Origin: Pseudomonadota bacterium
GTDB taxonomy: Bacteria > Pseudomonadota > Gammaproteobacteria > Burkholderiales > Rhodocyclaceae
Direction: 5' to 3'
NCBI GenBank assembly: GCA_018241725.1
Contig: JAFEDI010000068.1
Location: 1-64,000 of the forward strand
Length of the DNA: 64,000 nt
Part shown: positions 1 through 64,000 of the stretch, one piece after another
How positions within the stretch are numbered: the first letter of the stretch is position 1
Layout of the letters: each line of letters begins with the position of its first letter
The notes under the pieces: generated by a model
What the model was told of the DNA's origin: nothing
The model's database searches: none
What the model saw: the letters and a program-made list of their open reading frames with translations, nothing else
Position numbers and translations under genes: made by a program

Positions 1-905
1 ACCTGCGTGGTCGTCAGCGCCGCCACACCGGCCGTCGTCAGTGCCTGCACCTGCGAAGTCGTCAGCGCCACCACTTGGGCCGTCGTCAGGCCGCTCTGCA
101 CTTGCGCGGTCGTCAGGGCCGCCACTTGGACCGAAGTCAGGGCCGCCACTTGGGCCGTCGTCAGACCGCTCTGCACTTGCGCCGTCGTCAGGGCCGCCAC
201 CTGGCTGGTCTTCAAGGCCGCGACATCCGTGGTTTCCATCGCTGCGACCTGCGTGGTCGTCAGTGCGACTACGCCGGCTGTCGTCAGCGCTTGTACCTGC
301 GAAGTCGTCAGCGCCACCACTTGCGCCGTCGTCAGACCGCTCTGCACCTGCGCCGTCGTCAGGGCTGCCACCTGGCTGGTCTTGAGGGCCGCGACATCCG
401 TGGTTTCCATCGCTGCGACCTGCGTGGTCGTCAGCGCCGCCACACCGGCCGTCGTCAGTGCCTGCACCTGTGCCGTCGTCAGCGCCACCACTTGGGCCGT
501 CGTCAGACCGCTCTGCACTTGCGCGGTCGTCAGGGCTGCCACCTGGGCCGAGGTCAGGACCGCCACTTGGGCCGTCGTCAGACCGCTCTGCACTTGCGCC
601 GTCGTCAGGGCCGCCACCTGGCTGGTCTTGAGGGCCGCCACGTCCGTGGTTTCCATCGCTGCAACCTGCGTGGTCGTCAGCGCCGCCACGCCGGCCGTCG
701 TCAGCGCCTGCACCTGGGTGGTCGTCAGAGCCGCTACCTGGTCCGTCGTCATCCCCTGCGAGATCTGAGTCGTGGACAACACTGCGAGGTCCCGCGTTTC
801 AAACGCAGGGATCTGAACTGTCGTAAACGCAGCGACCTGAGTGGTCGTCAAAGCCTGTATGTCGGCCGTCGTCAACGCCACAATTTGAATGGTCGTCAGC
901 GCACC
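1..905 (-). repeat. Tandem coding repeats of about 30 bp with higher-order units
   Basis: The minus-strand unit CTGACGACGGCGCAAGTG, meaning LTTAQV, recurs with small changes across the whole segment. A larger block marked by the AMETTDVAALKTSQV stretch recurs at about 231, 402 and 648 (plus coordinates). The spacings are 171 and 246 bp, which differ by 75 bp, as expected if 10-residue units are gained or lost by unequal exchange. Copies nearest the start codon are the most divergent and those towards the window edge are nearly identical. Confidence 0.85.
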
Positions 906-944
906 AATCTGCGCAGTCGTCATGCCCGTTACGGTTGAAACCAC
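1..944 (-). CDS. Large repetitive TTAQV-repeat protein, N-terminal part (runs off the left edge)
   Basis: Reading the minus strand from a GTG at 942-944, the frame stays open to the window edge. The start is chosen because AAGGGG lies about 7 nt upstream and an in-frame TGA (969-971) closes the frame further up. The protein opens MVSTVTGMTTAQIGAL and then consists almost wholly of about 10-residue units of the form xALTTAQVxA, with variants such as AMETTDVAAL, ALKTSQVAAL and VQSGLTTAQV. No signal peptide is visible, so secretion, if any, would need a C-terminal type I signal outside the window. Such Thr/Gln/Ala-rich solenoid-like repeats occur in large bacterial surface or type I-secreted proteins, but I cannot assign a function. 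The opposite strand is also open for 253 codons, a consequence of the repeat composition. Confidence 0.75.
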   Translation of the reverse strand, partial: MVSTVTGMTTAQIGALTTIQIVALTTADIQALTTTQVAAFTTVQIPAFETRDLAVLSTTQISQGMTTDQVAALTTTQVQALTTAGVAALTTTQVAAMETTDVAALKTSQVAALTTAQVQSGLTTAQVAVLTSAQVAALTTAQVQSGLTTAQVVALTTAQVQALTTAGVAALTTTQVAAMETTDVAALKTSQVAALTTAQVQSGLTTAQVVALTTSQVQALTTAGVVALTTTQVAAMETTDVAALKTSQVAALTTAQVQSGLTTAQVAALTSVQVAALTTAQVQSGLTTAQVVALTTSQVQALTTAGVAALTTTQ

Positions 945-1050
945 GATCGTTCCCCTTAGGGTTATTTGTCATGCGCACATCGGCTTGCGAATGGCTGAGG
1001 GCAGCATCACTGCCACCCTCACATCTTGAAGCTCCGGTGCTTCTTCCGTG

Positions 1051-1080
1051 TGTATAACGACCACCCTAAAAAATTCTTAA
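1051..1080 (-). promoter_or_regulatory. Candidate sigma70-type promoter for the repeat protein
   Basis: On the minus strand TTAAGA (1075-1080) is followed 18 nt later by TATACA (1051-1056), about 110 nt upstream of the GTG start. Both boxes match the consensus at 4 of 6 positions. The rest of the gene-free stretch 945-1193 shows nothing else I can support. The call is weak. Confidence 0.3.
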
Positions 1081-1193
1081 GAAACAAATTCCGTCCGGCA
1101 GCGATTTGCACGCGTCCGACTGCGCAGAATTTCACGGAAGCCATTCTTGAATCGCGCCACCAATGATCCTTACGATCAAAGCAACTGAGTAGA

Positions 1194-1243
1194 CGCAAAA
1201 AAACCAACACCGCATTCCGCGGGGAGAGGGACGCGGAATGCGG
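1194..1243 (-). terminator. Rho-independent terminator after the CoA-transferase gene
   Basis: There is a perfect 11-bp inverted repeat (1210-1220 with 1233-1243, core CCGCATTCCGC) with a 12-nt loop. On the minus strand it is followed after about 8 nt by a run of seven T. It lies some 120 bp downstream of the stop codon of the minus-strand gene at 1361. Confidence 0.55.
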
Positions 1244-1360
1244 GCTGGCTTTTGGGGGAGATGCAGGCGTTACTACCTGGACTTCGGATCGAAGGGCATT
1301 ATCGACGGCCGAAGGAGCCGGGAGCGCGGCCTGCGCGCGCTCCGGTTTGGGATAAGACGA

Positions 1361-2875
1361 TCAGGCGAAGGCCGGTTCCGGCTGCTTGTCGAGCATCGAA
1401 CCGCTCTGCTCGTAGCGCAAGTGCCAGGCAAAGGCCTCCTGCAGCAGATGCGGCGTGTGACCGCCGCGCTTGGTGGCGCGCAGGAAGTAGTCTCGCAACG
1501 CGTCGCGGTACAGCGGGTCGGTGCAGTTGTCGATGACCTGGCGGGCCCGCTCGCGGGGCGCCAGGCCCCGCAGGTCGGCCAAGCCGTGCTCGGTGACGAT
1601 GATGTCGGTATCGTGCTCGGTGTGGTCCACGTGGGACACCATCGGCACGATGCTCGAGATCTTGCCGTCCTTGGCAATGGACTTGGTGACGAACACCGAC
1701 AGGTGCGCGTTGCGGGCAAAGTCGCCGGAGCCACCGATGCCATTCATCATGTGCGTGCCGCCCACGTGGGTGGAGTTCACATTGCCGTAGATGTCGCACT
1801 CCAGCGCCGTATTGATGGTGATCAGGCCCAAGCGCCGGATGACTTCCGGGTGGTTGCTGATCTCCTGCGGACGCAGCACCAAACGCTGCTTGTAGCGCTC
1901 GATGTCGCCCAGCACGCGCTCGTAGGCACTCTTCGACAGGGTGATGCTGGATGCCGACGCGAAGGTCAGACGGCCGTCGTCGAGGAGCTCGACGGTACTG
2001 TCCTGCAGCACTTCGGAGTACATCTTGAGATCACGGAACGGGGAATCCAGCATGCCGTGCAGCACCGCGTTGGCAATGGTACCGATACCAGCCTGCAGCG
2101 GCTGCAGGGACGGCGACAGGCGGCCGGCCTTCACCTCGTGGTAGAGGAACTCGTTCAGGTGGCCGGCAATGGCATTGGTCTCGTTGTCCGGCGGCAGCAC
2201 GTTGGACGGGCTGTCGGCCTTCTCGGTCAGCACGATGGCGACGATCTTCTCGGGATCGACCGGGATGTACGGCAGGCCGATGCGCTGTTCCGGCGAGATC
2301 AGCGGGATCGGCAGGCGATGCGGGCGATAGGTCGGGATGTAGATGTCGTGCAGGCCTTCGAGGCCTTCCGGCATCTTCACGTTGATCTCGACAATGATCT
2401 TCTTGGCCAGCACCGCGAAGCTGGCGGAATTGCCCACCGAGGTGGTCGGCACGATGCCGCCGTTCTCGGTGATGGCGGTCGCCTCGACGACGGCGATATC
2501 CACCGGCGCGATCTGGCCGGAGCGCAGTTGCTCGACGGTCTCGGACAGGTGCTGGTCGATGAAGGCAACCTCGCCGGCGTTGATCTTGCGGCGCAGGGTC
2601 GGATCGGACTGGAAAGGAATGCGACGGGCGATGACGTTGGTTTCGGTCAGCACCTTATCGATATCGTTGCCCAAGGACGCACCGGTCATCAGGGTGATTT
2701 TCAGCGGCTCGCGGGTGGCTCGCTCGGCCAGCGCAAAGGGCACCGCCTTGCAGTCACCCGCGCGGGTAAAGCCGCTCATGCCGACGGTCATGCCGTCCTT
2801 GAACAACAGGGCGGCCTCTTCCGGCGACATGATGCGCTCTCGCAGGCGCTGCAGGCGAATACGATCCATGGACAT
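1361..2875 (-). CDS. scpC: Succinate/acetyl-CoA transferase (acetyl-CoA hydrolase/transferase family)
   Basis: This 504-residue protein has the full length of the class I acetyl-CoA hydrolase/transferase family, which includes succinyl-CoA:acetate and propionyl-CoA:succinate CoA-transferases. Recognisable blocks are the GIGTIANAV loop (about 263-271), the MYSEVLQD motif whose Glu288 fits the glutamate that carries the CoA thioester in this family, and the glycine-rich GIGGSGDF stretch. The enzyme moves CoA between short-chain acids in the cytoplasm. The ATG at 2873-2875 is favoured because GGAG precedes it by about 8 nt; a second ATG follows two codons later. A LysR gene starts divergently 131 bp away with a dyad between them, which suggests local control. 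Substrate (acetate or propionate) cannot be told from sequence alone. Confidence 0.9.
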   Translation of the reverse strand: MSMDRIRLQRLRERIMSPEEAALLFKDGMTVGMSGFTRAGDCKAVPFALAERATREPLKITLMTGASLGNDIDKVLTETNVIARRIPFQSDPTLRRKINAGEVAFIDQHLSETVEQLRSGQIAPVDIAVVEATAITENGGIVPTTSVGNSASFAVLAKKIIVEINVKMPEGLEGLHDIYIPTYRPHRLPIPLISPEQRIGLPYIPVDPEKIVAIVLTEKADSPSNVLPPDNETNAIAGHLNEFLYHEVKAGRLSPSLQPLQAGIGTIANAVLHGMLDSPFRDLKMYSEVLQDSTVELLDDGRLTFASASSITLSKSAYERVLGDIERYKQRLVLRPQEISNHPEVIRRLGLITINTALECDIYGNVNSTHVGGTHMMNGIGGSGDFARNAHLSVFVTKSIAKDGKISSIVPMVSHVDHTEHDTDIIVTEHGLADLRGLAPRERARQVIDNCTDPLYRDALRDYFLRATKRGGHTPHLLQEAFAWHLRYEQSGSMLDKQPEPAFA

Positions 2876-2953
2876 ACTTATTTCTCCGATCCTTCTAATC
2901 TTGTTGGGCTCGCCTCGACGGGCAAGTTCGCGTGGAAGTATAGAAGTCGGAAA

Positions 2954-2972
2954 TAAGTCAATGGATGACTTA
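2954..2972. promoter_or_regulatory. Candidate LysR operator between the CoA-transferase and LysR genes
   Basis: A perfect 7-bp dyad TAAGTCA-N5-TGACTTA lies between the two divergent genes. Size and symmetry fit a LysR-family recognition site. Assigning it to the adjacent regulator is inference from position. Confidence 0.45.
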
Positions 2973-3006
2973 AACTACTTGGAACCAGTCGCTTTTTTCA
3001 TGACCA

Positions 3007-3903
3007 ATGGACCTGCGCGCGCTTCGCTATTTCATCGAAACCGTCCGCCAGAACAGCTTCACGCTGGCCGCCGAAAAGCTCCACGTCACCCAATCGACGG
3101 TCAGCAAGATGATCCGACAGCTGGAAGACGAGATCGGCCAACCGCTGCTCAGCCGCGAAGGGCGTCAGCTGCGCCTCACCGACGTGGGGCGGATCCTGTT
3201 CGCGCGCGGCCAGGAGGCCCTCGGCGTCATGCAGGAGCTGTCCCGGGAAGTCGCCGACCTGACCGCCCTCACCCGCGGCGAACTTACCGTCGGCATGCCG
3301 CCGATGATCAACCTGCTGTTCTCGCCGGTGGTGAAGGCCTTCTGCGAGCGCTATCCCGGCCTGCGCCTGACTCTGCAGGAAAACGGCGGCCAGGTGATCG
3401 AACAGCAGGTGGCGAGCGGTGAACTGGAGGTCGGCGTCACCATCCTGCCGGCCGACCCGGCGCTTGAACTGACCAGCCGCCATTACGGGCGCTACCCCAT
3501 CCTGGTCGTCGGGCCGCGCCATGCGCGCTGGGCACAGGGCGCTGACGTCCGCATCGCATCACTGCAGGATGAGCCGCTGGTGCTGCTGCCCGACGATTTC
3601 TCCCTGACCCGCCGCCTGCGCGCCGCCTTCGACGAAGCCCGCCTGACGCCGCGCATCGCCGCCCAGAGTGGGCAATGGGACTTCCTCGTCGCAATGGCCG
3701 CGGCCGGCCTCGGCACCACCTTCCTGCCAGCACCGCTGCTGGCCCGCCTCAACGTGGGCAACGAACTGGCGGTGCGCCCCCTCGCCTCGCCCGGCATCGA
3801 CTGGGACGTGGCGCTGATCTGGAAGCCCCGCCGCTACCTCTCTCACGCTGCGCGGGCGTGGCTGGCTGTCTGCGAGGAAGTGCTGGTGCCGTCGACGCCC
3901 TGA
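3007..3903 (+). CDS. LysR-family transcriptional regulator
   Basis: This 298-residue protein has the usual LysR length. It has an N-terminal winged helix-turn-helix (about 1-60, with SFTLAAEKLHVTQSTVSKMI as the helix-turn-helix) and a periplasmic-binding-protein-like effector domain (about 90-295). It is transcribed away from the CoA-transferase gene, and a perfect dyad lies between them, so control of that gene in response to a short-chain acid or CoA ester is likely but unproven. No ribosome-binding site is evident before the ATG. The effector cannot be predicted from sequence. Confidence 0.93.
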   Translation: MDLRALRYFIETVRQNSFTLAAEKLHVTQSTVSKMIRQLEDEIGQPLLSREGRQLRLTDVGRILFARGQEALGVMQELSREVADLTALTRGELTVGMPPMINLLFSPVVKAFCERYPGLRLTLQENGGQVIEQQVASGELEVGVTILPADPALELTSRHYGRYPILVVGPRHARWAQGADVRIASLQDEPLVLLPDDFSLTRRLRAAFDEARLTPRIAAQSGQWDFLVAMAAAGLGTTFLPAPLLARLNVGNELAVRPLASPGIDWDVALIWKPRRYLSHAARAWLAVCEEVLVPSTP

Positions 3904-3973
3904 GGCGGGATCGCGGACACCACGCAAATCGCCTGGGTGCTGCCACCCTGAGCCCTTGCACGCAGTGGGCCCG

Positions 3974-4651
3974 TCAGCCCTTCAACACGGTGGCGAGCCA
4001 GTTTTCGATATCCCTGATTTCATCGAGACACAGGCTGTGCTCCATCCGGTAGCCATGCCACTCGAGCGGATAGCCGGCAGCGACAAGCAGATCGCCGGAC
4101 TTCTTGCCAAAAGCATGGGGGATCACTGGATCATGCTGCCCGTGAGCCATGAAGATCGGCACATCCCGGTTGGCTTCGGCCGCTTCCGCCGCCAGCTTAT
4201 CGGCCAGTGGCACATACGTAGACAGTGCCAGGATGCCCGCCAGCCGTCGCGGATGGCGCAGGCCAGTATGCAGCGCAATGGCCCCGCCCTGGGAAAAGCC
4301 AGCCAGTACGATGCGCTCGTCGGGGATGCCGCGGGCGTTCTCGCGGGCGATCAAGGCCTCCACCTGGGCCGCCGACTCCAGCACGCCGACCGGGTCTTCC
4401 CGTCGCTCGGAAAAGTCCATCGACACGATGTCGTACCAGGCTCGCATGATGTAGCCGGCATTGATCGTCACTGCGCGCTCCGGTGCGTGCGGGAAGACGA
4501 AGCGGGTCGGCGGCAGGCGGTCGGCGTCGAGCTCGTCCACCACCGGTTCGAAGTCGTGGCCATCGGCACCCAGGCCATGCAGCCAGATCACCGCATGGGT
4601 CGGTTCGGGAGCCGTTGTGATCTCGACGGCGGGCAAGAGCGGAACAGTCAT
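3974..4651 (-). CDS. Carboxylesterase, phospholipase/carboxylesterase family
   Basis: This 225-residue alpha/beta-hydrolase resembles the small cytoplasmic EstB/acyl-protein-thioesterase group. The oxyanion segment LHGLGADGHDF is near 24-34, the nucleophile is Ser120 in GFSQGG, and the other triad members fit Asp174 (GQHDPVIP) and His205 (MEHSLCLDEI). It would hydrolyse short-chain carboxylic or thioester bonds. It stands alone: its 3' end converges with the LysR gene and its 5' end is divergent from the cNMP/CBS gene. No signal peptide is seen. The true substrate is unknown. Confidence 0.92.
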   Translation of the reverse strand: MTVPLLPAVEITTAPEPTHAVIWLHGLGADGHDFEPVVDELDADRLPPTRFVFPHAPERAVTINAGYIMRAWYDIVSMDFSERREDPVGVLESAAQVEALIARENARGIPDERIVLAGFSQGGAIALHTGLRHPRRLAGILALSTYVPLADKLAAEAAEANRDVPIFMAHGQHDPVIPHAFGKKSGDLLVAAGYPLEWHGYRMEHSLCLDEIRDIENWLATVLKG

Positions 4652-4832
4652 GGGGTCTCCTTGGAGTCAGGCTCGAATCGGGCCCGATTGTAGCCGGGTC
4701 GGCGCCCAGCCCGCCGTCCGGCAGCCCGGCACCGCCACGTGTGCAAAAGTAACGATTTATTGCGCAAGATCATCACCGGGGGGCAAGGGCGAGGTAGATT
4801 CATGGGCTTGATCCGTGCCTTGCGTCCCGCTT

Positions 4833-6743
4833 ATGGTCACTACCGCTCCCGATACCCTGATCCGCACCAATCTCGACTTCCTGCGGCGCCATCCGCCCTT
4901 CGACCGGATGGAGGCCGAAGCCCTGCATTTCCTCGGAGAACGCCTGGCCACCGCCTTCTACCCGGCCGATTCGGAAATCCTGATGCCGGAAGACGGTCCG
5001 CCGAGCTTCTTCTACATCGTGTATCGGGGCAAGGTACAGGCCCGTCAGGTCGGGGGTGTTGCCGTCACCGAATATGCCACGCTGACCCTGGGGCCCGGCG
5101 AGGGCTTCCCGATCGGCGCCATATCCGCCGGGCGGCCGTCCACCAACGGCTACCTCGCGGTGGAAGACACCTACTGTTTCCAGCTGCCGGCCGCCGACTT
5201 CCTGCACCTGCAGGAGATCAGCCCGAGCTTCCAGCTGTTCTGCACGCGCTACATCGCCAGCCTGCTCAATCAATCGCGGGAACAGTTGCAGATCCAGTTC
5301 TCCCAACGGGCTGCCGAGCAGCAGACAATGACCACGCCACTGTCCAGTCTGATCAAGAAGGCGCCGGTCTTCGTGCCGCCCGGACTCAGCACCCGCACCG
5401 CCCTCGAAAAGATGGTGGAGGCTGGTGTCGGCTGCATGGCAGTCGCCGGGGACGACGACAAGCCCGTCGGCGTATTGACCCAGAGCGACATCCTGAAGCG
5501 CATCGTGCTGCCTGGCTTCGATCTGGCCCGGCCGATCGCCGACGTGATGACTGCTCCGCCCCACACCCTGGGCTGCAATGCCAGCGCCTACGATGCCGCC
5601 CTCGAAATGGCCACCCACGGCGTGCGCCACATCCTCGTGGTGGATGCGGAAGACAAGCTGAAGGGCGTCATCTCCGAGCGCGACCTGTTCGCGCTGCAAC
5701 GCATCGGCCTGCGGCAGATCCGTTCCAGCATAGAGAGCGCAGCTGATGTACAGGCCCTGCAGCGGGCAAGCCAGGACATCCGCCAGTTGGCCCTCAACCT
5801 GCTGGCCCAGGGTATCGGCGCCGAGCAGCTGACCCAGTTCATCTCGGCCCTCAACGATGCGCTGACGCGCCGCATCATCGAACTCAACCTGGACCGTCAC
5901 GACCTCTACGGCGTGGAGTACGCGTGGTTGGCCTTCGGCTCCGAAGGCCGCCACGAGCAAACCCTATCAACAGACCAGGACAACGGGATCATCTACGTGC
6001 TGCCCGAATGGGCCGACAAGGAACCCCTCAAGCTGCGCCTGCTGGAGTTCGCCCGCGACGTCAATAACGACCTGGCGAGCTGCGGCTTCCCGCTGTGCAC
6101 CGGCAACATCATGGCCAGCAACCCGGACCTGTGCCTCACCATCGACGAATGGCGGGAGCGCTTCGGCACCTGGATCCGCGAACCGCACCCGGAAGCCCTG
6201 CTCAACGCCACCATCTTCTTCGACTTCCGCGTGCTGTTCGGCGACGAGAAGCTTGCCTACAGGCTGCGCCACTGGCTGCTGTCGATGACCGGCGGCAACC
6301 CGGCCTTCCTGAAGGCAATGGCCACCAATGCGCTGGACGTGTCGCCACCACTGGGCAAGATCCGCGACTTCGTCACCGACGACGATCCCAAGTATCCGGG
6401 CACCATCGATCTGAAGAAATTCGGCGCCCGCCTGTTCGTCGACGCCGCCCGCGTGCTGGCCCTGCGCACCGGCGTCGAGGCCACCAGCACAGTGCAGCGC
6501 CTGCGCCAGGGCGGCGGCCGGATCGGCATGCCGGCGGAGGAACTCGCCGCGATGGCGGACGGCTTCCATTTCATCCAGCTGCTGCGCCTGCGCCACCAGC
6601 ACCTGGACACGGACCACGGCGCACCGGGTGACAACCGGGTCAAGCCGGACGACCTCAATGAACTGGATCGACGCATCCTCAAGGAAGCCTTTCGCCAGGC
6701 CCGCAAGATCCAACTGCGACTCAAGCTGGACTACCAAATATGA
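4833..6743 (+). CDS. cNMP-binding, CBS-pair and DUF294 nucleotidyltransferase-like protein
   Basis: The order of domains is a cyclic-nucleotide-binding-like domain (about 10-130), a CBS pair (about 160-280, with VGVLTQSDILKRIV and LKGVISERDLF), a GlnD-like nucleotidyltransferase domain whose signature FGSEGRHEQTLSTDQDNG starts near residue 368, and a helical C-terminal domain to 636. The family is known as signal-transduction proteins with predicted nucleotidyltransferase activity. ATG 4833 is chosen; an in-frame GTG at 4815 would add six residues, and neither has a clear ribosome-binding site. It overlaps the next gene by 4 bp, so the two are translationally coupled. In other proteobacteria this pair often sits near acetate permease genes, but none is in this window. 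The target is unknown. Confidence 0.9.
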   Translation: MVTTAPDTLIRTNLDFLRRHPPFDRMEAEALHFLGERLATAFYPADSEILMPEDGPPSFFYIVYRGKVQARQVGGVAVTEYATLTLGPGEGFPIGAISAGRPSTNGYLAVEDTYCFQLPAADFLHLQEISPSFQLFCTRYIASLLNQSREQLQIQFSQRAAEQQTMTTPLSSLIKKAPVFVPPGLSTRTALEKMVEAGVGCMAVAGDDDKPVGVLTQSDILKRIVLPGFDLARPIADVMTAPPHTLGCNASAYDAALEMATHGVRHILVVDAEDKLKGVISERDLFALQRIGLRQIRSSIESAADVQALQRASQDIRQLALNLLAQGIGAEQLTQFISALNDALTRRIIELNLDRHDLYGVEYAWLAFGSEGRHEQTLSTDQDNGIIYVLPEWADKEPLKLRLLEFARDVNNDLASCGFPLCTGNIMASNPDLCLTIDEWRERFGTWIREPHPEALLNATIFFDFRVLFGDEKLAYRLRHWLLSMTGGNPAFLKAMATNALDVSPPLGKIRDFVTDDDPKYPGTIDLKKFGARLFVDAARVLALRTGVEATSTVQRLRQGGGRIGMPAEELAAMADGFHFIQLLRLRHQHLDTDHGAPGDNRVKPDDLNELDRRILKEAFRQARKIQLRLKLDYQI

Positions 6744-7375
6744 GCTGGCTTTCACGACTCCTGCCCAGCAGCGGACCGGGCCTCAGTCCCGAACAACAGG
6801 CCAGCCTGGCGACGATCACGCGTCACCGCTCCCCCGATCTGGGACGCAGCCATTTCGAGACGCGCTACGTGGTCGTCAATGCGGAAAGCCGGCCGATGGA
6901 CGGCGGCGGGCAGCGCCTCATCGGCGTCGGCGCAGTGGCGATCAACCGCGGGCTGCTACACCCGGCCGAGAGCTTCCGGGCCGAACTGCTCACCGCGCCA
7001 GCCGACGCTCTGCTTGGGCTGCTGCACTTCATCGCCCGTGCACCACTGGTGGTCTACAACGCACCGTTCAACCAAGGCATTCTCGAGCGGGGTTTCGAAC
7101 AGAACCTGGGCAGCGTACCGGCGCTGGAATGGCTGGACCTGATGGTGATCATGCCCAGCCTGTACCCGGAACGGATCGCCGGCCAGGCCAGCATGGACGC
7201 CTGGCTCAGCGCCTTCGGCATCGACCGGCCGGACCGTCACGACGCGGTACTGGAAGCCCTTGCCGTCGCCCAGCTCCACCAGGTGGCGCTGGCCCGCGCC
7301 AAGGCTCAGGGGCTCAACACCCCGCAGGACTTGCTCGAAAGCCAGACCAGCCGCAAATGGCTGCGCGGTAGCTGA
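6740..7375 (+). CDS. DnaQ/PolC-like 3'-5' exonuclease homologue with lost catalytic residues
   Basis: This 211-residue protein follows the DUF294 gene with an ATGA overlap. The fold order of a DEDDh exonuclease is clear: motif I at YVVVNAES, motif II at VVYNAPFNQGIL, motif III at RPDRHDAVLEALAVAQL. Yet the metal-binding aspartates are replaced: Asn47 in motif I, Asn111 in motif II and Glu172 in motif III. Only Glu49 and His167 remain. It is therefore probably not an active nuclease by the normal two-metal mechanism and may act as a binding partner of the DUF294 protein. The frame is intact and codon use is normal, so this looks like a maintained variant rather than decay. Confidence 0.85.
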   Translation: MSWLSRLLPSSGPGLSPEQQASLATITRHRSPDLGRSHFETRYVVVNAESRPMDGGGQRLIGVGAVAINRGLLHPAESFRAELLTAPADALLGLLHFIARAPLVVYNAPFNQGILERGFEQNLGSVPALEWLDLMVIMPSLYPERIAGQASMDAWLSAFGIDRPDRHDAVLEALAVAQLHQVALARAKAQGLNTPQDLLESQTSRKWLRGS

Positions 7376-7379
7376 ACGG

Positions 7380-8288
7380 TTATCCCGAAACCAGAGCCCG
7401 CTGCCAGCGTTCCTCGCACAGGGCCGCAAAGCGCCGGGCCAGCGGTGACGGCGCGTGCGGCAGCAGGATCGCCGCGTCGGTGGTCGCATCTCTGTCATCA
7501 AGCGGCCGCACCTGTGCGCCGGCGGGCACCAGGGCGACCATGCCCTCCGGGATCACCGCAATGCCGAAGCCGGCCGCCACCAGACTCAGCATCGAGGTCT
7601 TGCGGGAAATGACATTTCCCATCCGCGGCACGAAGCCCCGCTGCAGGCACAGGTCCGTCATCCGCCGGGCCAGCCCCCCTCGCTCCCGGTGCACCGCCGA
7701 CACGAAAGGCACCTCGGCCAGATCGGCGAGCCGAAGGCTCTGCCGGTTGGCGAGAGGATGCGCGGCCGGGATCGCCACGACGAGCCGCTCCCTCGCCAGC
7801 GGAGCGAACTGCACGGCCGGATCCCTGCGCAGCACCGGCATCCGCGCCACACCTATGTCGGCACGACCGGCAGCGATCTCGGCCACCTGTATCTCTGACG
7901 AAACCCGGTCCAGATCCACCCGCGCCGCCGGCGCCGCTTCAGTAAAAGCCTGCAGGCTGGCCAGCAGTGGACCGCCGATGGGGATCGAGCTCGAATGCAG
8001 CAGCCGCAACACGCCCGACTCCCCACGGGCCAGGCAGCGCGCATCCTCCGCTGCTTCGTCTATAGCCTGAGTGACATCCCCGATACGCTCGCGGAACAGC
8101 GCGCCGGCCGGCGTAAGGCTTACACCGCGCGCCTCGCGGACGAACAGCGGAAAACCCAGCTCCTCCTCCATTAGCGCGATCTGCCGGCTGAGCGCCGGTT
8201 GCGCGACGAAGAGCCCGACTGACGCTTGGGAAAGATTGCCGGTTTCGGCAACGGCCAGGAAGTAGCGGATCTGACGCAGGCTAAGCAT
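7380..8288 (-). CDS. LysR-family transcriptional regulator
   Basis: This 302-residue protein has a LysR helix-turn-helix at about 1-60 (GNLSQASVGLFVAQPALSRQ) and a LysR substrate-binding domain to the C-terminus, with the ...AAGFGIAVIPEGM stretch typical of the second lobe. It is divergent from a TauE/SafE permease gene 95 bp away and is the likely regulator of it. It converges on the exonuclease-like gene with only a few base pairs between the stop codons. The effector is unknown. Confidence 0.93.
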   Translation of the reverse strand: MLSLRQIRYFLAVAETGNLSQASVGLFVAQPALSRQIALMEEELGFPLFVREARGVSLTPAGALFRERIGDVTQAIDEAAEDARCLARGESGVLRLLHSSSIPIGGPLLASLQAFTEAAPAARVDLDRVSSEIQVAEIAAGRADIGVARMPVLRRDPAVQFAPLARERLVVAIPAAHPLANRQSLRLADLAEVPFVSAVHRERGGLARRMTDLCLQRGFVPRMGNVISRKTSMLSLVAAGFGIAVIPEGMVALVPAGAQVRPLDDRDATTDAAILLPHAPSPLARRFAALCEERWQRALVSG

Positions 8289-8321
8289 TCCAGAAAATCA
8301 TGACTTGAGAAGAAAATTGAT

Positions 8322-8344
8322 ATTGGCGTTATACATCGACCAAT
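8322..8344. promoter_or_regulatory. Dyad and direct repeat in the LysR/TauE divergent intergenic region
   Basis: ATTGG-N13-CCAAT forms a short dyad, and the 9-mer ATTCCAGAA occurs twice in the same gap (8287-8295 and 8343-8351). Either could be part of a LysR site. This is a pattern only; no consensus for this regulator is known to me. Confidence 0.25.
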
Positions 8345-8383
8345 TCCAGAATTCCATGCACGTCGACTCCTTGCACAAAGATC

Positions 8384-9160
8384 ATGGAAAACTGGATGCC
8401 CACCCTGCTCTTCAGCACCGCTGATATTTCCGCCTTGGCGACGGCCTTTGCGATTCTGGTCGTCGCCTACGCCATCTTTGCGCTGCTCGGCTTCGGTTCC
8501 GCACTCATCGCCAGCACACCGCTGGCCTGGGTGATGCCGGTCAGCCGCATCGTGCCCCTTCTGGCCCTACTCGACGCCGCGGGCTCGCTGCAGCGGGGCT
8601 ACCAGGCCCGCCACCTCATCGACCGGAGCAGCCTGGTGCGCCTGGTGCCCGGCATGCTGGCCGGCCAGTTGGTCGGGGTGAGCCTGCTGGCCCATCTGCC
8701 GCTGGGCATCCTGGCGATGCTGCTCGGCCTTTTCGTGGCCGGCTACGGCTTGCGCGAACTGCGCGGACGTCACGGATCCGAGGCACCTGGACAAGGTGCC
8801 GCTTGGCTGTACGGGGGATTCGGCGGGATATTGGGCGGGCTGTTCGGCAGCGGCGGCTTCGTCTATGCCACTTACTTGCAGGCCCATCTGCCCGGACGGG
8901 AAGCCTATCGGGCCACCCAGGCGGTCATGATCGCCATGTCCACCGGCTGGCGGATCGCCTTGTGCGTGGCCGCCGGCCTCATCGACGACCGCCTGCTGCT
9001 CACCGCGCTGGCGATGCTGCCAGCCGCTTACCTGGGCATGGCGCTTGGCCACCATGTGGACAAGCGCTTGGGCGGAGCGGGCTTTGCCAGGCTGCTGAAC
9101 CTGTTCCTGATCGCCTCCGGCCTGGCCTTGATCGGCAAGGGCGTGCAGCAGCTTTCGTGA
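8384..9160 (+). CDS. TauE/SafE-family membrane permease
   Basis: This 258-residue protein is almost entirely hydrophobic, with about eight predicted membrane segments, the size and pattern of TauE/SafE transporters that export sulfite, sulfoacetate or other small anions. Typical are the glycine-rich helices ILVVAYAIFALLGFGSALIA near the start and YGGFGGILGGLFGSGGF in the middle (about 142-158). It acts in the inner membrane. The divergent LysR gene points to substrate-dependent expression. The substrate cannot be named. Confidence 0.88.
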   Translation: MENWMPTLLFSTADISALATAFAILVVAYAIFALLGFGSALIASTPLAWVMPVSRIVPLLALLDAAGSLQRGYQARHLIDRSSLVRLVPGMLAGQLVGVSLLAHLPLGILAMLLGLFVAGYGLRELRGRHGSEAPGQGAAWLYGGFGGILGGLFGSGGFVYATYLQAHLPGREAYRATQAVMIAMSTGWRIALCVAAGLIDDRLLLTALAMLPAAYLGMALGHHVDKRLGGAGFARLLNLFLIASGLALIGKGVQQLS

Positions 9161-9168
9161 ATCGAAAC

Positions 9169-9190
9169 TCCCGCGGCAAGCGCCGCGGGA
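9169..9190. terminator. Hairpin between convergent genes
   Basis: A perfect 9-bp stem (TCCCGCGGC at 9169-9177 with 9182-9190) with a 4-nt loop sits between the TauE stop codon and the stop codon of the small minus-strand gene. There is no T-run on either side, so it is at best a weak or factor-dependent terminator. Confidence 0.35.
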
Positions 9191-9196
9191 ACTCAG

Positions 9197-9337
9197 TCAG
9201 CCGTAGACCTTGCACATCAGCGGCGAGGCCACCCGCGGAGTGAAATAGCCAAGCGCGAAGAAGAATGCGCACAGCAACAGCACCCCAAGCACTCGCCGCC
9301 GATTGCGGCGCCACCAGTCGGCGAGAGTTCGGAGCAT
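9197..9337 (-). CDS. Small single-pass membrane protein downstream of orn
   Basis: This 46-residue reading frame starts 5 nt after the orn stop codon, with AAGGTG about 8 nt before its ATG. The order of features is a positively charged N-terminus (WWRRNRRR), one strongly hydrophobic helix (about 17-31) and a short C-terminal tail. Coupling to orn and the good ribosome-binding site make it likely to be real. By the positive-inside rule the N-terminus would be cytoplasmic. Function unknown. Confidence 0.6.
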   Translation of the reverse strand: MLRTLADWWRRNRRRVLGVLLLCAFFFALGYFTPRVASPLMCKVYG

Positions 9338-9342
9338 CGCGC

Positions 9343-9888
9343 TCACACCTTCAGGAAGTTGTCCCGGTAGTAGCGCAGTTCGGCGATCGATTCGTGGATG
9401 TCGGCCAGGGCCTGGTGGGCGCCCTTCTTCTCGAGCCCCTTGTAGACATCCGGACGCCAGCGACGGGCCAGTTCCTTGAGGGTGGACACATCCAGGTTGC
9501 GGTAATGGAACCAGTCTTCCAGCTTGGGCATGTAGCGCGCCATGAAGCGGCGATCCTGACCGATGGAGTTGCCACACATCGGTGAGGTGCGCGACGGGAT
9601 GTACTGCTTCATGAACTCCAGGTAGATCGCCTCGGCTTCCGCCTCCCCGATGGTGGACGCCTTGACCCGGTCGATCAGGCCGGAACGGCCGTGGGTGTTC
9701 TTGTTCCACTCGTCCATGCCGTCGAGCACGGCGTCCGGCTGGTGGACCGCAATGACCGGGCCTTCCGCCACCACGTCGAGATTGCTGTTGGTGACGACCA
9801 TCGCCATTTCAATAATGCGGTCGCTGTCGGGATTCAGGCCGGTCATTTCCATGTCCAGCCAGATGAGGTGATTCTGGTCCTGTGCCAT
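9343..9888 (-). CDS. orn: Oligoribonuclease
   Basis: This 181-residue protein has the standard length of oligoribonuclease, the 3'-5' exonuclease that degrades 2-5 nt RNAs, including pGpG from cyclic-di-GMP turnover. The DEDDh motifs are intact: [10 protein letters not shown] near the start, [12 protein letters not shown] for motif II and [11 protein letters not shown] for motif III, with the typical [11 protein letters not shown] between them. The start is placed at ATG 9886-9888 ([12 protein letters not shown]); the frame is open for 78 more codons upstream but these carry no family similarity. It is divergent from the M48 protease gene. Confidence 0.97.
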
Positions 9889-9982
9889 AATCGGCTCGCT
9901 TTTCGGTAAAGGCGCGATTTTACGCGCTTGCCGCTTCCCGTCACGCCTTCCAGCGCCTTCCCCCGGTGTCTTTTCCCGACCG

Positions 9983-11236
9983 ATGACCTCCAGCAGCTTC
10001 ACCGCCCTGTTCCTCTTCGCCCTTGGCGCCGGCCTGCTCACCCGCCTGTGGCTGGCCCAGCGGCAGATTCGCCATGTGGCCGGCCATCGGGCCGCAGTGC
10101 CGGTCGCCTTCGCGGCGAGCATTGCCCTCGACGCTCATCAGAAAGCAGCTGACTACACGGTCGCCCGGGTCAGGCTGGGTATCGTCGATCTGCTGATCTC
10201 CGCCGCCCTGCTGCTGGGCCTGACCGTCGGCGGCGGCCTGCAGGCTCTGTTCGCACTGAGCGCCACGGTATTCACGCCCGGCACGCTGCAGCACAGCGTA
10301 GCGTTCATCGCGGTGGTGGCTTCCGTCTCCTGGCTGGTGGACCTGCCGCTCACCGTCTATCGCAGCTTCGGGCTCGAAGCCCGCTTCGGCTTCAACCGGC
10401 TGACCCCTGCGCTGTTCGTCGCCGATACCCTGAAGGGCATTGTGCTGTCCGCCGTCATCGGCCTGCCGCTGATCAGCTTCGTGCTGTGGCTGATGGCGGC
10501 CATGGGCCCGCTGTGGTGGCTGTACGTGTGGGCCTTCTGGCTGGGCTTCAACCTGCTCGTTCTACTGGTCTACCCAACCTTCATCGCCCCGCTCTTCAAC
10601 AAATTCCAGCCCCTCGAAGATGGCCCGCTGAAGACCCGCATCGAAGGCCTGATGGAACGCTGTGGCTTCCGCCTATCCGGCCTGTTCGTCATGGACGGCT
10701 CCAAGCGCTCGGCCCACGGCAATGCCTACTTCACGGGCTTCGGCGCCGCCAAGCGCATCGTCTTCTTCGACACGCTGCTGGAAAAGCTCGCCCCCACAGA
10801 GGTGGAGGCCGTGCTCGCCCACGAACTCGGCCATTACCACCACCACCACCTGTGGAAGCGTCTGGCCGTCATCGGCGCCGGCAGCCTGGTCTTCTTCGGG
10901 CTGCTCGGCCACCTGGCCGGCCAGGAGTGGTTCTTCAACGGGCTGGGGATGCAGGAGAACGGCACGGCCCCCACGCTGGTGCTGTTTGCGCTGGTACTGC
11001 CGATCTTTACCTTTCCGCTGACCCCGCTAATGAGCATGTGGTCGCGGCGCCATGAATTCCAGGCCGACGCCTACGCAGCCAGCCAGGCACCCGCCGCCGA
11101 ACTGGTCAGCGCGCTGGTCAAGCTGTACCGGGACAATGCCTCGACCCTGACGCCGGACCCGCTCTACTCGAGCGTCTACGATTCCCACCCGCCGGCGGCG
11201 ATCCGCATCGCCCGCCTGCAGGGAGCCGCCCGATGA
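9983..11236 (+). CDS. M48-family zinc metalloprotease, CAAX prenyl protease/Ste24-like
   Basis: This 417-residue membrane protease has several hydrophobic segments in its first half, then the zinc-binding HELGH motif near residue 280 ([17 protein letters not shown]) and the third-ligand region around [11 protein letters not shown]. Size and architecture match the bacterial Ste24-like M48 peptidases, which act in the inner membrane in protein quality control; prenylated proteins are not expected as substrates in bacteria. Its stop codon overlaps the rsgA start by 4 bp, so the two are coupled. The extra histidines after HELGH are a local oddity without known meaning. Confidence 0.93.
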
Positions 11237-12126
11237 AGGCGGTCGGCACGCTGGTGGCCGCCTTCGGGCGACAGTACGAAGTCCGCTCCGAAGCGGGTGA
11301 GATCCTGCTGTGCGTACCGCGGGGCAAGAAGAGCCTGTTCGCCTGCGGGGACAGGGTACAGTACGCATCGACCGGGCCAGGCCAGGGCGTCATCGAGAAA
11401 CTGGTTGAGCGCAGCAGCCTGCTCTACCGCTCGGATGCCTGGCGCCAGAAGCTGATTGCCGCCAATGCAACTCAGGTCGCGCTGGTGGTAGCGACGGAAC
11501 CCAGCTTCTCGGACGAATTCCTGTCCCGCTGCATCTGCGCGGCGGAAAGCCAGCATCTGAAGGTACTGATCGTACTGAACAAGACCGACCTGAACACCAA
11601 CCTGGAGGCGGCCCGCGCCCAACTGGCGCCCTTCATCGCTCTGGGCTACCCTGTTCTGGAACTGTCCGCGCTGAGTGACGTGGAGTTGCTGCGGGCCCGC
11701 CTGATCGGCGAAACAAGCCTGCTGGTGGGGCAGTCCGGCATGGGAAAATCCACGCTGACCAATGCCCTGATACCTGAAGCACGGGCCGAAACCCGCGAGA
11801 TTTCCGAAGTGCTGGATACCGGCAAGCACACCACCACCTTCGCCCGCCTCTATGCGCTGCCAGAAGGCGGCGGCATCATCGACAGCCCCGGCATGCAGAC
11901 ATTCGGCCTGGTGCACCTCAGCGCCGAAGAGCTCGAAGACAGCTTCCGGGAGTTTCGCCCTTACCGCGGCGAGTGTCGTTTCCGCGATTGCCGCCATGAC
12001 GCCGAGCCGGGCTGCGCACTACGCGAGGCCGCCGAAAGCGGCCAGATCGATCCCCGCCGCCTGCGCCAGTTCCTGCAGTTCCGCACCGAGTGCGAACAGG
12101 GCCGGCGCATGGCGCAGGGGTGGTGA
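11233..12126 (+). CDS. rsgA: Ribosome small-subunit GTPase RsgA
   Basis: This 297-residue circularly permuted GTPase releases assembly factors from the 30S subunit in late maturation. The order of motifs is permuted as expected: G4 NKTD (116-119), G1 GQSGMGKS (166-173), switch HTTTF (199-203) and G3 DSPG (217-220). An N-terminal OB domain (1-60) and a C-terminal zinc knuckle (Cys248, Cys253, His255, Cys261) complete the family architecture. The ATG overlaps the upstream protease stop codon (ATGA). It converges with the Anbu gene. Confidence 0.97.
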   Translation: MKAVGTLVAAFGRQYEVRSEAGEILLCVPRGKKSLFACGDRVQYASTGPGQGVIEKLVERSSLLYRSDAWRQKLIAANATQVALVVATEPSFSDEFLSRCICAAESQHLKVLIVLNKTDLNTNLEAARAQLAPFIALGYPVLELSALSDVELLRARLIGETSLLVGQSGMGKSTLTNALIPEARAETREISEVLDTGKHTTTFARLYALPEGGGIIDSPGMQTFGLVHLSAEELEDSFREFRPYRGECRFRDCRHDAEPGCALREAAESGQIDPRRLRQFLQFRTECEQGRRMAQGW

Positions 12127-12135
12127 GAACCGAAC

Positions 12136-12897
12136 TTAAGCGTCGCCCTTCGGAGCCGCTTCGCCGCTGAGCCAATCAGGGTTGGGCAACTCATCGAAGG
12201 CGTGGCCAAGGGCCTCGCTCCAGCGGTTGCGGATCATCGCAAAATATTCGTTCTTCGCGTCGATACTGACGTGGGACGAAATCTTGAGCTCGTCGGTCTT
12301 GAGGATGGCCAGATCGAGGGGCACGCCCACCGAAAGGTTCGAGCGGATCGTCGAATCCATGGAGATCAGCGCCAGCTTGGCCGCCTCGTCCAGGCTGGTC
12401 TGGCTTTTCACGACGCGGTCGATAATCGGCTTGCCGTACTTGGACTCGCCGATCTGGAAGTACGGTGTGTCCGGCGTAGCCTCGATGAAGTTGCCAGCCG
12501 CGTAGACATGAAACAGGCGCGGCGCTTCATTACCGATCTGCCCGCCGAGAATAAGCGCCGCAGTAAAATCGATGCCGAAGCTCTGCAGCGCGTCTGCATC
12601 CCGCCGATGCACCTCGCGTAGCGTGTCGCCCACGTGCCGGGCCGCCTCGAACATGTTCGGTACCGACCACAGGTTTTCCCGCCCATCCTGGGCCGCCATC
12701 GTCTCACGCAGCATCGACACCAGTTGCTGCGTAATCGCCAGATTGCCCGAGCTCATCAGGACCATCACCCGCTCGCCGGGGCGCTGGAAAATGGACATCT
12801 TGCGGAAGGTATTGATGTGGTCGACGCCCGCATTGGTACGGGAATCCGACAGGAAAACCATACCCGCATCGAGCAGCATGCTGACACAATAAGTCAT
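12136..12897 (-). CDS. Anbu, proteasome-type bacterial peptidase homologue
   Basis: This 253-residue protein has the Ntn-hydrolase start expected of Anbu (ancestral beta-subunit): MTYCVSMLLDAGMVFLSDSR, where Thr2 would become the N-terminal nucleophile after removal of Met. The stretch SRTNAGVDHINTF and later GESKYGKPIIDRV are typical of the group. Anbu assembles into helical or ring-like self-compartments, and protease activity has been hard to show. In many genomes it travels with an alpha-E protein, a circularly permuted ATP-grasp protein and a transglutaminase-like protein; none of these is adjacent here, where it lies between rsgA (convergent) and a terminator after the ihfA-merR genes. 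It appears to be a single-gene unit. Confidence 0.88.
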   Translation of the reverse strand: MTYCVSMLLDAGMVFLSDSRTNAGVDHINTFRKMSIFQRPGERVMVLMSSGNLAITQQLVSMLRETMAAQDGRENLWSVPNMFEAARHVGDTLREVHRRDADALQSFGIDFTAALILGGQIGNEAPRLFHVYAAGNFIEATPDTPYFQIGESKYGKPIIDRVVKSQTSLDEAAKLALISMDSTIRSNLSVGVPLDLAILKTDELKISSHVSIDAKNEYFAMIRNRWSEALGHAFDELPNPDWLSGEAAPKGDA

Positions 12898-12912
12898 GGG
12901 GAGAGTCCCAAG

Positions 12913-12940
12913 AAAAAGGCGGTCCGGATGACGGACCGCC
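12913..12940 (-). terminator. Rho-independent terminator after the merR gene
   Basis: A 9-bp stem GGCGGTCCG/CGGACCGCC (918-926 and 932-940 of the 12-kb block) with a 5-nt loop is followed on the minus strand by TTTTT. It ends the pheST-ihfA-merR transcript before the Anbu gene. Confidence 0.7.
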
Positions 12941-12975
12941 GGGAGAGTTTGAAAGCTGTGTAGGGTGCCGTCGCG

Positions 12976-13356
12976 TCAGCGACGCAGATCGTCGAGAATG
13001 GACTTGATCTCGGCACGGATATCGCTCAACTGCCCGCGCAAACCGGCAGCTTCTTCCACATCTTCGAGCTTACGCGCCCCCAGCTCACCGAGTTGGTTGC
13101 GCGCGCCAGAAATGGTGAAGCCGTCCCGGTACAACAGTTCGCGAATCCGGCGAATCAGCAGCACTTCGTGATGCTGATAGTAGCGCCGATTGCCCCCCCG
13201 CTTGACCGGCCGCAACTGGGTAAACTCCTGCTCCCAGTAACGCAGCACATGAGGCTTGACCCCGCACAGATCGCTGACCTCACCGATGGTGAAGTAACGC
13301 TTGGCGGGAATCGGCGGCAATTCGGCTATCGCCGGGACTTCACTTTGCGACATCAC
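12976..13356 (-). CDS. MerR-family transcriptional regulator downstream of ihfA
   Basis: This 126-residue protein has a MerR DNA-binding domain: [20 protein letters not shown] as helix-turn-helix, then [21 protein letters not shown] as the wing. A short helical C-terminal region follows (about 85-126), with no metal-binding cysteines. It overlaps the end of ihfA by 17 bp. The arrangement pheS-pheT-ihfA-merR is widespread in beta- and gammaproteobacteria. The regulator's target is unknown. Confidence 0.92.
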
Positions 13357-13645
13357 TCAGTTGCTCCACATTGGCCTTGAGCTTCTGGCTGGCGTGGAAA
13401 GTCACCACACGCCGGGCGGTGATGGGGATCTCTTCACCAGTCTTGGGGTTTCGACCAGGACGCTGCGGTTTCTCGCGAAGCTGAAAGTTGCCGAAGCCGG
13501 AGAGTTTGACGCAATCCCCACGCTCCAGCGCCAGGCGGATTTCCTCAAAGAAGCACTCGACCATGTCCTTGGCTTCGCGCTTGTTGAGTCCCACCTGTTC
13601 AAACAGCATGTCGGCGAGTTCCGCCTTGGTAAGTGTCATACCCAT
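13340..13645 (-). CDS. ihfA: Integration host factor subunit alpha
   Basis: This 101-residue HU/IHF protein carries the DNA-bending arm sequence around [14 protein letters not shown] with the tip proline, and the alpha-type start [20 protein letters not shown]. It dimerises with the beta subunit, whose gene is also in this window at 25425. It follows pheT by only 6 bp and overlaps merR. An alternative ATG two codons downstream is possible. Confidence 0.96.
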
Positions 13646-13651
13646 GTTGAC

Positions 13652-16030
13652 TCAGGCCCTCAACTTCGCGCCGAGATTTTCTTCGGCATGGCGGGTCAGG
13701 GCAGTCATCGCGGCATCCACTTCAGCGTCCTCCAGAGTCCGCTGAGTTTCTTGCATAACTACACGGAAAGCAAGGCTTTTCCGGTTCGGCTCGATACCTT
13801 TGCCCTGGTACTGATCGAACAGTTCGATGCGCTGCACAATGACCGGAGCCACCTGCTGCAGGCCCTTCAGCAGACTTGCCGCCGTCACATCCTGCTCGAC
13901 GACCAGCGCCAGATCACGAGTCACCGCCGGGAAGCGGGACAACTCCTTGTAAGCCGGCGTCACGGTACCGAGAAGTGCGTCGAGTTCGATCTCGAAGACC
14001 ACCGGCGCAGTGCCCAGTTCGTAACGCTGTACCCAGATTGGGTGCAGTTCGCCGATGAAACCGATTTCGCGGCCATCGAGCAGCACGCGCGCGGAGCGGC
14101 CCGGGTGCAGAGCAGGATGGGAAGCCCGCTCGAACTCAGCGACACGCGGGAACAGCAGCGCTTCCAGGTCAGCCTTGACGTCGTAGAAGTCCACGTTCCG
14201 GTTGGACTCCCCCCACTGCTCGGCCTTGGCCAGGCCCGCCGCCAGCGCGGCCACGCGCAGCGGCTGGTGGTAGCCCTCAACCGGCTTGCCGGCAGCATCC
14301 TTCGCGAAGCAGCGACCGATCTCGAAGACGCGGACGCGAGTTGTCTGGCGCTTGCGGTTGGTCACCACGTTGGACACCAGGCCGCCGATAAGACTGGAGC
14401 GCATCACGCTCATCTGGCTGGCGATGGGGTTAGCCAGACGGACCGGGTCGGCGTTGCCGCTGAAGTCCTTCTCCCAGGCCTCTTCGACGAAGGCGAAGTT
14501 GATGACTTCCTGATACTCGCGGCTGGCGATCAGGCGGCGGACGGTCATCGTGTCGCGACGGGCCTCGGGGCGCGGCAACATGCTGATCGGGCCCTTCGGG
14601 GCAACGGTCGGGATATTGTCGTAGCCGTGCAGGCGCGCGATCTCCTCGATGAGATCCTCCTCAATCTCCAGGTCGAAGCGGTAGGACGGCGGCGTGACAA
14701 CGAAATCCTCGCCGTCACGGGCTACCTGGAGATTCAGGCGGATGAACATTTCGGCGACGTGATCGGCCGTCAGCTGGATACCCAGCACACGACGCACGCG
14801 CGCGGCGCGCAGGCGGATCGGCGCACGGGCGGGCAGCTTGGCCGCATCGACGACTTCGTTCACCGGACCGGCAGAGCCACCGCAGATATCCACGATCAGG
14901 CGGGTTGCCCGCTCGATGGCCTGACCGGCCAATGCGAAGTCGACGCCGCGCTCGAAGCGGTAGGACGCATCCGACGAGAAACCATAGGCGCGCGCGCGCC
15001 CGGCGATCGCATCCGGGGCGAAGAAGGCGCTCTCCAGGAACAGATCGGTGGTTTCCAGCGTAATGCCGCTTTCCTCGCCGCCCATGATGCCGGCCAGCGC
15101 CAGCGCGCGGGACTCGTCGGCGATCAGCAGGGTGTCGGCCGCCGGCGTGACGGTCTGGCCGTTGAGCAGCAGCACCTGCTCGCCCGCCTGCGGGAAACGC
15201 ACGTGGATGGCGCCGTTCAGCTTGGCCTCGTCGAAGGCGTGCAGCGGCTGGCCCAGTTCGAGCATCACGTAATTGGTGACGTCCACCAGCGCGCTGATCG
15301 AGCGGATACCGCTGCGGGCCAGGCGCTGCTTCATCCAGTCGGGCGTTGCAACCTTGGCGTCGACACCGCGGATGATCCGGCCGGCGTAACGCGGGCAGGC
15401 TTCCGGCGCGTCGAGCACGATGCCTCGTACACCATCGTGGGCGGACACCACGGGCTCGCTCGCCGGCAGGCTGAGCGGCTTGCCGGTCAGCGCTGCGACT
15501 TCACGGGCGATGCCGGTCAGGCTCAAGCAATCGGCGCGGTTCGGCGTCAGCTTGATGGTGAACAGCGTGTCGTTGAGGTCGAGGTACTCGCGCAGGTCGG
15601 TACCGACAGGCGCATCCTCCGGCAGCACCAGCAGACCGTTGCTCTCTTCGGAGATGCCCAACTCCTTGGCGGAGCACAGCATGCCGAAGGACTCGACGCC
15701 GCGCAGCTTGGCCGCCTTGATGCCGAAACCGGCCAGGTCGGCGCCCACCAGCGCGCACGGGATCTTGATGCCGGCGGCCGCATTCGGCGCACCGCAGACG
15801 ATCTGCAGCAGCTCGCCCTGCCCCGCATCCACCTTGCAGACACGCAGTTTGTCGGCGTTGGGGTGCTTTTCGGCCTCGACGATCTGCGCGACCACCACCT
15901 TGGAAAACTGGGCGGCCACGCCGTCCTGCTCTTCCACTTCCAGCCCCGCCATCGTGAGCAAATGCCCAAGCGCGTCCGAATCGAGGTCCGGACTGACGAA
16001 GCTGCGCAACCAGAGTTCTGAGAATTGCAT
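13652..16030 (-). CDS. pheT: Phenylalanyl-tRNA synthetase beta subunit
   Basis: This 792-residue subunit has the standard length and starts MQFSELWLRSFVSPDLDSDAL. The domain order is an N-terminal tRNA-binding OB domain (about 40-150), the B3/B4 editing region, B5, the catalytic-like core and a C-terminal ferredoxin-fold anticodon-binding domain (about 700-790, with ELSRFPAVTRDLALVVEQDV). It is the partner of PheS in the (alpha-beta)2 enzyme. It follows pheS by 3 bp and precedes ihfA. Confidence 0.98.
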   Translation of the reverse strand: MQFSELWLRSFVSPDLDSDALGHLLTMAGLEVEEQDGVAAQFSKVVVAQIVEAEKHPNADKLRVCKVDAGQGELLQIVCGAPNAAAGIKIPCALVGADLAGFGIKAAKLRGVESFGMLCSAKELGISEESNGLLVLPEDAPVGTDLREYLDLNDTLFTIKLTPNRADCLSLTGIAREVAALTGKPLSLPASEPVVSAHDGVRGIVLDAPEACPRYAGRIIRGVDAKVATPDWMKQRLARSGIRSISALVDVTNYVMLELGQPLHAFDEAKLNGAIHVRFPQAGEQVLLLNGQTVTPAADTLLIADESRALALAGIMGGEESGITLETTDLFLESAFFAPDAIAGRARAYGFSSDASYRFERGVDFALAGQAIERATRLIVDICGGSAGPVNEVVDAAKLPARAPIRLRAARVRRVLGIQLTADHVAEMFIRLNLQVARDGEDFVVTPPSYRFDLEIEEDLIEEIARLHGYDNIPTVAPKGPISMLPRPEARRDTMTVRRLIASREYQEVINFAFVEEAWEKDFSGNADPVRLANPIASQMSVMRSSLIGGLVSNVVTNRKRQTTRVRVFEIGRCFAKDAAGKPVEGYHQPLRVAALAAGLAKAEQWGESNRNVDFYDVKADLEALLFPRVAEFERASHPALHPGRSARVLLDGREIGFIGELHPIWVQRYELGTAPVVFEIELDALLGTVTPAYKELSRFPAVTRDLALVVEQDVTAASLLKGLQQVAPVIVQRIELFDQYQGKGIEPNRKSLAFRVVMQETQRTLEDAEVDAAMTALTRHAEENLGAKLRA

Positions 16031-16033
16031 GGC

Positions 16034-17086
<1,053 letters not shown>

Positions 17087-17093
17087 TCAGGAC

Positions 17094-17122
17094 AAAAAAA
17101 AGGAGGCTAGGCCTCCTTTTTT
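17094..17122 (-). terminator. Bidirectional-looking terminator between rplT and pheS
   Basis: AGGAGGC-TAG-GCCTCCT (17101-17117) is flanked by an A-run on the left and a T-run on the right, so it can work on either strand. On the minus strand it follows rplT by about 15 bp and lies just upstream of pheS, a place where attenuation of pheST is known in enterobacteria; I see no leader peptide here. Confidence 0.7.
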
Positions 17123-17136
17123 CGTGCTACGCAAGA

Positions 17137-17496
17137 TTACGCAGCGAGCTTGGCCTTGGCTTGTTCGGCGAGCGCGGCAAAAGCGGGCTTGTCGAACACG
17201 GCCAGGTCGGCCAGAACCTTGCGGTCCACTTCGATGGAGGCCTTCTTCAGACCGTTCATGAAGCGGCTGTAGGTCAGACCAACTTCACGGGCGGCCGCAT
17301 TGATACGGGCGATCCACAGGGCACGGAACTGACGCTTGCGCTGACGACGGTCACGGTAAGCGTACTGACCGGCCTTCATCACCGCCTGCTTGGCGATCCG
17401 ATATACGTTCTTGCGACGGCCGCGATAGCCCTTGGCTTGATCGAGGACCTTCTTGTGGCGGGCGCGAGCGGTTACACCGCGTTTAACTCGGGGCAT
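17137..17496 (-). CDS. rplT: 50S ribosomal protein L20
   Basis: This 119-residue basic protein begins [20 protein letters not shown], as L20 does, and contains the central [16 protein letters not shown] stretch. L20 binds 23S rRNA early in 50S assembly and, in several bacteria, represses its own operon. It follows rpmI by 14 bp in the usual infC-rpmI-rplT order and is followed by a hairpin terminator. Confidence 0.99.
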
Positions 17497-17510
17497 TGCG
17501 TTCTCCTAAA

Positions 17511-17708
17511 TCAAGCGTAAGGCATCATTGCGCGGATGGACTTTTCGTCCGAAGCATGCACGGCAGTCATGCCGCGCAGCTGGCGCTTGCTCTTGGTGGT
17601 CTTCTTGGTCAGGATGTGGCGCTTGAACGCCTGCGAACGCTTGATGCTACCGGAAGCGCGGATCTTGAACCGCTTGGCGGCGCCGCTCTTGGTCTTCATC
17701 TTGGGCAT
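17511..17708 (-). CDS. rpmI: 50S ribosomal protein L35
   Basis: This 65-residue protein begins [20 protein letters not shown], the conserved L35 start. The frame is open for four codons upstream (from 17720), but the family start is the ATG at 17706-17708. It lies between infC and rplT, the order found in most bacteria. Confidence 0.98.
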
Positions 17709-17838
17709 GAAGTACTCCACTTATATCATGGTGCCAGGTGGCTTCCGACTTTCGGAAACGCTTCAACAACCCGTCACCACTTGTTCCGGCGGACTATGTT
17801 GTCCGCCGTACTCCGGAGCCCGAAGGCCCCGAAAATCC

Positions 17839-18360
17839 TCAGTGCTTCTTTTTCGGCGCGATAACCATGATCATCTGGCGCCCTTCCATCTTCGGCATCT
17901 GCTCGACTTGGGCGATTTCGTCCAAGTCGGCCTTGATACGCTCGAGCTGGCGCATACCGAACTCCTGGTGAGCCATTTCGCGACCGCGGAAACGGAGCGT
18001 CACCTTGGCCTTATCACCATCGTTCAGGAACTTGATCAGGTTACGCAGCTTGATCTGGTAGTCGTTCTCGTCCGTACCCGGACGCAGCTTGACTTCCTTG
18101 ACCTGGATCTGCTTCTGCTTCTGCTTGGCCTCGTGGGCGCGCTTGGCTTCTTCGTACTTGTACTTGCCGAAGTCCATCAAGCGACACACCGGCGGCTTGG
18201 CCATCGGTGCGATCTCTACCAGATCCACACCGGCCTCTTCCGCCGCTTCGAGTGCAGCACGCAGAGAAACGATGCCGATCTGCTCACCGTCCTCACCCGT
18301 CAAGCGCACTTCCGGCACACTAATTTCGCCGTTGATGCGCAGCTTCTTTTCCTGAGCGAT
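17839..18360 (-). CDS. infC: Translation initiation factor IF-3, with an ATC start codon
   Basis: Starting at ATC 18358-18360 the protein is 173 residues: [16 protein letters not shown] followed by the [14 protein letters not shown] stretch, the normal IF-3 N-terminus. AGGAG (18370-18374) lies 9 nt upstream. The first ATG/GTG/TTG-type start, GTG 18318, would remove 14 conserved residues. The N-domain, the basic linker and the C-domain ending in PKKKH are complete. IF-3 controls start-codon fidelity, and a non-AUG start on its own mRNA is the known basis for self-repression in E. coli (AUU). The same logic probably holds here with AUC. It follows thrS by 28 bp. Confidence 0.95.
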
Positions 18361-18374
18361 GGTTCAAGTCTCCT
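18358..18374 (-). promoter_or_regulatory. Ribosome-binding site and rare ATC start of infC
   Basis: On the minus strand AGGAG is followed by a 9-nt spacer and ATC GCT CAG GAA AAG. No ATG, GTG or TTG occurs between this site and the conserved N-terminal residues. The combination decides the infC start. Confidence 0.8.
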
Positions 18375-18388
18375 ATGAAAACAAAAAA

Positions 18389-20305
18389 TCAGGCCGTGCC
18401 AGCAAACGAGGAAACCTCGTACTGCCAACGCTCAACAACCGAATCTAGGGTCAGTTGACCGAGGTCTTGATTTCCTCGGGCGCGCACGGCCACTACATTA
18501 GCTGCCTTTTCCTTATCGCCCACGACAAGGATGTACGGCAACTTACGCACGCTATGTTCGCGTATTTTATAAGTAATCTTCTCGTTGCGCAAATCAGCTT
18601 CGACGCGGAAGCCGCGAGCACGCAGGGAATTGACTACGTCCGTGACGTAATCCACCTGGGATTCGGAGATATTCAGCACGACCGCCTGCACCGGCGCCAG
18701 CCACATGGGCAAGGCTCCCGCGTAGTTCTCGATCAGGATACCGATGAAGCGTTCCAGCGACCCCAGGATGGCCCGGTGCAGCATCACCGGCGTATGGCGG
18801 CCGTTATCCTCACCCACGTACTCAGCCCCCAGGCGGGTCGGCATGGAAAAGTCCACCTGGACCGTGCCACACTGCCAGGAACGACCAATCGCGTCCTTGA
18901 TATGGAACTCGATCTTCGGACCATAGAAGGCACCCTCGCCCGGCAACTCCTCCCACTCCAGGCCACTGGCACGCAACGCGGAACGCAGGCCGCTCTCGGC
19001 CTTGTCCCACACCTCATCCGAACCTACCCGGCTATCCGGACGCAGGGCGAGCTTGACGGCCACATCCTTGAAGCCGAAATCCGCATACACCTTGCGAACC
19101 AAGGCATTGAAGGCGGTGACTTCGGCCTCGATCTGATCTTCGGTACAGAAGATATGCCCATCATCCTGGGTGAAGCCGCGCACCCGCATGATGCCGTGCA
19201 GCGCACCGGAAGGTTCATTGCGATGACAGGCCCCGAACTCGCCGTAGCGGAGCGGCAACTCGCGATAGGAGCGCAGATCGGAATTGAAGATCTGGATGTG
19301 CCCCGGGCAGTTCATCGGTTTCACCGCGTAATCTCGACTTTCCGATTCGGTGGTGAACATATTGGCCTTGTAGTGCTCCCAGTGACCAGACTTCTCCCAC
19401 AGCGAACGATCCAGGATCTGCGGACAGCGCACCTCTTGATAGCCATTGTTGCGATAGACAGCACGCATGTACTGCTCGACCGCCTGCCAGACCGTCCAAC
19501 CATTGGGATGCCAGAACACCAGACCCGGCGCCTCTTCCTGCAGATGAAAGAGATCGAGCTGCTTGCCCAGACGGCGATGATCCCGCTTCTCGGCCTCTTC
19601 CAGCATGTGCAGGTAGGCCTCCTGATCTTCCTTCTTGGCCCAGGCGGTACCGTAGATGCGCTGCAACATCTCGTTCTTGGAGTCGCCGCGCCAGTAGGCG
19701 CCAGCCACCTTCATCAGCTTGAAGACTTTCAACTTGCCGGTGGACGGCACGTGAGGACCACGACACAGGTCGGTGAAATCACCCTCCCGATACAGGGAGA
19801 CATCCTGATCCTCCGGGATCGACGCAATGATTTCAGCCTTGTAGTGCTCACCGATGGACTTGAAGTACGCGACCGCCTCATCCCGCGGCAGCACGCTGCG
19901 CTCGACGGGAATATCACGCTTGGCGAGCTCAGCCATGCGCGCCTCGATCGCCACCAGATCTTCCGGAGTGAACGGGCGCTTGTAGGAAAAATCGTAGTAG
20001 AAGCCGTTTTCGATCACAGGCCCGATGGTCACCTGCGCCTCCGGAAACAGCTCCTTGACCGCATAGGCCAGCAGATGGGCGGTCGAGTGGCGAATGACCT
20101 CCAGACCGTCAGGATCCTTGTCCGTAACGATCGACAACGCCACATCGGACTCGATCAAATAGGAAGTATCGACCAGATTGCCTTCAATCTTGCCGGCAAG
20201 AGCTGCCTTGGCAAGGCCGGTACCAATCGACGCAGCAACCTGGGCAATGGTTACAGGCTGCTCAAAACTGCGAACAGAACCGTCGGGCAAGGTGATGTTG
20301 GGCAT
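18389..20305 (-). CDS. thrS: Threonyl-tRNA synthetase
   Basis: This 638-residue enzyme begins [20 protein letters not shown] (the TGS domain, about 1-60). It has the SAD editing domain with [16 protein letters not shown], the class II catalytic core with the zinc-binding region around [10 protein letters not shown], and the C-terminal anticodon-binding domain (about 540-630). It charges tRNA-Thr and edits Ser-tRNA. It heads the thrS-infC-rpmI-rplT unit and is separated from the upstream tRNA gene by a terminator. Confidence 0.98.
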
Positions 20306-20334
20306 GGTGGCTCGCTCAAAGGGAAAATCTGGGC

Positions 20335-20366
20335 AAAAAAAAAGTGCGGCCGAGCCGCACTTTTTT
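20335..20366. terminator. Terminator between tRNA-Val and thrS
   Basis: GTGCGGC-CGA-GCCGCAC (20344-20360) is flanked by nine A on the left and six T on the right, so it can act on both strands. For minus-strand transcription it ends the tRNA-Val transcript ahead of thrS. Confidence 0.7.
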
Positions 20367-20456
20367 CTCTACCGAAAAACGCCTCACAGGCTGACTCGAC
20401 ACTATTTAGTCAAGGGCACTGCAAGTTCGAAACATTACGTTTTCCTCTTAGGTGTT

Positions 20457-20533
20457 TGGTAGGCGCGATTGGACTCGAACCAACGACCCCCACCATGTCA
20501 AGGTGGTGCTCTAACCAGCTGAGCTACGCGCCT
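20457..20533 (-). tRNA. tRNA-Val (anticodon GAC)
   Basis: The 77-nt cloverleaf has the acceptor stem AGGCGCG/CGCGCCT, D-arm TAGCTCAGCTGGTTAGAGC, anticodon arm CCACCTTGACATGGTGG with loop TTGACAT, T-arm GTTGGTTCGAGTCCAAT, and an encoded CCA end (20457-20459). Anticodon GAC reads GUC and GUU codons. It stands alone between the exonuclease gene and thrS. Confidence 0.95.
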
Positions 20534-20580
20534 AAGAAGCCCGCATTATAGATGAATCTCAGAAGTTGTCAACACTATTT

Positions 20581-21393
20581 TCACTTGCCCGCTTCCACCT
20601 GCGGCCAGGCCGCCAGAAAGCGCTGCCAATGGGGAGCCGCCACACGGCCGAGAGACTCCCGCACGAAGGCGATCTCTACGTCGTACTGCGTCTTGTCGAG
20701 CGCACCGCGCATCAATTGGAAACGCAGGAATACCAGGTAGGTGTTGACCACATCGGTCTCGCAGTAATCGCGAATCTCGCCGATACGCCCTTCGCAGTAC
20801 CCCCTCCAGACCGCCGAACCATCCATACCAAGTTTGCCCGGGAACCCCATCAGCTTGGCCAGATCGTCCAGCGGCGCATTCGCACGCGGTTGATACAGCG
20901 CAAGCAGGTCCATCAGATCCAGGTGGCGGGTGTGGTAGCGGCTGATGTAGTTGTTCCACTTGAAGTCACGGGAGTCATGAAAGTCCCCATCTCCAAGATC
21001 CCAATATCGCGGCGCGGCGATGCCATGCAGCATGCCTCGATAATGCAGCACTGGCAGATCGAAGCCACCGCCGTTCCACGACACGATCTGCGGTGTAAAG
21101 CGCTCGATGCCGTCGAAGAAGCGCTGGATCAACTGCCCTTCTGTGCACTCCGGCTCCGACAGGGAGAAGACCCGGAACTGGCTTGCATCCCGCAACGCGC
21201 AGGAAATCGTGACGACCCGCTGCAAGTGATGGGGCAGAAAGTCCGCGCCGTTCGCCGCCCGCCGCTGCTGAAACGCGAACTCTGCCACCTCCTCGTCTGG
21301 AAGTTCAGCGGGCAGCCCATGCAGGACGCGAATCCCCTGGACATCCGGGATCGTCTCGATGTCGAAGACGAGGGTGGTAGCCAGAGCAGACAT
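20581..21393 (-). CDS. Predicted PolB-like 3'-5' exonuclease
   Basis: This 270-residue protein has intact DEDDy motifs: VFDIETIPD near residue 10, SWNGGGFDLPVLHYR near 108 and YCETDVVNTYLVFLR near 210. It matches the family of predicted exonucleases related to the proofreading domain of PolB-type polymerases (WlaX-like). Its ATG overlaps the stop codon of cysM (TGATG), so the two are transcribed together. Role in repair or RNA processing is not known. Contrast it with the decayed exonuclease at 6740. Confidence 0.85.
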   Translation of the reverse strand: MSALATTLVFDIETIPDVQGIRVLHGLPAELPDEEVAEFAFQQRRAANGADFLPHHLQRVVTISCALRDASQFRVFSLSEPECTEGQLIQRFFDGIERFTPQIVSWNGGGFDLPVLHYRGMLHGIAAPRYWDLGDGDFHDSRDFKWNNYISRYHTRHLDLMDLLALYQPRANAPLDDLAKLMGFPGKLGMDGSAVWRGYCEGRIGEIRDYCETDVVNTYLVFLRFQLMRGALDKTQYDVEIAFVRESLGRVAAPHWQRFLAAWPQVEAGK

Positions 21394-22283
21394 CAGGCAG
21401 GGAATACCCCGGTGGACAGATAACGGTCACCCCTGTCGCAGACAACCGAGACGATGACCGCATTCTCGACCTGTTCAGCCAGACGCAGCGCGACATGCAT
21501 GGCGCCACCAGAGGAAATGCCAGCGAAGATGCCCTCTTCCCGCGCCAGGCGACGGGTCATTTCTTCGGCGTCAGCCTGCGCCACGTACTCCAGGTGATCG
21601 ACCTTGCTCTTGTCGTAGATCTTCGGCAGGTAAGCCTCGGGCCACTTGCGAATCCCCGGAATCTGCGCACCTTCGGTCGGCTGGCAACCAATGATCCGGA
21701 TCGCCGGGTTCTGCGCCTTCAAGTACGCGGAGACGCCCATGATGGTACCGGTGGTGCCCATGCTGCTGATGAAGTGGGTGATCGTTCCGCCGGTCTGCTG
21801 CCAGATCTCCGGCCCGGTGCCATCAATATGCGCTTGAGGATTGTCCGGGTTGGCGAACTGATCAAGGATCACGCCGCGCCCCTCATCGCGCATTTTTTCG
21901 GCCACGTCGCGGGCGAGCTCCATGCCACCCTCCTTCGGAGTCAGTACCAGTTCGGCGCCGAAGGCCCGCATCGTCTGCCGACGCTCGATGCTCTGGTTTT
22001 CCGGCATGACCAGGATCATGCCGTAGCCACGGATCGCCGCCGCCATTGCCAGCGCGATGCCGGTGTTGCCGCTGGTTGCTTCGATCAGCGTATCGCCGGG
22101 GCGGATGTCACCGCGCAATTCAGCGTGCAGAATCATCGACATGGCCGGCCTGTCCTTCACCGAGCCCGCCGGGTTGTTACCCTCCAGCTTGGCCAGGATG
22201 ACATTGTTCTGCCCTGCGGTGATGCGCTTGAGACGGACCAGCGGGGTTTGCCCCACGTAGTCCTCGAGTGTTTTGAATTCCAT
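21393..22283 (-). CDS. cysM: Cysteine synthase B
   Basis: This 296-residue PLP enzyme makes cysteine from O-acetylserine and sulfide (or thiosulfate). The PLP lysine is Lys43 in NPAGSVKDRPA; the substrate loop EATSGNTGIALA and the phosphate-binding GTTGTIMG are present. Features such as SIERRQTMRAFGAEL and the short C-terminus fit CysM better than CysK. The start is the ATG at 22281-22283 (MEFKTLEDYVGQTPLVRL); 31 further upstream codons have no similarity. It is coupled to the downstream exonuclease gene. Confidence 0.95.
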   Translation of the reverse strand: MEFKTLEDYVGQTPLVRLKRITAGQNNVILAKLEGNNPAGSVKDRPAMSMILHAELRGDIRPGDTLIEATSGNTGIALAMAAAIRGYGMILVMPENQSIERRQTMRAFGAELVLTPKEGGMELARDVAEKMRDEGRGVILDQFANPDNPQAHIDGTGPEIWQQTGGTITHFISSMGTTGTIMGVSAYLKAQNPAIRIIGCQPTEGAQIPGIRKWPEAYLPKIYDKSKVDHLEYVAQADAEEMTRRLAREEGIFAGISSGGAMHVALRLAEQVENAVIVSVVCDRGDRYLSTGVFPA

Positions 22284-22398
22284 GATTCCGTCCAATGGGA
22301 TGCCGGATTGAAGCGATGATACAGAATGCCGCCCCAAGCCAGACAAGCAAACCCTGAGCCATCCGTTCAGCTCCACGTGCGCCTGGCTCCGCCGGATG

Positions 22399-22425
22399 AA
22401 AAAGGGGCTTCCGACGGAAGCCCCC
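22399..22425 (-). terminator. Rho-independent terminator after ugd
   Basis: GGGGCTTCC-GAC-GGAAGCCCC (22404-22424) is followed on the minus strand by TTTTT. It lies about 30 bp behind the UDP-glucose dehydrogenase stop codon. Confidence 0.85.
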
Positions 22426-22453
22426 GAAACAATTTGTCAGTTTTACGCCAGAC

Positions 22454-23776
22454 TTACGGCCGGCCGATGCTCAGGTAAGTGAGGCCAGCCTGACGCGGCA
22501 GCTTCGGGTCAAAGATGTTACGCCCATCGAAGATGATTGGCGTCTTCAGCTTCTCTTTGATGACCGCGAAGTCAGGACTGCGGAACTCCTTCCACTCCGT
22601 CACGATCAGCAGCGCATCCGCTTCGTCGAGGGCCTGCATCGGGCGCTCGGCGTAACGCAGGCGCGGCTCATCACCGAAGATCCGGCGCGTCTCGGCCATC
22701 GCCACCGGATCGTAAGCCGTCACAGTCGCACCGCGGCGGAACAATTCGGCGATGATCACCCGACTGGGCGCCTCGCGCATGTCGTCGGTATTCGGCTTGA
22801 AAGCCAGGCCCCAGATGGCGAAGTTACGGCCGGACAGATCCTCACCAAACTCAGCGACGATCTTGTTCACCAATACGAGCTTCTGCGCGTCGTTGGCGTC
22901 CTCCACTGCGTTCAACACACGCAACGCATGACCTTCATCAGCACCGGTCCGAATGAGCGCCTTGACGTCCTTCGGGAAACAGGAGCCGCCATAGCCACAG
23001 CCCGCATACAGGAAGTGATAGCCGATACGCGGATCGCTGCCGATACCCTGACGAACCAGCTCGATGTCGGCCCCGAGGGATTCAGCCAGCAAGGCCAGTT
23101 CGTTCATGAAACTGATGCGGGTGGCCAGCATCGCGTTGGCGGCGTACTTGGTCAGCTCCGCACTGCGCAGATCCATGATCAGCAGCTTCTCGTGGTTGCG
23201 CTGGAAGGGTGCATACAAGGCCTTCATCAGGAAGATCGCCTGATCATCCTCCGCACCGACTACGATGCGGTCCGGGCGCATGAAGTCTTCAACCGCGGCA
23301 CCTTCCTTGAGGAACTCCGGGTTGGACACGATGCTGTACGGAATGGCCTCACCACGCACATCGAGCTCAGCCTGCACCGCCGCCTTGACCTTGTCCGCGG
23401 TACCCACCGGCACGGTGCTCTTGTCGACGATCACCTTGTAGTCGGTCATATGCCGACCGATTGCGCGAGCCGCAGACAGAACGTACTGCAGATCAGCGGA
23501 GCCGTCCTCATCCGGCGGCGTACCGACGGCGATGAACTGGATGGTGCCAAACTGCACCGCTGCCTGGACGTCTGTCGTGAAATGCAGACGCCCCGCAGCC
23601 ACGTTACGCGCAACGACCTGATCCAGGCCTGGCTCATGAATGGGAATCCCGCCTTCCTCAAGAATCCGGATCTTCTCGGGATCCAGATCGAGGCACAGCA
23701 CGTCGTTGCCCATCTCTGCCAGACAGGCCCCCGACACCAAGCCTACGTACCCAGTACCGACCACAGTGATTTTCAT
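22454..23776 (-). CDS. ugd: UDP-glucose 6-dehydrogenase
   Basis: This 440-residue enzyme oxidises UDP-glucose to UDP-glucuronate for capsule, exopolysaccharide or lipid A modification. It has the N-terminal Rossmann motif [12 protein letters not shown] (about 5-16), the catalytic cysteine near residue 265 in [13 protein letters not shown], and the C-terminal UDP-binding domain with the conserved [17 protein letters not shown]. It lies downstream of lapB, with which it probably shares a transcript, and ends at a strong terminator. Confidence 0.95.
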
Positions 23777-23833
23777 ACGCTTATTTCCAATGAAGAATCC
23801 AGAAAACGTGCCAACTGCGCCCCTTCAGTGGAT

Positions 23834-25009
23834 CTATGGGGCCAGATCGAATTCCTCGGTCCGCTTTGGAGGATAGGTTTCCCAGCCACCGCAGGCGGGA
23901 CAGCGCCAGTAAAACTGCCGGGCCTTGAAGCCGCAGGCTTCGCAGCGATAACGCGCCACCCGTCGTGTATGACCATGAACCAACCCTTTAACCAGCTCAA
24001 TGTCGGTCCGCTGCGCCACCGGAGCGGTGAGAAGCGCAGCCTCCAGCAGCTTGTCGAGCCCCAACAATGTCGGGTTACGGCGCAGTTCATCGCGCACGAG
24101 GTTATATGCAGCCTGCGGGCCTTCCTGCTGTAACTCCCATTGAAACAAGGCATCCAGCAAATCAAGGGATGGATATTGATCAAGGTAGCTGCGCAGCAGC
24201 TGCATCCCCTGCTCCAGCTCACCCAGACGCCGATAGGCATCCATGATCCGCTCCGCAACCAGCGCGAGATAAACAGGATTCTGGCTCTCAACCCGCTTCC
24301 AGGCATCAAGCGCCGCCCGGTCATCCCCCTGGGCCGCGTGCAGATCGCCAAGCAACATGCTCGCACGCACCGATTTCCGGCTCATTTCAAGCGCACGCGT
24401 CAGGCTTTCTTTCGCGTCATCAAAGCGGGAATTGGCGAGATCAGCGGCGGCGAGTTCGCAATGGAAGTTCGAAACCTCCTTTTCCCACAGCACGCTCTCA
24501 TGCTCCGGCAAGGCCTTGGCCGTGTCGATCGCCTTGCGCCAGTCTTTCTCCTGCTGGTAGATGTCCAACAAGTTCTTCAGCGCAAAATCGTTCACCCGGC
24601 TGCCGCGCAGCTGCAGGAAAACAGCCTCCGCACGGTCGAGCAAGCCCGCCTTCAGAAAATCGAGACCGAGCTCGGAGAGAGCCTGGAGACGCTGATCCTC
24701 GGACAGGTCATCGCGATCGACAAGGTTCTGGTGCATTCGGATGGCCCGGTCGGTCTCTCCGCGACGGCGGAACAGACTGCCAAGCGCGAAATGCAGCTCG
24801 ACGGTCTGATTGTCGATCTTCACCGCCTCGATGAAGGCATCGATCGCCTTGTCCGGCTGCTCGTTGAGCAAAAAGTTGAGCCCGGTCAGATAGGTCCGCG
24901 GCAATACCCGCGACTCCTTGACCAGATGTTTGATGTCAATGCGGGCCGCCAGCCACCCCAGCGCAAAAAAAAGGGGGAAGGCCAGCAACCACCAAAGTTC
25001 GAATTCCAT
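23834..25009 (-). CDS. lapB: Lipopolysaccharide assembly protein B (LapB/YciM)
   Basis: This 391-residue protein has one N-terminal membrane helix (about 6-22, WWLLAFPLFFALGWLAA), a long run of TPR repeats (about 35-340) and a C-terminal rubredoxin-type metal site with two CxxC pairs (RCEACGF and RCPACGGWE). LapB works with FtsH to control LpxC levels and so LPS synthesis. It follows lapA by 5 bp, the usual pair. Confidence 0.95.
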   Translation of the reverse strand: MEFELWWLLAFPLFFALGWLAARIDIKHLVKESRVLPRTYLTGLNFLLNEQPDKAIDAFIEAVKIDNQTVELHFALGSLFRRRGETDRAIRMHQNLVDRDDLSEDQRLQALSELGLDFLKAGLLDRAEAVFLQLRGSRVNDFALKNLLDIYQQEKDWRKAIDTAKALPEHESVLWEKEVSNFHCELAAADLANSRFDDAKESLTRALEMSRKSVRASMLLGDLHAAQGDDRAALDAWKRVESQNPVYLALVAERIMDAYRRLGELEQGMQLLRSYLDQYPSLDLLDALFQWELQQEGPQAAYNLVRDELRRNPTLLGLDKLLEAALLTAPVAQRTDIELVKGLVHGHTRRVARYRCEACGFKARQFYWRCPACGGWETYPPKRTEEFDLAP

Positions 25010-25014
25010 AGGGA

Positions 25015-25323
25015 CTAGTAGCTCTCGGGAAGATCAGGGCCGCTAACCACCGGGGCGCCGCTACGCACCTCCGGCATACCACTGGCACCCACCTTGCCGC
25101 GAAGCTGACTGATCTCACGACGCTGGCGATACACGGTCGCAAACGTTGCGCTCAGGCCGATCAGCACGCCGATGACAACAAAGAGCAGGATGACCAGCAC
25201 CAAGGGCGCTTGCCACTGTCCGCCAAAGAAGAAATTCAGGACCACCACTTCGTCGTTCTTTAGTGCAAAGCCAAACAGCACCAAGAAGAGAAAGAGCCTG
25301 ATAAGCCATATGAGAGCACGCAT
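25015..25323 (-). CDS. lapA: Lipopolysaccharide assembly protein A (LapA)
   Basis: This 102-residue inner-membrane protein begins MRALIWLIRLFLFLVLFGFA and has two hydrophobic segments (about 4-20 and 40-63) joined by the conserved KNDEVVVLNFFFG stretch, as in the DUF1049 family, followed by a basic coiled region. The start is the ATG at 25321-25323; the frame is open further upstream through the terminator, which cannot be coding. It pairs with lapB. Confidence 0.92.
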   Translation of the reverse strand: MRALIWLIRLFLFLVLFGFALKNDEVVVLNFFFGGQWQAPLVLVILLFVVIGVLIGLSATFATVYRQRREISQLRGKVGASGMPEVRSGAPVVSGPDLPESY

Positions 25324-25348
25324 GGCCGAAATTATCCCCGACGCAGAC

Positions 25349-25378
25349 AAAAAAAAGAAGGCGGCTTGCGCCGCCTTC
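25349..25378 (-). terminator. Rho-independent terminator after ihfB
   Basis: GAAGGCGGC-TTGC-GCCGCCTTC (25357-25378) is followed on the minus strand by an uninterrupted T-run (A-run at 25349-25356 on the plus strand). It separates rpsA-ihfB from lapA-lapB. Confidence 0.85.
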
Positions 25379-25424
25379 CTGCTCGAGCTTCTGGCCACCG
25401 GACGAGACCGCATCGTTGACGGGA

Positions 25425-25709
25425 TCAACCCATCATGTCGACGCGCTCCCGCAACTCCTTGCCTGCCTTGAAATGCGGAACATACTTCTCCGGCACTTGT
25501 ACCTTTTCACCCGACTTGGGATTGCGCCCAACGCGCGGGGGGCGGTAATTCAAGGCAAAGCTGCCAAAGCCGCGGATCTCGATGCGATCACCCCGCGACA
25601 AGGCGTCGGTCATCGCATCGAGAATCATCTTGACCGCGAACTCGGCGTCCTTCGCAACCAGCTGGGGAAAACGCTCCGCCAGCCGGGCGATGAGCTCCGA
25701 CTTGGTCAT
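25425..25709 (-). CDS. ihfB: Integration host factor subunit beta
   Basis: This 94-residue HU/IHF protein begins [17 protein letters not shown] and carries the DNA-binding arm [20 protein letters not shown]. It forms the IHF heterodimer with the ihfA product. It follows rpsA by 11 bp, the standard order. Confidence 0.97.
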
Positions 25710-25720
25710 GCCCGAACCGC

Positions 25721-27427
25721 TTACTTCTGCTCGTTGAGCTTGGCCTTCAGCAGCGCACCGAGGTTGGTGGTGCCGCTGGCGGCGGACGCGCTGTCAGAAG
25801 CCAGCTTGCTCATCGCTTCGTTCTGCTCGACCTGATCCTTGGCACGGATGGACAGGTTGATGCCGCGGGTCTTGCGATCGACGTTGACGATCAGGGCCTC
25901 GACGGACTCACCGACCTTCAGCAGTTGGGACAGATCATCCACGCGGTCACGGGAGAACTCAGACGCGCGCAGGTAGCCTTCCACATCGCTGTTCAGGGCG
26001 ATCACGGCGCCACGGGCATCCACGGACTTCACGGTGCCGGTCACGAGGGTGTTCTTGTCGTGGGTGGCGATGAAGTTGGTGAACGGATCCCCATCGAGCT
26101 GCTTGATGCCGAGGGAAATACGCTCCTTCTCGACGTCGATGTTCAGCACCACGGCCTCGACTTCGTCGCCCTTCTTGTACTGACGAACAGCTTCTTCGCC
26201 GGTCAGGGACCAGGACAGGTCGGACAGGTGAACCAGACCGTCGATGCCGCCTTCCAGGCCGATGAACACACCGAAATCAGTCAGGGACTTGATCTGGCCG
26301 CGGACCTTGTCGCCCTTCTTGTGGTTGATGGCGAAATCGTCCCACGGGTTGGACATGCACTGCTTCATGCCCAGGGAGATACGGCGACGGTCTTCGTCGA
26401 TTTCCAGGATCATCACTTCGACTTCATCGCCCAGCTGGACAACCTTGGTCGGGTGAATGTTCTTGTTGGTCCAGTCCATTTCGGACACGTGCACCAGGCC
26501 TTCGATGCCCTGCTCGACTTCAACGAATGCGCCGTAGTCGGTGATGTTGGTGACCTTACCGAACAGGCGGGTGCCTTGCGGGTAACGACGGGAGATGCCG
26601 ACCCACGGATCTTCGCCGAGCTGCTTGAGACCCAGGGAGACACGGTTCTTCTCTTGGTCGAACTTGAGCACCTTGGCTTCGAGCTCGTCACCAACGGACA
26701 GGACTTCCGACGGGTGACGGACACGGCGCCAGGCCAGGTCGGTGATGTGCAGCAGGCCATCGATGCCGCCCAGATCCACGAATGCGCCGTAGTCGGTGAT
26801 GTTCTTGACGATACCCTTGACGACGGTACCTTCCTTGAGGGTCTCGAGGAGCTTCTGACGCTCTTCACCCATGGAGGCTTCAAGCACGGCGCGACGGGAA
26901 ACGACGACGTTGTTGCGCTTGCGATCCAGCTTGATGACGCGGAATTCGAATTCCTTGCCTTCGAACGGGGTGGTGTCCTTGACAGGACGCATGTCCACCA
27001 GGGAACCCGGCAGGAAGGCGCGGATGCCATTGACCATGACGGTCAGACCACCCTTGACCTTGCCAGTGATCACGCCCTTGACCAGGATGGCGTCGTTGAG
27101 CGCCTTGTCGAGGTCGTTCCAGGCGGCGATACGCTTGGCCTTGTCGCGGGACAGGCGGGTTTCACCGTAGCCGTCTTCGAGTTGCTCGATCGCGACTTGA
27201 ACGTAGTCGCCGACCTGAGCGGTCACTTCGCCGCGATCGCTGCGGAATTCGTCGATGGGGATGTAGCTCTCGGACTTGAGGCCAGCATTGACGACAACGA
27301 AGTTCTGATCGATCCGCACGACTTCAGCGGTGATCACCTCGCCGGCACGCATTTCCTGACGATTGAGGGATTCCTCAAACAGGGCGGCAAAGCTTTCCTC
27401 GAAGGAAACAGGGGTGGCAGTGGACAT
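25721..27427 (-). CDS. rpsA: 30S ribosomal protein S1
   Basis: This 568-residue protein has six S1/OB repeats; the first two bind the ribosome and the others bind mRNA. Repeats 3-6 carry the usual [13 protein letters not shown] and GLVHISE-like stretches. The start is the ATG at 27425-27427 ([20 protein letters not shown]); 17 upstream codons show no similarity. It lies between aroA-cmk and ihfB, as in many proteobacteria where cmk precedes rpsA. Confidence 0.98.
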
Positions 27428-27525
27428 ATTGGAAAAAAGAACCTTACAACCGTCGCGAAACGGCTCCTGGTTGAACATACCTTCCCGCCCCTCATGGTTC
27501 GGGAAGATCCTTTACAGCGAAAAAA

Positions 27526-29484
27526 TCAGTTATGAGACACGGCGCGCTCGATCACGAAATCAACAGCCTGCTGGGCAGTCATTCTGGAAGTATCGAGCAG
27601 CACCACGCCTTCGCCCCGCGTCAAAGGCGCAACGGCACGCTGGGAATCCCGCGCGTCACGTTCATGCAAGTCTTTGAGCAGATCTGTCATGTTAGCAGCC
27701 ATTCCTTTATCGATCAACTGCTTATAGCGCCGTTCCGCACGCGTCTCCGCGGAAGCGGTCAAAAAGATCTTCAGGCCCGCATCGGGGAAAACCACCGACC
27801 CCATGTCACGCCCTTCCGCCACCAGGCCAGGTGCCTTGCGGTAGGCCCGCTGGCGCCAGAACAGCGCGTCGCGCACCGCCGGCAGCACCGCCACCTTGGA
27901 CGCACCAGCCGAACATTCCTCGCTGCGGATCGCTTCGGTCACGTCATCACCACCCAACAACACGCGATCACCGTCAAAACGGGCCGGTAGCGCCGCCGCG
28001 ATACTCTCCAGGCGGGACTCGTCGTCCAACGCCACGCCCTGCCGCGCAGCGGCCAGCGCCACCAACCGGTACAGTGCCCCGCTGTCCAGATGATCGAAGC
28101 CCAGCGCCTCAGCCACCCGCGCCGCCACGGTCCCCTTGCCCGAGGCCGACGGACCATCGATGGCCACCACAGGAACCGGCGTCGCGATGCCCGCGAAGGT
28201 CGTGAAGTAAGCCGGGAAGGTCTTGTTCACGCACTTCGGCTCGTTGATGCGCACATAGGGCCCACCCAGCGTTACCAACGAGAAGCACATGGCCACACGA
28301 TGGTCGTCGTAGGTGTCGATCACCGCCGGCTTGAGCTGCGCGGGCGGAATGACCTTGATGCTTTCCGGATACTCCTCGACCGTGGCGCCGAGCTTGCGCA
28401 GTTCGGCCGCCATCGCAGCGATACGGTCGGTCTCCTTGACCCTCCAGCTGCCGATGTTGCGCAGTACGCTGGGCCCATCTGCGAACAGTGCAGCGACCGC
28501 CAGGGTCATTGCCGCATCGGGAATGTGATTCAGGTCGAGGTCAAAAGCCTTCAGGCGGCCAGATGCCGGCGCGCTCGCCTCGATCCAGTCCTCGCCCCAG
28601 ACAATTTGCGCCCCCATCGTCGCCAGCGCCTCGGCAAACTTGACGTCGCCCTGAATGCTGCGGCGCCCGGCGCCGACCACGCGGACAGGACCGGCCCCCA
28701 GCGCACCCGCAGCCAGGAAATAGCTGGCCGTCGACGCGTCCCCCTCCACCGCGATGCGGCCGGGCGACGTATAGCGCTGACCCGCCGGCACAATGAAACG
28801 GCTCCAGCCCTCGCGCTGCACGAAGACGCCGAAGCGCTCCATCAGGTTGAGGGTGATCTCCACGTAGGGACGGCTGATCAGCTCGCCCTCCACCTCGATG
28901 ACCAGCGGCTTGTCCCTTGCCACCAGCGGTGCGGCCTGCAGCAGGCCGGTCAAGAACTGGCTCGACACGTTGCCGCGCACGCTGACCCGCTCCGCAGCAA
29001 GATCCGCGGGCTTCAGCGCCAACGGCGGATAGCCCTCCTGCCCCAGCCACTCGACCTGCGCGCCCAACTGCTTGAGACCATCCACAAGGTCGCCAATCGG
29101 CCGCTCATGCATGCGCGGCACGCCGGACAGACGCACCTCGGCGGCCACATCAGCGCAGCCGGCCAGACTCGCCACGATGGCCGGCACCAGCGTCCGGATG
29201 CTCAACCCCGAGTTACCGACGAAGATGTCGGCCCGCAGGTTGCTGAAACGGCCGCCACAGCCCTGCACGCGCAGCGCCTCCCCCTCCTCCGTCACTTTGA
29301 CGCCGAGGGCAACGATTGCATTGCGCATCACCCGCGTGTCGTCGGAGTCCAGCAGGTCTTCGACCAGCGTGTCGCCCTCGGCGAGCGCCGCCAGCAGCAA
29401 CACGCGATTGGAAATACTCTTGGAGCCCGGCAGGCGCACCGTGCCCGCGGCCTTCTGCATCGGAGGCAGGTCGATGAATTCCAT
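27526..29484 (-). CDS. aroA-cmk: Fused EPSP synthase and cytidylate kinase
   Basis: One uninterrupted 652-codon frame encodes two enzymes. Residues 1 to about 430 are 3-phosphoshikimate 1-carboxyvinyltransferase, with [17 protein letters not shown] near the start and [19 protein letters not shown] later. From about 435 on is cytidylate kinase, with the P-loop [20 protein letters not shown] and [20 protein letters not shown]. The first makes EPSP in the shikimate pathway; the second phosphorylates CMP and dCMP. The gene is between tyrA and rpsA, where separate aroA and cmk genes sit in related bacteria, so the fusion came from loss of the stop codon between neighbours. Confidence 0.95.
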
Positions 29485-29499
29485 GAAAACTCCTTTTGA

Positions 29500-30405
29500 T
29501 TACTCGCCCGAAGGCGTGGCGGGAAATGCCTTGTCAGCCCACGCATTACGGGCGCGACTGGACTCGTCGAAAACCTTTTCGAGAGCAGGTCCGTCACCTG
29601 CCACCAGCAGCGCGCGCAGATAGGCCAACTCGGACAGGTAGGCATCCAGCTCCGCCAGCAGCGAATGCCGATTGGCCACACAGATGTCCCGCCACATCTC
29701 AGGATGGCTACCCGCCACGCGGGTGAAATCCCGGAAACCGCTTGCCGCGTAGCTGAACAGTTGCTCGGCATTGGCCCGGCCAGCCAGATCGTGAACAAGG
29801 CCAAAGGCCAGCAGATGCGGCAGATGACTGACCGCCGCGAAGACCCGGTCGTGCTCCTGCGGGCTCATCTCGTGCAGCACCGCACCACATGCAGACCAGA
29901 GCTCTCGCACCCGTGCCACGGCTTCGGGCGCATTCTCCGGTAGCGGCGTTACGACGACCTTGCGACCGCGATACAGCTCCGCACGGGCCGCCGCCGGCCC
30001 GCTTTTTTCAGCGCCGGCGATGGGATGGGCCGGCACCACTGTGGCAAGATGGGCGCCCAGGTGGCGGTAGATCGCCTCGATCACGTCACGCTTGGTACTT
30101 CCCGCATCCGTCACGATGGTTCCGGCGGACAAGTGCGGCGCCATCGCCGCTGCCACCGCATCCATCTGGCCGACCGGCATCGCCAGCAGCACCATGTCGG
30201 CACCGTCGAGAGCCTCGGCCCAGTCGGTGGAAATCTCGTCGATCACGCCCAGCTGGCGCGCCACGGCCAGCGGCTCCGGCCGCCGGCCGACACCGACAAT
30301 GCGATTGACCAGCCGCGCCTGGCGCAGGGCCAGGGCCACCGAACCACCGATCAGACCGACACCGCAGACCACCAGCTTGTCGATCGTCTTCACAGCCGGC
30401 CCCAT
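29500..30405 (-). CDS. tyrA: Prephenate dehydrogenase
   Basis: This 301-residue enzyme converts prephenate to 4-hydroxyphenylpyruvate (or arogenate to tyrosine). It has the NAD-binding VVCGVGLIGGSVALALRQA near the start and the conserved VPAHPIAGAEKSGP block (about 125-138). It is the single-function form, with no chorismate mutase or ACT domain. Its start codon directly abuts the hisC stop codon. Confidence 0.95.
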   Translation of the reverse strand: MGPAVKTIDKLVVCGVGLIGGSVALALRQARLVNRIVGVGRRPEPLAVARQLGVIDEISTDWAEALDGADMVLLAMPVGQMDAVAAAMAPHLSAGTIVTDAGSTKRDVIEAIYRHLGAHLATVVPAHPIAGAEKSGPAAARAELYRGRKVVVTPLPENAPEAVARVRELWSACGAVLHEMSPQEHDRVFAAVSHLPHLLAFGLVHDLAGRANAEQLFSYAASGFRDFTRVAGSHPEMWRDICVANRHSLLAELDAYLSELAYLRALLVAGDGPALEKVFDESSRARNAWADKAFPATPSGE

Positions 30406-31509
30406 CTAGCCCAGCGCCACCGGCAGGGCCTCGAGGAAGCGTGCGTTCTCGCTCTCCAGACCGATGGAAACCCGCAGCCATTCCGGCATGCCGTAGGCAC
30501 CGATCGGACGGACGATGACGCCCTGCTTGAGCAGCGCCTGATTGACCGCCGCCCCGTTGCCAACCTTGAAGGTGACGAAATTGCCGGCGGACGGGATCCA
30601 GTCGAGGCCGAGCTCCGCGAAACCAGCGGTCAGCTGAGCCATGCCGGCGCGGTTGAGCTCGTAGCTGCGTGCCAGGAATTCGTCGTCGAACAAGGCCGCC
30701 GCGGCCGCAGCCAGACCGAGGCTGCACACATTGAAAGGCTGGCGTACCCGGTTCAGCAGGTCGATGACCGTCGGACTGGCGAGCCCATAACCGACGCGCA
30801 GCCCGGCAAGGCCATAGGCCTTGGAGAAGGTGCGGCTGATCAGCAGGTTCGGGAAGCGCTTGAGCCACGCGATCGCGTCGTAACGCTGCTCCGGGGACAG
30901 GTATTCGGTATAGGCCTCGTCGAGGACCACCAGCACATGCCCGGGCACGCGGGCGAGGAAAGCCTCGAGCTCTGCGCCGGGCAGGAAGGTGCCAGTAGGA
31001 TTGTTGGGGTTGGCGATGAACAGCACCCGGGTCGCCGACGTGATGGCGGCCAGCATGGCGTCGAGATCATGGCCGAAGTGCTTGGCCGGCACCTCAATGC
31101 CGCACGCGCCCGCTTCCTGCGTCGCCAGCGGATAGACGGCAAACGCATGCTGGGAGTACACAGCATCGACACCCGGCCCGAGGAAGGCACGGGCTGCCAG
31201 CTCGAGCACATCGTTGGAGCCATTGCCCAGCACGATCTGGTCATGGCCCACGCCGTAACGGCGATGCAACGCATCCTTCAACTCAAAACCGTTACCGTCC
31301 GGATAGCGGGCGATGTCCGCCACCGCCTTGAGCATCGCCTCGCGGCCCTTTTCACCAACGCCCAACGGGTTCTCGTTGGATGCCAGCTTGACGATGGACT
31401 CTTCGGCCAGCCCCATTTCCCGAGCCAGTTCGGAAATCGGCTTGCCGGGCTGATAGGGAGAAATGGCCCGGATATGAGCAGGCGCCAGATCGCACAAAGA
31501 CATGAACAA
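30406..31509 (-). CDS. hisC: Histidinol-phosphate/aromatic aminotransferase (HisC family)
   Basis: This 367-residue fold-type I PLP aminotransferase has the typical [16 protein letters not shown] stretch, [19 protein letters not shown], and the PLP lysine in [18 protein letters not shown]. Since it sits between pheA and tyrA rather than in a histidine operon, it probably also transaminates phenylpyruvate and hydroxyphenylpyruvate or prephenate (the HisC2 situation). That role is inference from context. Confidence 0.93.
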
Positions 31510-31519
31510 CTCCTGGGAA

Positions 31520-32611
31520 TCAGTACACGGCCTGGGGATAGGAGCCCAGGATCTTCAAATAGGCGGCATTGCTTCCTAGGTCATCGAGTGCAGCCTTCAC
31601 AGCCGGGTCTTCACGATGTCCATCAATGTCCACGTAGAACACGTATTCCCACAGGGCGGCACGGGCAGGACGGGATTCGAGGCGGGTCATCGACACCCCC
31701 GCGTCAGCCAGCGGTGCGAGAAGTTCGTGCACCGCACCCGGACGGTTCGCGGCAGACATGATCAGCGAAGTCTTGTCCGCCCCGGTGCGCCCCGCATCAT
31801 GGCGACCGAGGACCAGGAAGCGCGTAGTGTTGTTGGGCTCGTCCTCGATGCTTTCGACCAGCCGCGGCAGGTCGTAACGCTCGGCCGCGGCTTCGCCGGC
31901 GATCGCTGCCACACCAGGCTCGAGGGCGGCCAAGCGCGCGGCCTCCGCATTGCTGCCAACCGAAATGCGCGGCACGTCCGGCAGATTGCTATTCAGCCAC
32001 TCGTGGCACTGGGCCAGGGACTGGGCGTGGGAATACACCTTGCGGATCGCCGACAGCTCCGTCTCGCGGGTCAGCAGGTTCTGGTGGATGCGCAGCACGA
32101 CCTCGCCGCAGATCTTCAACGGTGAGCCCAGCAGCAGATCAAGGGTCCGACCGACCGCACCTTCGGTGGAGTTTTCCACCGGCGCCACGCCGTAGTCCGC
32201 ATGCCCGGCTTCGACTTCGCGAAACACGTCATCGATGGTGGTCTGCGGAGCCAAACGGGCAGCATGTCCGAACTGCTTGACCGCAGCACTCTCGGAGAAC
32301 GTTCCGAGCGGCCCTAGAAAGGCGACACCCAGCGGATTTTCCAGCGACAGACAGGCCGACATCACCTCCCGGAAGAAGAAGGTCACGCTTTCGTTCGGCA
32401 GCGGCCCGTCATTCAGGGACTGAATGCGCCGCAGCACCTGCGCCTCCCGCTCCGGCCGGTAGATATAGCCGGCATCGCCATACCTGGCTTTGATCTCGCC
32501 CACGTGCTGGGCACACTTGGCGCGCTGGTTGAGCAGCGCCAGCATCTGCGCGTCGATGGTGTCGATCTGCTCGCGCACCACGCCGAGCTCACGCAACATC
32601 TCGTCGTTCAT
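31520..32611 (-). CDS. pheA: Bifunctional chorismate mutase/prephenate dehydratase
   Basis: This 363-residue P-protein has an AroQ-type chorismate mutase domain (about 1-90, LREQID-like start), a prephenate dehydratase domain (about 95-275, with [13 protein letters not shown] and [15 protein letters not shown]) and a C-terminal ACT domain (about 280-355) containing the phenylalanine-binding motif [18 protein letters not shown]. It commits chorismate to phenylalanine and is expected to be feedback-inhibited by it. It lies between serC and hisC. Confidence 0.97.
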
Positions 32612-32633
32612 GCCTTCTCCTCGTCCGTAACAC

Positions 32634-33716
32634 TCACGCCTTGCGCGCGGCGAAATCCTGCATCAGGTCCACCAGCGCACGCACGCCGTCCAGCGTCATC
32701 GCGTTGTAGATGGATGCGCGCATGCCGCCCACCGACTTGTGCCCCTTCAAGCCAGACAGTTGACGTTCAGCGGCTTCGGCCAGGAAGGCGGCATCCAGCT
32801 CCGGATTGGCCAGAGTGAACGGCACATTCATGCGGGAGCGAAATGCTTCCTGAACCGGGTTGCGATAAAAGCCGCCGCTGGATTCGATCGCATCGTAGAC
32901 CAGTTGCGCTTTGGCGATATTCGTCCGCTCCACCGCCCCCAGGCCGCCCTGCGCCAGCAGATCCTTGAAGATCAAGCCGGCCAGATATATACCGAAGGTC
33001 GGTGGCGTGTTGAGCATGGAGCCGTGTTCCGCCATCGTCGCGTAGTCCATGACGCTCGGGGTGATTGCCGAAGCCTTGCCAAGCAAGTCCTCACGAATGA
33101 TCACGATGACCAGTCCGGCCGGCCCGATGTTCTTCTGCGCGCCAGCATAGATCAGGCCATAGCGGGACACATCCATCGGACGCGACAGGATGTGGGAGCT
33201 CATGTCAGCCACCAGCGGCACGTCCGCTGGTGCAGTCGGCAGGTCGAACATCTCGACACCGTGGATCGTCTCGTTGGTGCAGATGTGCAGGTAGGCTGCC
33301 TGCGGATCGAGCTTCAACTCGCCGGCGCTCGGCACCCGCGTGAAGCTGTCGGCTTCACTCGATCCGGCCAGGCACACGGCGCCGAAACGCTGGGCTTCCT
33401 TATAGGCCTTCTTGGACCACGAGCCGGTAACGATGTAGTCGGCAGAACGCCCATCCAGGAGGTTCATCGGGATCTGCGCGAACTGCTGCGTCGCGCCCCC
33501 CTGCAGGAACAGCACCTTGTAGTTGGACGGGATGCCCATCAGCGTGCGCAGATCAGCCTCGGCAGCCTCGATCACACCGGTGAAATCCTTGCCCCGGTGG
33601 CTCACTTCCATGACGCTCATGCCGGTGCTCTGCCAGTCGAGCAGTTCATCACGAACCTGTTCGAGCACCTTGGTCGGCAGCACGGCCGGCCCCGCCGAGA
33701 AATTGAAAATCCGCAT
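32634..33716 (-). CDS. serC: Phosphoserine aminotransferase
   Basis: This 360-residue PLP enzyme begins MRIFNFSAGPAVLPTKVLEQ and contains the lysine site in IYAGAQKNIGPAGLV. It makes phosphoserine from 3-phosphohydroxypyruvate and also acts in pyridoxal phosphate synthesis. The gyrA-serC-pheA order, with a 24-bp gap from gyrA, is common in betaproteobacteria. Confidence 0.97.
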   Translation of the reverse strand: MRIFNFSAGPAVLPTKVLEQVRDELLDWQSTGMSVMEVSHRGKDFTGVIEAAEADLRTLMGIPSNYKVLFLQGGATQQFAQIPMNLLDGRSADYIVTGSWSKKAYKEAQRFGAVCLAGSSEADSFTRVPSAGELKLDPQAAYLHICTNETIHGVEMFDLPTAPADVPLVADMSSHILSRPMDVSRYGLIYAGAQKNIGPAGLVIVIIREDLLGKASAITPSVMDYATMAEHGSMLNTPPTFGIYLAGLIFKDLLAQGGLGAVERTNIAKAQLVYDAIESSGGFYRNPVQEAFRSRMNVPFTLANPELDAAFLAEAAERQLSGLKGHKSVGGMRASIYNAMTLDGVRALVDLMQDFAARKA

Positions 33717-33740
33717 CGTTTGAATCCTTCCTCAGTTCGC

Positions 33741-36332
33741 TCAGGCTTCCGGCGCGGCGCCTTCGGCCCCGGCCTCATCAGCCACGTCCTGCTCTTCCTC
33801 GTCGCCTTCAAGAATCTTCTGCACACCGGACAGCGTGCTGCCCTCGTCCACCGAAATCAGCGTGACGCCCTGGGTGGCACGCCCCATTTCACGGATCTCG
33901 GCCACGCGGGTCCGCACCAGCACGCCGCCGGTGGTGATCAGCATGATCTGGTCCTTCTCGGTCACGAGGGTTGCGGCCACCACCTTGCCGTTACGGTCAG
34001 AGGTCTGGATGGCGATCATGCCCTTGGTGCCGCGGCCGTGGCGGGTGTACTCGCCGATCGGCGTGCGCTTGCCAAAACCGTTCTCGGTGGCGGTCAGCAC
34101 GCTCTGCTCTTCGTTCTCTGCCACCAGCATGGCGATCACGGATTGGCCGTCCTCCAGCGTCATGCCACGCACACCACGGGCCTGACGGCCCATCGGACGC
34201 ACGTCGTTCTCGCTGAAACGCACAGCCTTGCCGGCGTCGGAGAAGAGCATCACGTCATGCTTGCCGTCGGTGATCGCCACCCCGACCAGGTAGTCGCCCT
34301 CGTCCAGGCCCACGGCAATGATGCCGGCCTTGCGCGGGTTGGAGAAGTCGGTGAGCGGCGTCTTCTTGACCGTACCCTCGGCGGTGGCCATGAAGATGAA
34401 ATGCCCTTCGTCGAACTCCTTGACCGGCAGCACGGCGGTGATCTTCTCGCCTTCGAGCAGCGGGAACAGGTTGACGATCGGCTTGCCACGGGAGTTCCGG
34501 GTGCCCTCCGGCACCTCGTACACCTTGAGCCAATAGAGGCGGCCGCGGTTGGAGAAGCACAGGATGTGGTCGTGGGTATTCGCGACGAAGAGCTGGTCGA
34601 CGAAATCGTCATCCTTCACCGCTGCCGCCTGCTTGCCGCGGCCACCACGCTTCTGGGCACGGTAGTCGGTGAGCGGCTGACGCTTGAAATAACCTGTATG
34701 AGACAGGGTCACCACCATGTCCTGCGGGGCGATCAGGTCCTCGATGTTGATGTCGGCAGTGTTCATCACCACCTCGGAACGGCGCGGGTCGCCGAACTGC
34801 TGCTTGATGAGCGTCAGCTCGTCGCCAATGATCGCTGTGATCCGCTCCGGGCGCGCCAGGATGTCGAGCAGGTCGGCGATGTTGGCCATCACCTCCTTGT
34901 ACTCGGCGACGATCTTGTCCTGCTCCAGACCGGTCAGGCGCTGCAGGCGCAGCTCGAGGATGGCCTGGGCCTGGGCGTCGGACAGGCGGTAGCCCTGGGC
35001 AGACAGACCGAATTCCGGCGCCAGACCTTCCGGACGGAAGCTGTCGGAGGTCGCGCGGGCCAGCATCTCTTCCACCAGCGCCGAGCGCCACTCGCGCCCC
35101 ATCAGCGCCTTCTTGGCTTCCGGCGGGGTCGGCGCGGCCTTGATCAGCGCGATGATCTCATCCACGTTGGACAGCGCAACGGCCAGGCCTTCGAGGATGT
35201 GGCCGCGTTCGCGCGCCTTGCGTAGTTCGAAGATCGTGCGGCGGGTCACCACTTCACGGCGGTGCGCCAGGAAGCACTCCACCATCTGACGGAGGTTCAG
35301 CAGGCGCGGCTTGCCGTCCACCAGCGCCACCATGTTCATCCCGAAGGTGTCCTGCAGCTGGGTCTGCTTGAACAGGTTGTTCAGCACCACATCGGGCACT
35401 TCGTTGCGCTTCAGCTCGATGACCACGCGCATGCCGGACTTGTCCGACTCGTCGCGGATCTCGCTGATACCCTCGATCCTCTTCTCGTTCACCAGCTCGG
35501 CAATCTTCTCGAGCAGGGTCTTCTTGTTAACCTGGTACGGAATCTCGTCGACGATGATCGCTTGGCGATCCCCCTTGCCGATGTCTTCGAAGTGGGTGCG
35601 CGCACGCATCACCACGCGGCCGCGGCCGGTGCGATAGCCTTCATGCACGCCGGACAGGCCGTAGATCAGGCCTGCGGTCGGGAAATCCGGCGCCGGCACG
35701 ATCTTGATCAGCTCCTCGATCGACACGTCCGGCTCCTGCAACAGGCGCAGACAGGCGTCAACGACTTCGCTGAGGTTGTGCGGCGGAATGTTGGTCGCCA
35801 TGCCGACGGCGATACCGCCGGAACCGTTGATCAGCAGATTCGGAATGCGCGCCGGCAACACCAGCGGCTCTTTCTCCGAGCCATCGTAGTTCGGCCCGAA
35901 ATCAACCGTTTCCTTGTCGATGTCGGCCAACAGCTCGTGGCCGATCTTGGCCATGCGGATTTCGGTGTAACGCATGGCCGCCGCGCTGTCGCCGTCCACC
36001 GAACCGAAGTTGCCCTGGCCATCCACCAGCATGTAGCGCAGGGAGAAATCCTGCGCCATGCGGACGATGGTGTCATATACGGACTGGTCGCCGTGGGGGT
36101 GGTACTTACCGATCACGTCACCGACGATACGGGCGGACTTCTTGTAAGCCTTGTTCCAGTCGTTGCCCAGTTCGTGCATCGCGAACAGTACGCGTCGATG
36201 TACGGGCTTGAGGCCGTCACGCACATCCGGCAGGGCCCGCCCGACGATCACGCTCATCGCGTAATCCAGGTAGGCGTGACGCATTTCGTCTTCGAGGCTG
36301 ATGGGGAGAGTTTCTTTGGCGAACGGGATCAT
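33741..36332 (-). CDS. gyrA: DNA gyrase subunit A
   Basis: This 863-residue subunit has the breakage-reunion domain (1 to about 510) with the active-site Tyr122 in [11 protein letters not shown], and a C-terminal beta-pinwheel (about 520-840) with the GyrA box QKRGGRGK. Numbering matches E. coli through the quinolone-resistance region, where residue 83 is Gln ([10 protein letters not shown]) and residue 87 is Asp. The acidic tail [14 protein letters not shown] is typical. It heads the serC-pheA-hisC-tyrA-aroA/cmk run and is divergent from the deaminase gene. Confidence 0.98.
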
Positions 36333-36536
36333 GGCACCGCGGGAATCGACAGTTCGTCGAAAAGACGAAAAGACGCGAGTTTAGCATGCCGCGAGGGGTC
36401 GATTCCGGCCGGAACTGCCCGCTAAGCGGCAGTCTCGGCCAATTGTGACAGCTGCAGCGCATGTGCTCTAATCGATTGCCCCAACCGGACACGATGCGGG
36501 ACACCCTTTTGCCCAATACAGACAACGAGAACAGCC

Positions 36537-37856
36537 ATGACGCCCATCGAGGTCGACCTGCTCATCGAAGCGCGCTGGATAATCCCGGTCGAGCCCGACG
36601 ACACCACGCTGGAGCACCACACCGTCGCCATCCGCGACGGCAGGATTGTTGAAATACTGCCAACCAGCGAGGCCCGCGCAAAATTCTCGGCGCGAGAATA
36701 CGTTCAGCTACCCGAGCACATCCTGATCCCGGGTCTCGTCAATCTGCACTGCCACGCCGCCATGACGCTGATGCGCGGTCTGGCCGACGACCTTCCGCTG
36801 ATGCGCTGGTTGCAGGAAGCCATCTGGCCCGCCGAAGCACGTCACGTCTCCCCCACCTTCGTAAGAGACGGCAGCTTGCTGGCTGGGGCAGAGATGCTGC
36901 GTGGCGGCATCACCACCTGCAACGACATGTACTTCTTTCCCGAGGCGGCCGCCGAAGCATTCGACCGTCTTGGCATGCGGGCCGTGCTGGGCATCACCGT
37001 CCTGGAATTCCCGTCACAATACGCGGCAGACGCAGATGATTATCTGCACAAGGGGCTCGCTGCCCACGACCAGTGGCGGAGCCATCCCCGCATACACTTT
37101 GCCTTGGCCCCCCACGCCCCTTACACCGTATCCAACCGCACATTCGAACGGGTTGGCGCACTAGCGGATGAACTCGACCTCCCGATTCACATTCATATCC
37201 ACGAAACCGCCGCGGAGATTTCCGACAGCCTACGCGACCACGGACGACGCCCCCTCGCCCGCCTTGATGACCTCGGGCTGCTAGGCCCCAACCTGATTGG
37301 CGTGCACGCCGTCCACCTCGACAGCGAAGACGTCGAACGCCTGGTCCTGCACAACTGCTCCGTCGCCCACTGCCCGACGTCCAATATGAAACTGGCCAGC
37401 GGCGCAGCTCCAATCTCCATCCTGCTGGATAGACAAATCACGGTCGGTTTGGGTAGCGATGGTGCCGCGAGCAACAACCGGCTCGATCTTTTCCGAGAAA
37501 TGCATCAGGCCAGCCTGCTCGCCAAACTGAGCAGCGGCGACGCCACCACCCTCCCCGCCCACCAGGCCCTGCGCATGGCGACGCTATGCGGAGCCCAGGC
37601 ACTCGGGCTCGAATCGAGCATCGGCTCTCTCCTTCCCGGCAAAGCCGCCGACCTATGCGCCCTGCGCGTAGACGACGTGGACGACCTTCCCTGCTTCGAC
37701 CCCATCTCGCACCTGATCTATGTACTTGGGCGGCGCGCCGTGTCGGATGTATGGGTTGCCGGGGAACGGCGTGTGATCGGCGGAAAACTGTTGCAAATAA
37801 CCAACACCGAGCTATTGAGCGCCGTCCGGCTATGGCAGAATAAGTTCCGCCAATGA
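36537..37856 (+). CDS. mtaD: TRZ/ATZ-family amidohydrolase, MTA/SAH deaminase-like
   Basis: This 439-residue metal-dependent hydrolase has the N-terminal HxH motif LVNLHCHAAMTLMRG, later metal-ligand regions HIHIHETAAE and GVHAVHLD, and the catalytic Asp in VGLGSDGAASNN. It fits 5-methylthioadenosine/S-adenosylhomocysteine deaminases. In betaproteobacteria this gene commonly precedes ompA-ubiG-gph and may help clear SAH formed by UbiG. The substrate is not certain: chlorohydrolases and guanine deaminases share the fold. Confidence 0.9.
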   Translation: MTPIEVDLLIEARWIIPVEPDDTTLEHHTVAIRDGRIVEILPTSEARAKFSAREYVQLPEHILIPGLVNLHCHAAMTLMRGLADDLPLMRWLQEAIWPAEARHVSPTFVRDGSLLAGAEMLRGGITTCNDMYFFPEAAAEAFDRLGMRAVLGITVLEFPSQYAADADDYLHKGLAAHDQWRSHPRIHFALAPHAPYTVSNRTFERVGALADELDLPIHIHIHETAAEISDSLRDHGRRPLARLDDLGLLGPNLIGVHAVHLDSEDVERLVLHNCSVAHCPTSNMKLASGAAPISILLDRQITVGLGSDGAASNNRLDLFREMHQASLLAKLSSGDATTLPAHQALRMATLCGAQALGLESSIGSLLPGKAADLCALRVDDVDDLPCFDPISHLIYVLGRRAVSDVWVAGERRVIGGKLLQITNTELLSAVRLWQNKFRQ

Positions 37857-37949
37857 ATTGGATATGCTGCCTGAGTGCCTTGTGGCAACTCAATTGCAGC
37901 GAGCAAGTAACTTCCGGTTCTACCCCTTTGCCTTGCGACGAGGAAAACG

Positions 37950-38684
37950 ATGATCAAACAAGCCAAAAAACAACTGCTGATTGCCGCCGCAATGGCCGCT
38001 CTCGGCCTGTCCGCCTCCGCCAGCTTCGCCAAAGACGTCGTCGTGGATACGAAAGGCGAAGTCCCCTACGTGATCGACGCCCGTTCCGTTGTTGCCCGTA
38101 GCGGCGCCGACCTCTGCTGGCGCACCGGCTACTGGACCCCGGCTGCCGCTTCCACCACCCTGGCCGGCGAGTTCCCGGTTGGCTGCGAGTGCGACAAGGA
38201 TGTCGTGCCCCAGGACAAGTGCGTGAAGACCGCTGCCGCCCCCGCTGCCGGCGCCAAGAGCGCTCCGGCTCCGGTTGCCGCCCCGGCCCCCGTTGCTGAA
38301 AAGATCAAGCTGGCTGCCGATACCCTCTTCGAATTCGACAAGGCTGTCCTGCTGCCCGCCGGCAAGGCCAAGCTCGACGATCTGGCCGCCAAGTCCAAGG
38401 ACGTCAAGCTGGAAGTCATCCTGGCCGTTGGCCACACTGACCGTATCGGTGGCGACGCCTACAACCAGAAGCTCTCCGAAAAGCGCGCTGCCGCTGTGAA
38501 GAGCTATCTGGTCAGCAAGGGCATCGAAGCCAACCGCGTCTACACCGAAGGCAAGGGCAAGAAGCAGCCCGTTACCGGCAACGCCTGCCATAACCTCGGC
38601 AAGGAATCCGGCAAGAACAAGAAGCTGGTCGACTGCCTGCAGCCGGACCGTCGCGTGGAAATCGAAGTCATCGGCACCAAGTAA
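37950..38684 (+). CDS. OmpA-family outer-membrane protein
   Basis: This 244-residue protein has a signal peptide (about 1-27, ending SASASFA), a short N-terminal region with a Cys-rich stretch (CWRTGYW and CECDKDV), an Ala/Pro linker (about 97-115), and a C-terminal OmpA-like peptidoglycan-binding domain with VGHTDRIGGDAYNQKLSEKR. It has no full OmpA beta-barrel domain. It anchors the outer membrane to peptidoglycan. A strong terminator follows. Confidence 0.93.
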   Translation: MIKQAKKQLLIAAAMAALGLSASASFAKDVVVDTKGEVPYVIDARSVVARSGADLCWRTGYWTPAAASTTLAGEFPVGCECDKDVVPQDKCVKTAAAPAAGAKSAPAPVAAPAPVAEKIKLAADTLFEFDKAVLLPAGKAKLDDLAAKSKDVKLEVILAVGHTDRIGGDAYNQKLSEKRAAAVKSYLVSKGIEANRVYTEGKGKKQPVTGNACHNLGKESGKNKKLVDCLQPDRRVEIEVIGTK

Positions 38685-38714
38685 TCGCCGATCGCTGGTT
38701 CCACGCCAGTTCGC

Positions 38715-38747
38715 AAAGAGCCCTGCACTGCAGGGCTCTTTGTTTTT
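38715..38747 (+). terminator. Rho-independent terminator after the ompA-family gene
   Basis: A 12-bp stem (38715-38726 with 38730-38741, core AGAGCCCTGC) with a 3-nt loop is followed by GTTTTT. Confidence 0.85.
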
Positions 38748-38801
38748 GAGCCCAGGTCGGCCTCTCGCATACAATCCCAACTTGATTCCTGACCACTGCT
38801 G

Positions 38802-39509
38802 ATGTCCGCCCCCATGAACGCCGATCCCGCCGAACTGCAGAAATTCAGTGACCTCGCCCACCGCTGGTGGGACCCGGAGTCCGAATTCAAGCCCCTCCAC
38901 CAGATCAACCCCCTGCGCCTCGACTGGATCGACGCAGCCGCCAGCCTGGCGGGCAAGCGCGTCATCGACATCGGCTGCGGCGGCGGCATCCTTGCCGAAT
39001 CCATGGCAGCCCGCGGCGCTCAGGTCACTGGCGTCGACCTCTCGGAAAAGGCACTTGGCGTCGCCCGCCTGCACCTCTACGAGAGCGGCCAGAGCGTCGA
39101 TTACCAGCTTATTTCCGCCGAAGAAATGGCCCGCGACAATCCGGAAAGCTTCGACGTCGTAACCTGCATGGAAATGCTTGAGCACGTCCCAGACCCGGCC
39201 AGCACCATCCGGGCCTGCGCCGCACTGGTCAAGCCCGGCGGGCATGTGTTCTTCTCCACCCTCAACCGGAACCTCAAGTCCTACCTGATGGCGGTAGTCG
39301 GTGCAGAGTACATCCTCAAGCTGCTCCCCAAGGGCACCCACGAATACGCCAAGTTCATCAAGCCGTCCGAACTCGCCCGCTACGTGCGCGAAGCCGGGCT
39401 GGATTTGGAGGACCTGACCGGAATGCATTACAACCCGCTCAGCCAGGTCTATTCCCTCGGCCCCAACACCGATGTGAACTACCTGATGCGGACCTCCAAG
39501 CGTGGCTGA
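38802..39509 (+). CDS. ubiG: Ubiquinone biosynthesis O-methyltransferase
   Basis: This 235-residue SAM-dependent methyltransferase carries out both O-methylations in ubiquinone synthesis. It has the typical [20 protein letters not shown] start, motif [21 protein letters not shown], and [11 protein letters not shown]. It acts with other Ubi proteins at the membrane. Its stop codon overlaps the GTG start of gph by 8 bp. Confidence 0.96.
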
Positions 39510-40158
39510 AGCCATCTTCTTCGACCTGGACGGCACCCTCGCCGATACGGCGCCGGACCTCATCGGCACGCTGCACCGCCTCCAGGCCGAACATGACCGT
39601 CACGCAACGCCTTTCGAGCAATTGCGCCCGATGGTCTCCAACGGCGTGCGCGGCCTGCTCGGTGTCGGCTTCGGCCTGACGCCCGACATGACCGACTACC
39701 CGCCCATGGCCAAACGCTTTCTCGACCTGTACGCCGACGCCCTCTGCGTCGAAACTCAGCTCTTCGCGGGCATGGCTGAGCTCCTCGATGCGCTGGACAC
39801 CCATGGCATTCCCTGGGGCGTCGTCACCAACAAGGCCGAACGTTTCGCGCGCCCCATCATCGAAGCCCTCGGCCTCGCCGGGCGCAGCCGCTGCATCGTC
39901 GGTGGAGACACCGCCGCCCGCGCCAAACCCCATCCTGATCCGCTGTTGCACGCCTGCCAGCTCTCCGGCACCGACCCACTGCAGTGCCTCTATGTTGGCG
40001 ACGACATCCGCGACATCACCGCAGGCCGCGCCGCTGGCATGAAAACCGTGGCAGCAGCCTACGGCTATCTCGGCAACGGCGTCGCAATCCATGCCTGGGA
40101 AGCTGACGTGATCATCCAGCACCCATTGGAAATCCTGGAGCTCCTCAGCACGACTTGA
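39502..40158 (+). CDS. gph: Phosphoglycolate phosphatase (HAD family)
   Basis: This 218-residue HAD hydrolase starts at a GTG inside the end of ubiG. It has HAD motif [16 protein letters not shown], motif II in VVTNKAERF, and motif III/IV around [12 protein letters not shown] and [16 protein letters not shown]. It dephosphorylates 2-phosphoglycolate or a similar phosphate. The ubiG-gph pair is typical; some family members in this position act on N-acetylmuramic acid 6-phosphate. Confidence 0.93.
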
Positions 40159-40218
40159 GTTTGTGATAGGATGCGGAACTTCCCGGTTCAGGCCGGGACC
40201 AATGCATGTAACGAACAT

Positions 40219-40583
40219 GGGGCCGACCTGGCTTCGACGTGGGTTGCAAAGCAGATCAGTGCATACCGAGGACCAGTTACCTCGTAAATCCACTGGAAAA
40301 CTACAAACGCCAACGACGAGCGTTTCGCTCTGGCCGCTTAAGGCCTAAGCCACTGCACTGATTCGTTCCTGGGTCAGGTGGGGTCAAACCCAATTGCAGT
40401 GTCATTTACAGGAACTAGCAACAGATCGGGTTACTTGGTCTCGCGCGAAACTCTAGGTGACTCGCCTGTAGTCGGCCCGCCAATTGGCTAAACTCCGGGT
40501 TAAATTCAAATTAGTTGGCTAAGTATGTAGAACTGACTGTAGAGGGCTTGCGGACGGGGGTTCGATTCCCCCCGGCTCCACCA
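40219..40583 (+). ncRNA. ssrA: Transfer-messenger RNA
   Basis: The 365-nt RNA starts GGGGCCGACCTGGCTTCGAC and ends GGGTTCGATTCCCCCCGGCT plus CCACCA; the ends form a tRNA-like acceptor and T-arm. The tag frame runs from a GCC at 40309-40311 to TAA at 40339-40341 and encodes ANDERFALAA, ending in the ALAA degron. With SmpB it rescues stalled ribosomes. A good terminator follows. The 3' end is a classic integration site for mobile DNA. Confidence 0.97.
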
Positions 40584-40601
40584 AGAAATTGATTTAAAAT
40601 C

Positions 40602-40645
40602 AATAGCCTACAAGACGCACAGCGCGGATTGTAGGCTATTTTTTT
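40602..40645 (+). terminator. Rho-independent terminator of ssrA
   Basis: A 12-bp stem (AATAGCCTACAA at 40602-40613 with 40629-40640) is followed by a run of seven T. Confidence 0.85.
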
Positions 40646-40897
40646 GGGCTGTTTGGGGCCGGTTGATGTACTTTTTGGTTAATCTTTTAGACGAAACCCG
40701 CCGCGCCCGAGCCATCGAACTCCTCGACCGCAACACCCGGTCGATCAAACAGCGCCCGGCTTTGGTCGGGTTCAGCAATGAGAAGCGCCTTGCCAGGGCC
40801 TTCAAGGGGGCACGGGGACTTCACTGCAAGCGTTTCGGGAGCGAGGGGAACGAGGTCCACGTGCTGTAGAACCGGGTAAGCGCCCGGCTTGACGACC

Positions 40898-40933
40898 TCT
40901 CCTTTGCGTTGAACTGGTTCAACGCAAAGGAGA
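40898..40933. repeat. Perfect 17-bp inverted repeat with 2-nt centre
   Basis: TCTCCTTTGCGTTGAAC (40898-40914) is followed by TG and its exact complement (40917-40933). As DNA it is a near-perfect 36-nt palindrome; as RNA it would be a long hairpin. No T-run follows, so it is not a normal terminator. It lies at the left edge of the 21-nt repeats. Confidence 0.8.
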
Positions 40934-41262
40934 ACTTCTGCTGCTCTGAGGTGCGCGGGTTCAAGTTTCAGCTGAACGGGTTCAGCGTGGACTTGAACTG
41001 CTTCAGCTCTGGATTGAACCCGTTCAAATCGCCGCTTCGATCGTTCAAGTCCGAGCAGCGTGATTTCAAGTGGATCTTGAAAAAGTTCAAGTCCGGGGAG
41101 CGGGCGTTTGAATCGGAGCCGAGCAAGTTCAAGTCTGGGCTGCAAATGTTCAAGTCGAAGGAGCGTGGGGCTCGAAGGGCATTCACCGATCCGGCCCAAG
41201 ACGGGGCGGCCTCACGGCAGCGATTGCTGCACGGAGCCCGGGTCCGCCCCCCACCCAACTAA
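40909..41262 (+). CDS. Doubtful small ORF with seven-residue FKS repeats
   Basis: The frame gives 117 residues, of which 17-86 form ten units of seven, such as PFKSPLR, SFKSEQR, DFKWILK, KFKSGER and KFKSGLQ. The only start is a TTG inside the palindrome with no ribosome-binding site, and the minus strand is open too with a seven-residue period (LELARLR-like). The repeats are amphipathic and could form a coiled coil if translated. It may equally be a non-coding repeat array. I recognise no family. The whole stretch 40646-41316 holds no better gene. Confidence 0.25.
   Translation: MNWFNAKENFCCSEVRGFKFQLNGFSVDLNCFSSGLNPFKSPLRSFKSEQRDFKWILKKFKSGERAFESEPSKFKSGLQMFKSKERGARRAFTDPAQDGAASRQRLLHGARVRPPPN
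40957..41166. repeat. Ten degenerate 21-nt tandem repeats downstream of ssrA
   Basis: Ten consecutive 21-nt units can be laid out without gaps, each with a core near TTCAAGTC (for example 41037-41044 frame positions and onwards). Units differ from one another at many places, but the TTCAAG core and the 21-nt phase are kept. Weaker 21-nt phasing may continue on the left of the palindrome on the other strand. Confidence 0.7.
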
Positions 41263-41316
41263 CGCCAAGCGATTGATTTCACATGGCGTTTTTCATTGTG
41301 CTCGCATAGGAGTGCC

Positions 41317-43125
41317 GTGCTGGTTCGCAAGCACAGTAGAATGATTGCCCCGCTCCGACAGCAAGAACGCACGATGCTCCTCGCCGATGTACTGACCCTC
41401 GACAATTTGCGGCTGTACGCTGGCGACAAGACCTTCATCCGTGGGCGGGACTACTTCAACAGCGGCGCCGTTCAAGCTCTGGAGTCCAACGAGAGCAGTG
41501 CCTCGGCCGAAGTCCTCGGGACCCAGCGCTACGAAATCGTGCTCTCGGCCGGGGCGGACGGGGAGCTGGAGTTCGAGTGCGACTGCCCGGTCGGCGAGGA
41601 CGGCATCTTTTGCAAGCATGCAGTCGCGGTCGGCCTGGCCTGGATCGCCGGTGAAGACCTCGCGGAGCCGGAGACATGCTCCCCCAAACCGAAATCCACC
41701 CGCCAATCGAAAGCCGTGCGGCTCCGCGCTTACGTGGACGGACTGTCTCCCGGCGAACTGCGGCGCTGGCTCCTGCAGGCAGCGGAACAGGACCATGACC
41801 TGCGGGACCGCCTGCTTTTTGCCGCCGCGGCCCAGGCTGCCCACGATCTGCCCGGCTTGCGCTCCGCCATCCACCAAGCCACCCGGATCAGCGGCTTCCT
41901 CGACCATGACGACACGGAAGCCCATGCCAACCGCCTTCAGGATCTGGCCGGCCTGCTGGAAACCCGGATCGCCGATGGCGACGCGAAGTTGGTGGAGCTC
42001 GTCGAGGAGGCCATCGGCCTGATCCAGAACGGGCTGGAAAACATCGACGATGGCGAGGGATGGGTCTATGGAAGCCTTGAACGCTTCCAGCAGCTCCATC
42101 TGCTGGCCTGCGAGCACCTCCGGCCCGATGCCACGGCGCTGGCCGAGCGTCTCGTGCGTTACCAGATGGACAGCCATTGGGACACCTTCTCCACCATTCT
42201 GCCGGACTACGGGAATGCCTTGGGTGAGGTGGGCGTGGAGCGCTACCGCACGCAGATCCTGATGCGGTGGGCGCAACTGCCGGCGCTCACGCCGCAGGAC
42301 AATCGCACGGCCCGTTTCGACCCGAAGCGCAGCCGCCTCGAAAAAGCCATGGAAACATTGGCGCGCGCATCCGGCAACATCGACGAGATGATCCAGGTAC
42401 TGCGCCACAACCTCTCCAGCAGCCAGCACTTCCAGTATCTGGCAAGCTATCTGGCGGAACATGGCCGCTTCGATGAAGCGCTGGCCTGCGCAGAAGAAGG
42501 ACTGGCGGCGTTCCCAGCCCAACAGGCGTGGGAACTGGTCGACTTCTGCATTCACGAATATCGGCGACGCGGCGCATTCGACCAGGTCGAGGAGTTCGCC
42601 TGGAAGCGTTTCCTGTCAGGCGCCGACCAGGCGTCCTACGCCGTCCTGCTGAAGGAGGCCGGCAGCATCGGACGTCGCGCCCCCCTGCGTGCGCGAGCGC
42701 TACAACACCTGTGGGATCAGGTCGCCAAGGAAGAAGCGAAACCCCGGAAGCAAAGCCCGGCCTGGCTGCGCTCCGCCCGCAGCGAGCTGGTGGCGATCCA
42801 TATAATGGAACGGGATGCGGAAGCGGCATGGAGCACCTTTCAGGGTGGTCACGTCGCCATCACGCTGTGGGGCAAGGTCGCCGCGCTGCGGGCCGGCAGC
42901 CATCCCGAGGATGCCATCGCCCTCTACTTTCGCCTGTTGCCGCATGCGGTCGAGGAAGGCAGCCGCGGCGCGAAGTATGACGACGCCTTCGCGGTGGTGG
43001 CCGCCATCCGCAAGCTGCGCCTCTCCGGCGGGCAGCATGCGGTGTTCGACGCGGAACTCGGACGGGTTCGTCTGCAATACAAGGCCAAACGGAATTTCAT
43101 GAAACGGCTTGCCGAGTTTCAATAA
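41317..43125 (+). CDS. SWIM zinc-finger family protein upstream of Wadjet
   Basis: This protein of about 602 residues has a SWIM zinc finger, CxC-x8-CxH, at Cys88, Cys90, Cys99 and His101 (CDCPVGEDGIFCKH). The conserved helical start LDNLRLYAGDKTFIRGRDYF precedes it, and a long helical, TPR-like region follows to the end. GTG 41317 is chosen because AGGAG lies 4 nt before it; ATG 41341 and ATG 41374 are alternatives without a clear ribosome-binding site. SWIM domains bind DNA or proteins. It ends 29 bp before jetA on the same strand, so co-transcription with the Wadjet genes is likely. Whether it takes part in defence is unknown. Confidence 0.85.
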   Translation: MLVRKHSRMIAPLRQQERTMLLADVLTLDNLRLYAGDKTFIRGRDYFNSGAVQALESNESSASAEVLGTQRYEIVLSAGADGELEFECDCPVGEDGIFCKHAVAVGLAWIAGEDLAEPETCSPKPKSTRQSKAVRLRAYVDGLSPGELRRWLLQAAEQDHDLRDRLLFAAAAQAAHDLPGLRSAIHQATRISGFLDHDDTEAHANRLQDLAGLLETRIADGDAKLVELVEEAIGLIQNGLENIDDGEGWVYGSLERFQQLHLLACEHLRPDATALAERLVRYQMDSHWDTFSTILPDYGNALGEVGVERYRTQILMRWAQLPALTPQDNRTARFDPKRSRLEKAMETLARASGNIDEMIQVLRHNLSSSQHFQYLASYLAEHGRFDEALACAEEGLAAFPAQQAWELVDFCIHEYRRRGAFDQVEEFAWKRFLSGADQASYAVLLKEAGSIGRRAPLRARALQHLWDQVAKEEAKPRKQSPAWLRSARSELVAIHIMERDAEAAWSTFQGGHVAITLWGKVAALRAGSHPEDAIALYFRLLPHAVEEGSRGAKYDDAFAVVAAIRKLRLSGGQHAVFDAELGRVRLQYKAKRNFMKRLAEFQ

Positions 43126-43154
43126 GCGTCGGACGGCTTGCAGACTGAACGACA

Positions 43155-44627
43155 ATGGACCACGCCACCCTCAGCACCCTTCGAGACCGCCATCCCGCAT
43201 GGCGTCTGCTGGCCTCGCCCCATGCAGCGCTGGTGGCGAGCTTCCTGCACCGGGTGTTCGTCACGCCCAACATGCGCGTGATGAGCGAGGCGGATCTCGC
43301 CGAGGCACTGGAGGACGAACTCTTCGCGCTGCGCGAGCAACTCGGTCCGGACGCCTACCCCAGGAATGCACGGGACTACCTGAACGACTGGATCTCCCCC
43401 GACAAGGGTTGGCTGCGCAAGTTCTACAAGCCCGGTACGGACGAAGCCCAGTTCGATCTGACCCCCGCCACCGAGAAGGCCATCGCATGGCTCGTGTCAC
43501 TGACTGAAAGGCCCTTCGTCGGCACCGAGTCGCGGCTCCTGACACTGTTCGCACTCCTGGAACAGATCAGCGCCGGCACCGAAGCCGACCCTGCGAGGCG
43601 AGTCGAAGACCTGCGCAGGAAACGTGACGACATCGACGCCGAAATCGCCCGCATCCTGGCCGGTGACGTGCCGTTTCTGGACGACACCGCCGTCAAGGAC
43701 CGCTTCCAGCAGTTCCAGCAACTGGCTCGCGAGCTGCTGGCCGACTTCCGCGAAGTGGAGCACAACTTCCGCCGACTCGACCGCAAGGTGCGCGAGAAGA
43801 TCGCCCTGTGGGACGGCGCCAAGGGCGCGCTGCTCGATGAGATCATGGGCGAGCGCGATGCCATCGGCGACTCGGACCAGGGTCGCAGCTTCCGCGCCTT
43901 CTGGGATTTCCTCATGTCCAGCCGCCGCCAGGAGGAACTCTCCGCACGGCTGGACCAGGTCCTGGCCTTGCCGGCGGTGGCAGCGCTCCAGCCAGATGCG
44001 CGTACACGTCGCGTCCATTACGACTGGCTGGAAGCCGGCGAACACACCCAGCGCACCGTCGCCCAACTATCGCAGCAACTGCGCCGCTTCCTGGACGACC
44101 GGGCCTTCCTGGAAAACCGCCGCATCCTCGACCTCCTGCACGGCATCGAGAGCAAGGCCCTGGCTCTCCGTGACGCCCCGCCCGCCGCAAGCCCGATGAC
44201 CATGGATGCCATGAGCGCGGACATCGAACTGCCGCTGGAGCGGCCGCTGTTCGCCCCCAAGGCCAAGCCACGCCTCGCCGGGCTCACGCTCGACACAGGA
44301 GAGGACGACATCGACACCGCGCGCCTGTTCGAGCAGATCATCGTGGACAAGGCACGTCTGCGCACGTCTATCCAGCGCGCACTGCGCCACGCACCGCAGA
44401 TCACCCTGCATGACCTGCTGGAGGCCGAACCCTTGCAGCACGGCCTGGCCGAATTGGTCGCCTATCTGGAACTGGCCCACGCCGAGGCCGGCAGCGATGC
44501 TCTCGGCAGCCTGCATGCTGTGGTGGACGAAACCGTGGAAGAACCGATCCGCTGGCAGGCCAGCGATGCACAAGGCGAGCCGGTCACGCGTGAAGCACGC
44601 CTGCCCCGAGTGATCTTCACGCGCTGA
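43155..44627 (+). CDS. jetA: Wadjet protein JetA (DUF3375, kleisin-like)
   Basis: This 490-residue protein matches the DUF3375 family by size, composition and position as the first of four coupled genes. It is the MukF/kleisin-like subunit that links the SMC heads in the JetABC complex. The N-terminal stretch LRDRHPAWRLLASPHAALVA and the long helical middle with FLSSRRQEELSARLDQVL-like segments fit. No ribosome-binding site is clear before the ATG. It is 22 bp from jetB. Confidence 0.9.
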   Translation: MDHATLSTLRDRHPAWRLLASPHAALVASFLHRVFVTPNMRVMSEADLAEALEDELFALREQLGPDAYPRNARDYLNDWISPDKGWLRKFYKPGTDEAQFDLTPATEKAIAWLVSLTERPFVGTESRLLTLFALLEQISAGTEADPARRVEDLRRKRDDIDAEIARILAGDVPFLDDTAVKDRFQQFQQLARELLADFREVEHNFRRLDRKVREKIALWDGAKGALLDEIMGERDAIGDSDQGRSFRAFWDFLMSSRRQEELSARLDQVLALPAVAALQPDARTRRVHYDWLEAGEHTQRTVAQLSQQLRRFLDDRAFLENRRILDLLHGIESKALALRDAPPAASPMTMDAMSADIELPLERPLFAPKAKPRLAGLTLDTGEDDIDTARLFEQIIVDKARLRTSIQRALRHAPQITLHDLLEAEPLQHGLAELVAYLELAHAEAGSDALGSLHAVVDETVEEPIRWQASDAQGEPVTREARLPRVIFTR

Positions 44628-44649
44628 ACGCCGCTGCGACAGGAAGACA

Positions 44650-45342
44650 ATGAACGACACCGTGCCAGATACCTCCCTGGATGAAAACCCGCCCGGCACC
44701 CAGCTGGCGGTACCCGAACTGTCTCTGCTGATGGTTCAACTTCTCAAGGGCGTGCTCTACCGTGACGACGACGAGCATCTGTGGGCAAGCCTCCTGCGCC
44801 TGCAGGCCCGGGTGAGGGAACACGCGGCCATCCTGCTGCTCGACCTGCTGATGGACGAGGCGGAAGGCTACGCCTTCCTCAAAAGTCGCCCGGATCCGGA
44901 CGAATCCGAGGCAGCCCCCCGCCCGCCACGACTCGTCGCCCGCCGGCCCCTGTCTTACCCGGTCAGCCTGATGCTCGCACTGCTGCGCAAGCGCATGGCG
45001 GAGTTCGATGCCGGTGGCGGCGACACCCGCCTGATCCTCGCCCGCGACGAGATCGTCGAACTGATACGGGTCTTCCTGCCCGACGGTACGAACGAAACCC
45101 GGCTCATCGATCAGGTCGACGCCACGATTTCAAAAGTCGTCGAGCTGGGTTTCCTGCGCCGCCTCAAACCCGCGGCGGGCAGCAGCCCCCAGGCCGGACC
45201 GGAGCGTGGGCACTACGAGCTGCGGCGCATCCTCAAAGCCTTCGTCGATGCCCAGTGGCTGGCGGAATTCGACTCGCGGCTGGAGGGCTACCGCCAGGCA
45301 CTGTCCGCTGGAGACGCGGCCCCGGAGGCCAACGATGCTTGA
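44650..45342 (+). CDS. jetB: Wadjet protein JetB (DUF4194, MukE/KITE-like)
   Basis: This 230-residue protein has the DUF4194 features: LLKGVLYRDDDEHLWASLLR near residue 38, EAEGYAFLKSRPDPDES and ARRPLSYPVSLMLALLRKRM. It is the winged-helix KITE subunit that binds the kleisin. GGAAG precedes the ATG. It overlaps jetC by 8 bp. Confidence 0.92.
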   Translation: MNDTVPDTSLDENPPGTQLAVPELSLLMVQLLKGVLYRDDDEHLWASLLRLQARVREHAAILLLDLLMDEAEGYAFLKSRPDPDESEAAPRPPRLVARRPLSYPVSLMLALLRKRMAEFDAGGGDTRLILARDEIVELIRVFLPDGTNETRLIDQVDATISKVVELGFLRRLKPAAGSSPQAGPERGHYELRRILKAFVDAQWLAEFDSRLEGYRQALSAGDAAPEANDA

Positions 45343-48300
45343 AGCGCCGACCCTCGGGCTGGATTTTGTGGCCGACGACAGCCGCGTCGGCTTCCGCCTG
45401 CAAAAACTGGAGGTGCTCAACTGGGGCACCTTCGACAAACGGATCTGGCGCTACGAGCTCGATGGCCGCAACGGCCTGCTCACCGGCGACATCGGGTCCG
45501 GCAAGTCCACAATGGTGGACGCCATCACGACCCTGCTGGTGCCGGCCCAGCGCATCGCTTACAACAAGGCGGCCGGCGCGGATGCGCGTGAGCGGACCCT
45601 GCGCTCATACGTGCTCGGCCACTACAAGAGCGAACGCAACGAGGTCACCGGCAGCGCACGTGCGGTGGCGCTGCGTGATGCATCGAGCTACTCGGTGATC
45701 CTCGGCGTGTTCCGCAACGAGGGCTACGACCAGGCGGTCACCCTGGCCCAGGTGTTCTGGCTGAAGGATCCACAAGGCCAGCCGGCACGGCTGTTCGTCG
45801 CGGCGGAACGGGCCATGACGATTGCCGGGGACTTTGCCGGTTTCGGCAGCGACATTGCATCCCTGCGCAAGAAGCTTCGCAACACGGGCAGCGAGCTGTT
45901 CGACAGCTTTCCGCCCTACTCTGCCTGGTTCCGCCGACGCTTCGGCATCGAGCACGAACAAGCGCTGGAGCTGTTCCACCAGACGGTGTCGATGAAATCG
46001 GTAGGCAACCTCACCGACTTCGTGCGCAGCCACATGCTGGAACCTTTCGATGTAGCCAGCCGCATCGATGCGCTGATCCGTCATTTCGACGACCTGGACC
46101 GCGCCCACCAGGCCGTGCTCAAGGCCAAGCGGCAGGTCGATCTGCTCACGCCGCTGGTCGCCGACGGCCAACGCCACGCCACCCTGGCGGCGGAAATTCA
46201 GGGCTTTCGCGACGGGCGCGATGCCCTGCGCCCCTACTTCGCCGGGCTCAAGGGCCAACTGCTGGACCGCCGTCTCGCGCTGCTGGCGGAGGATGCCGCC
46301 CGGCTCGACGCCCAGATCGAGCGCCTGGGCGCCCAACGCGACGACGAGCGCACCGCGGTGAGCAATCTGGAACATGCCATGCGCGACAACGGCGGCGACC
46401 GCCTGGAGCAACTTGCCGCCGAGATCCGGCGCAAGGGAACAGACCGGACGGAACGCCAGCAGAAGGCCGAACGCCACGCCGCCTTGCTGGCCCTCGTCGA
46501 AGAGCTGCCGCCCGCCGACGAAGGCACCTTCCTCGCTCAACGCCACGCCATTGGCGCCCGTGCAGAATCGCTGCGCGAGCGTATCGCGGACCTCACCAAC
46601 CGCGAGCGCGAGGAAGACTTCGCTTTCCGCAAAGGCCGGGAAGAACACGCAGCCCTGAGCGACGAGATCGACAGTCTCAAGCTCCGCAAAAGCAATATCG
46701 AGGCTGCCCAGATCCGCATCCGCGAGTCGCTCTGCGCGGCCCTCTCCATCCCCGAGGACGACCTGCCCTTCGCCGGCGAACTCATCCAGGTACGCGAAGA
46801 CGAACGCGACTGGCAAGGCGCGGCCGAACGCCTGCTGCGTGGCTTCGGCCTTGCGCTGCTGGTGCCCGAGGCGCACTACAGGGACGTCGCCGAATGGGTG
46901 GACCGCCAGCATCTCGGTGCACGCCTGGTCTACTTCCACGTCCGGCCGAAGAAAAGCGTGCAAGCTGCCAACCTGCATCCTCAGTCGCTCGTGCGCAAGC
47001 TCGCCATCAAGCCAGACTCGCCGCATTACGAATGGCTGGAGCAGGAACTGCGCAACCGCTTCGACGTGGCCTGCTGCGACAGTGCCGAGCAATTTCGCCG
47101 CGAGGCCCGGGCCATAACGCGCAGCGGCCAGATCAAGGACCCGAGCGGGCGTCATGAGAAGGACGACCGCAACCGCATCGACGACCGCAGCCGCTACGTA
47201 CTCGGCTGGAGCAATGCCGACAAGCTGCGCGCCCTGCGGGACCAGCGTGACCGCCTGGAGGCCATGCTGGTCACGGTCGGCCAGCACATCGCCGAAATCC
47301 AGCAGTCGCGCAAGCAGCTGGAAGGCCGGCTGGAAGCGCTGGCAAGACTGGAGGAGTTCACACGCTACGCGGACATCGACTGGCAGAGCCTGGCGTGCGA
47401 GATCGCCGCGCTCCGGGAAGAGCTCAAACGCCTGGAGTCCGCCTCCAATACCCTGCAGGAACTGGGGCGGCAGTTGCAGGCCGCCCGCGGCCGGCTGGCC
47501 GAGACGGAAAGCAGACTGACTGACGTGCTGGGCAAGCGCGGCGAAACCAGGAGCAAGCGCGAAGCCGCCCAGGAACTGCGGGACCAGACCCGGGCCGTGT
47601 GTGAGGCAACGCCGCTCGTCGATGCCCAGCTCGCGCGCCTGGAAGACTGGCGCAACGAGGCACTGGGCGAGCACCAGCTCTCGGTCGAATCCTGCGACAA
47701 CCGCGAGCAGGAGCTGCGCAAGTGGCTGCAGGACCGCATCGATGCGGAGGACAAGCGCCTCTCCCGCCTGACCGAACGCATCATCAATGCAATGCGCGGC
47801 TTCAAGGAAGAATTCAAGGCCGAAACCGTCGACATGGACGCAAGCCTGGCGGCGACAGCCGAATACGCCCGCTTGCTCGACGGCCTGCAGCGTGACGACC
47901 TGCCCCGCTTCGAGGCCCGCTTCAAGGAGCTGCTCAACGAGAACACCATCCGCGAGATTGCCAACTTCAACGGTCAGCTCGCCCGGGAGCGGGAGACAAT
48001 CGCCGAGCGCGTCGGCCGCATCAACCAGTCCCTGCAGGGCATAGATTACAACCCCGGACGCTTCATCAGGCTGGTGGCCCAGCCCAGCCCGGATGCAGAG
48101 ATCCGCGATCTTCAGCAAGACCTTCGCGCCTGCACCGAAGACTCATTGACGGGTTCAGCGGATGAACAGTACTCGGAAACGAAGTTCCTGCAGGTCAAGG
48201 CCATCATCGACCGCTTCCGGGGTCGCGAAGGCCTGTCGGAGGCGGACCGGCGCTGGACCGCGAAAGTCACCGACGTACGCAACTGGTTCCTGTTCTCGGC

Positions 48301-48712
48301 CAGCGAGCGCTGGCGAACCGATGACGCCGAGCACGAGCACTACTCCGACTCCGGCGGCAAGTCGGGTGGCCAGAAGGAAAAGCTGGCCTACACGGTGCTC
48401 GCCGCCAGCCTGGCCTACCAGTTCGGCCTGGAATGGGGCGCGGTGCGCTCCCGCTCGTTCCGCTTCGTGGTCATCGACGAAGCCTTCGGGCGCGGATCGG
48501 ACGAATCGGCGCAGTACGGGCTGCGGCTGTTCCAGCAACTCAACCTGCAGTTGCTGATCGTCACGCCTCTGCAGAAGATCCACATCATCGAGCCCTTTGT
48601 GGCCAGCGTCGGCTTCGTGCACAACGAGGGCGGGCGGGATTCGCGGCTGCGCTGCCTGAGCATCGAGGAATACCGGGCGCAGAAAGCCGGTACGGTTCAG
48701 GTCTCACGATGA
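45335..48712 (+). CDS. jetC: Wadjet protein JetC (SMC/MukB-like ATPase)
   Basis: This 1125-residue SMC-like ATPase has Walker A GDIGSGKS at 51-58, long coiled coils with a hinge in between (about 300-950), the ABC signature around SGGKSGGQKEKL (about 1006-1017) and Walker B VVIDEAF near 1045-1051. JetC dimers with JetA and JetB extrude DNA loops. The start is the ATG at 45335, with GGAGG 6 nt upstream, inside the end of jetB; the frame is open for 43 codons more but these lie in jetB. It overlaps jetD by 4 bp (ATGA). Confidence 0.95.
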   Translation: MLEAPTLGLDFVADDSRVGFRLQKLEVLNWGTFDKRIWRYELDGRNGLLTGDIGSGKSTMVDAITTLLVPAQRIAYNKAAGADARERTLRSYVLGHYKSERNEVTGSARAVALRDASSYSVILGVFRNEGYDQAVTLAQVFWLKDPQGQPARLFVAAERAMTIAGDFAGFGSDIASLRKKLRNTGSELFDSFPPYSAWFRRRFGIEHEQALELFHQTVSMKSVGNLTDFVRSHMLEPFDVASRIDALIRHFDDLDRAHQAVLKAKRQVDLLTPLVADGQRHATLAAEIQGFRDGRDALRPYFAGLKGQLLDRRLALLAEDAARLDAQIERLGAQRDDERTAVSNLEHAMRDNGGDRLEQLAAEIRRKGTDRTERQQKAERHAALLALVEELPPADEGTFLAQRHAIGARAESLRERIADLTNREREEDFAFRKGREEHAALSDEIDSLKLRKSNIEAAQIRIRESLCAALSIPEDDLPFAGELIQVREDERDWQGAAERLLRGFGLALLVPEAHYRDVAEWVDRQHLGARLVYFHVRPKKSVQAANLHPQSLVRKLAIKPDSPHYEWLEQELRNRFDVACCDSAEQFRREARAITRSGQIKDPSGRHEKDDRNRIDDRSRYVLGWSNADKLRALRDQRDRLEAMLVTVGQHIAEIQQSRKQLEGRLEALARLEEFTRYADIDWQSLACEIAALREELKRLESASNTLQELGRQLQAARGRLAETESRLTDVLGKRGETRSKREAAQELRDQTRAVCEATPLVDAQLARLEDWRNEALGEHQLSVESCDNREQELRKWLQDRIDAEDKRLSRLTERIINAMRGFKEEFKAETVDMDASLAATAEYARLLDGLQRDDLPRFEARFKELLNENTIREIANFNGQLARERETIAERVGRINQSLQGIDYNPGRFIRLVAQPSPDAEIRDLQQDLRACTEDSLTGSADEQYSETKFLQVKAIIDRFRGREGLSEADRRWTAKVTDVRNWFLFSASERWRTDDAEHEHYSDSGGKSGGQKEKLAYTVLAASLAYQFGLEWGAVRSRSFRFVVIDEAFGRGSDESAQYGLRLFQQLNLQLLIVTPLQKIHIIEPFVASVGFVHNEGGRDSRLRCLSIEEYRAQKAGTVQVSR

Positions 48713-49893
48713 ACTGGACCACCTCGGCGGACCTGCGCGCCCAGGTCCAGCGTCTGTGGGATCGTGGCGAACTGTTGCGCGCATCGGTGTCCGATGCCAG
48801 CGAATGGCCGCGGCGCCTGAGCCTGAAGGCCCCCACGGCATCCGACCTGACGGAGCGTTTCGAAGCCGTGCGCAATTGGGTTCACGCCGTGGCCGACACC
48901 CCCCACGTACGGGTCGACTGGCGCGAATGGACGCATCGCGTGCAAGGCAGACAGCGACTACCGACCACCGTATGGGTCGATTCATTACAGGATGCGCTGG
49001 CCTTCATCGGACAGGGGCAAGCGGTACAGCGCTACCTGGCGCTCTGGCAGCAGACCGCCACTGCACAGCCGACCCTGCTCCCATGGCTGACCAGGCGCCC
49101 GCTGCAGGTACTGGAGCTGACTGACGCCTGGGAGCGCCTGCTCACTGTCGTCGCGTGGCTGCAAGCCCACCCTCGCCCAGGTGTGTACCTGCGCCAGGTG
49201 GATGCTCCCGGGGTGGACAGCAAGTTCATCGAAGCCCATCGGGGTGTATTGGCCGAATGGCTGGATCTGGCCCTGCCGCCGGAGGCTATCGATGCCACGG
49301 CAAGCGGTTCAGCACAATTCACCCGCCGTTACGGCTTTCTGGACAAACCCTTGCGCCTGCGCTTCCGGCTGCTCGACCCTGCCCTGCCGAGCCTGCCCGG
49401 CTGCCATGGTTTGCCCGACATCACACTGGATGCAGCAAGCTTCGCCCCCCTCGCCCTCCCCGTCAGGCGGGTCTTCATCACCGAGAACGAAACCAACTTT
49501 CTGGCCTTCCCGCCCGTGACGAAAGCGATCATCGTCTTCGGCGCCGGCTACGGCTGGGAAGCCCTGGCCCCCGCCACGTGGCTGCAGGACTGCAAGGTGC
49601 ACTACTGGGGCGACCTCGACACCCACGGCTTCGCCATCCTCGACCAGTTGCGCGAACACCTTCCCCACGCGGCTTCGTTCCTGATGGACCGGGAGACTCT
49701 GCTGGCCCACCGCCCGCACTGGGGCAAGGAACCCACCCCCACGCAGCGCGAGCTCCCACGTCTCACGGCGGAGGAGGCCACACTCTACGACGCGCTCCGC
49801 TTCGATCATCTCCAACCCGGACTGCGCCTGGAACAGGAGCACGTCAGCTACCGGTGGCTCAGCGACAGGCTCGCGCACATTACCTCGACATAG
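48709..49893 (+). CDS. jetD: Wadjet protein JetD (Toprim nuclease)
   Basis: This 394-residue protein has the DUF3322 N-terminal and DUF2220 C-terminal (Toprim) regions of JetD. The Toprim motifs are intact: Glu259 in VFITENETNFLAF and the DxD pair Asp302/Asp304 in HYWGDLDTHGFAILDQLR. JetD cuts small circular DNA once JetABC has extruded it fully. With all catalytic motifs of JetC and JetD present, this is a complete and probably working Wadjet type I system. Confidence 0.94.
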   Translation: MNWTTSADLRAQVQRLWDRGELLRASVSDASEWPRRLSLKAPTASDLTERFEAVRNWVHAVADTPHVRVDWREWTHRVQGRQRLPTTVWVDSLQDALAFIGQGQAVQRYLALWQQTATAQPTLLPWLTRRPLQVLELTDAWERLLTVVAWLQAHPRPGVYLRQVDAPGVDSKFIEAHRGVLAEWLDLALPPEAIDATASGSAQFTRRYGFLDKPLRLRFRLLDPALPSLPGCHGLPDITLDAASFAPLALPVRRVFITENETNFLAFPPVTKAIIVFGAGYGWEALAPATWLQDCKVHYWGDLDTHGFAILDQLREHLPHAASFLMDRETLLAHRPHWGKEPTPTQRELPRLTAEEATLYDALRFDHLQPGLRLEQEHVSYRWLSDRLAHITST

Positions 49894-49913
49894 CGCGCCA
49901 GCCCGTCTGCACT

Positions 49914-50633
49914 TCATTCCGGCCTGGTGATGACCGAGCATAGCGCCGCCTCGGTCCGGTTCGATACCTTCAGTTTGTCGAGCAGTTGCTGGACATGGTT
50001 CTTCACGGTCTGCGGGCTCAGGCCCAGTTCTGCCGCAATTTCCCGGTTGGACAGGCCGCCGCGGATGCCGGCCAGCACCTGGCGCTGGCGTGGGGACAAG
50101 TCGGCCTCGATGCTCCTCGTCGGGCTGGCGGGCGGCAGGCTGGCAAAGGCGTTGGCGAGATAGGGCTGCAACAGGCAGGCGAAGTAGCGCTCCCGTTCAC
50201 CAGGGCTGCCCTGCACGCCAAGGAACACGAAGACGTTCAGACCACTCTCCGAAGCCCGCTCACTGCCATGGAGCAGTCCGGCCCCATCGGCATGTGGGCC
50301 GAGCATTTTCAACATGAGCGGGCAATCGGCGGCAAGATCGATGCGGCACGGCTGCCTGTCATGGGCATGCCAACGCTTCGAAAGAACCTGGCACAGGGCC
50401 TCGCCAGCCTCACTCAGTCCCTCCTCCGCCCGATGCGGCAACGGCAAACGGGAAAACACTCCGGCGCGGGCGCCCCCGGGCCAGCGGCTCAGGCAGATCA
50501 GGGTTTCGTGGGGCAGGAAGCTCTGCAGCCCGCCCTGCGCCCATAGGTAGAACTGGTGGCTGCGCCGGATGCGGATGGCCTCGTCCAGCACCAGCGGCAG
50601 GCGTTCCCGATCAAGATCGGTGAGGAGCATCAT
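49914..50633 (-). CDS. epsA: LuxR-family regulator, EpsA-like (PEP-CTERM/exopolysaccharide associated)
   Basis: This 239-residue protein has a LuxR-type helix-turn-helix at its C-terminus (about 175-236, LSPRQRQVLAGIRGGLSNRE and GLSPQTVKNHVQQLLDKL) and an N-terminal region without a receiver or autoinducer motif I can name. The N-terminal stretch RSHQFYLWAQGGLQSFLPHE resembles EpsA regulators of PEP-CTERM/exosortase exopolysaccharide loci. It starts 10 bp after the last secretion gene, so it is probably in the same transcript. The symbol is a likeness call. Confidence 0.8.
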   Translation of the reverse strand: MMLLTDLDRERLPLVLDEAIRIRRSHQFYLWAQGGLQSFLPHETLICLSRWPGGARAGVFSRLPLPHRAEEGLSEAGEALCQVLSKRWHAHDRQPCRIDLAADCPLMLKMLGPHADGAGLLHGSERASESGLNVFVFLGVQGSPGERERYFACLLQPYLANAFASLPPASPTRSIEADLSPRQRQVLAGIRGGLSNREIAAELGLSPQTVKNHVQQLLDKLKVSNRTEAALCSVITRPE

Positions 50634-50643
50634 CGCGGCGCCC

Positions 50644-51150
50644 TCATCGACCCGCAGCCTGCTGTGCTTGACGTCGGCTCATCGTGTCGGCGGGGCGGAA
50701 CAGCCAGTCCCGGTAGCGTGCGCCACCGGCACCCGAGGCTCCGACGCTGACCCACTCCGGCAAGCCATCGCGGCGCAGCGCCTCGCGCTCGGAGCGGCTG
50801 CGCAGCCCGACGATGCGGCCTTCCTGACGCTCCACAATCCAGTCCGCCGCGCCGGTCATCGGGTCGCGGTACAGCCGGCGCAGGTGGCGCCGCACGAAGG
50901 GCACGCGCGGGTCGAGGAGCAGCGCGTCCAGCGTTGCCGGAGCGGCCGCCGGGTCGTCGGGCTGGGCAGCCTGGTAGCTGGCCAATGCGCGGGCGAATTC
51001 GCTGCCGATGAACAGCAGCTCGGCCTCTCGTTCCCGCTGAGCGCTGATCGACCACAGGCTGCCAAAGCGGGCCAGGCCGAAGCCCAGGGCCGCCACCGCG
51101 AACAGCATCAGGAGGTAGGTGACGCCACGCTGGCGTGCGCGCGCCGTCAT
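50644..51150 (-). CDS. Type II secretion/pilin-like protein with one membrane helix
   Basis: This 168-residue protein starts MTARARQRGVTYLLMLFAVA, with a basic N-terminus and one helix (about 10-29) but no FTLIE-type motif. It has the RGVTYL signature of small T2SS accessory proteins. The rest is soluble and Arg-rich. Its ATG overlaps the stop codon of the next gene upstream (ATGA). It is the last structural gene before epsA. Function unknown; a minor pseudopilin or assembly protein is likely. Confidence 0.8.
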   Translation of the reverse strand: MTARARQRGVTYLLMLFAVAALGFGLARFGSLWSISAQREREAELLFIGSEFARALASYQAAQPDDPAAAPATLDALLLDPRVPFVRRHLRRLYRDPMTGAADWIVERQEGRIVGLRSRSEREALRRDGLPEWVSVGASGAGGARYRDWLFRPADTMSRRQAQQAAGR

Positions 51151-51533
51151 AGCTCGCCGAACGAACGCCCGTCGCGGGCCGTGCCGGGGGCGCTGCTGTG
51201 CAGGTCCCACACACCGGAACCGCCGGGCGGGGCGACCAGCTGCCAGCCGTCCCGGCGCTCGGTGAGCGGGTCCACCGGCGCGGCGCGCAGATAGCGGCGG
51301 TCCACCAGCTCGTCCAGGTCCTGCGGGTAACGCCCGGTGTCGCCGTGGAACTTGTCGATGGCGTCGCGGGTAACCGCCAGCGTCTCGGCCAGGGCCGCCT
51401 CCCGCGCCCGCTCCAGATGGACGAAATAGCGCGGCGCGGCGATGGAGATGAGCAGCGCAACGATGGCCATCACCACCAGCAGCTCGATCAGCGTGAAGCC
51501 GCCGCGGCGCCGCTTCGACGTCAGCATCACCAT
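51147..51533 (-). CDS. Pseudopilin, GspG-like
   Basis: This 128-residue protein has a class III prepilin signal: RRRGG before the cleavage site, then FTLIELLVVMAIVALLISIA. Soluble tail with TGRYPQDLDELVDRRYLR is of the GspG fold. Start may be ATG 51533 or ATG 51527; both overlap the gene upstream. It is one of three small pseudopilin-like proteins in a row. Confidence 0.85.
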   Translation of the reverse strand: MVMLTSKRRRGGFTLIELLVVMAIVALLISIAAPRYFVHLERAREAALAETLAVTRDAIDKFHGDTGRYPQDLDELVDRRYLRAAPVDPLTERRDGWQLVAPPGGSGVWDLHSSAPGTARDGRSFGEL

Positions 51534-51994
51534 TCCCGGTAGGGCACGCCGTTGAGCCCGCTGCCCGGTGCTCGGGAATAGACGTCGAACACGTCGCGCC
51601 CTTCCCGCGGGGCGTCCGGCGGGCTGGCGTAGCTGCGCAGGCCCCAGCCGGCGGCGGCGTCCTGGCCGCTGGTGTCGAAGGGGTCGCGCGGAATCCGCCG
51701 CAGGATGTAGATGCGCGCCTGGCCGGGGGCACGGGCGTCAGGCATGCCGCGCACCAGGTCCTCCAGCGTCCCGGGGTAGCCGCTGCCATCGGCGGCGCGG
51801 GCAATGCGGCCCTCGTCGCTGTAGCGCTTGTAGGTGTCGATGCCTTCCCGCAGCTGGCGCAGGGCCAGGCGCAGTTCGCTCTCCTTGGCGCGCTGGGCGG
51901 TGAGCTGGGCGACCGGCACCGCGATGGCGGCAAGCACCGCCACCACCGCCACCGTGACGACCATCTCGATCAGCGTGAAGCCGCGGTTAGTCAT
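51527..51994 (-). CDS. Pseudopilin, GspG/H-like
   Basis: This 155-residue protein has the prepilin motif MTNRG-FTLIEMVVTVAVVAVLAAI and a GspG-like tail (LREGIDTYKRYSDEGRI). The start is ATG 51994, 13 nt after the secretin stop codon; an upstream TTG at 52018 is less likely. It probably forms part of the pseudopilus with the other two. Confidence 0.88.
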   Translation of the reverse strand: MTNRGFTLIEMVVTVAVVAVLAAIAVPVAQLTAQRAKESELRLALRQLREGIDTYKRYSDEGRIARAADGSGYPGTLEDLVRGMPDARAPGQARIYILRRIPRDPFDTSGQDAAAGWGLRSYASPPDAPREGRDVFDVYSRAPGSGLNGVPYREW

Positions 51995-52007
51995 GATCCG
52001 GAAGGGC

Positions 52008-54251
52008 TCACGGCGCAATGCGCACCCGCGCCGGCGCGGGGCTGTTCAGCGGCTGGACCGATCCGCCTGTACGTGCATCGGTTGCCAGCAGGCTGAAGAC
52101 GGAGTTGCCGGCAGCCTTGGCGCGGGCCCGGAAGCGCGCATCCACGCTGCCGCCTGACAGATGCAGGGCCAGCGCGTCGCCGCCCTCGCCGGGCTGATCG
52201 AGGGGTTCGACCAGCGTCGTGTCGTAGGCCAGCAGCAACGGGCGCCCTTCGCCCGCCGCGCCGCTGACGCGCACCGCAAAGGTCTCGCCTGGGCGGACCT
52301 GTTCCGGGGCGGCCAGTCGCGGTTCGCCAGCCGACGCTTCAGGCGCCATCGCTGAGATAGGCAGCGCTGCGGGCACCGGCGTTACCCCGGCCCGCCCGGC
52401 TCCGGCAGCAGGCCCCGCAATCGGTGTGAGCAGCAACGGCGCGGCACCGACCGCCGACTCCGTCCCCGCACCAAACGTGGCACTGGCCAGCGCCGGCTGG
52501 TTGAGGTTGCGCAGCACCCGCGGGGTGATCAGCAGCACGATCTCGGTCTTGTTGGCCACGTCGCGCTGACTGCTGAAGAGCCGCCCGAGCCCGGGCAGAT
52601 CGCCGAGCCCCGGCAGGCGGTTGGCGGCGCTGCGCTCCTCGTCGCTGATCAGGCCGGCCAGCACCTGGGTCTCCCCGTCCTTCAGGCGCAGGGACGTGGC
52701 GGCGCTGCGCGTACCAACCTGGTAGGCCAGGGAGTTGGACGGGCCGAGGACTTCCTTCACTACGCTGCTGACCTCCAGGTTCACCTTGATCGCCACCTCC
52801 TCGTCCAGGTGCACCGACGGCTCCACCTCCAGCTTGAGGCCCACGTCCAGATAGTTCACCGAGGCCGACACGCCCACGTTGGCGGTGGAGGTGGTGGTGA
52901 ACACCGGCAGCTTCTCGCCGATGTGGATGCGTGCCTTGTCCCGGTTCTTCACGCGGATGCGCGGGTTGGCGAGGATGTTGGAATCCCCGTCCTGGTCCTT
53001 CAGGTTGAGCAGCAGGCCGGGGTTGGCCACGTAGGGCACCATCGCGCCGGTGTTGCGCAGATTCACGTTGCCGCTGAGCAGCTGGCCGCCCAGGTTCTCG
53101 GTGATGGTGGTGCCGGTGGTGGTGGTCACCGCGCTGGTGGTGGTGGGCTGCAGCAGGCCATAGCCGATCTGGTCCGGAAAGCGCAGGCCCAGTTCGAGCA
53201 ACTTGTTGCGGCTGATCTCCAGCACCTCCACCTCCAGCATCACCTCCGGTTCGGGCAGGTCGAGGCCGGCGATCAGGCGCTCCGCGAGGCGCACTGCGTC
53301 GGGCGTGTCCTTCATCACCAACAGGTTCAAACGCTCCTCCACGAAGACGTCCTTGGTCTTGACCATCTGCTTGACCAGCTCCATGGCCTGCTTGGGCGAC
53401 GCGTTGGCGAGGTAGAAGCTGCGCGTCACCAGCTCCTGGTAGTCCTTCTGCTTGGCCGGCGTGTTGGGGTAGATCAGGATCGAGTTGTCGTTGAGGAGCT
53501 TGCGTTCGAGCTGCTGGGTGGTCGCCAGCAGCTTGAGCACATCGTCGATGCTGCTGCGCCTCACGAAGATCGACACCTTGGTGTCGGGCCGCACATCCTT
53601 GTCGAGCACGAAGTTGAGACCGGACTCCCGCGACAGCACCTCCAGCACGCCGCGCAGCGGGGCGTCGCGGAATTCGAGGGTGATCGGCTTGGCCAGCGGC
53701 CCCTTCAGCGCCACCGGCAGCGGGTCGCGGGCGACGCTGCGTTCGTCGAGCCGGCGCATCACGCTGCGCGCCAGCGCATGGCCGGGTTCGGCAGCCAGCA
53801 CGCTGCGGGCGGCCTGCTCCGCGCCGACGAAGTCCTGGGCGTCGAGGCGCTTGCCGGCCTCGGCCGCCGTTCGGTTGCGCTGGCGCTGGGCGGCGATCGT
53901 CTCCAGCCCGGCGACCACCCGCGGGTGATTGGGGTCGTACTGGCGCGCCAGCACCAGCGCCGCCTCGGCGTCCTCGAAACGGCCGCCGGCCCGCGCCTCC
54001 TCGGCCACGGCCAGCTGGCGCAGGGTCAGGCGGTCGCGCTGGCGCAGGTAGTAGCTGCGCAGCGCCAGGTTGGCGGGGTCGGCGGCGATCTTCTGCTGCA
54101 GATCGCGCAAGGCCGCCTCCGGCGCACCGCTGGCGAAGGCCTGGCGGCTCGCCTCCAGGGCGGGGTTGGCGGCGCAGGCGGTCAACAAGACAAGTACAAG
54201 GGCCAGTGCGGCCCCGGCGCACAGGGTGTGGAACGGACGTGGTGGCTTCAT
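52008..54251 (-). CDS. gspD: Secretin (GspD/PilQ-like) with C-terminal cohesin-like domain
   Basis: This 747-residue protein has a lipoprotein-type signal (VLVLLTACAANP, lipidated Cys about residue 26), a TPR-like region (about 40-160), N-domains (about 180-330), and the secretin domain (about 370-590) with SASVNYLDVGLKLEVEPSVH, LKDGETQVLAGLISDEERS and LLITPRVLR. A further domain (about 645-745, QVRPGETFAVRVSGAAGEGR onwards) resembles cohesin. It forms the outer-membrane pore. Its start overlaps the PilP-like gene by 4 bp. Confidence 0.93.
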   Translation of the reverse strand: MKPPRPFHTLCAGAALALVLVLLTACAANPALEASRQAFASGAPEAALRDLQQKIAADPANLALRSYYLRQRDRLTLRQLAVAEEARAGGRFEDAEAALVLARQYDPNHPRVVAGLETIAAQRQRNRTAAEAGKRLDAQDFVGAEQAARSVLAAEPGHALARSVMRRLDERSVARDPLPVALKGPLAKPITLEFRDAPLRGVLEVLSRESGLNFVLDKDVRPDTKVSIFVRRSSIDDVLKLLATTQQLERKLLNDNSILIYPNTPAKQKDYQELVTRSFYLANASPKQAMELVKQMVKTKDVFVEERLNLLVMKDTPDAVRLAERLIAGLDLPEPEVMLEVEVLEISRNKLLELGLRFPDQIGYGLLQPTTTSAVTTTTGTTITENLGGQLLSGNVNLRNTGAMVPYVANPGLLLNLKDQDGDSNILANPRIRVKNRDKARIHIGEKLPVFTTTSTANVGVSASVNYLDVGLKLEVEPSVHLDEEVAIKVNLEVSSVVKEVLGPSNSLAYQVGTRSAATSLRLKDGETQVLAGLISDEERSAANRLPGLGDLPGLGRLFSSQRDVANKTEIVLLITPRVLRNLNQPALASATFGAGTESAVGAAPLLLTPIAGPAAGAGRAGVTPVPAALPISAMAPEASAGEPRLAAPEQVRPGETFAVRVSGAAGEGRPLLLAYDTTLVEPLDQPGEGGDALALHLSGGSVDARFRARAKAAGNSVFSLLATDARTGGSVQPLNSPAPARVRIAP

Positions 54252-54727
54252 GGAGTGCCGGTGCTCAGGCTCTGGGTTTCGTTGAGGGGCAGGTACAGGA
54301 AGTCGATGCGCTGGCGGCTCACCGCCGTCACCCGGTAGCGGCCGTCGAGCACGTCGCCGGGGCGCACCGCTCGGACCTCGTCCCGCTCGAGCAGGAAGGC
54401 CGCAGGCACGCCGCCGTCCTCCAGCGCGCCGCCGTAGCGGTACGGCAAGGGCGGTGCGACGGGCTTGGTGTCGACCGGCGGCGGAGGCGGCGGTGGCTGG
54501 AAGCTGCGCGCCGGAAAGAGTTCGCCTGGCACGCCATCGGCCGGCGGACGCGCGCCGAGGCGCAACTCGCCGAGCGGCATGGGCGGGACCGCAACCGAAC
54601 GGGGAGCCCGGCCAGCCTTGCGCACCGGCCGCGTGCTACCGTCGCCCTCATCGTCCAGCCCGGCAGCCCACCAGGCGGCGGCGAGGACGGCGCCCAGCGC
54701 GAGGATGAGCCCATGGGCGCGCTTCAT
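54248..54727 (-). CDS. PilP/GspC-like periplasmic linker protein
   Basis: This 159-residue protein has an N-terminal membrane helix (about 5-23), a Pro-rich linker (about 60-90, with a PPPPPPP run) and a small C-terminal domain with VRPGDVLDGRYRVTAVSRQR, which is like the PilP/GspC homology region that touches the secretin. It overlaps gspD and the PilO-like gene by 4 bp each. The call is from size, topology and place. Confidence 0.75.
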   Translation of the reverse strand: MKRAHGLILALGAVLAAAWWAAGLDDEGDGSTRPVRKAGRAPRSVAVPPMPLGELRLGARPPADGVPGELFPARSFQPPPPPPPVDTKPVAPPLPYRYGGALEDGGVPAAFLLERDEVRAVRPGDVLDGRYRVTAVSRQRIDFLYLPLNETQSLSTGTP

Positions 54728-55278
54728 GAGCGCCCCCGCAGGAAGATCACCAGCCGGACGCGCGCTTCCAGTTCCTCTGCACCGATGTCGGCCCGTTTCA
54801 GCAGCAGCCCGTCGACGGCCACCTCCGGCAGTTCGGCCAGCAGATCGCCGAGCCACAGGCGCAGCGCGGCGTAGCGGCCATGCAGCGGCAACTCCAGCGC
54901 CACCTGCTCCAGCGGCGTACCGGCAAGCGGCGTGGAGCGGTAGTCGGCCTTGTCGGCGGCGAGGCCGCGGGCCAGCGCGTAACCGTGGATGCGCACCAGC
55001 AGATCGGGCAGGCCGTCGCCGGCCGGGAAGGCGCCGTAGTAGGCGTCGAGACGCTCCCTCTCGGCGGGCGGCGACGGCAGCGCATGACGCTGCTGGCGGA
55101 GCAGGCTGCGGGTCTGGCGGTCCAGCGTGTCGGCCTCGTCGGCGAGGGGCCGGTTGCCGCTGACATCGAAAGCCAGCGCGAAGACGGTCAGCGCCACGCC
55201 GAGCACGCCGGCCCAGCCGGCGCCACGCAGGATCCGCTGCGCTTCCGCCCGTAGGGTTGCAAGGCGCGGCGCCATCAC
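54724..55278 (-). CDS. PilO/GspM-like inner-membrane protein
   Basis: This 184-residue protein has one N-terminal membrane helix (about 20-40), a coiled stretch (about 45-80) and a ferredoxin-like C-terminal domain, the architecture of PilO or GspM. PilO-like features such as LDAYYGAFPAGDGLPDLLVR are seen. ATG 55278 or 55275. It overlaps both neighbours. Confidence 0.8.
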   Translation of the reverse strand: MMAPRLATLRAEAQRILRGAGWAGVLGVALTVFALAFDVSGNRPLADEADTLDRQTRSLLRQQRHALPSPPAERERLDAYYGAFPAGDGLPDLLVRIHGYALARGLAADKADYRSTPLAGTPLEQVALELPLHGRYAALRLWLGDLLAELPEVAVDGLLLKRADIGAEELEARVRLVIFLRGRS

Positions 55279-55820
55279 GGCTGCGCCTCCCAGCGGGCCT
55301 GTAGCTCGAAGCCGACCACCTGGACGGGCCCGTTCTGGCGGAAGGCGTAGCCGGCCAGCCTCACGTCGCGCAGCGCCGGGATGGCTTCGAGGCGCTTCAC
55401 GAAGGCGAAGACCTCGGGCAGGTTGCGGGCCTCGCCGCTGAGCTTGAGGCGTCCCTTGGCACCGTCCTGGTCCAGCTCCAGCAAGGCCAGGCTCGGATCG
55501 TCGGCGGCGGCTTCGAGGGCCGCCAGCAGCGCATTCCAGTCGCGCCCGAGGCCGGCTACCACGCCGAGGGCCGTGCGGCGCTCCGGGTCCGTGAGTGGCG
55601 CCACCGGCGGACGAACCGGGCGGGCGACGGCGCTCTGCCGACGCGCCCGCTCGTAAGCATGGCGCGCTTCGGCGAGGCGGGTTTCGGCCACATCGAACTC
55701 GTGGAGCACGCCGAGCGCGGCAAGCGCCCCGCAGGCCAGCATCAGCCAGCCGAGCGCGCCGGGCGGACGGCGGCGGCCGCTGAAGTCCAGGTCAACGGCG
55801 GACGGCACGGCGCGGCTCAC
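55275..55820 (-). CDS. PilN/GspL-C-like inner-membrane protein
   Basis: This 181-residue protein starts at a GTG that overlaps the stop codon of the PilM-like gene (GTGA). It has a short cytoplasmic N-terminus, one membrane helix (about 22-40, LGWLMLACGALAALGVL), a coiled region, and a C-terminal domain with LKLSGEARNLPEVFAFVKRL as in PilN. It should pair with the PilO-like protein. Confidence 0.82.
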   Translation of the reverse strand: MSRAVPSAVDLDFSGRRRPPGALGWLMLACGALAALGVLHEFDVAETRLAEARHAYERARRQSAVARPVRPPVAPLTDPERRTALGVVAGLGRDWNALLAALEAAADDPSLALLELDQDGAKGRLKLSGEARNLPEVFAFVKRLEAIPALRDVRLAGYAFRQNGPVQVVGFELQARWEAQP

Positions 55821-56521
55821 GGGCGAGCCTCCGCGCAATCGGCGTGAATCCAGCCGGCCGGCAGCGGCACGTCCGCCGGCAGCGGGCCGGCCACGTGGAA
55901 GGTGCCGGCGGCCGGCGCCTCCGGCAGCGTGGCGAGCAGCGCGATGAGGCCGTCTACCGAGGCACGGCCGTCGGCCTCGTCGACCGGCAGACTGCGCAAG
56001 GCCCGCCAGACGCCTGCGGCCCACAGCCCGATGGTGACGCGCCCGCGCTCCCGCCGGGCGAAGGCCCCGTCGCCACGGAAACGGCGGCGGCTCTGGTTGA
56101 AGTCGGTCAGGAAGGCCGGCTCCACCGTCCTCAGACTCAAGCGGCGATCGCGCGCCCAGTCCCGCAGCGCATCGTGCAAGGACAGGGGCAGCGCCGCGGC
56201 AATGCACACCGGCCCGGCGGCGTTGCGGTCGGTGAGCACCGCCCACGGGCCGGCGCCGAAGACTTCCGTGAAGCGATGGACGACGAAGGCCTGCCGCTCG
56301 GCCGCCGACAGCCCCTCCGGCCAGGTCACGCGTAAATAACGCACGTGGCGGTCGGCGACGGTGACGTGCAGGCACGAGAAGCGTGGCAGCGCCGGCAAGG
56401 CCGCCAGCACGGCAGTCCAGTCGGCATCGATGGGCTGCTCGATCATTCCGGCCCGGCACTGCAGGCGCAGCGCGTCGGGCCCGATGTGCAGCGCCGCGCG
56501 CTCAGGCCACGAAAGTGACAC
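55817..56521 (-). CDS. PilM/GspL-N-like cytoplasmic scaffold protein (tentative)
   Basis: This 234-residue soluble protein sits where PilM would be, before the PilN-like gene. It is shorter than PilM (about 350), with the actin-like features reduced; LRTVEPAFLTDFNQSRR is a PilM-like patch. It overlaps the end of gspE by 20 bp. No membrane segment. Function by position only. Confidence 0.8.
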   Translation of the reverse strand: MSLSWPERAALHIGPDALRLQCRAGMIEQPIDADWTAVLAALPALPRFSCLHVTVADRHVRYLRVTWPEGLSAAERQAFVVHRFTEVFGAGPWAVLTDRNAAGPVCIAAALPLSLHDALRDWARDRRLSLRTVEPAFLTDFNQSRRRFRGDGAFARRERGRVTIGLWAAGVWRALRSLPVDEADGRASVDGLIALLATLPEAPAAGTFHVAGPLPADVPLPAGWIHADCAEARP

Positions 56522-58028
56522 GGTTCAGCTCCTGCAGGGTGGTGAGACCGTCGCGGACCAGGGCCAGGCCCGCGTCGCGCAGGCTGGCGAAACCGCGCCG
56601 GCGGGCGGCCGCCTTCAGCTCGCGCAGCGGCGCGCGGGCGATGATCAGGTCGCGCAGCTCGTCGTCGAGGATCAGCACCTCGGCGATGGCGCGCCGGCCC
56701 CGGTAGCCGGAGCCACGGCACGTGCCACAGCCGCTGCCGGCGCGGAAGCGGTAGCCGCTCACCGCCCCGCGCTCTCCGAGGCCCGAGTCGGCGAGCAGCG
56801 CGGCGTCGGGCGTACAGTCGGCGCTGCAGGCCAGGCAGTTCACGCGGATCAGGCGCTGAGCCACCACGCCGTTCAAGGCCGCCACCAGGTTGTAGGGGTC
56901 GATGCCCATGTGCATGAAGCGGCCGATCACGTCGAAGACGCTGTTGGCATGCACGGTGGTGAACACCAGGTGGCCGGTCAGCGCGGCCTGCACGGCGATC
57001 TCGGCGGTCTCCGGGTCGCGGATCTCGCCGACCATGATCTTGTCCGGGTCGTGGCGCAGGATGGAGCGCAGGCCGCGGGCGAAGCCGAGGCCCTTCTTCT
57101 CGTTCACCGGAATCTGCAGCACGCCGGGCAGCTGGTATTCCACCGGGTCCTCGATGGTGACGACCTTCTCCTGCCCCGAGTGGGTTTCCGACAGCACGGC
57201 GTAGAGGCTGGTGGTCTTGCCCGAGCCGGTCGGCCCGGTGACCAGCAGCATGCCGTGGGGCTCCATGGCGAGGCGGCGCAGCGTGGCGCGGGTGGGCGCG
57301 TCGAAGCCGAGGGTTTCGAGGGTCAGCGCCGCCATCTCGCGGGTCAGGTGCTCCTTGTCGAGCAGGCGCAGCACGGCGTCCTCGCCATGGATGCTGGGCA
57401 TGATGGAGACCCGGAAATCGATCGGGCGGCCGGCGGCGTGGACCTTGAAGCGCCCATCCTGCGGCACGCGCCGCTCGGCGATATCCAGCTCGGCCAGCAC
57501 CTTGAGGCGCGACAGCACCTGCTCGGCCAGCTCGCTGCCCTGGGCGCCGCCTGCTCGGGTCAGCACGCCGTCCACCCGGTACTTGACGACCAGCCCGCCG
57601 GGTACGCTCTCCAGGTGGATGTCGCTGGCGCCCTGCTGGATGGCGTCGTAGAGGGTGGAATTGACCAGTTTGACCACCGGGCTGGCGTCGCTGGCGATGC
57701 GCCGCAGGGACAGATCCTCGCCGTCGTCCACGCGAGTGGCGGCGGCCTCGCCGAGCACACCGGCGACGACGCGGCCGGATTCGGCGTGGCGGGCCAGGCA
57801 GGCGGCCAGGTCGTCGCGGCGCGCCAGGCGCAGCGCGAAGGGTTCGGCGAGGTGGCCGCCGAGGCCGTCGAGCAGATCGGTGTCCTGCGGGTCGGCGACG
57901 GCGATCAGCAGGCGTCCGTCGTCCCCACGGCCGGCGAAGGCGTCGCGGCGCAGCGCGTCGTCGAAGGGCAGCGCGGTAAAGTCGGGCTGCAGCGCGAACA
58001 GTTCGGCGTGGCCGATGGCGGCGATCAC
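56502..58028 (-). CDS. gspE: Type II secretion/type IV pilus assembly ATPase
   Basis: This 508-residue ATPase has an N-terminal GspE-type domain, then Walker A GPTGSGKTTSLYAV (about 265-280), the Asp box VVTIEDPVEYQ, Walker B region LRHDPDKIMVGEIRDPETAE and the His box TTVHANSVFDVIGR. The zinc region is present as NCLACSADC and GCGTCRGSGYRG. It powers pseudopilus growth. It overlaps gspF by 4 bp. Confidence 0.95.
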   Translation of the reverse strand: MIAAIGHAELFALQPDFTALPFDDALRRDAFAGRGDDGRLLIAVADPQDTDLLDGLGGHLAEPFALRLARRDDLAACLARHAESGRVVAGVLGEAAATRVDDGEDLSLRRIASDASPVVKLVNSTLYDAIQQGASDIHLESVPGGLVVKYRVDGVLTRAGGAQGSELAEQVLSRLKVLAELDIAERRVPQDGRFKVHAAGRPIDFRVSIMPSIHGEDAVLRLLDKEHLTREMAALTLETLGFDAPTRATLRRLAMEPHGMLLVTGPTGSGKTTSLYAVLSETHSGQEKVVTIEDPVEYQLPGVLQIPVNEKKGLGFARGLRSILRHDPDKIMVGEIRDPETAEIAVQAALTGHLVFTTVHANSVFDVIGRFMHMGIDPYNLVAALNGVVAQRLIRVNCLACSADCTPDAALLADSGLGERGAVSGYRFRAGSGCGTCRGSGYRGRRAIAEVLILDDELRDLIIARAPLRELKAAARRRGFASLRDAGLALVRDGLTTLQELNRVTFVA

Positions 58029-59200
58029 TGAATGCTCTCCGCCACCTGGAAGATCGGCAGGTAAAGCATCACCAGCACCACGCCGATGCCCACCGCGATC
58101 ACCAGCATCAGCAGCGGGCCGGCCAGGCGGGCCACCAGTTCAAGCCAGCGGGCGTTGTCCTGGTCGTGGAAATCGGCGGCACGCTCCAGCATGTCGCCCA
58201 AGTTGCCGGCCTTCTCCCCCACCGCCAGCATGCGCAGCGCCACCGGCGTGGCGAGGCCGTGGGCCTGCAGCGTGGCGGTGAAGCCCTGCCCTTCGCGCAC
58301 CGCGGCGCGGCTCGCCAGCAGGCCGGGGCGCAACACCGGCGAGAGCAGGCCTTCGACCATGCCCAGCGCCGCCACCGCGGGGATACCGCCACGCAGCAGC
58401 ATGCCCAGTGTGCGGTACAGGCGCGCCAGCTCGAAGACGCGCAGCCGCTCGCCGAGGCGCGGCAGGCGCCAGGCCAGGCGCAGCGCTGCGGCGCGGCTGT
58501 CGGCACGGACAGCCAGTGCCCCCCAACCCCCCAGCACGGCCACGACTCCGCCGCCGATCAGCCCACCGTGGGCTTCCATCAATTGCCCCCAGTCGAGCAG
58601 CAGGCGCGACATCCAGGGCAGCTCGCCGCCGACGCTCTCGAATACCTGCGCAAAACGCGGCACCACGAAGAGCAGCAGGAACAACATGACCGCCCCACCC
58701 ACCACCACCAGCAGCGCCGGGTACACCGCCGCGGCGACCAGCGTGCCGCGGATCGCGTCGAGCTGGCGCTGGTAGGCCACGTAGCGGGACAGCGCCGGTT
58801 CCAGGTCGCTGGTGTGCTCGGCGGCACGCACGGTGGCCACGTAGAGCGGCGGGAAGGCGGCCGGCTGGGCTTCCAGCGCGGCGGACAGGGTGCGGCCTTC
58901 GCGCAGCCCGTGACCGAGGGCATCCACCACCGCACGCAGGGCCGGGCGGGCTTCCTTCTCGGCGAGAGCCGCCAACGCGTCGGCCAGCGGAATACCGGCC
59001 CGCAGCAGGGCTACCAGCTCCTGGTTGAACAGCATCAGCGGAAAACGCGCAGTACGGGCCGGCCGCCCCAGCGGCGCGACCGACAGCACCGCCAGGCGGC
59101 GCTCGGCCGCCAGCGCGCGGGCGGCGGCTTCATCGGCGGCGTCGACCTCGATGTCCACAACGGACGATGCCGCCCCGAGGGCACGGATGCGAAAACGCAT
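58025..59200 (-). CDS. gspF: Type II secretion inner-membrane platform protein GspF
   Basis: This 391-residue protein has the two GspF/PilC repeat domains (about 55-180 and 260-385) with QELVALLRAGIPLADALAAL and YRTLGMLLRGGIPAVAALGM, and three membrane helices. It anchors the pseudopilus motor. It follows gspG by 3 bp. Confidence 0.95.
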   Translation of the reverse strand: MRFRIRALGAASSVVDIEVDAADEAAARALAAERRLAVLSVAPLGRPARTARFPLMLFNQELVALLRAGIPLADALAALAEKEARPALRAVVDALGHGLREGRTLSAALEAQPAAFPPLYVATVRAAEHTSDLEPALSRYVAYQRQLDAIRGTLVAAAVYPALLVVVGGAVMLFLLLFVVPRFAQVFESVGGELPWMSRLLLDWGQLMEAHGGLIGGGVVAVLGGWGALAVRADSRAAALRLAWRLPRLGERLRVFELARLYRTLGMLLRGGIPAVAALGMVEGLLSPVLRPGLLASRAAVREGQGFTATLQAHGLATPVALRMLAVGEKAGNLGDMLERAADFHDQDNARWLELVARLAGPLLMLVIAVGIGVVLVMLYLPIFQVAESIQ

Positions 59201-59203
59201 GGC

Positions 59204-59650
59204 TTACCAGTTGACGACGTCGGCGGCCTCACCGCTGCCGCCGGGCTGGCCGTCGCGGCCGAAGGAATACAGGTCGAACTCGCCGTGCTCGCCGGGCTGC
59301 TGGTACTGGTAGGGCTTGCCCCAGGGGTCGTCGGGCACCGCCTTCTTGAGGTAGGGGCCGGCCCAGCGGGCGGCGTCGGCCGGCTTCTCGGTGAGGGCGC
59401 GCAGGCCTTCCTCGCTGCTCGGGTAGCGGCCCACGTCGAGGCGGTACTGGTCGAGCGCCTTCTCCAGCCCGTCGATCTGCGCCCGCGCCGCCTTCACCTC
59501 CGACTTGCCGATGTGGGCAAAGAACTTGGGCCCCACGTAGCCCGCCAGCAGGCCGATGATGGTCATCACCACCAGCAGTTCGAGCAGCGTGAAACCCCTC
59601 AGGCGATGGGAACGATGGGGACGGATGGGACGGAGAGCGGGCGTATGCAT
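59204..59650 (-). CDS. gspG: Major pseudopilin GspG
   Basis: This 148-residue protein has a prepilin signal (RLRG-FTLLELLVVMTIIGLLAG) and the GspG C-terminal hallmarks: YRLDVGRYPSSEEGLRALTE, GPYLKKAVPDDPWGKPYQY and DLYSFGRDGQPGG. It is the first gene of the operon and the major subunit. The 222-bp gap to the divergent nuclease gene must hold promoters for both; I see no clear match to a consensus there. Confidence 0.96.
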   Translation of the reverse strand: MHTPALRPIRPHRSHRLRGFTLLELLVVMTIIGLLAGYVGPKFFAHIGKSEVKAARAQIDGLEKALDQYRLDVGRYPSSEEGLRALTEKPADAARWAGPYLKKAVPDDPWGKPYQYQQPGEHGEFDLYSFGRDGQPGGSGEAADVVNW

Positions 59651-59872
59651 AGCCGGCGAAGGCTAGCGACGCTCCATGACAGGGATTTGAAAGGCAGACG
59701 ACAGCTTCCATTTCGCCTATCAACTGTCCTATGGCATACACCATCTTCATTACACGATCATTCGCCCGGCCTGATCCGGTCAGCCCAGTTTTGGCCATCC
59801 GGGCGAGGCGATCCCTGTAGCCTGCGGTGCCTAAAGTGGCGGGCTCTTTCAAGAAAGAACACGGAGCCCCCA

Positions 59873-62923
<3,051 letters not shown>

Positions 62924-62935
62924 GGAATTCCGTCA

Positions 62936-63637
62936 ATGAAACTGCAATCCCTGATTTCCCGCTGCGCCGCCCTCCTGCTTGCCGCCGGCGTCCTGGCCGC
63001 GCCCGCCCACGCCGCAGTGGTCAATGGCAACTTCGGCGCCGGCCTCACCGGCTGGTCCACCCTCGGCGACGTGGCAGCAATAAATGGCGCGACACTCACC
63101 ACCGCGTCCCTGGACGTGGATGACGCGCCGGCCGGCGCCGGGGCCTTCAACGTGTCCGGCACCGCGGCCGCCGCGGTCGGCGTGCCCGGCGGCGTGGAGA
63201 GCTTCGTCGGCCTGCCCCTCGGCGGCCTCGATCCGGACCCGGCCAGCGGCATCTGGGCCTTTGAAGGTTCGGCGCTGAAGCAGACCCTGACGGTCAAGGC
63301 CGGCGACACGCTGAGCTTCGACTGGCAGTTCTCCAGCCAGGAAGACCCGCTCAGCGGCATGAACGACTACGCCTTCGTGCTGATCGGCCAGACCCTGATC
63401 ACACTGGCCGACGTCCTCGGCGGCGCCACCGGCAGCCACTTCAGCACCACCTTCGGCGCTGACGGCAACGTGGACCTGGGCTTCGGCATCGTCGATGTGA
63501 ACGATTACGTCGGCACCTCGTCCTTGAGCCTCGCCAACATCAGCCTCGACGCGGCCCGCAGCGTACCCGAGCCCGGCAGCCTGGCGCTGGGCCTCGGTGG
63601 CCTGGCCCTGCTGGCCCGCCGCAAACTGCAGAAGTAG
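62936..63637 (+). CDS. PEP-CTERM sorting-domain protein
   Basis: This 233-residue protein has a signal peptide (about 1-27, ending APAHAA), a secreted body starting VVNGNFGAGLTGWSTLGD, and the C-terminal VPEPGSLALGLGGLALLARR, a PEP-CTERM tripartite signal handled by an exosortase. The body is like those of carbohydrate-binding or matrix proteins with FDWQFSSQE. It starts 12 bp after the nuclease gene. No exosortase gene is in the window. Confidence 0.92.
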   Translation: MKLQSLISRCAALLLAAGVLAAPAHAAVVNGNFGAGLTGWSTLGDVAAINGATLTTASLDVDDAPAGAGAFNVSGTAAAAVGVPGGVESFVGLPLGGLDPDPASGIWAFEGSALKQTLTVKAGDTLSFDWQFSSQEDPLSGMNDYAFVLIGQTLITLADVLGGATGSHFSTTFGADGNVDLGFGIVDVNDYVGTSSLSLANISLDAARSVPEPGSLALGLGGLALLARRKLQK

Positions 63638-63652
63638 GACGTCTCACGACCA

Positions 63653-63683
63653 GGCCATACCGACGTCTCCCGTCGGTATGGCC
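63653..63683. terminator. Perfect 13-bp hairpin between convergent genes
   Basis: GGCCATACCGACG (63653-63665) pairs with 63671-63683 around a 5-nt loop. It lies just after the PEP-CTERM gene and before the end of the convergent gene. There is no T-run, so its strength as a terminator is uncertain. Confidence 0.5.
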
Positions 63684-63703
63684 GCCCCCCGAACCCGCGC
63701 CCC

Positions 63704-64000
63704 TCAGCGCCGCTGACGCTTGGGTCCCTCGCTGGCGGTGATCGAGACGACCGGTGTCTTCTGCCCGCGCACCACCACCGCCCCGGTATTGTCGAGAACG
63801 CCCGACGGCCCGGTGACGAAGCCGATGTGCTCCGCGTAGGGTAAATAGCGCGACGGCGCCATCAAGCGGACCCGATACCACTTCTTGAAGTTGTCCTGGA
63901 TCAGCAAGGTGCTGTCGTCCTCGGCCACCCAGTCACGGATACCGTGGCGGTTGGCGTACGGGATGGAGAGCTGCGGCGCATCCGTCTGCTCAACCTTGCT
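63704..64000 (-). CDS. DUF6491-like protein, C-terminal part (cut by the right edge)
   Basis: The minus-strand frame is open from the window edge to a TGA at 63704; 98 residues are seen. It reads SIPYANRHGIRDWVAEDDST, then FKKWYRVRLMAP, ending EGPKRQRR. The pattern of an IPYANRHGIRDW block, a WYR block and a later GFVTGPSG stretch resembles the small periplasmic DUF6491 family. The GTG at 63928 is inside the conserved part and not the start, which is outside the window. Function unknown. Confidence 0.7.
   Translation of the reverse strand, partial: SKVEQTDAPQLSIPYANRHGIRDWVAEDDSTLLIQDNFKKWYRVRLMAPSRYLPYAEHIGFVTGPSGVLDNTGAVVVRGQKTPVVSITASEGPKRQRR

Follow-up and report, generated by a model that had tools for sequence, protein, structure and literature searches.

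An intact type I Wadjet operon downstream of ssrA in a Rhodocyclaceae bacterium

Introduction

The window, a stretch of 64,000 nucleotides from a Pseudomonadota bacterium of the Rhodocyclaceae, carries four tightly packed genes behind ssrA that a sequence-only reading had taken for a complete and probably active Wadjet type I anti-plasmid system. Is this operon indeed a full Wadjet, is it likely to work, where does it end, and how old is its association with ssrA? We consider it very likely that jetABCD is a complete Wadjet type I system, predicted to cut plasmids, behind an ssrA landing site and that the SWIM zinc finger gene directly in front of it lies outside the system.

Composition of the jetABCD operon

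Between positions 43155 and 49893, four open frames follow each other in the order A-B-C-D:

43155..44627, plus strand: jetA, kleisin-like subunit with DUF3375, 490 aa (PADLOC JetA1, 9.7e-219; Pfam DUF3375, 5.1e-156; PDB JetA chain, 1.7e-27)
44650..45342, plus strand: jetB, KITE-like subunit with DUF4194/MksE, 230 aa (PADLOC JetB1, 3.2e-92; Pfam DUF4194, 2.1e-42, and MksE, 1.8e-11; PDB JetB, 3.8e-05)
45335..48712 from ATG, plus strand: jetC, SMC-like ATPase, 1125 aa (PADLOC JetC1, E=0; Pfam AAA_29 and SbcC_Walker_B; PDB JetC, 5.1e-57)
48709..49893 from ATG, plus strand: jetD, Toprim nuclease, 394 aa (PADLOC JetD1, 2.3e-155; Pfam DUF3322 and JetD_C; PDB alignments)

These genes nearly touch or overlap as originally described, with a gap of 22 bp between jetA and jetB and overlaps of 8 bp (jetB/jetC) and 4 bp (jetC/jetD), and their open reading frames and translations contain no internal stops. 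No clear ribosome-binding sequence was seen by eye for jetA. The profile search proposed by the sequence-only reading (DUF3375, DUF4194, MukB-like, and DUF3322) returned matches for all four genes, and the type I domain set is complete in Pfam (DUF3375, DUF4194, an SbcC/MukB-like ATPase, and DUF3322 plus JetD_C). The best PADLOC models for each of the four are type I Jet, the type II and type III models listed score lower, and the PADLOC and Pfam E-values put chance far off as an explanation. According to a passage in PMC9252829, PADLOC calls Wadjet only with jetA to jetD all together, which is what we find at 43155–49893. The same block is present in a congener (G535; JetC 93% identical), where all four genes are open and of equal length on the contig, arguing against a frameshift in the assembly.

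Catalytic motifs and selection on the jet genes

All motifs that had been described as intact could be located. JetC contains Walker A (GDIGSGKS, residues 51–58), the ABC signature (SGGQKEK, 1010–1016), and Walker B (FVVIDE, 1044–1049), while JetD has the Toprim motifs ITENE (257–261, with the glutamate) and WGDLD (300–304, with D302 and D304 as DxD). In a PDB alignment, E259 of JetD falls on the position that carries the E248A mutation in 8q72. Between the window and G535, the Jet proteins are 90–95% identical with dN/dS values of 0.088 (jetA), 0.229 (jetB), 0.113 (jetC), and 0.171 (jetD), and this retention of the block at dN/dS of 0.09–0.23 suggests that the Wadjet is under selection and probably working. 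Intact frames, catalytic residues, and purifying selection thus agree with the initial judgment of a probably active system, and jetABCD is probably functional as a plasmid defense as far as its sequence can tell.

The genes could also be read as a chromosome-organizing condensin akin to MksBEF or MukBEF that carries a nuclease relic and has no role in plasmid defense; JetB matches MksE too (1.8e-11), and Wadjet and Muk complexes are described as akin in a part of PMC9252829. However, the best models for all four genes are type I Jet, JetD keeps its Glu and DxD in an undamaged frame whose dN/dS of 0.171 points to purifying selection, and the presence of JetC in only 6 of 23 congeners, with a loss in congener G527, fits a housekeeping condensin poorly, making this reading extremely improbable.

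As a Wadjet, the operon can be given a mechanism by analogy, here taken from sections of a review (PMC10586767). The kleisin JetA, the KITE subunit JetB, and the SMC ATPase JetC would assemble as a dimer of dimers and extrude DNA loops. On small circular DNA, extrusion would be completed, the JetD Toprim nuclease would be activated, and the plasmid would be cut, with linear DNA and the chromosome presumably spared.

The SWIM/DUF6880 gene upstream of jetA

Where the system begins is less obvious, as another gene on the same strand, unmentioned in the sequence-only reading, ends 29 bp before jetA:

41374..43125, plus strand: SWIM zinc finger and DUF6880/helical-repeat protein, 583 aa from the ATG at 41374 (PADLOC PDC-S62; Pfam DUF6880 and SWIM)

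Its frame is open from a TTG at 41296 (41296–43125, 609 aa), and the gene may be co-transcribed with jetA in the lineage of the window. The match to PDC-S62 (2.9e-31) falls into two stretches, the best covering positions 8–222 of the 566 of the profile, while six homologues match at 2.6e-45 to 1.2e-71, five of them at full length or nearly so. A CxC...CxH motif is conserved in three SWIM/DUF6880 sequences. A PDB sequence search with the protein gave no match up to E=1, and the matches of an AlphaFold model from three sequences (pLDDT 74.2, residues 9–126 mostly below 50) are generic TPR/HAT superhelices (query TM-scores 0.12–0.35 among the 50 listed), so that the model tells us of a helical repeat and no more. 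Homologues occur in four plasmid records (best 44.7%), phage records gave no match, and our literature search found no paper on PDC-S62 or DUF6880.

One could therefore ask whether SWIM/DUF6880 and jetABCD form a five-gene Wadjet variant with the SWIM protein as an additional sensor or regulator. Beyond the short distance on the same strand, such a variant could point to the identical placement in G535, the PADLOC listing of the family as the defense candidate PDC-S62, and homologues adjoining restriction-modification and CRISPR genes at three loci (L129, L130, and L131; names read by eye). We compared 67 Jet loci, most picked from match lists of which a part was taken (one, G502, came in by way of its ssrA site), with a JetC match in 65 of them; gene names without a profile match in the neighborhoods of relatives were read by eye. 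Of the other loci with a JetC match, 53 include 2 kb or more of sequence upstream of jetA, and not one of these has the SWIM gene in that position (tblastn, E<=1e-3); SWIM homologues are also found without adjoining Jets. Furthermore, from the window to G535 the SWIM protein has diverged more than the Jets (78% versus 90–95% identity; dN/dS 0.294), and DNA similarity to other jet loci starts at the start of jetA in 9 of 10 loci compared besides G535 (G332 is without such a match). A five-gene variant is thus very unlikely; we rejected the SWIM gene as a Wadjet component for its absence from all 53 loci and regard it as a neighbor outside the system.

The ssrA site and the history of the operon

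The following features lie upstream of the SWIM gene:

40219..40583, plus strand: ssrA (tmRNA) with tag ANDERFALAA (ARAGORN, Rfam)
40569..40583, plus strand: att core, the final 15 bp of ssrA, of which the G535 element has a copy at its far end
40956..41167, no strand: array of a 21-bp-phased repeat with units GTTCAAGTC / GACTTGAAC, a dispersed repeat of the genus outside the Wadjet

An open reading frame at 40909–41262 was rejected as a gene; it tracks this repeat and is without a Pfam match. The start of jetA lies 2,572 bp after the end of ssrA, in line with the roughly 2.5 kb estimated before.

The integration site in congeners is the 3' end of ssrA. In G535, a 16.8-kb element encoding an integrase and AlpA sits inside ssrA ahead of the Wadjet. 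Other Wadjets are found behind ssrA in G542 (same genus) and G502 (same family), with an integrase gene between ssrA and the Wadjet in G502 and integrase-like debris, recognized by eye, in G542. Within one family, this amounts to four occupied sites (the window's genome G000, G535, G542, and G502) and one remnant (G527). The ssrA site is therefore a hotspot in the genus, and its neighborhood shows defense genes gained, lost, and stacked. That ssrA is a common site for islands, as the sequence-only reading had asserted, holds within the genus by the G535 element with its 15-bp copy of the ssrA end and by the remnants in G527 and G542, and beyond it by published statements on Pseudomonas aeruginosa and E. 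coli.

The location behind ssrA, where integrase elements land in the genus, together with the integrase gene of G502 and the debris of G542, would be compatible with a recent mobile island brought by an ssrA-specific integrase element. Yet a second ssrA end is absent both from the 148.6-kb contig (C116; up to 5 mismatches in 25) and from the window (up to 3 in 26), inspection by eye of the stretch from ssrA to LuxR showed no integrase, and the G+C content and GC3 of the jet genes are inside the range of flanking genes. The block also occupies the same position in G535, and G527 has a remnant with the same right flank. A recent att-flanked island was rejected on the single ssrA end on the contig, the shared block, and the remnant, and recent arrival is unlikely overall; such an element may have brought the operon at an earlier time.

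The operon was probably in place before the lineages of G000, G535, and G527 split. In G527 it would have been deleted with a tail of jetD left behind, since the Wadjet is gone except for the last 147 residues of JetD next to a right flank as in the window. The genome of the window itself has what looks like a second, deleted Wadjet copy, and this apparent deletion, the loss in one species, and the presence of JetC in 6 of 23 congeners indicate that the Wadjet is dispensable. A search of plasmids with the operon DNA gave one partial match (78% over 19%). G000, G535, and G527 form a natural series of an intact operon, an intact operon with an element in front, and an operon deleted to a remnant, which is useful for studying the gain and loss of plasmid defense beside a mobile-element landing site.

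As a separate observation, the jet operons of a few relatives contain nested defense-type genes, with Septu PtuAB, a Dsr1-like SIR2 with BrnT, a GmrSD-like gene, or a nucleotidyltransferase pair with Uma2 lodged between jet genes; in the window, PDC-S62 stands directly before jetA rather than between jet genes. It is a tentative and rather doubtful idea that type I jet operons of the family and class serve as nests for stand-alone defense genes and that ssrA elements repeatedly erode the adjoining Wadjet. Nesting of this kind, in or before jet operons, could put anti-plasmid and anti-phage genes on a common transcript; if true, operon interiors and the sites just before them would be an easy source of untested defense genes.

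Comparison with known systems

The kind of system was known beforehand, and profiles, gene order, and motifs bear out its recognition as a full operon behind ssrA. Like other Wadjet type I systems (JetABCD, EptABCD, or MksBEFG), it has four genes in the order A-B-C-D with the same domains and the ATPase and Toprim motifs, and is in this sense an ordinary member. Homology to solved JetA, JetB, JetC, JetD, and MksG was found in the PDB, but the window copy is distant from the solved type I complexes (best E-values of 5.1e-57 for JetC and 3.8e-05 for JetB). A section of PMC10586767 describes an IFDR motif at the N-terminus of JetB as a contact of JetD; as a literal string this motif, which is not a defining feature of Wadjet type I, is absent from JetB of the window and from all 58 JetB-region open reading frames of other loci (several with uncertain starts). 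Together with the distance to solved complexes, this weakly suggests that JetD docking may differ.

PDC-S62, a candidate defense family of PADLOC, adjoins the Wadjet in the window and other systems or none elsewhere. A Wadjet beside ssrA has already been reported for P. aeruginosa, in the core defense hotspot cDHS2 (parts of PMC10250203). Compared with what is described there, the locus of the window shares the Wadjet adjoining ssrA but belongs to another lineage and has another right flank. With the window copy there is one further intact Wadjet, belonging to a portion of type I remote from the solved complexes.

The jet operon of the window

Our analysis identifies the cluster downstream of ssrA as an ordinary, intact Wadjet type I system. 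The sequence-only reading had described four complete genes in this order with intact JetC and JetD motifs, and this description proved right: gene order and PADLOC and Pfam matches in all four genes, covering the DUF3375, DUF4194, MukB-like and DUF3322 families that it had named, confirm the cluster.

Features of the jet operon and its upstream neighbor
41296-43125 (ORF; start probably 41374): SWIM zinc finger and DUF6880 helical-repeat part; PADLOC candidate defense family PDC-S62
43155-44627, plus strand: jetA; PADLOC JetA1 (9.7e-219), Pfam DUF3375
44650-45342, plus strand: jetB; PADLOC JetB1 (3.2e-92), Pfam DUF4194 with MksE
45335-48712, plus strand: jetC; PADLOC JetC1 (E = 0), Pfam AAA_29 with SbcC_Walker_B
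48709-49893, plus strand: jetD; PADLOC JetD1 (2.3e-155), Pfam DUF3322 with JetD_C

A gap of 22 bp separates jetA and jetB, while jetB/jetC and jetC/jetD overlap by 8 bp and 4 bp, respectively. The distance from the end of ssrA (40583) to jetA is 2,572 bp, in line with the roughly 2.5 kb claimed before. JetC has its ATPase motifs and JetD its Toprim residues, and JetD E259 aligns to the mutated residue of PDB 8q72, JetD(E248A).

The same block is found on contig JAFEDJ010000069.1 (MAG SZAS-77; locus L002; 339,622 bases), taken as contig C65 of the congener G535. All four Jets are equal in length between these loci and free of internal stops, with protein identities of 94.9% (JetA), 90.4% (JetB), 93.2% (JetC), and 89.6% (JetD) and dN/dS values (Nei-Gojobori) of 0.088, 0.229, 0.113, and 0.171 for the respective genes. 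The upstream SWIM gene (78% identity, dN/dS 0.294) and the downstream LuxR gene (82%, 0.183) were compared in the same way. Open frames of equal length and low dN/dS support a system that is probably working.

The SWIM gene adjoins Wadjet in the window and G535 only, and in none of 53 further Jet loci for which 2 kb or more upstream of jetA was available; genome G116 has both a SWIM homologue and a JetA, but on different contigs, and the one with JetA gave no SWIM match. Among eight homologue neighborhoods viewed with genes named by eye, type I restriction genes (L129), type III-like restriction genes (L130), CRISPR type I-C-like genes (L131), or an AAA gene with a small partner (L003) lie nearby, and no clear defense neighbor was seen in L128, L150, L151, and L004. 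We take the SWIM gene as a lineage-specific neighbor of Wadjet and perhaps as a second, candidate defense gene on the jet transcript.

The ssrA site in the genus and family

The ssrA locus is already known as a defense site in P. aeruginosa (excerpts of PMC10250203), and excerpts of PMC10121019 list the tmRNA locus as hotspot 9 of E. coli, where Wadjet-bearing elements favor hotspot 37. In our comparison (matches over 200 bp, E ≤ 1e-10) of 13 stretches from other congeners, each reaching 4 to 19 kb past ssrA, 12 align with the window's contig up to ssrA only, so the DNA past ssrA is variable across the genus. In the thirteenth, G542, alignment resumes at the Jets; its Wadjet (JetC identity 69%) starts 1.55 kb past ssrA, and debris resembling an integrase (by eye) lies in between.

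In the congener G527 (L159:4190-5373), ssrA is followed by what looks by eye like part of an integrase, then by the C-terminal 147 residues of JetD (248-394; 89.8% identity), and then by the LuxR and secretin genes as in the window; this right flank is collinear with the window's contig up to 103.5 kb, the end of the stretch compared, except for a short break near 91 kb. Since the JetD tail and the same right flank are kept behind ssrA, Wadjet was once present in G527 and has since been lost. G535 carries a 16.8 kb element in ssrA (L160:1016-17815), directly before the Wadjet block. Its first genes encode an integrase (Arm-DNA-bind_3, Phage_int_M) and an AlpA regulator; DUF927, KilA-N, and TIR (PDC-S35) proteins are also encoded, and at its far end 15 bp of the ssrA 3' end are repeated. 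The sequence just past ssrA is nearly identical in G527, G535, and G542, which we read as the probable left end of one element family. In the family member G502, jetA lies 8.3 kb behind ssrA, with first an integrase and then a transposase-like stretch (by eye) in between. Of the 53 further Jet loci with 2 kb or more of sequence upstream of jetA, G502 and G542 alone show a tmRNA within the stretch retrieved; most Wadjets of the family thus sit elsewhere. The contigs of G543 end too early for its site to be assigned.

The window operon was also considered as a recent island and, as far as can be tested, this reading was rejected. Against it stand the single copy of the ssrA end on the 148,560-base contig (no second one at ≤5 mismatches in 25), no integrase gene seen by eye between ssrA and LuxR (profile scans of this interval covered 40909 onward), and jet genes whose G+C (0.657-0.663) and GC3 (0.795-0.834) fall inside the ranges measured for a set of flanking genes (0.625-0.697 and 0.748-0.902).

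Past jetD (49914-58028), the LuxR gene of the window is followed by minus-strand secretin, N-methylation-motif, and T2SSE ATPase genes, a block found behind ssrA only in the window's genome, G535, and G527 among the congeners compared. At a contig edge elsewhere in the window's genome (C103, L133:4757-4945), a fragment of JetA residues 18-41 (83%) is fused to a JetD-C-terminus-like stretch and adjoins an AAA ATPase-like gene (both by eye), possibly the scar of a second, deleted Wadjet.

Two repeat regions were seen in the window. A 21-bp-phased array of GTTCAAGTC / GACTTGAAC units (40956-41167) is perhaps a dispersed intergenic repeat or a putative binding array; its strict pattern was matched in 10 of 23 congeners, in several places as arms that face one another, and the control, the same pattern read backwards, in 0 of 23. 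Within positions 1-850, a long minus-strand ORF contains dense tandem repeats, whose periods include 24, 75, 171, 246, and 417.

Distribution and nested genes

With the window's genome counted in, JetC matches come from 6 of 23 congeneric genomes (E ≤ 0.001), 50 of 395 of the family sample (E ≤ 1e-50), and 15 of 100 of the order sample (E ≤ 0.001; two are weak matches, 7.1e-6 and 5.5e-4), and JetA in 37 of 369 of the class sample (E ≤ 0.001; fragments and weak matches counted). G534 and G537, two of the six JetC-bearing genomes of the genus, have a distant branch (31%). A quick tree built from 64 JetC proteins places the window with G535 inside a starred clade that also holds G213, G396, G502, G748, and others, and G542 in a different starred clade, under a long-branch warning. 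The tree's label test, which took in only 7 of 64 rows, carried no information, with 208 of 500 shuffles scoring at least as low.

Among jet operons alone, 5 of 169 measurable junctions between neighboring jet genes exceed 1 kb, and a narrow literature search found no published report of genes nested in jet operons.

Genes nested in jet operons of relatives
L147:15114-16913 (G502), jetC-jetD: GmrSD_N protein, HEC-05 (5e-30)
L238:10088-14090 (G735), jetA-jetB: SIR2 protein (Dsr1, 2.9e-54) and BrnT toxin
L243:8989-11294 (G798), jetB-jetC: PtuA (1.3e-158) and PtuB (3e-87), i.e., Septu; locus without a jetD match, transposase-like gene (by eye) next
L126:12127-14491 (G273), jetB-jetC: nucleotidyltransferase pair (nucleotidyltransferase and weak substrate-binding-like match); Uma2 (PDC-S03) on the other strand
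L242:4197-5354 (G622), jetC-jetD: weakly DnaJ-like (below Pfam's cut-off); no PADLOC match

Comparison with known Wadjet systems

The solved Wadjet complexes are only distant relatives of the window copy. The literal IFDR string, a reported JetD contact, is absent from its JetB; it is equally absent from all 58 other JetB-region ORFs, so this string test says little. Near the start of the window's JetB (44650-44760) lies VPELSLLMVQLLKGVLYR, which recurs in similar form across most loci of its branch, and G534 and G537 have TIFRGDTGGLP in its place; either may dock JetD. According to excerpts of a review (PMC10586767), JetABC extrudes loops and detects small circular DNA, upon which JetD is activated to cut. 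The window's JetABC would likewise extrude loops and sense small circular DNA for cleavage by JetD, and nothing in this copy contradicts the mechanism as these excerpts describe it.
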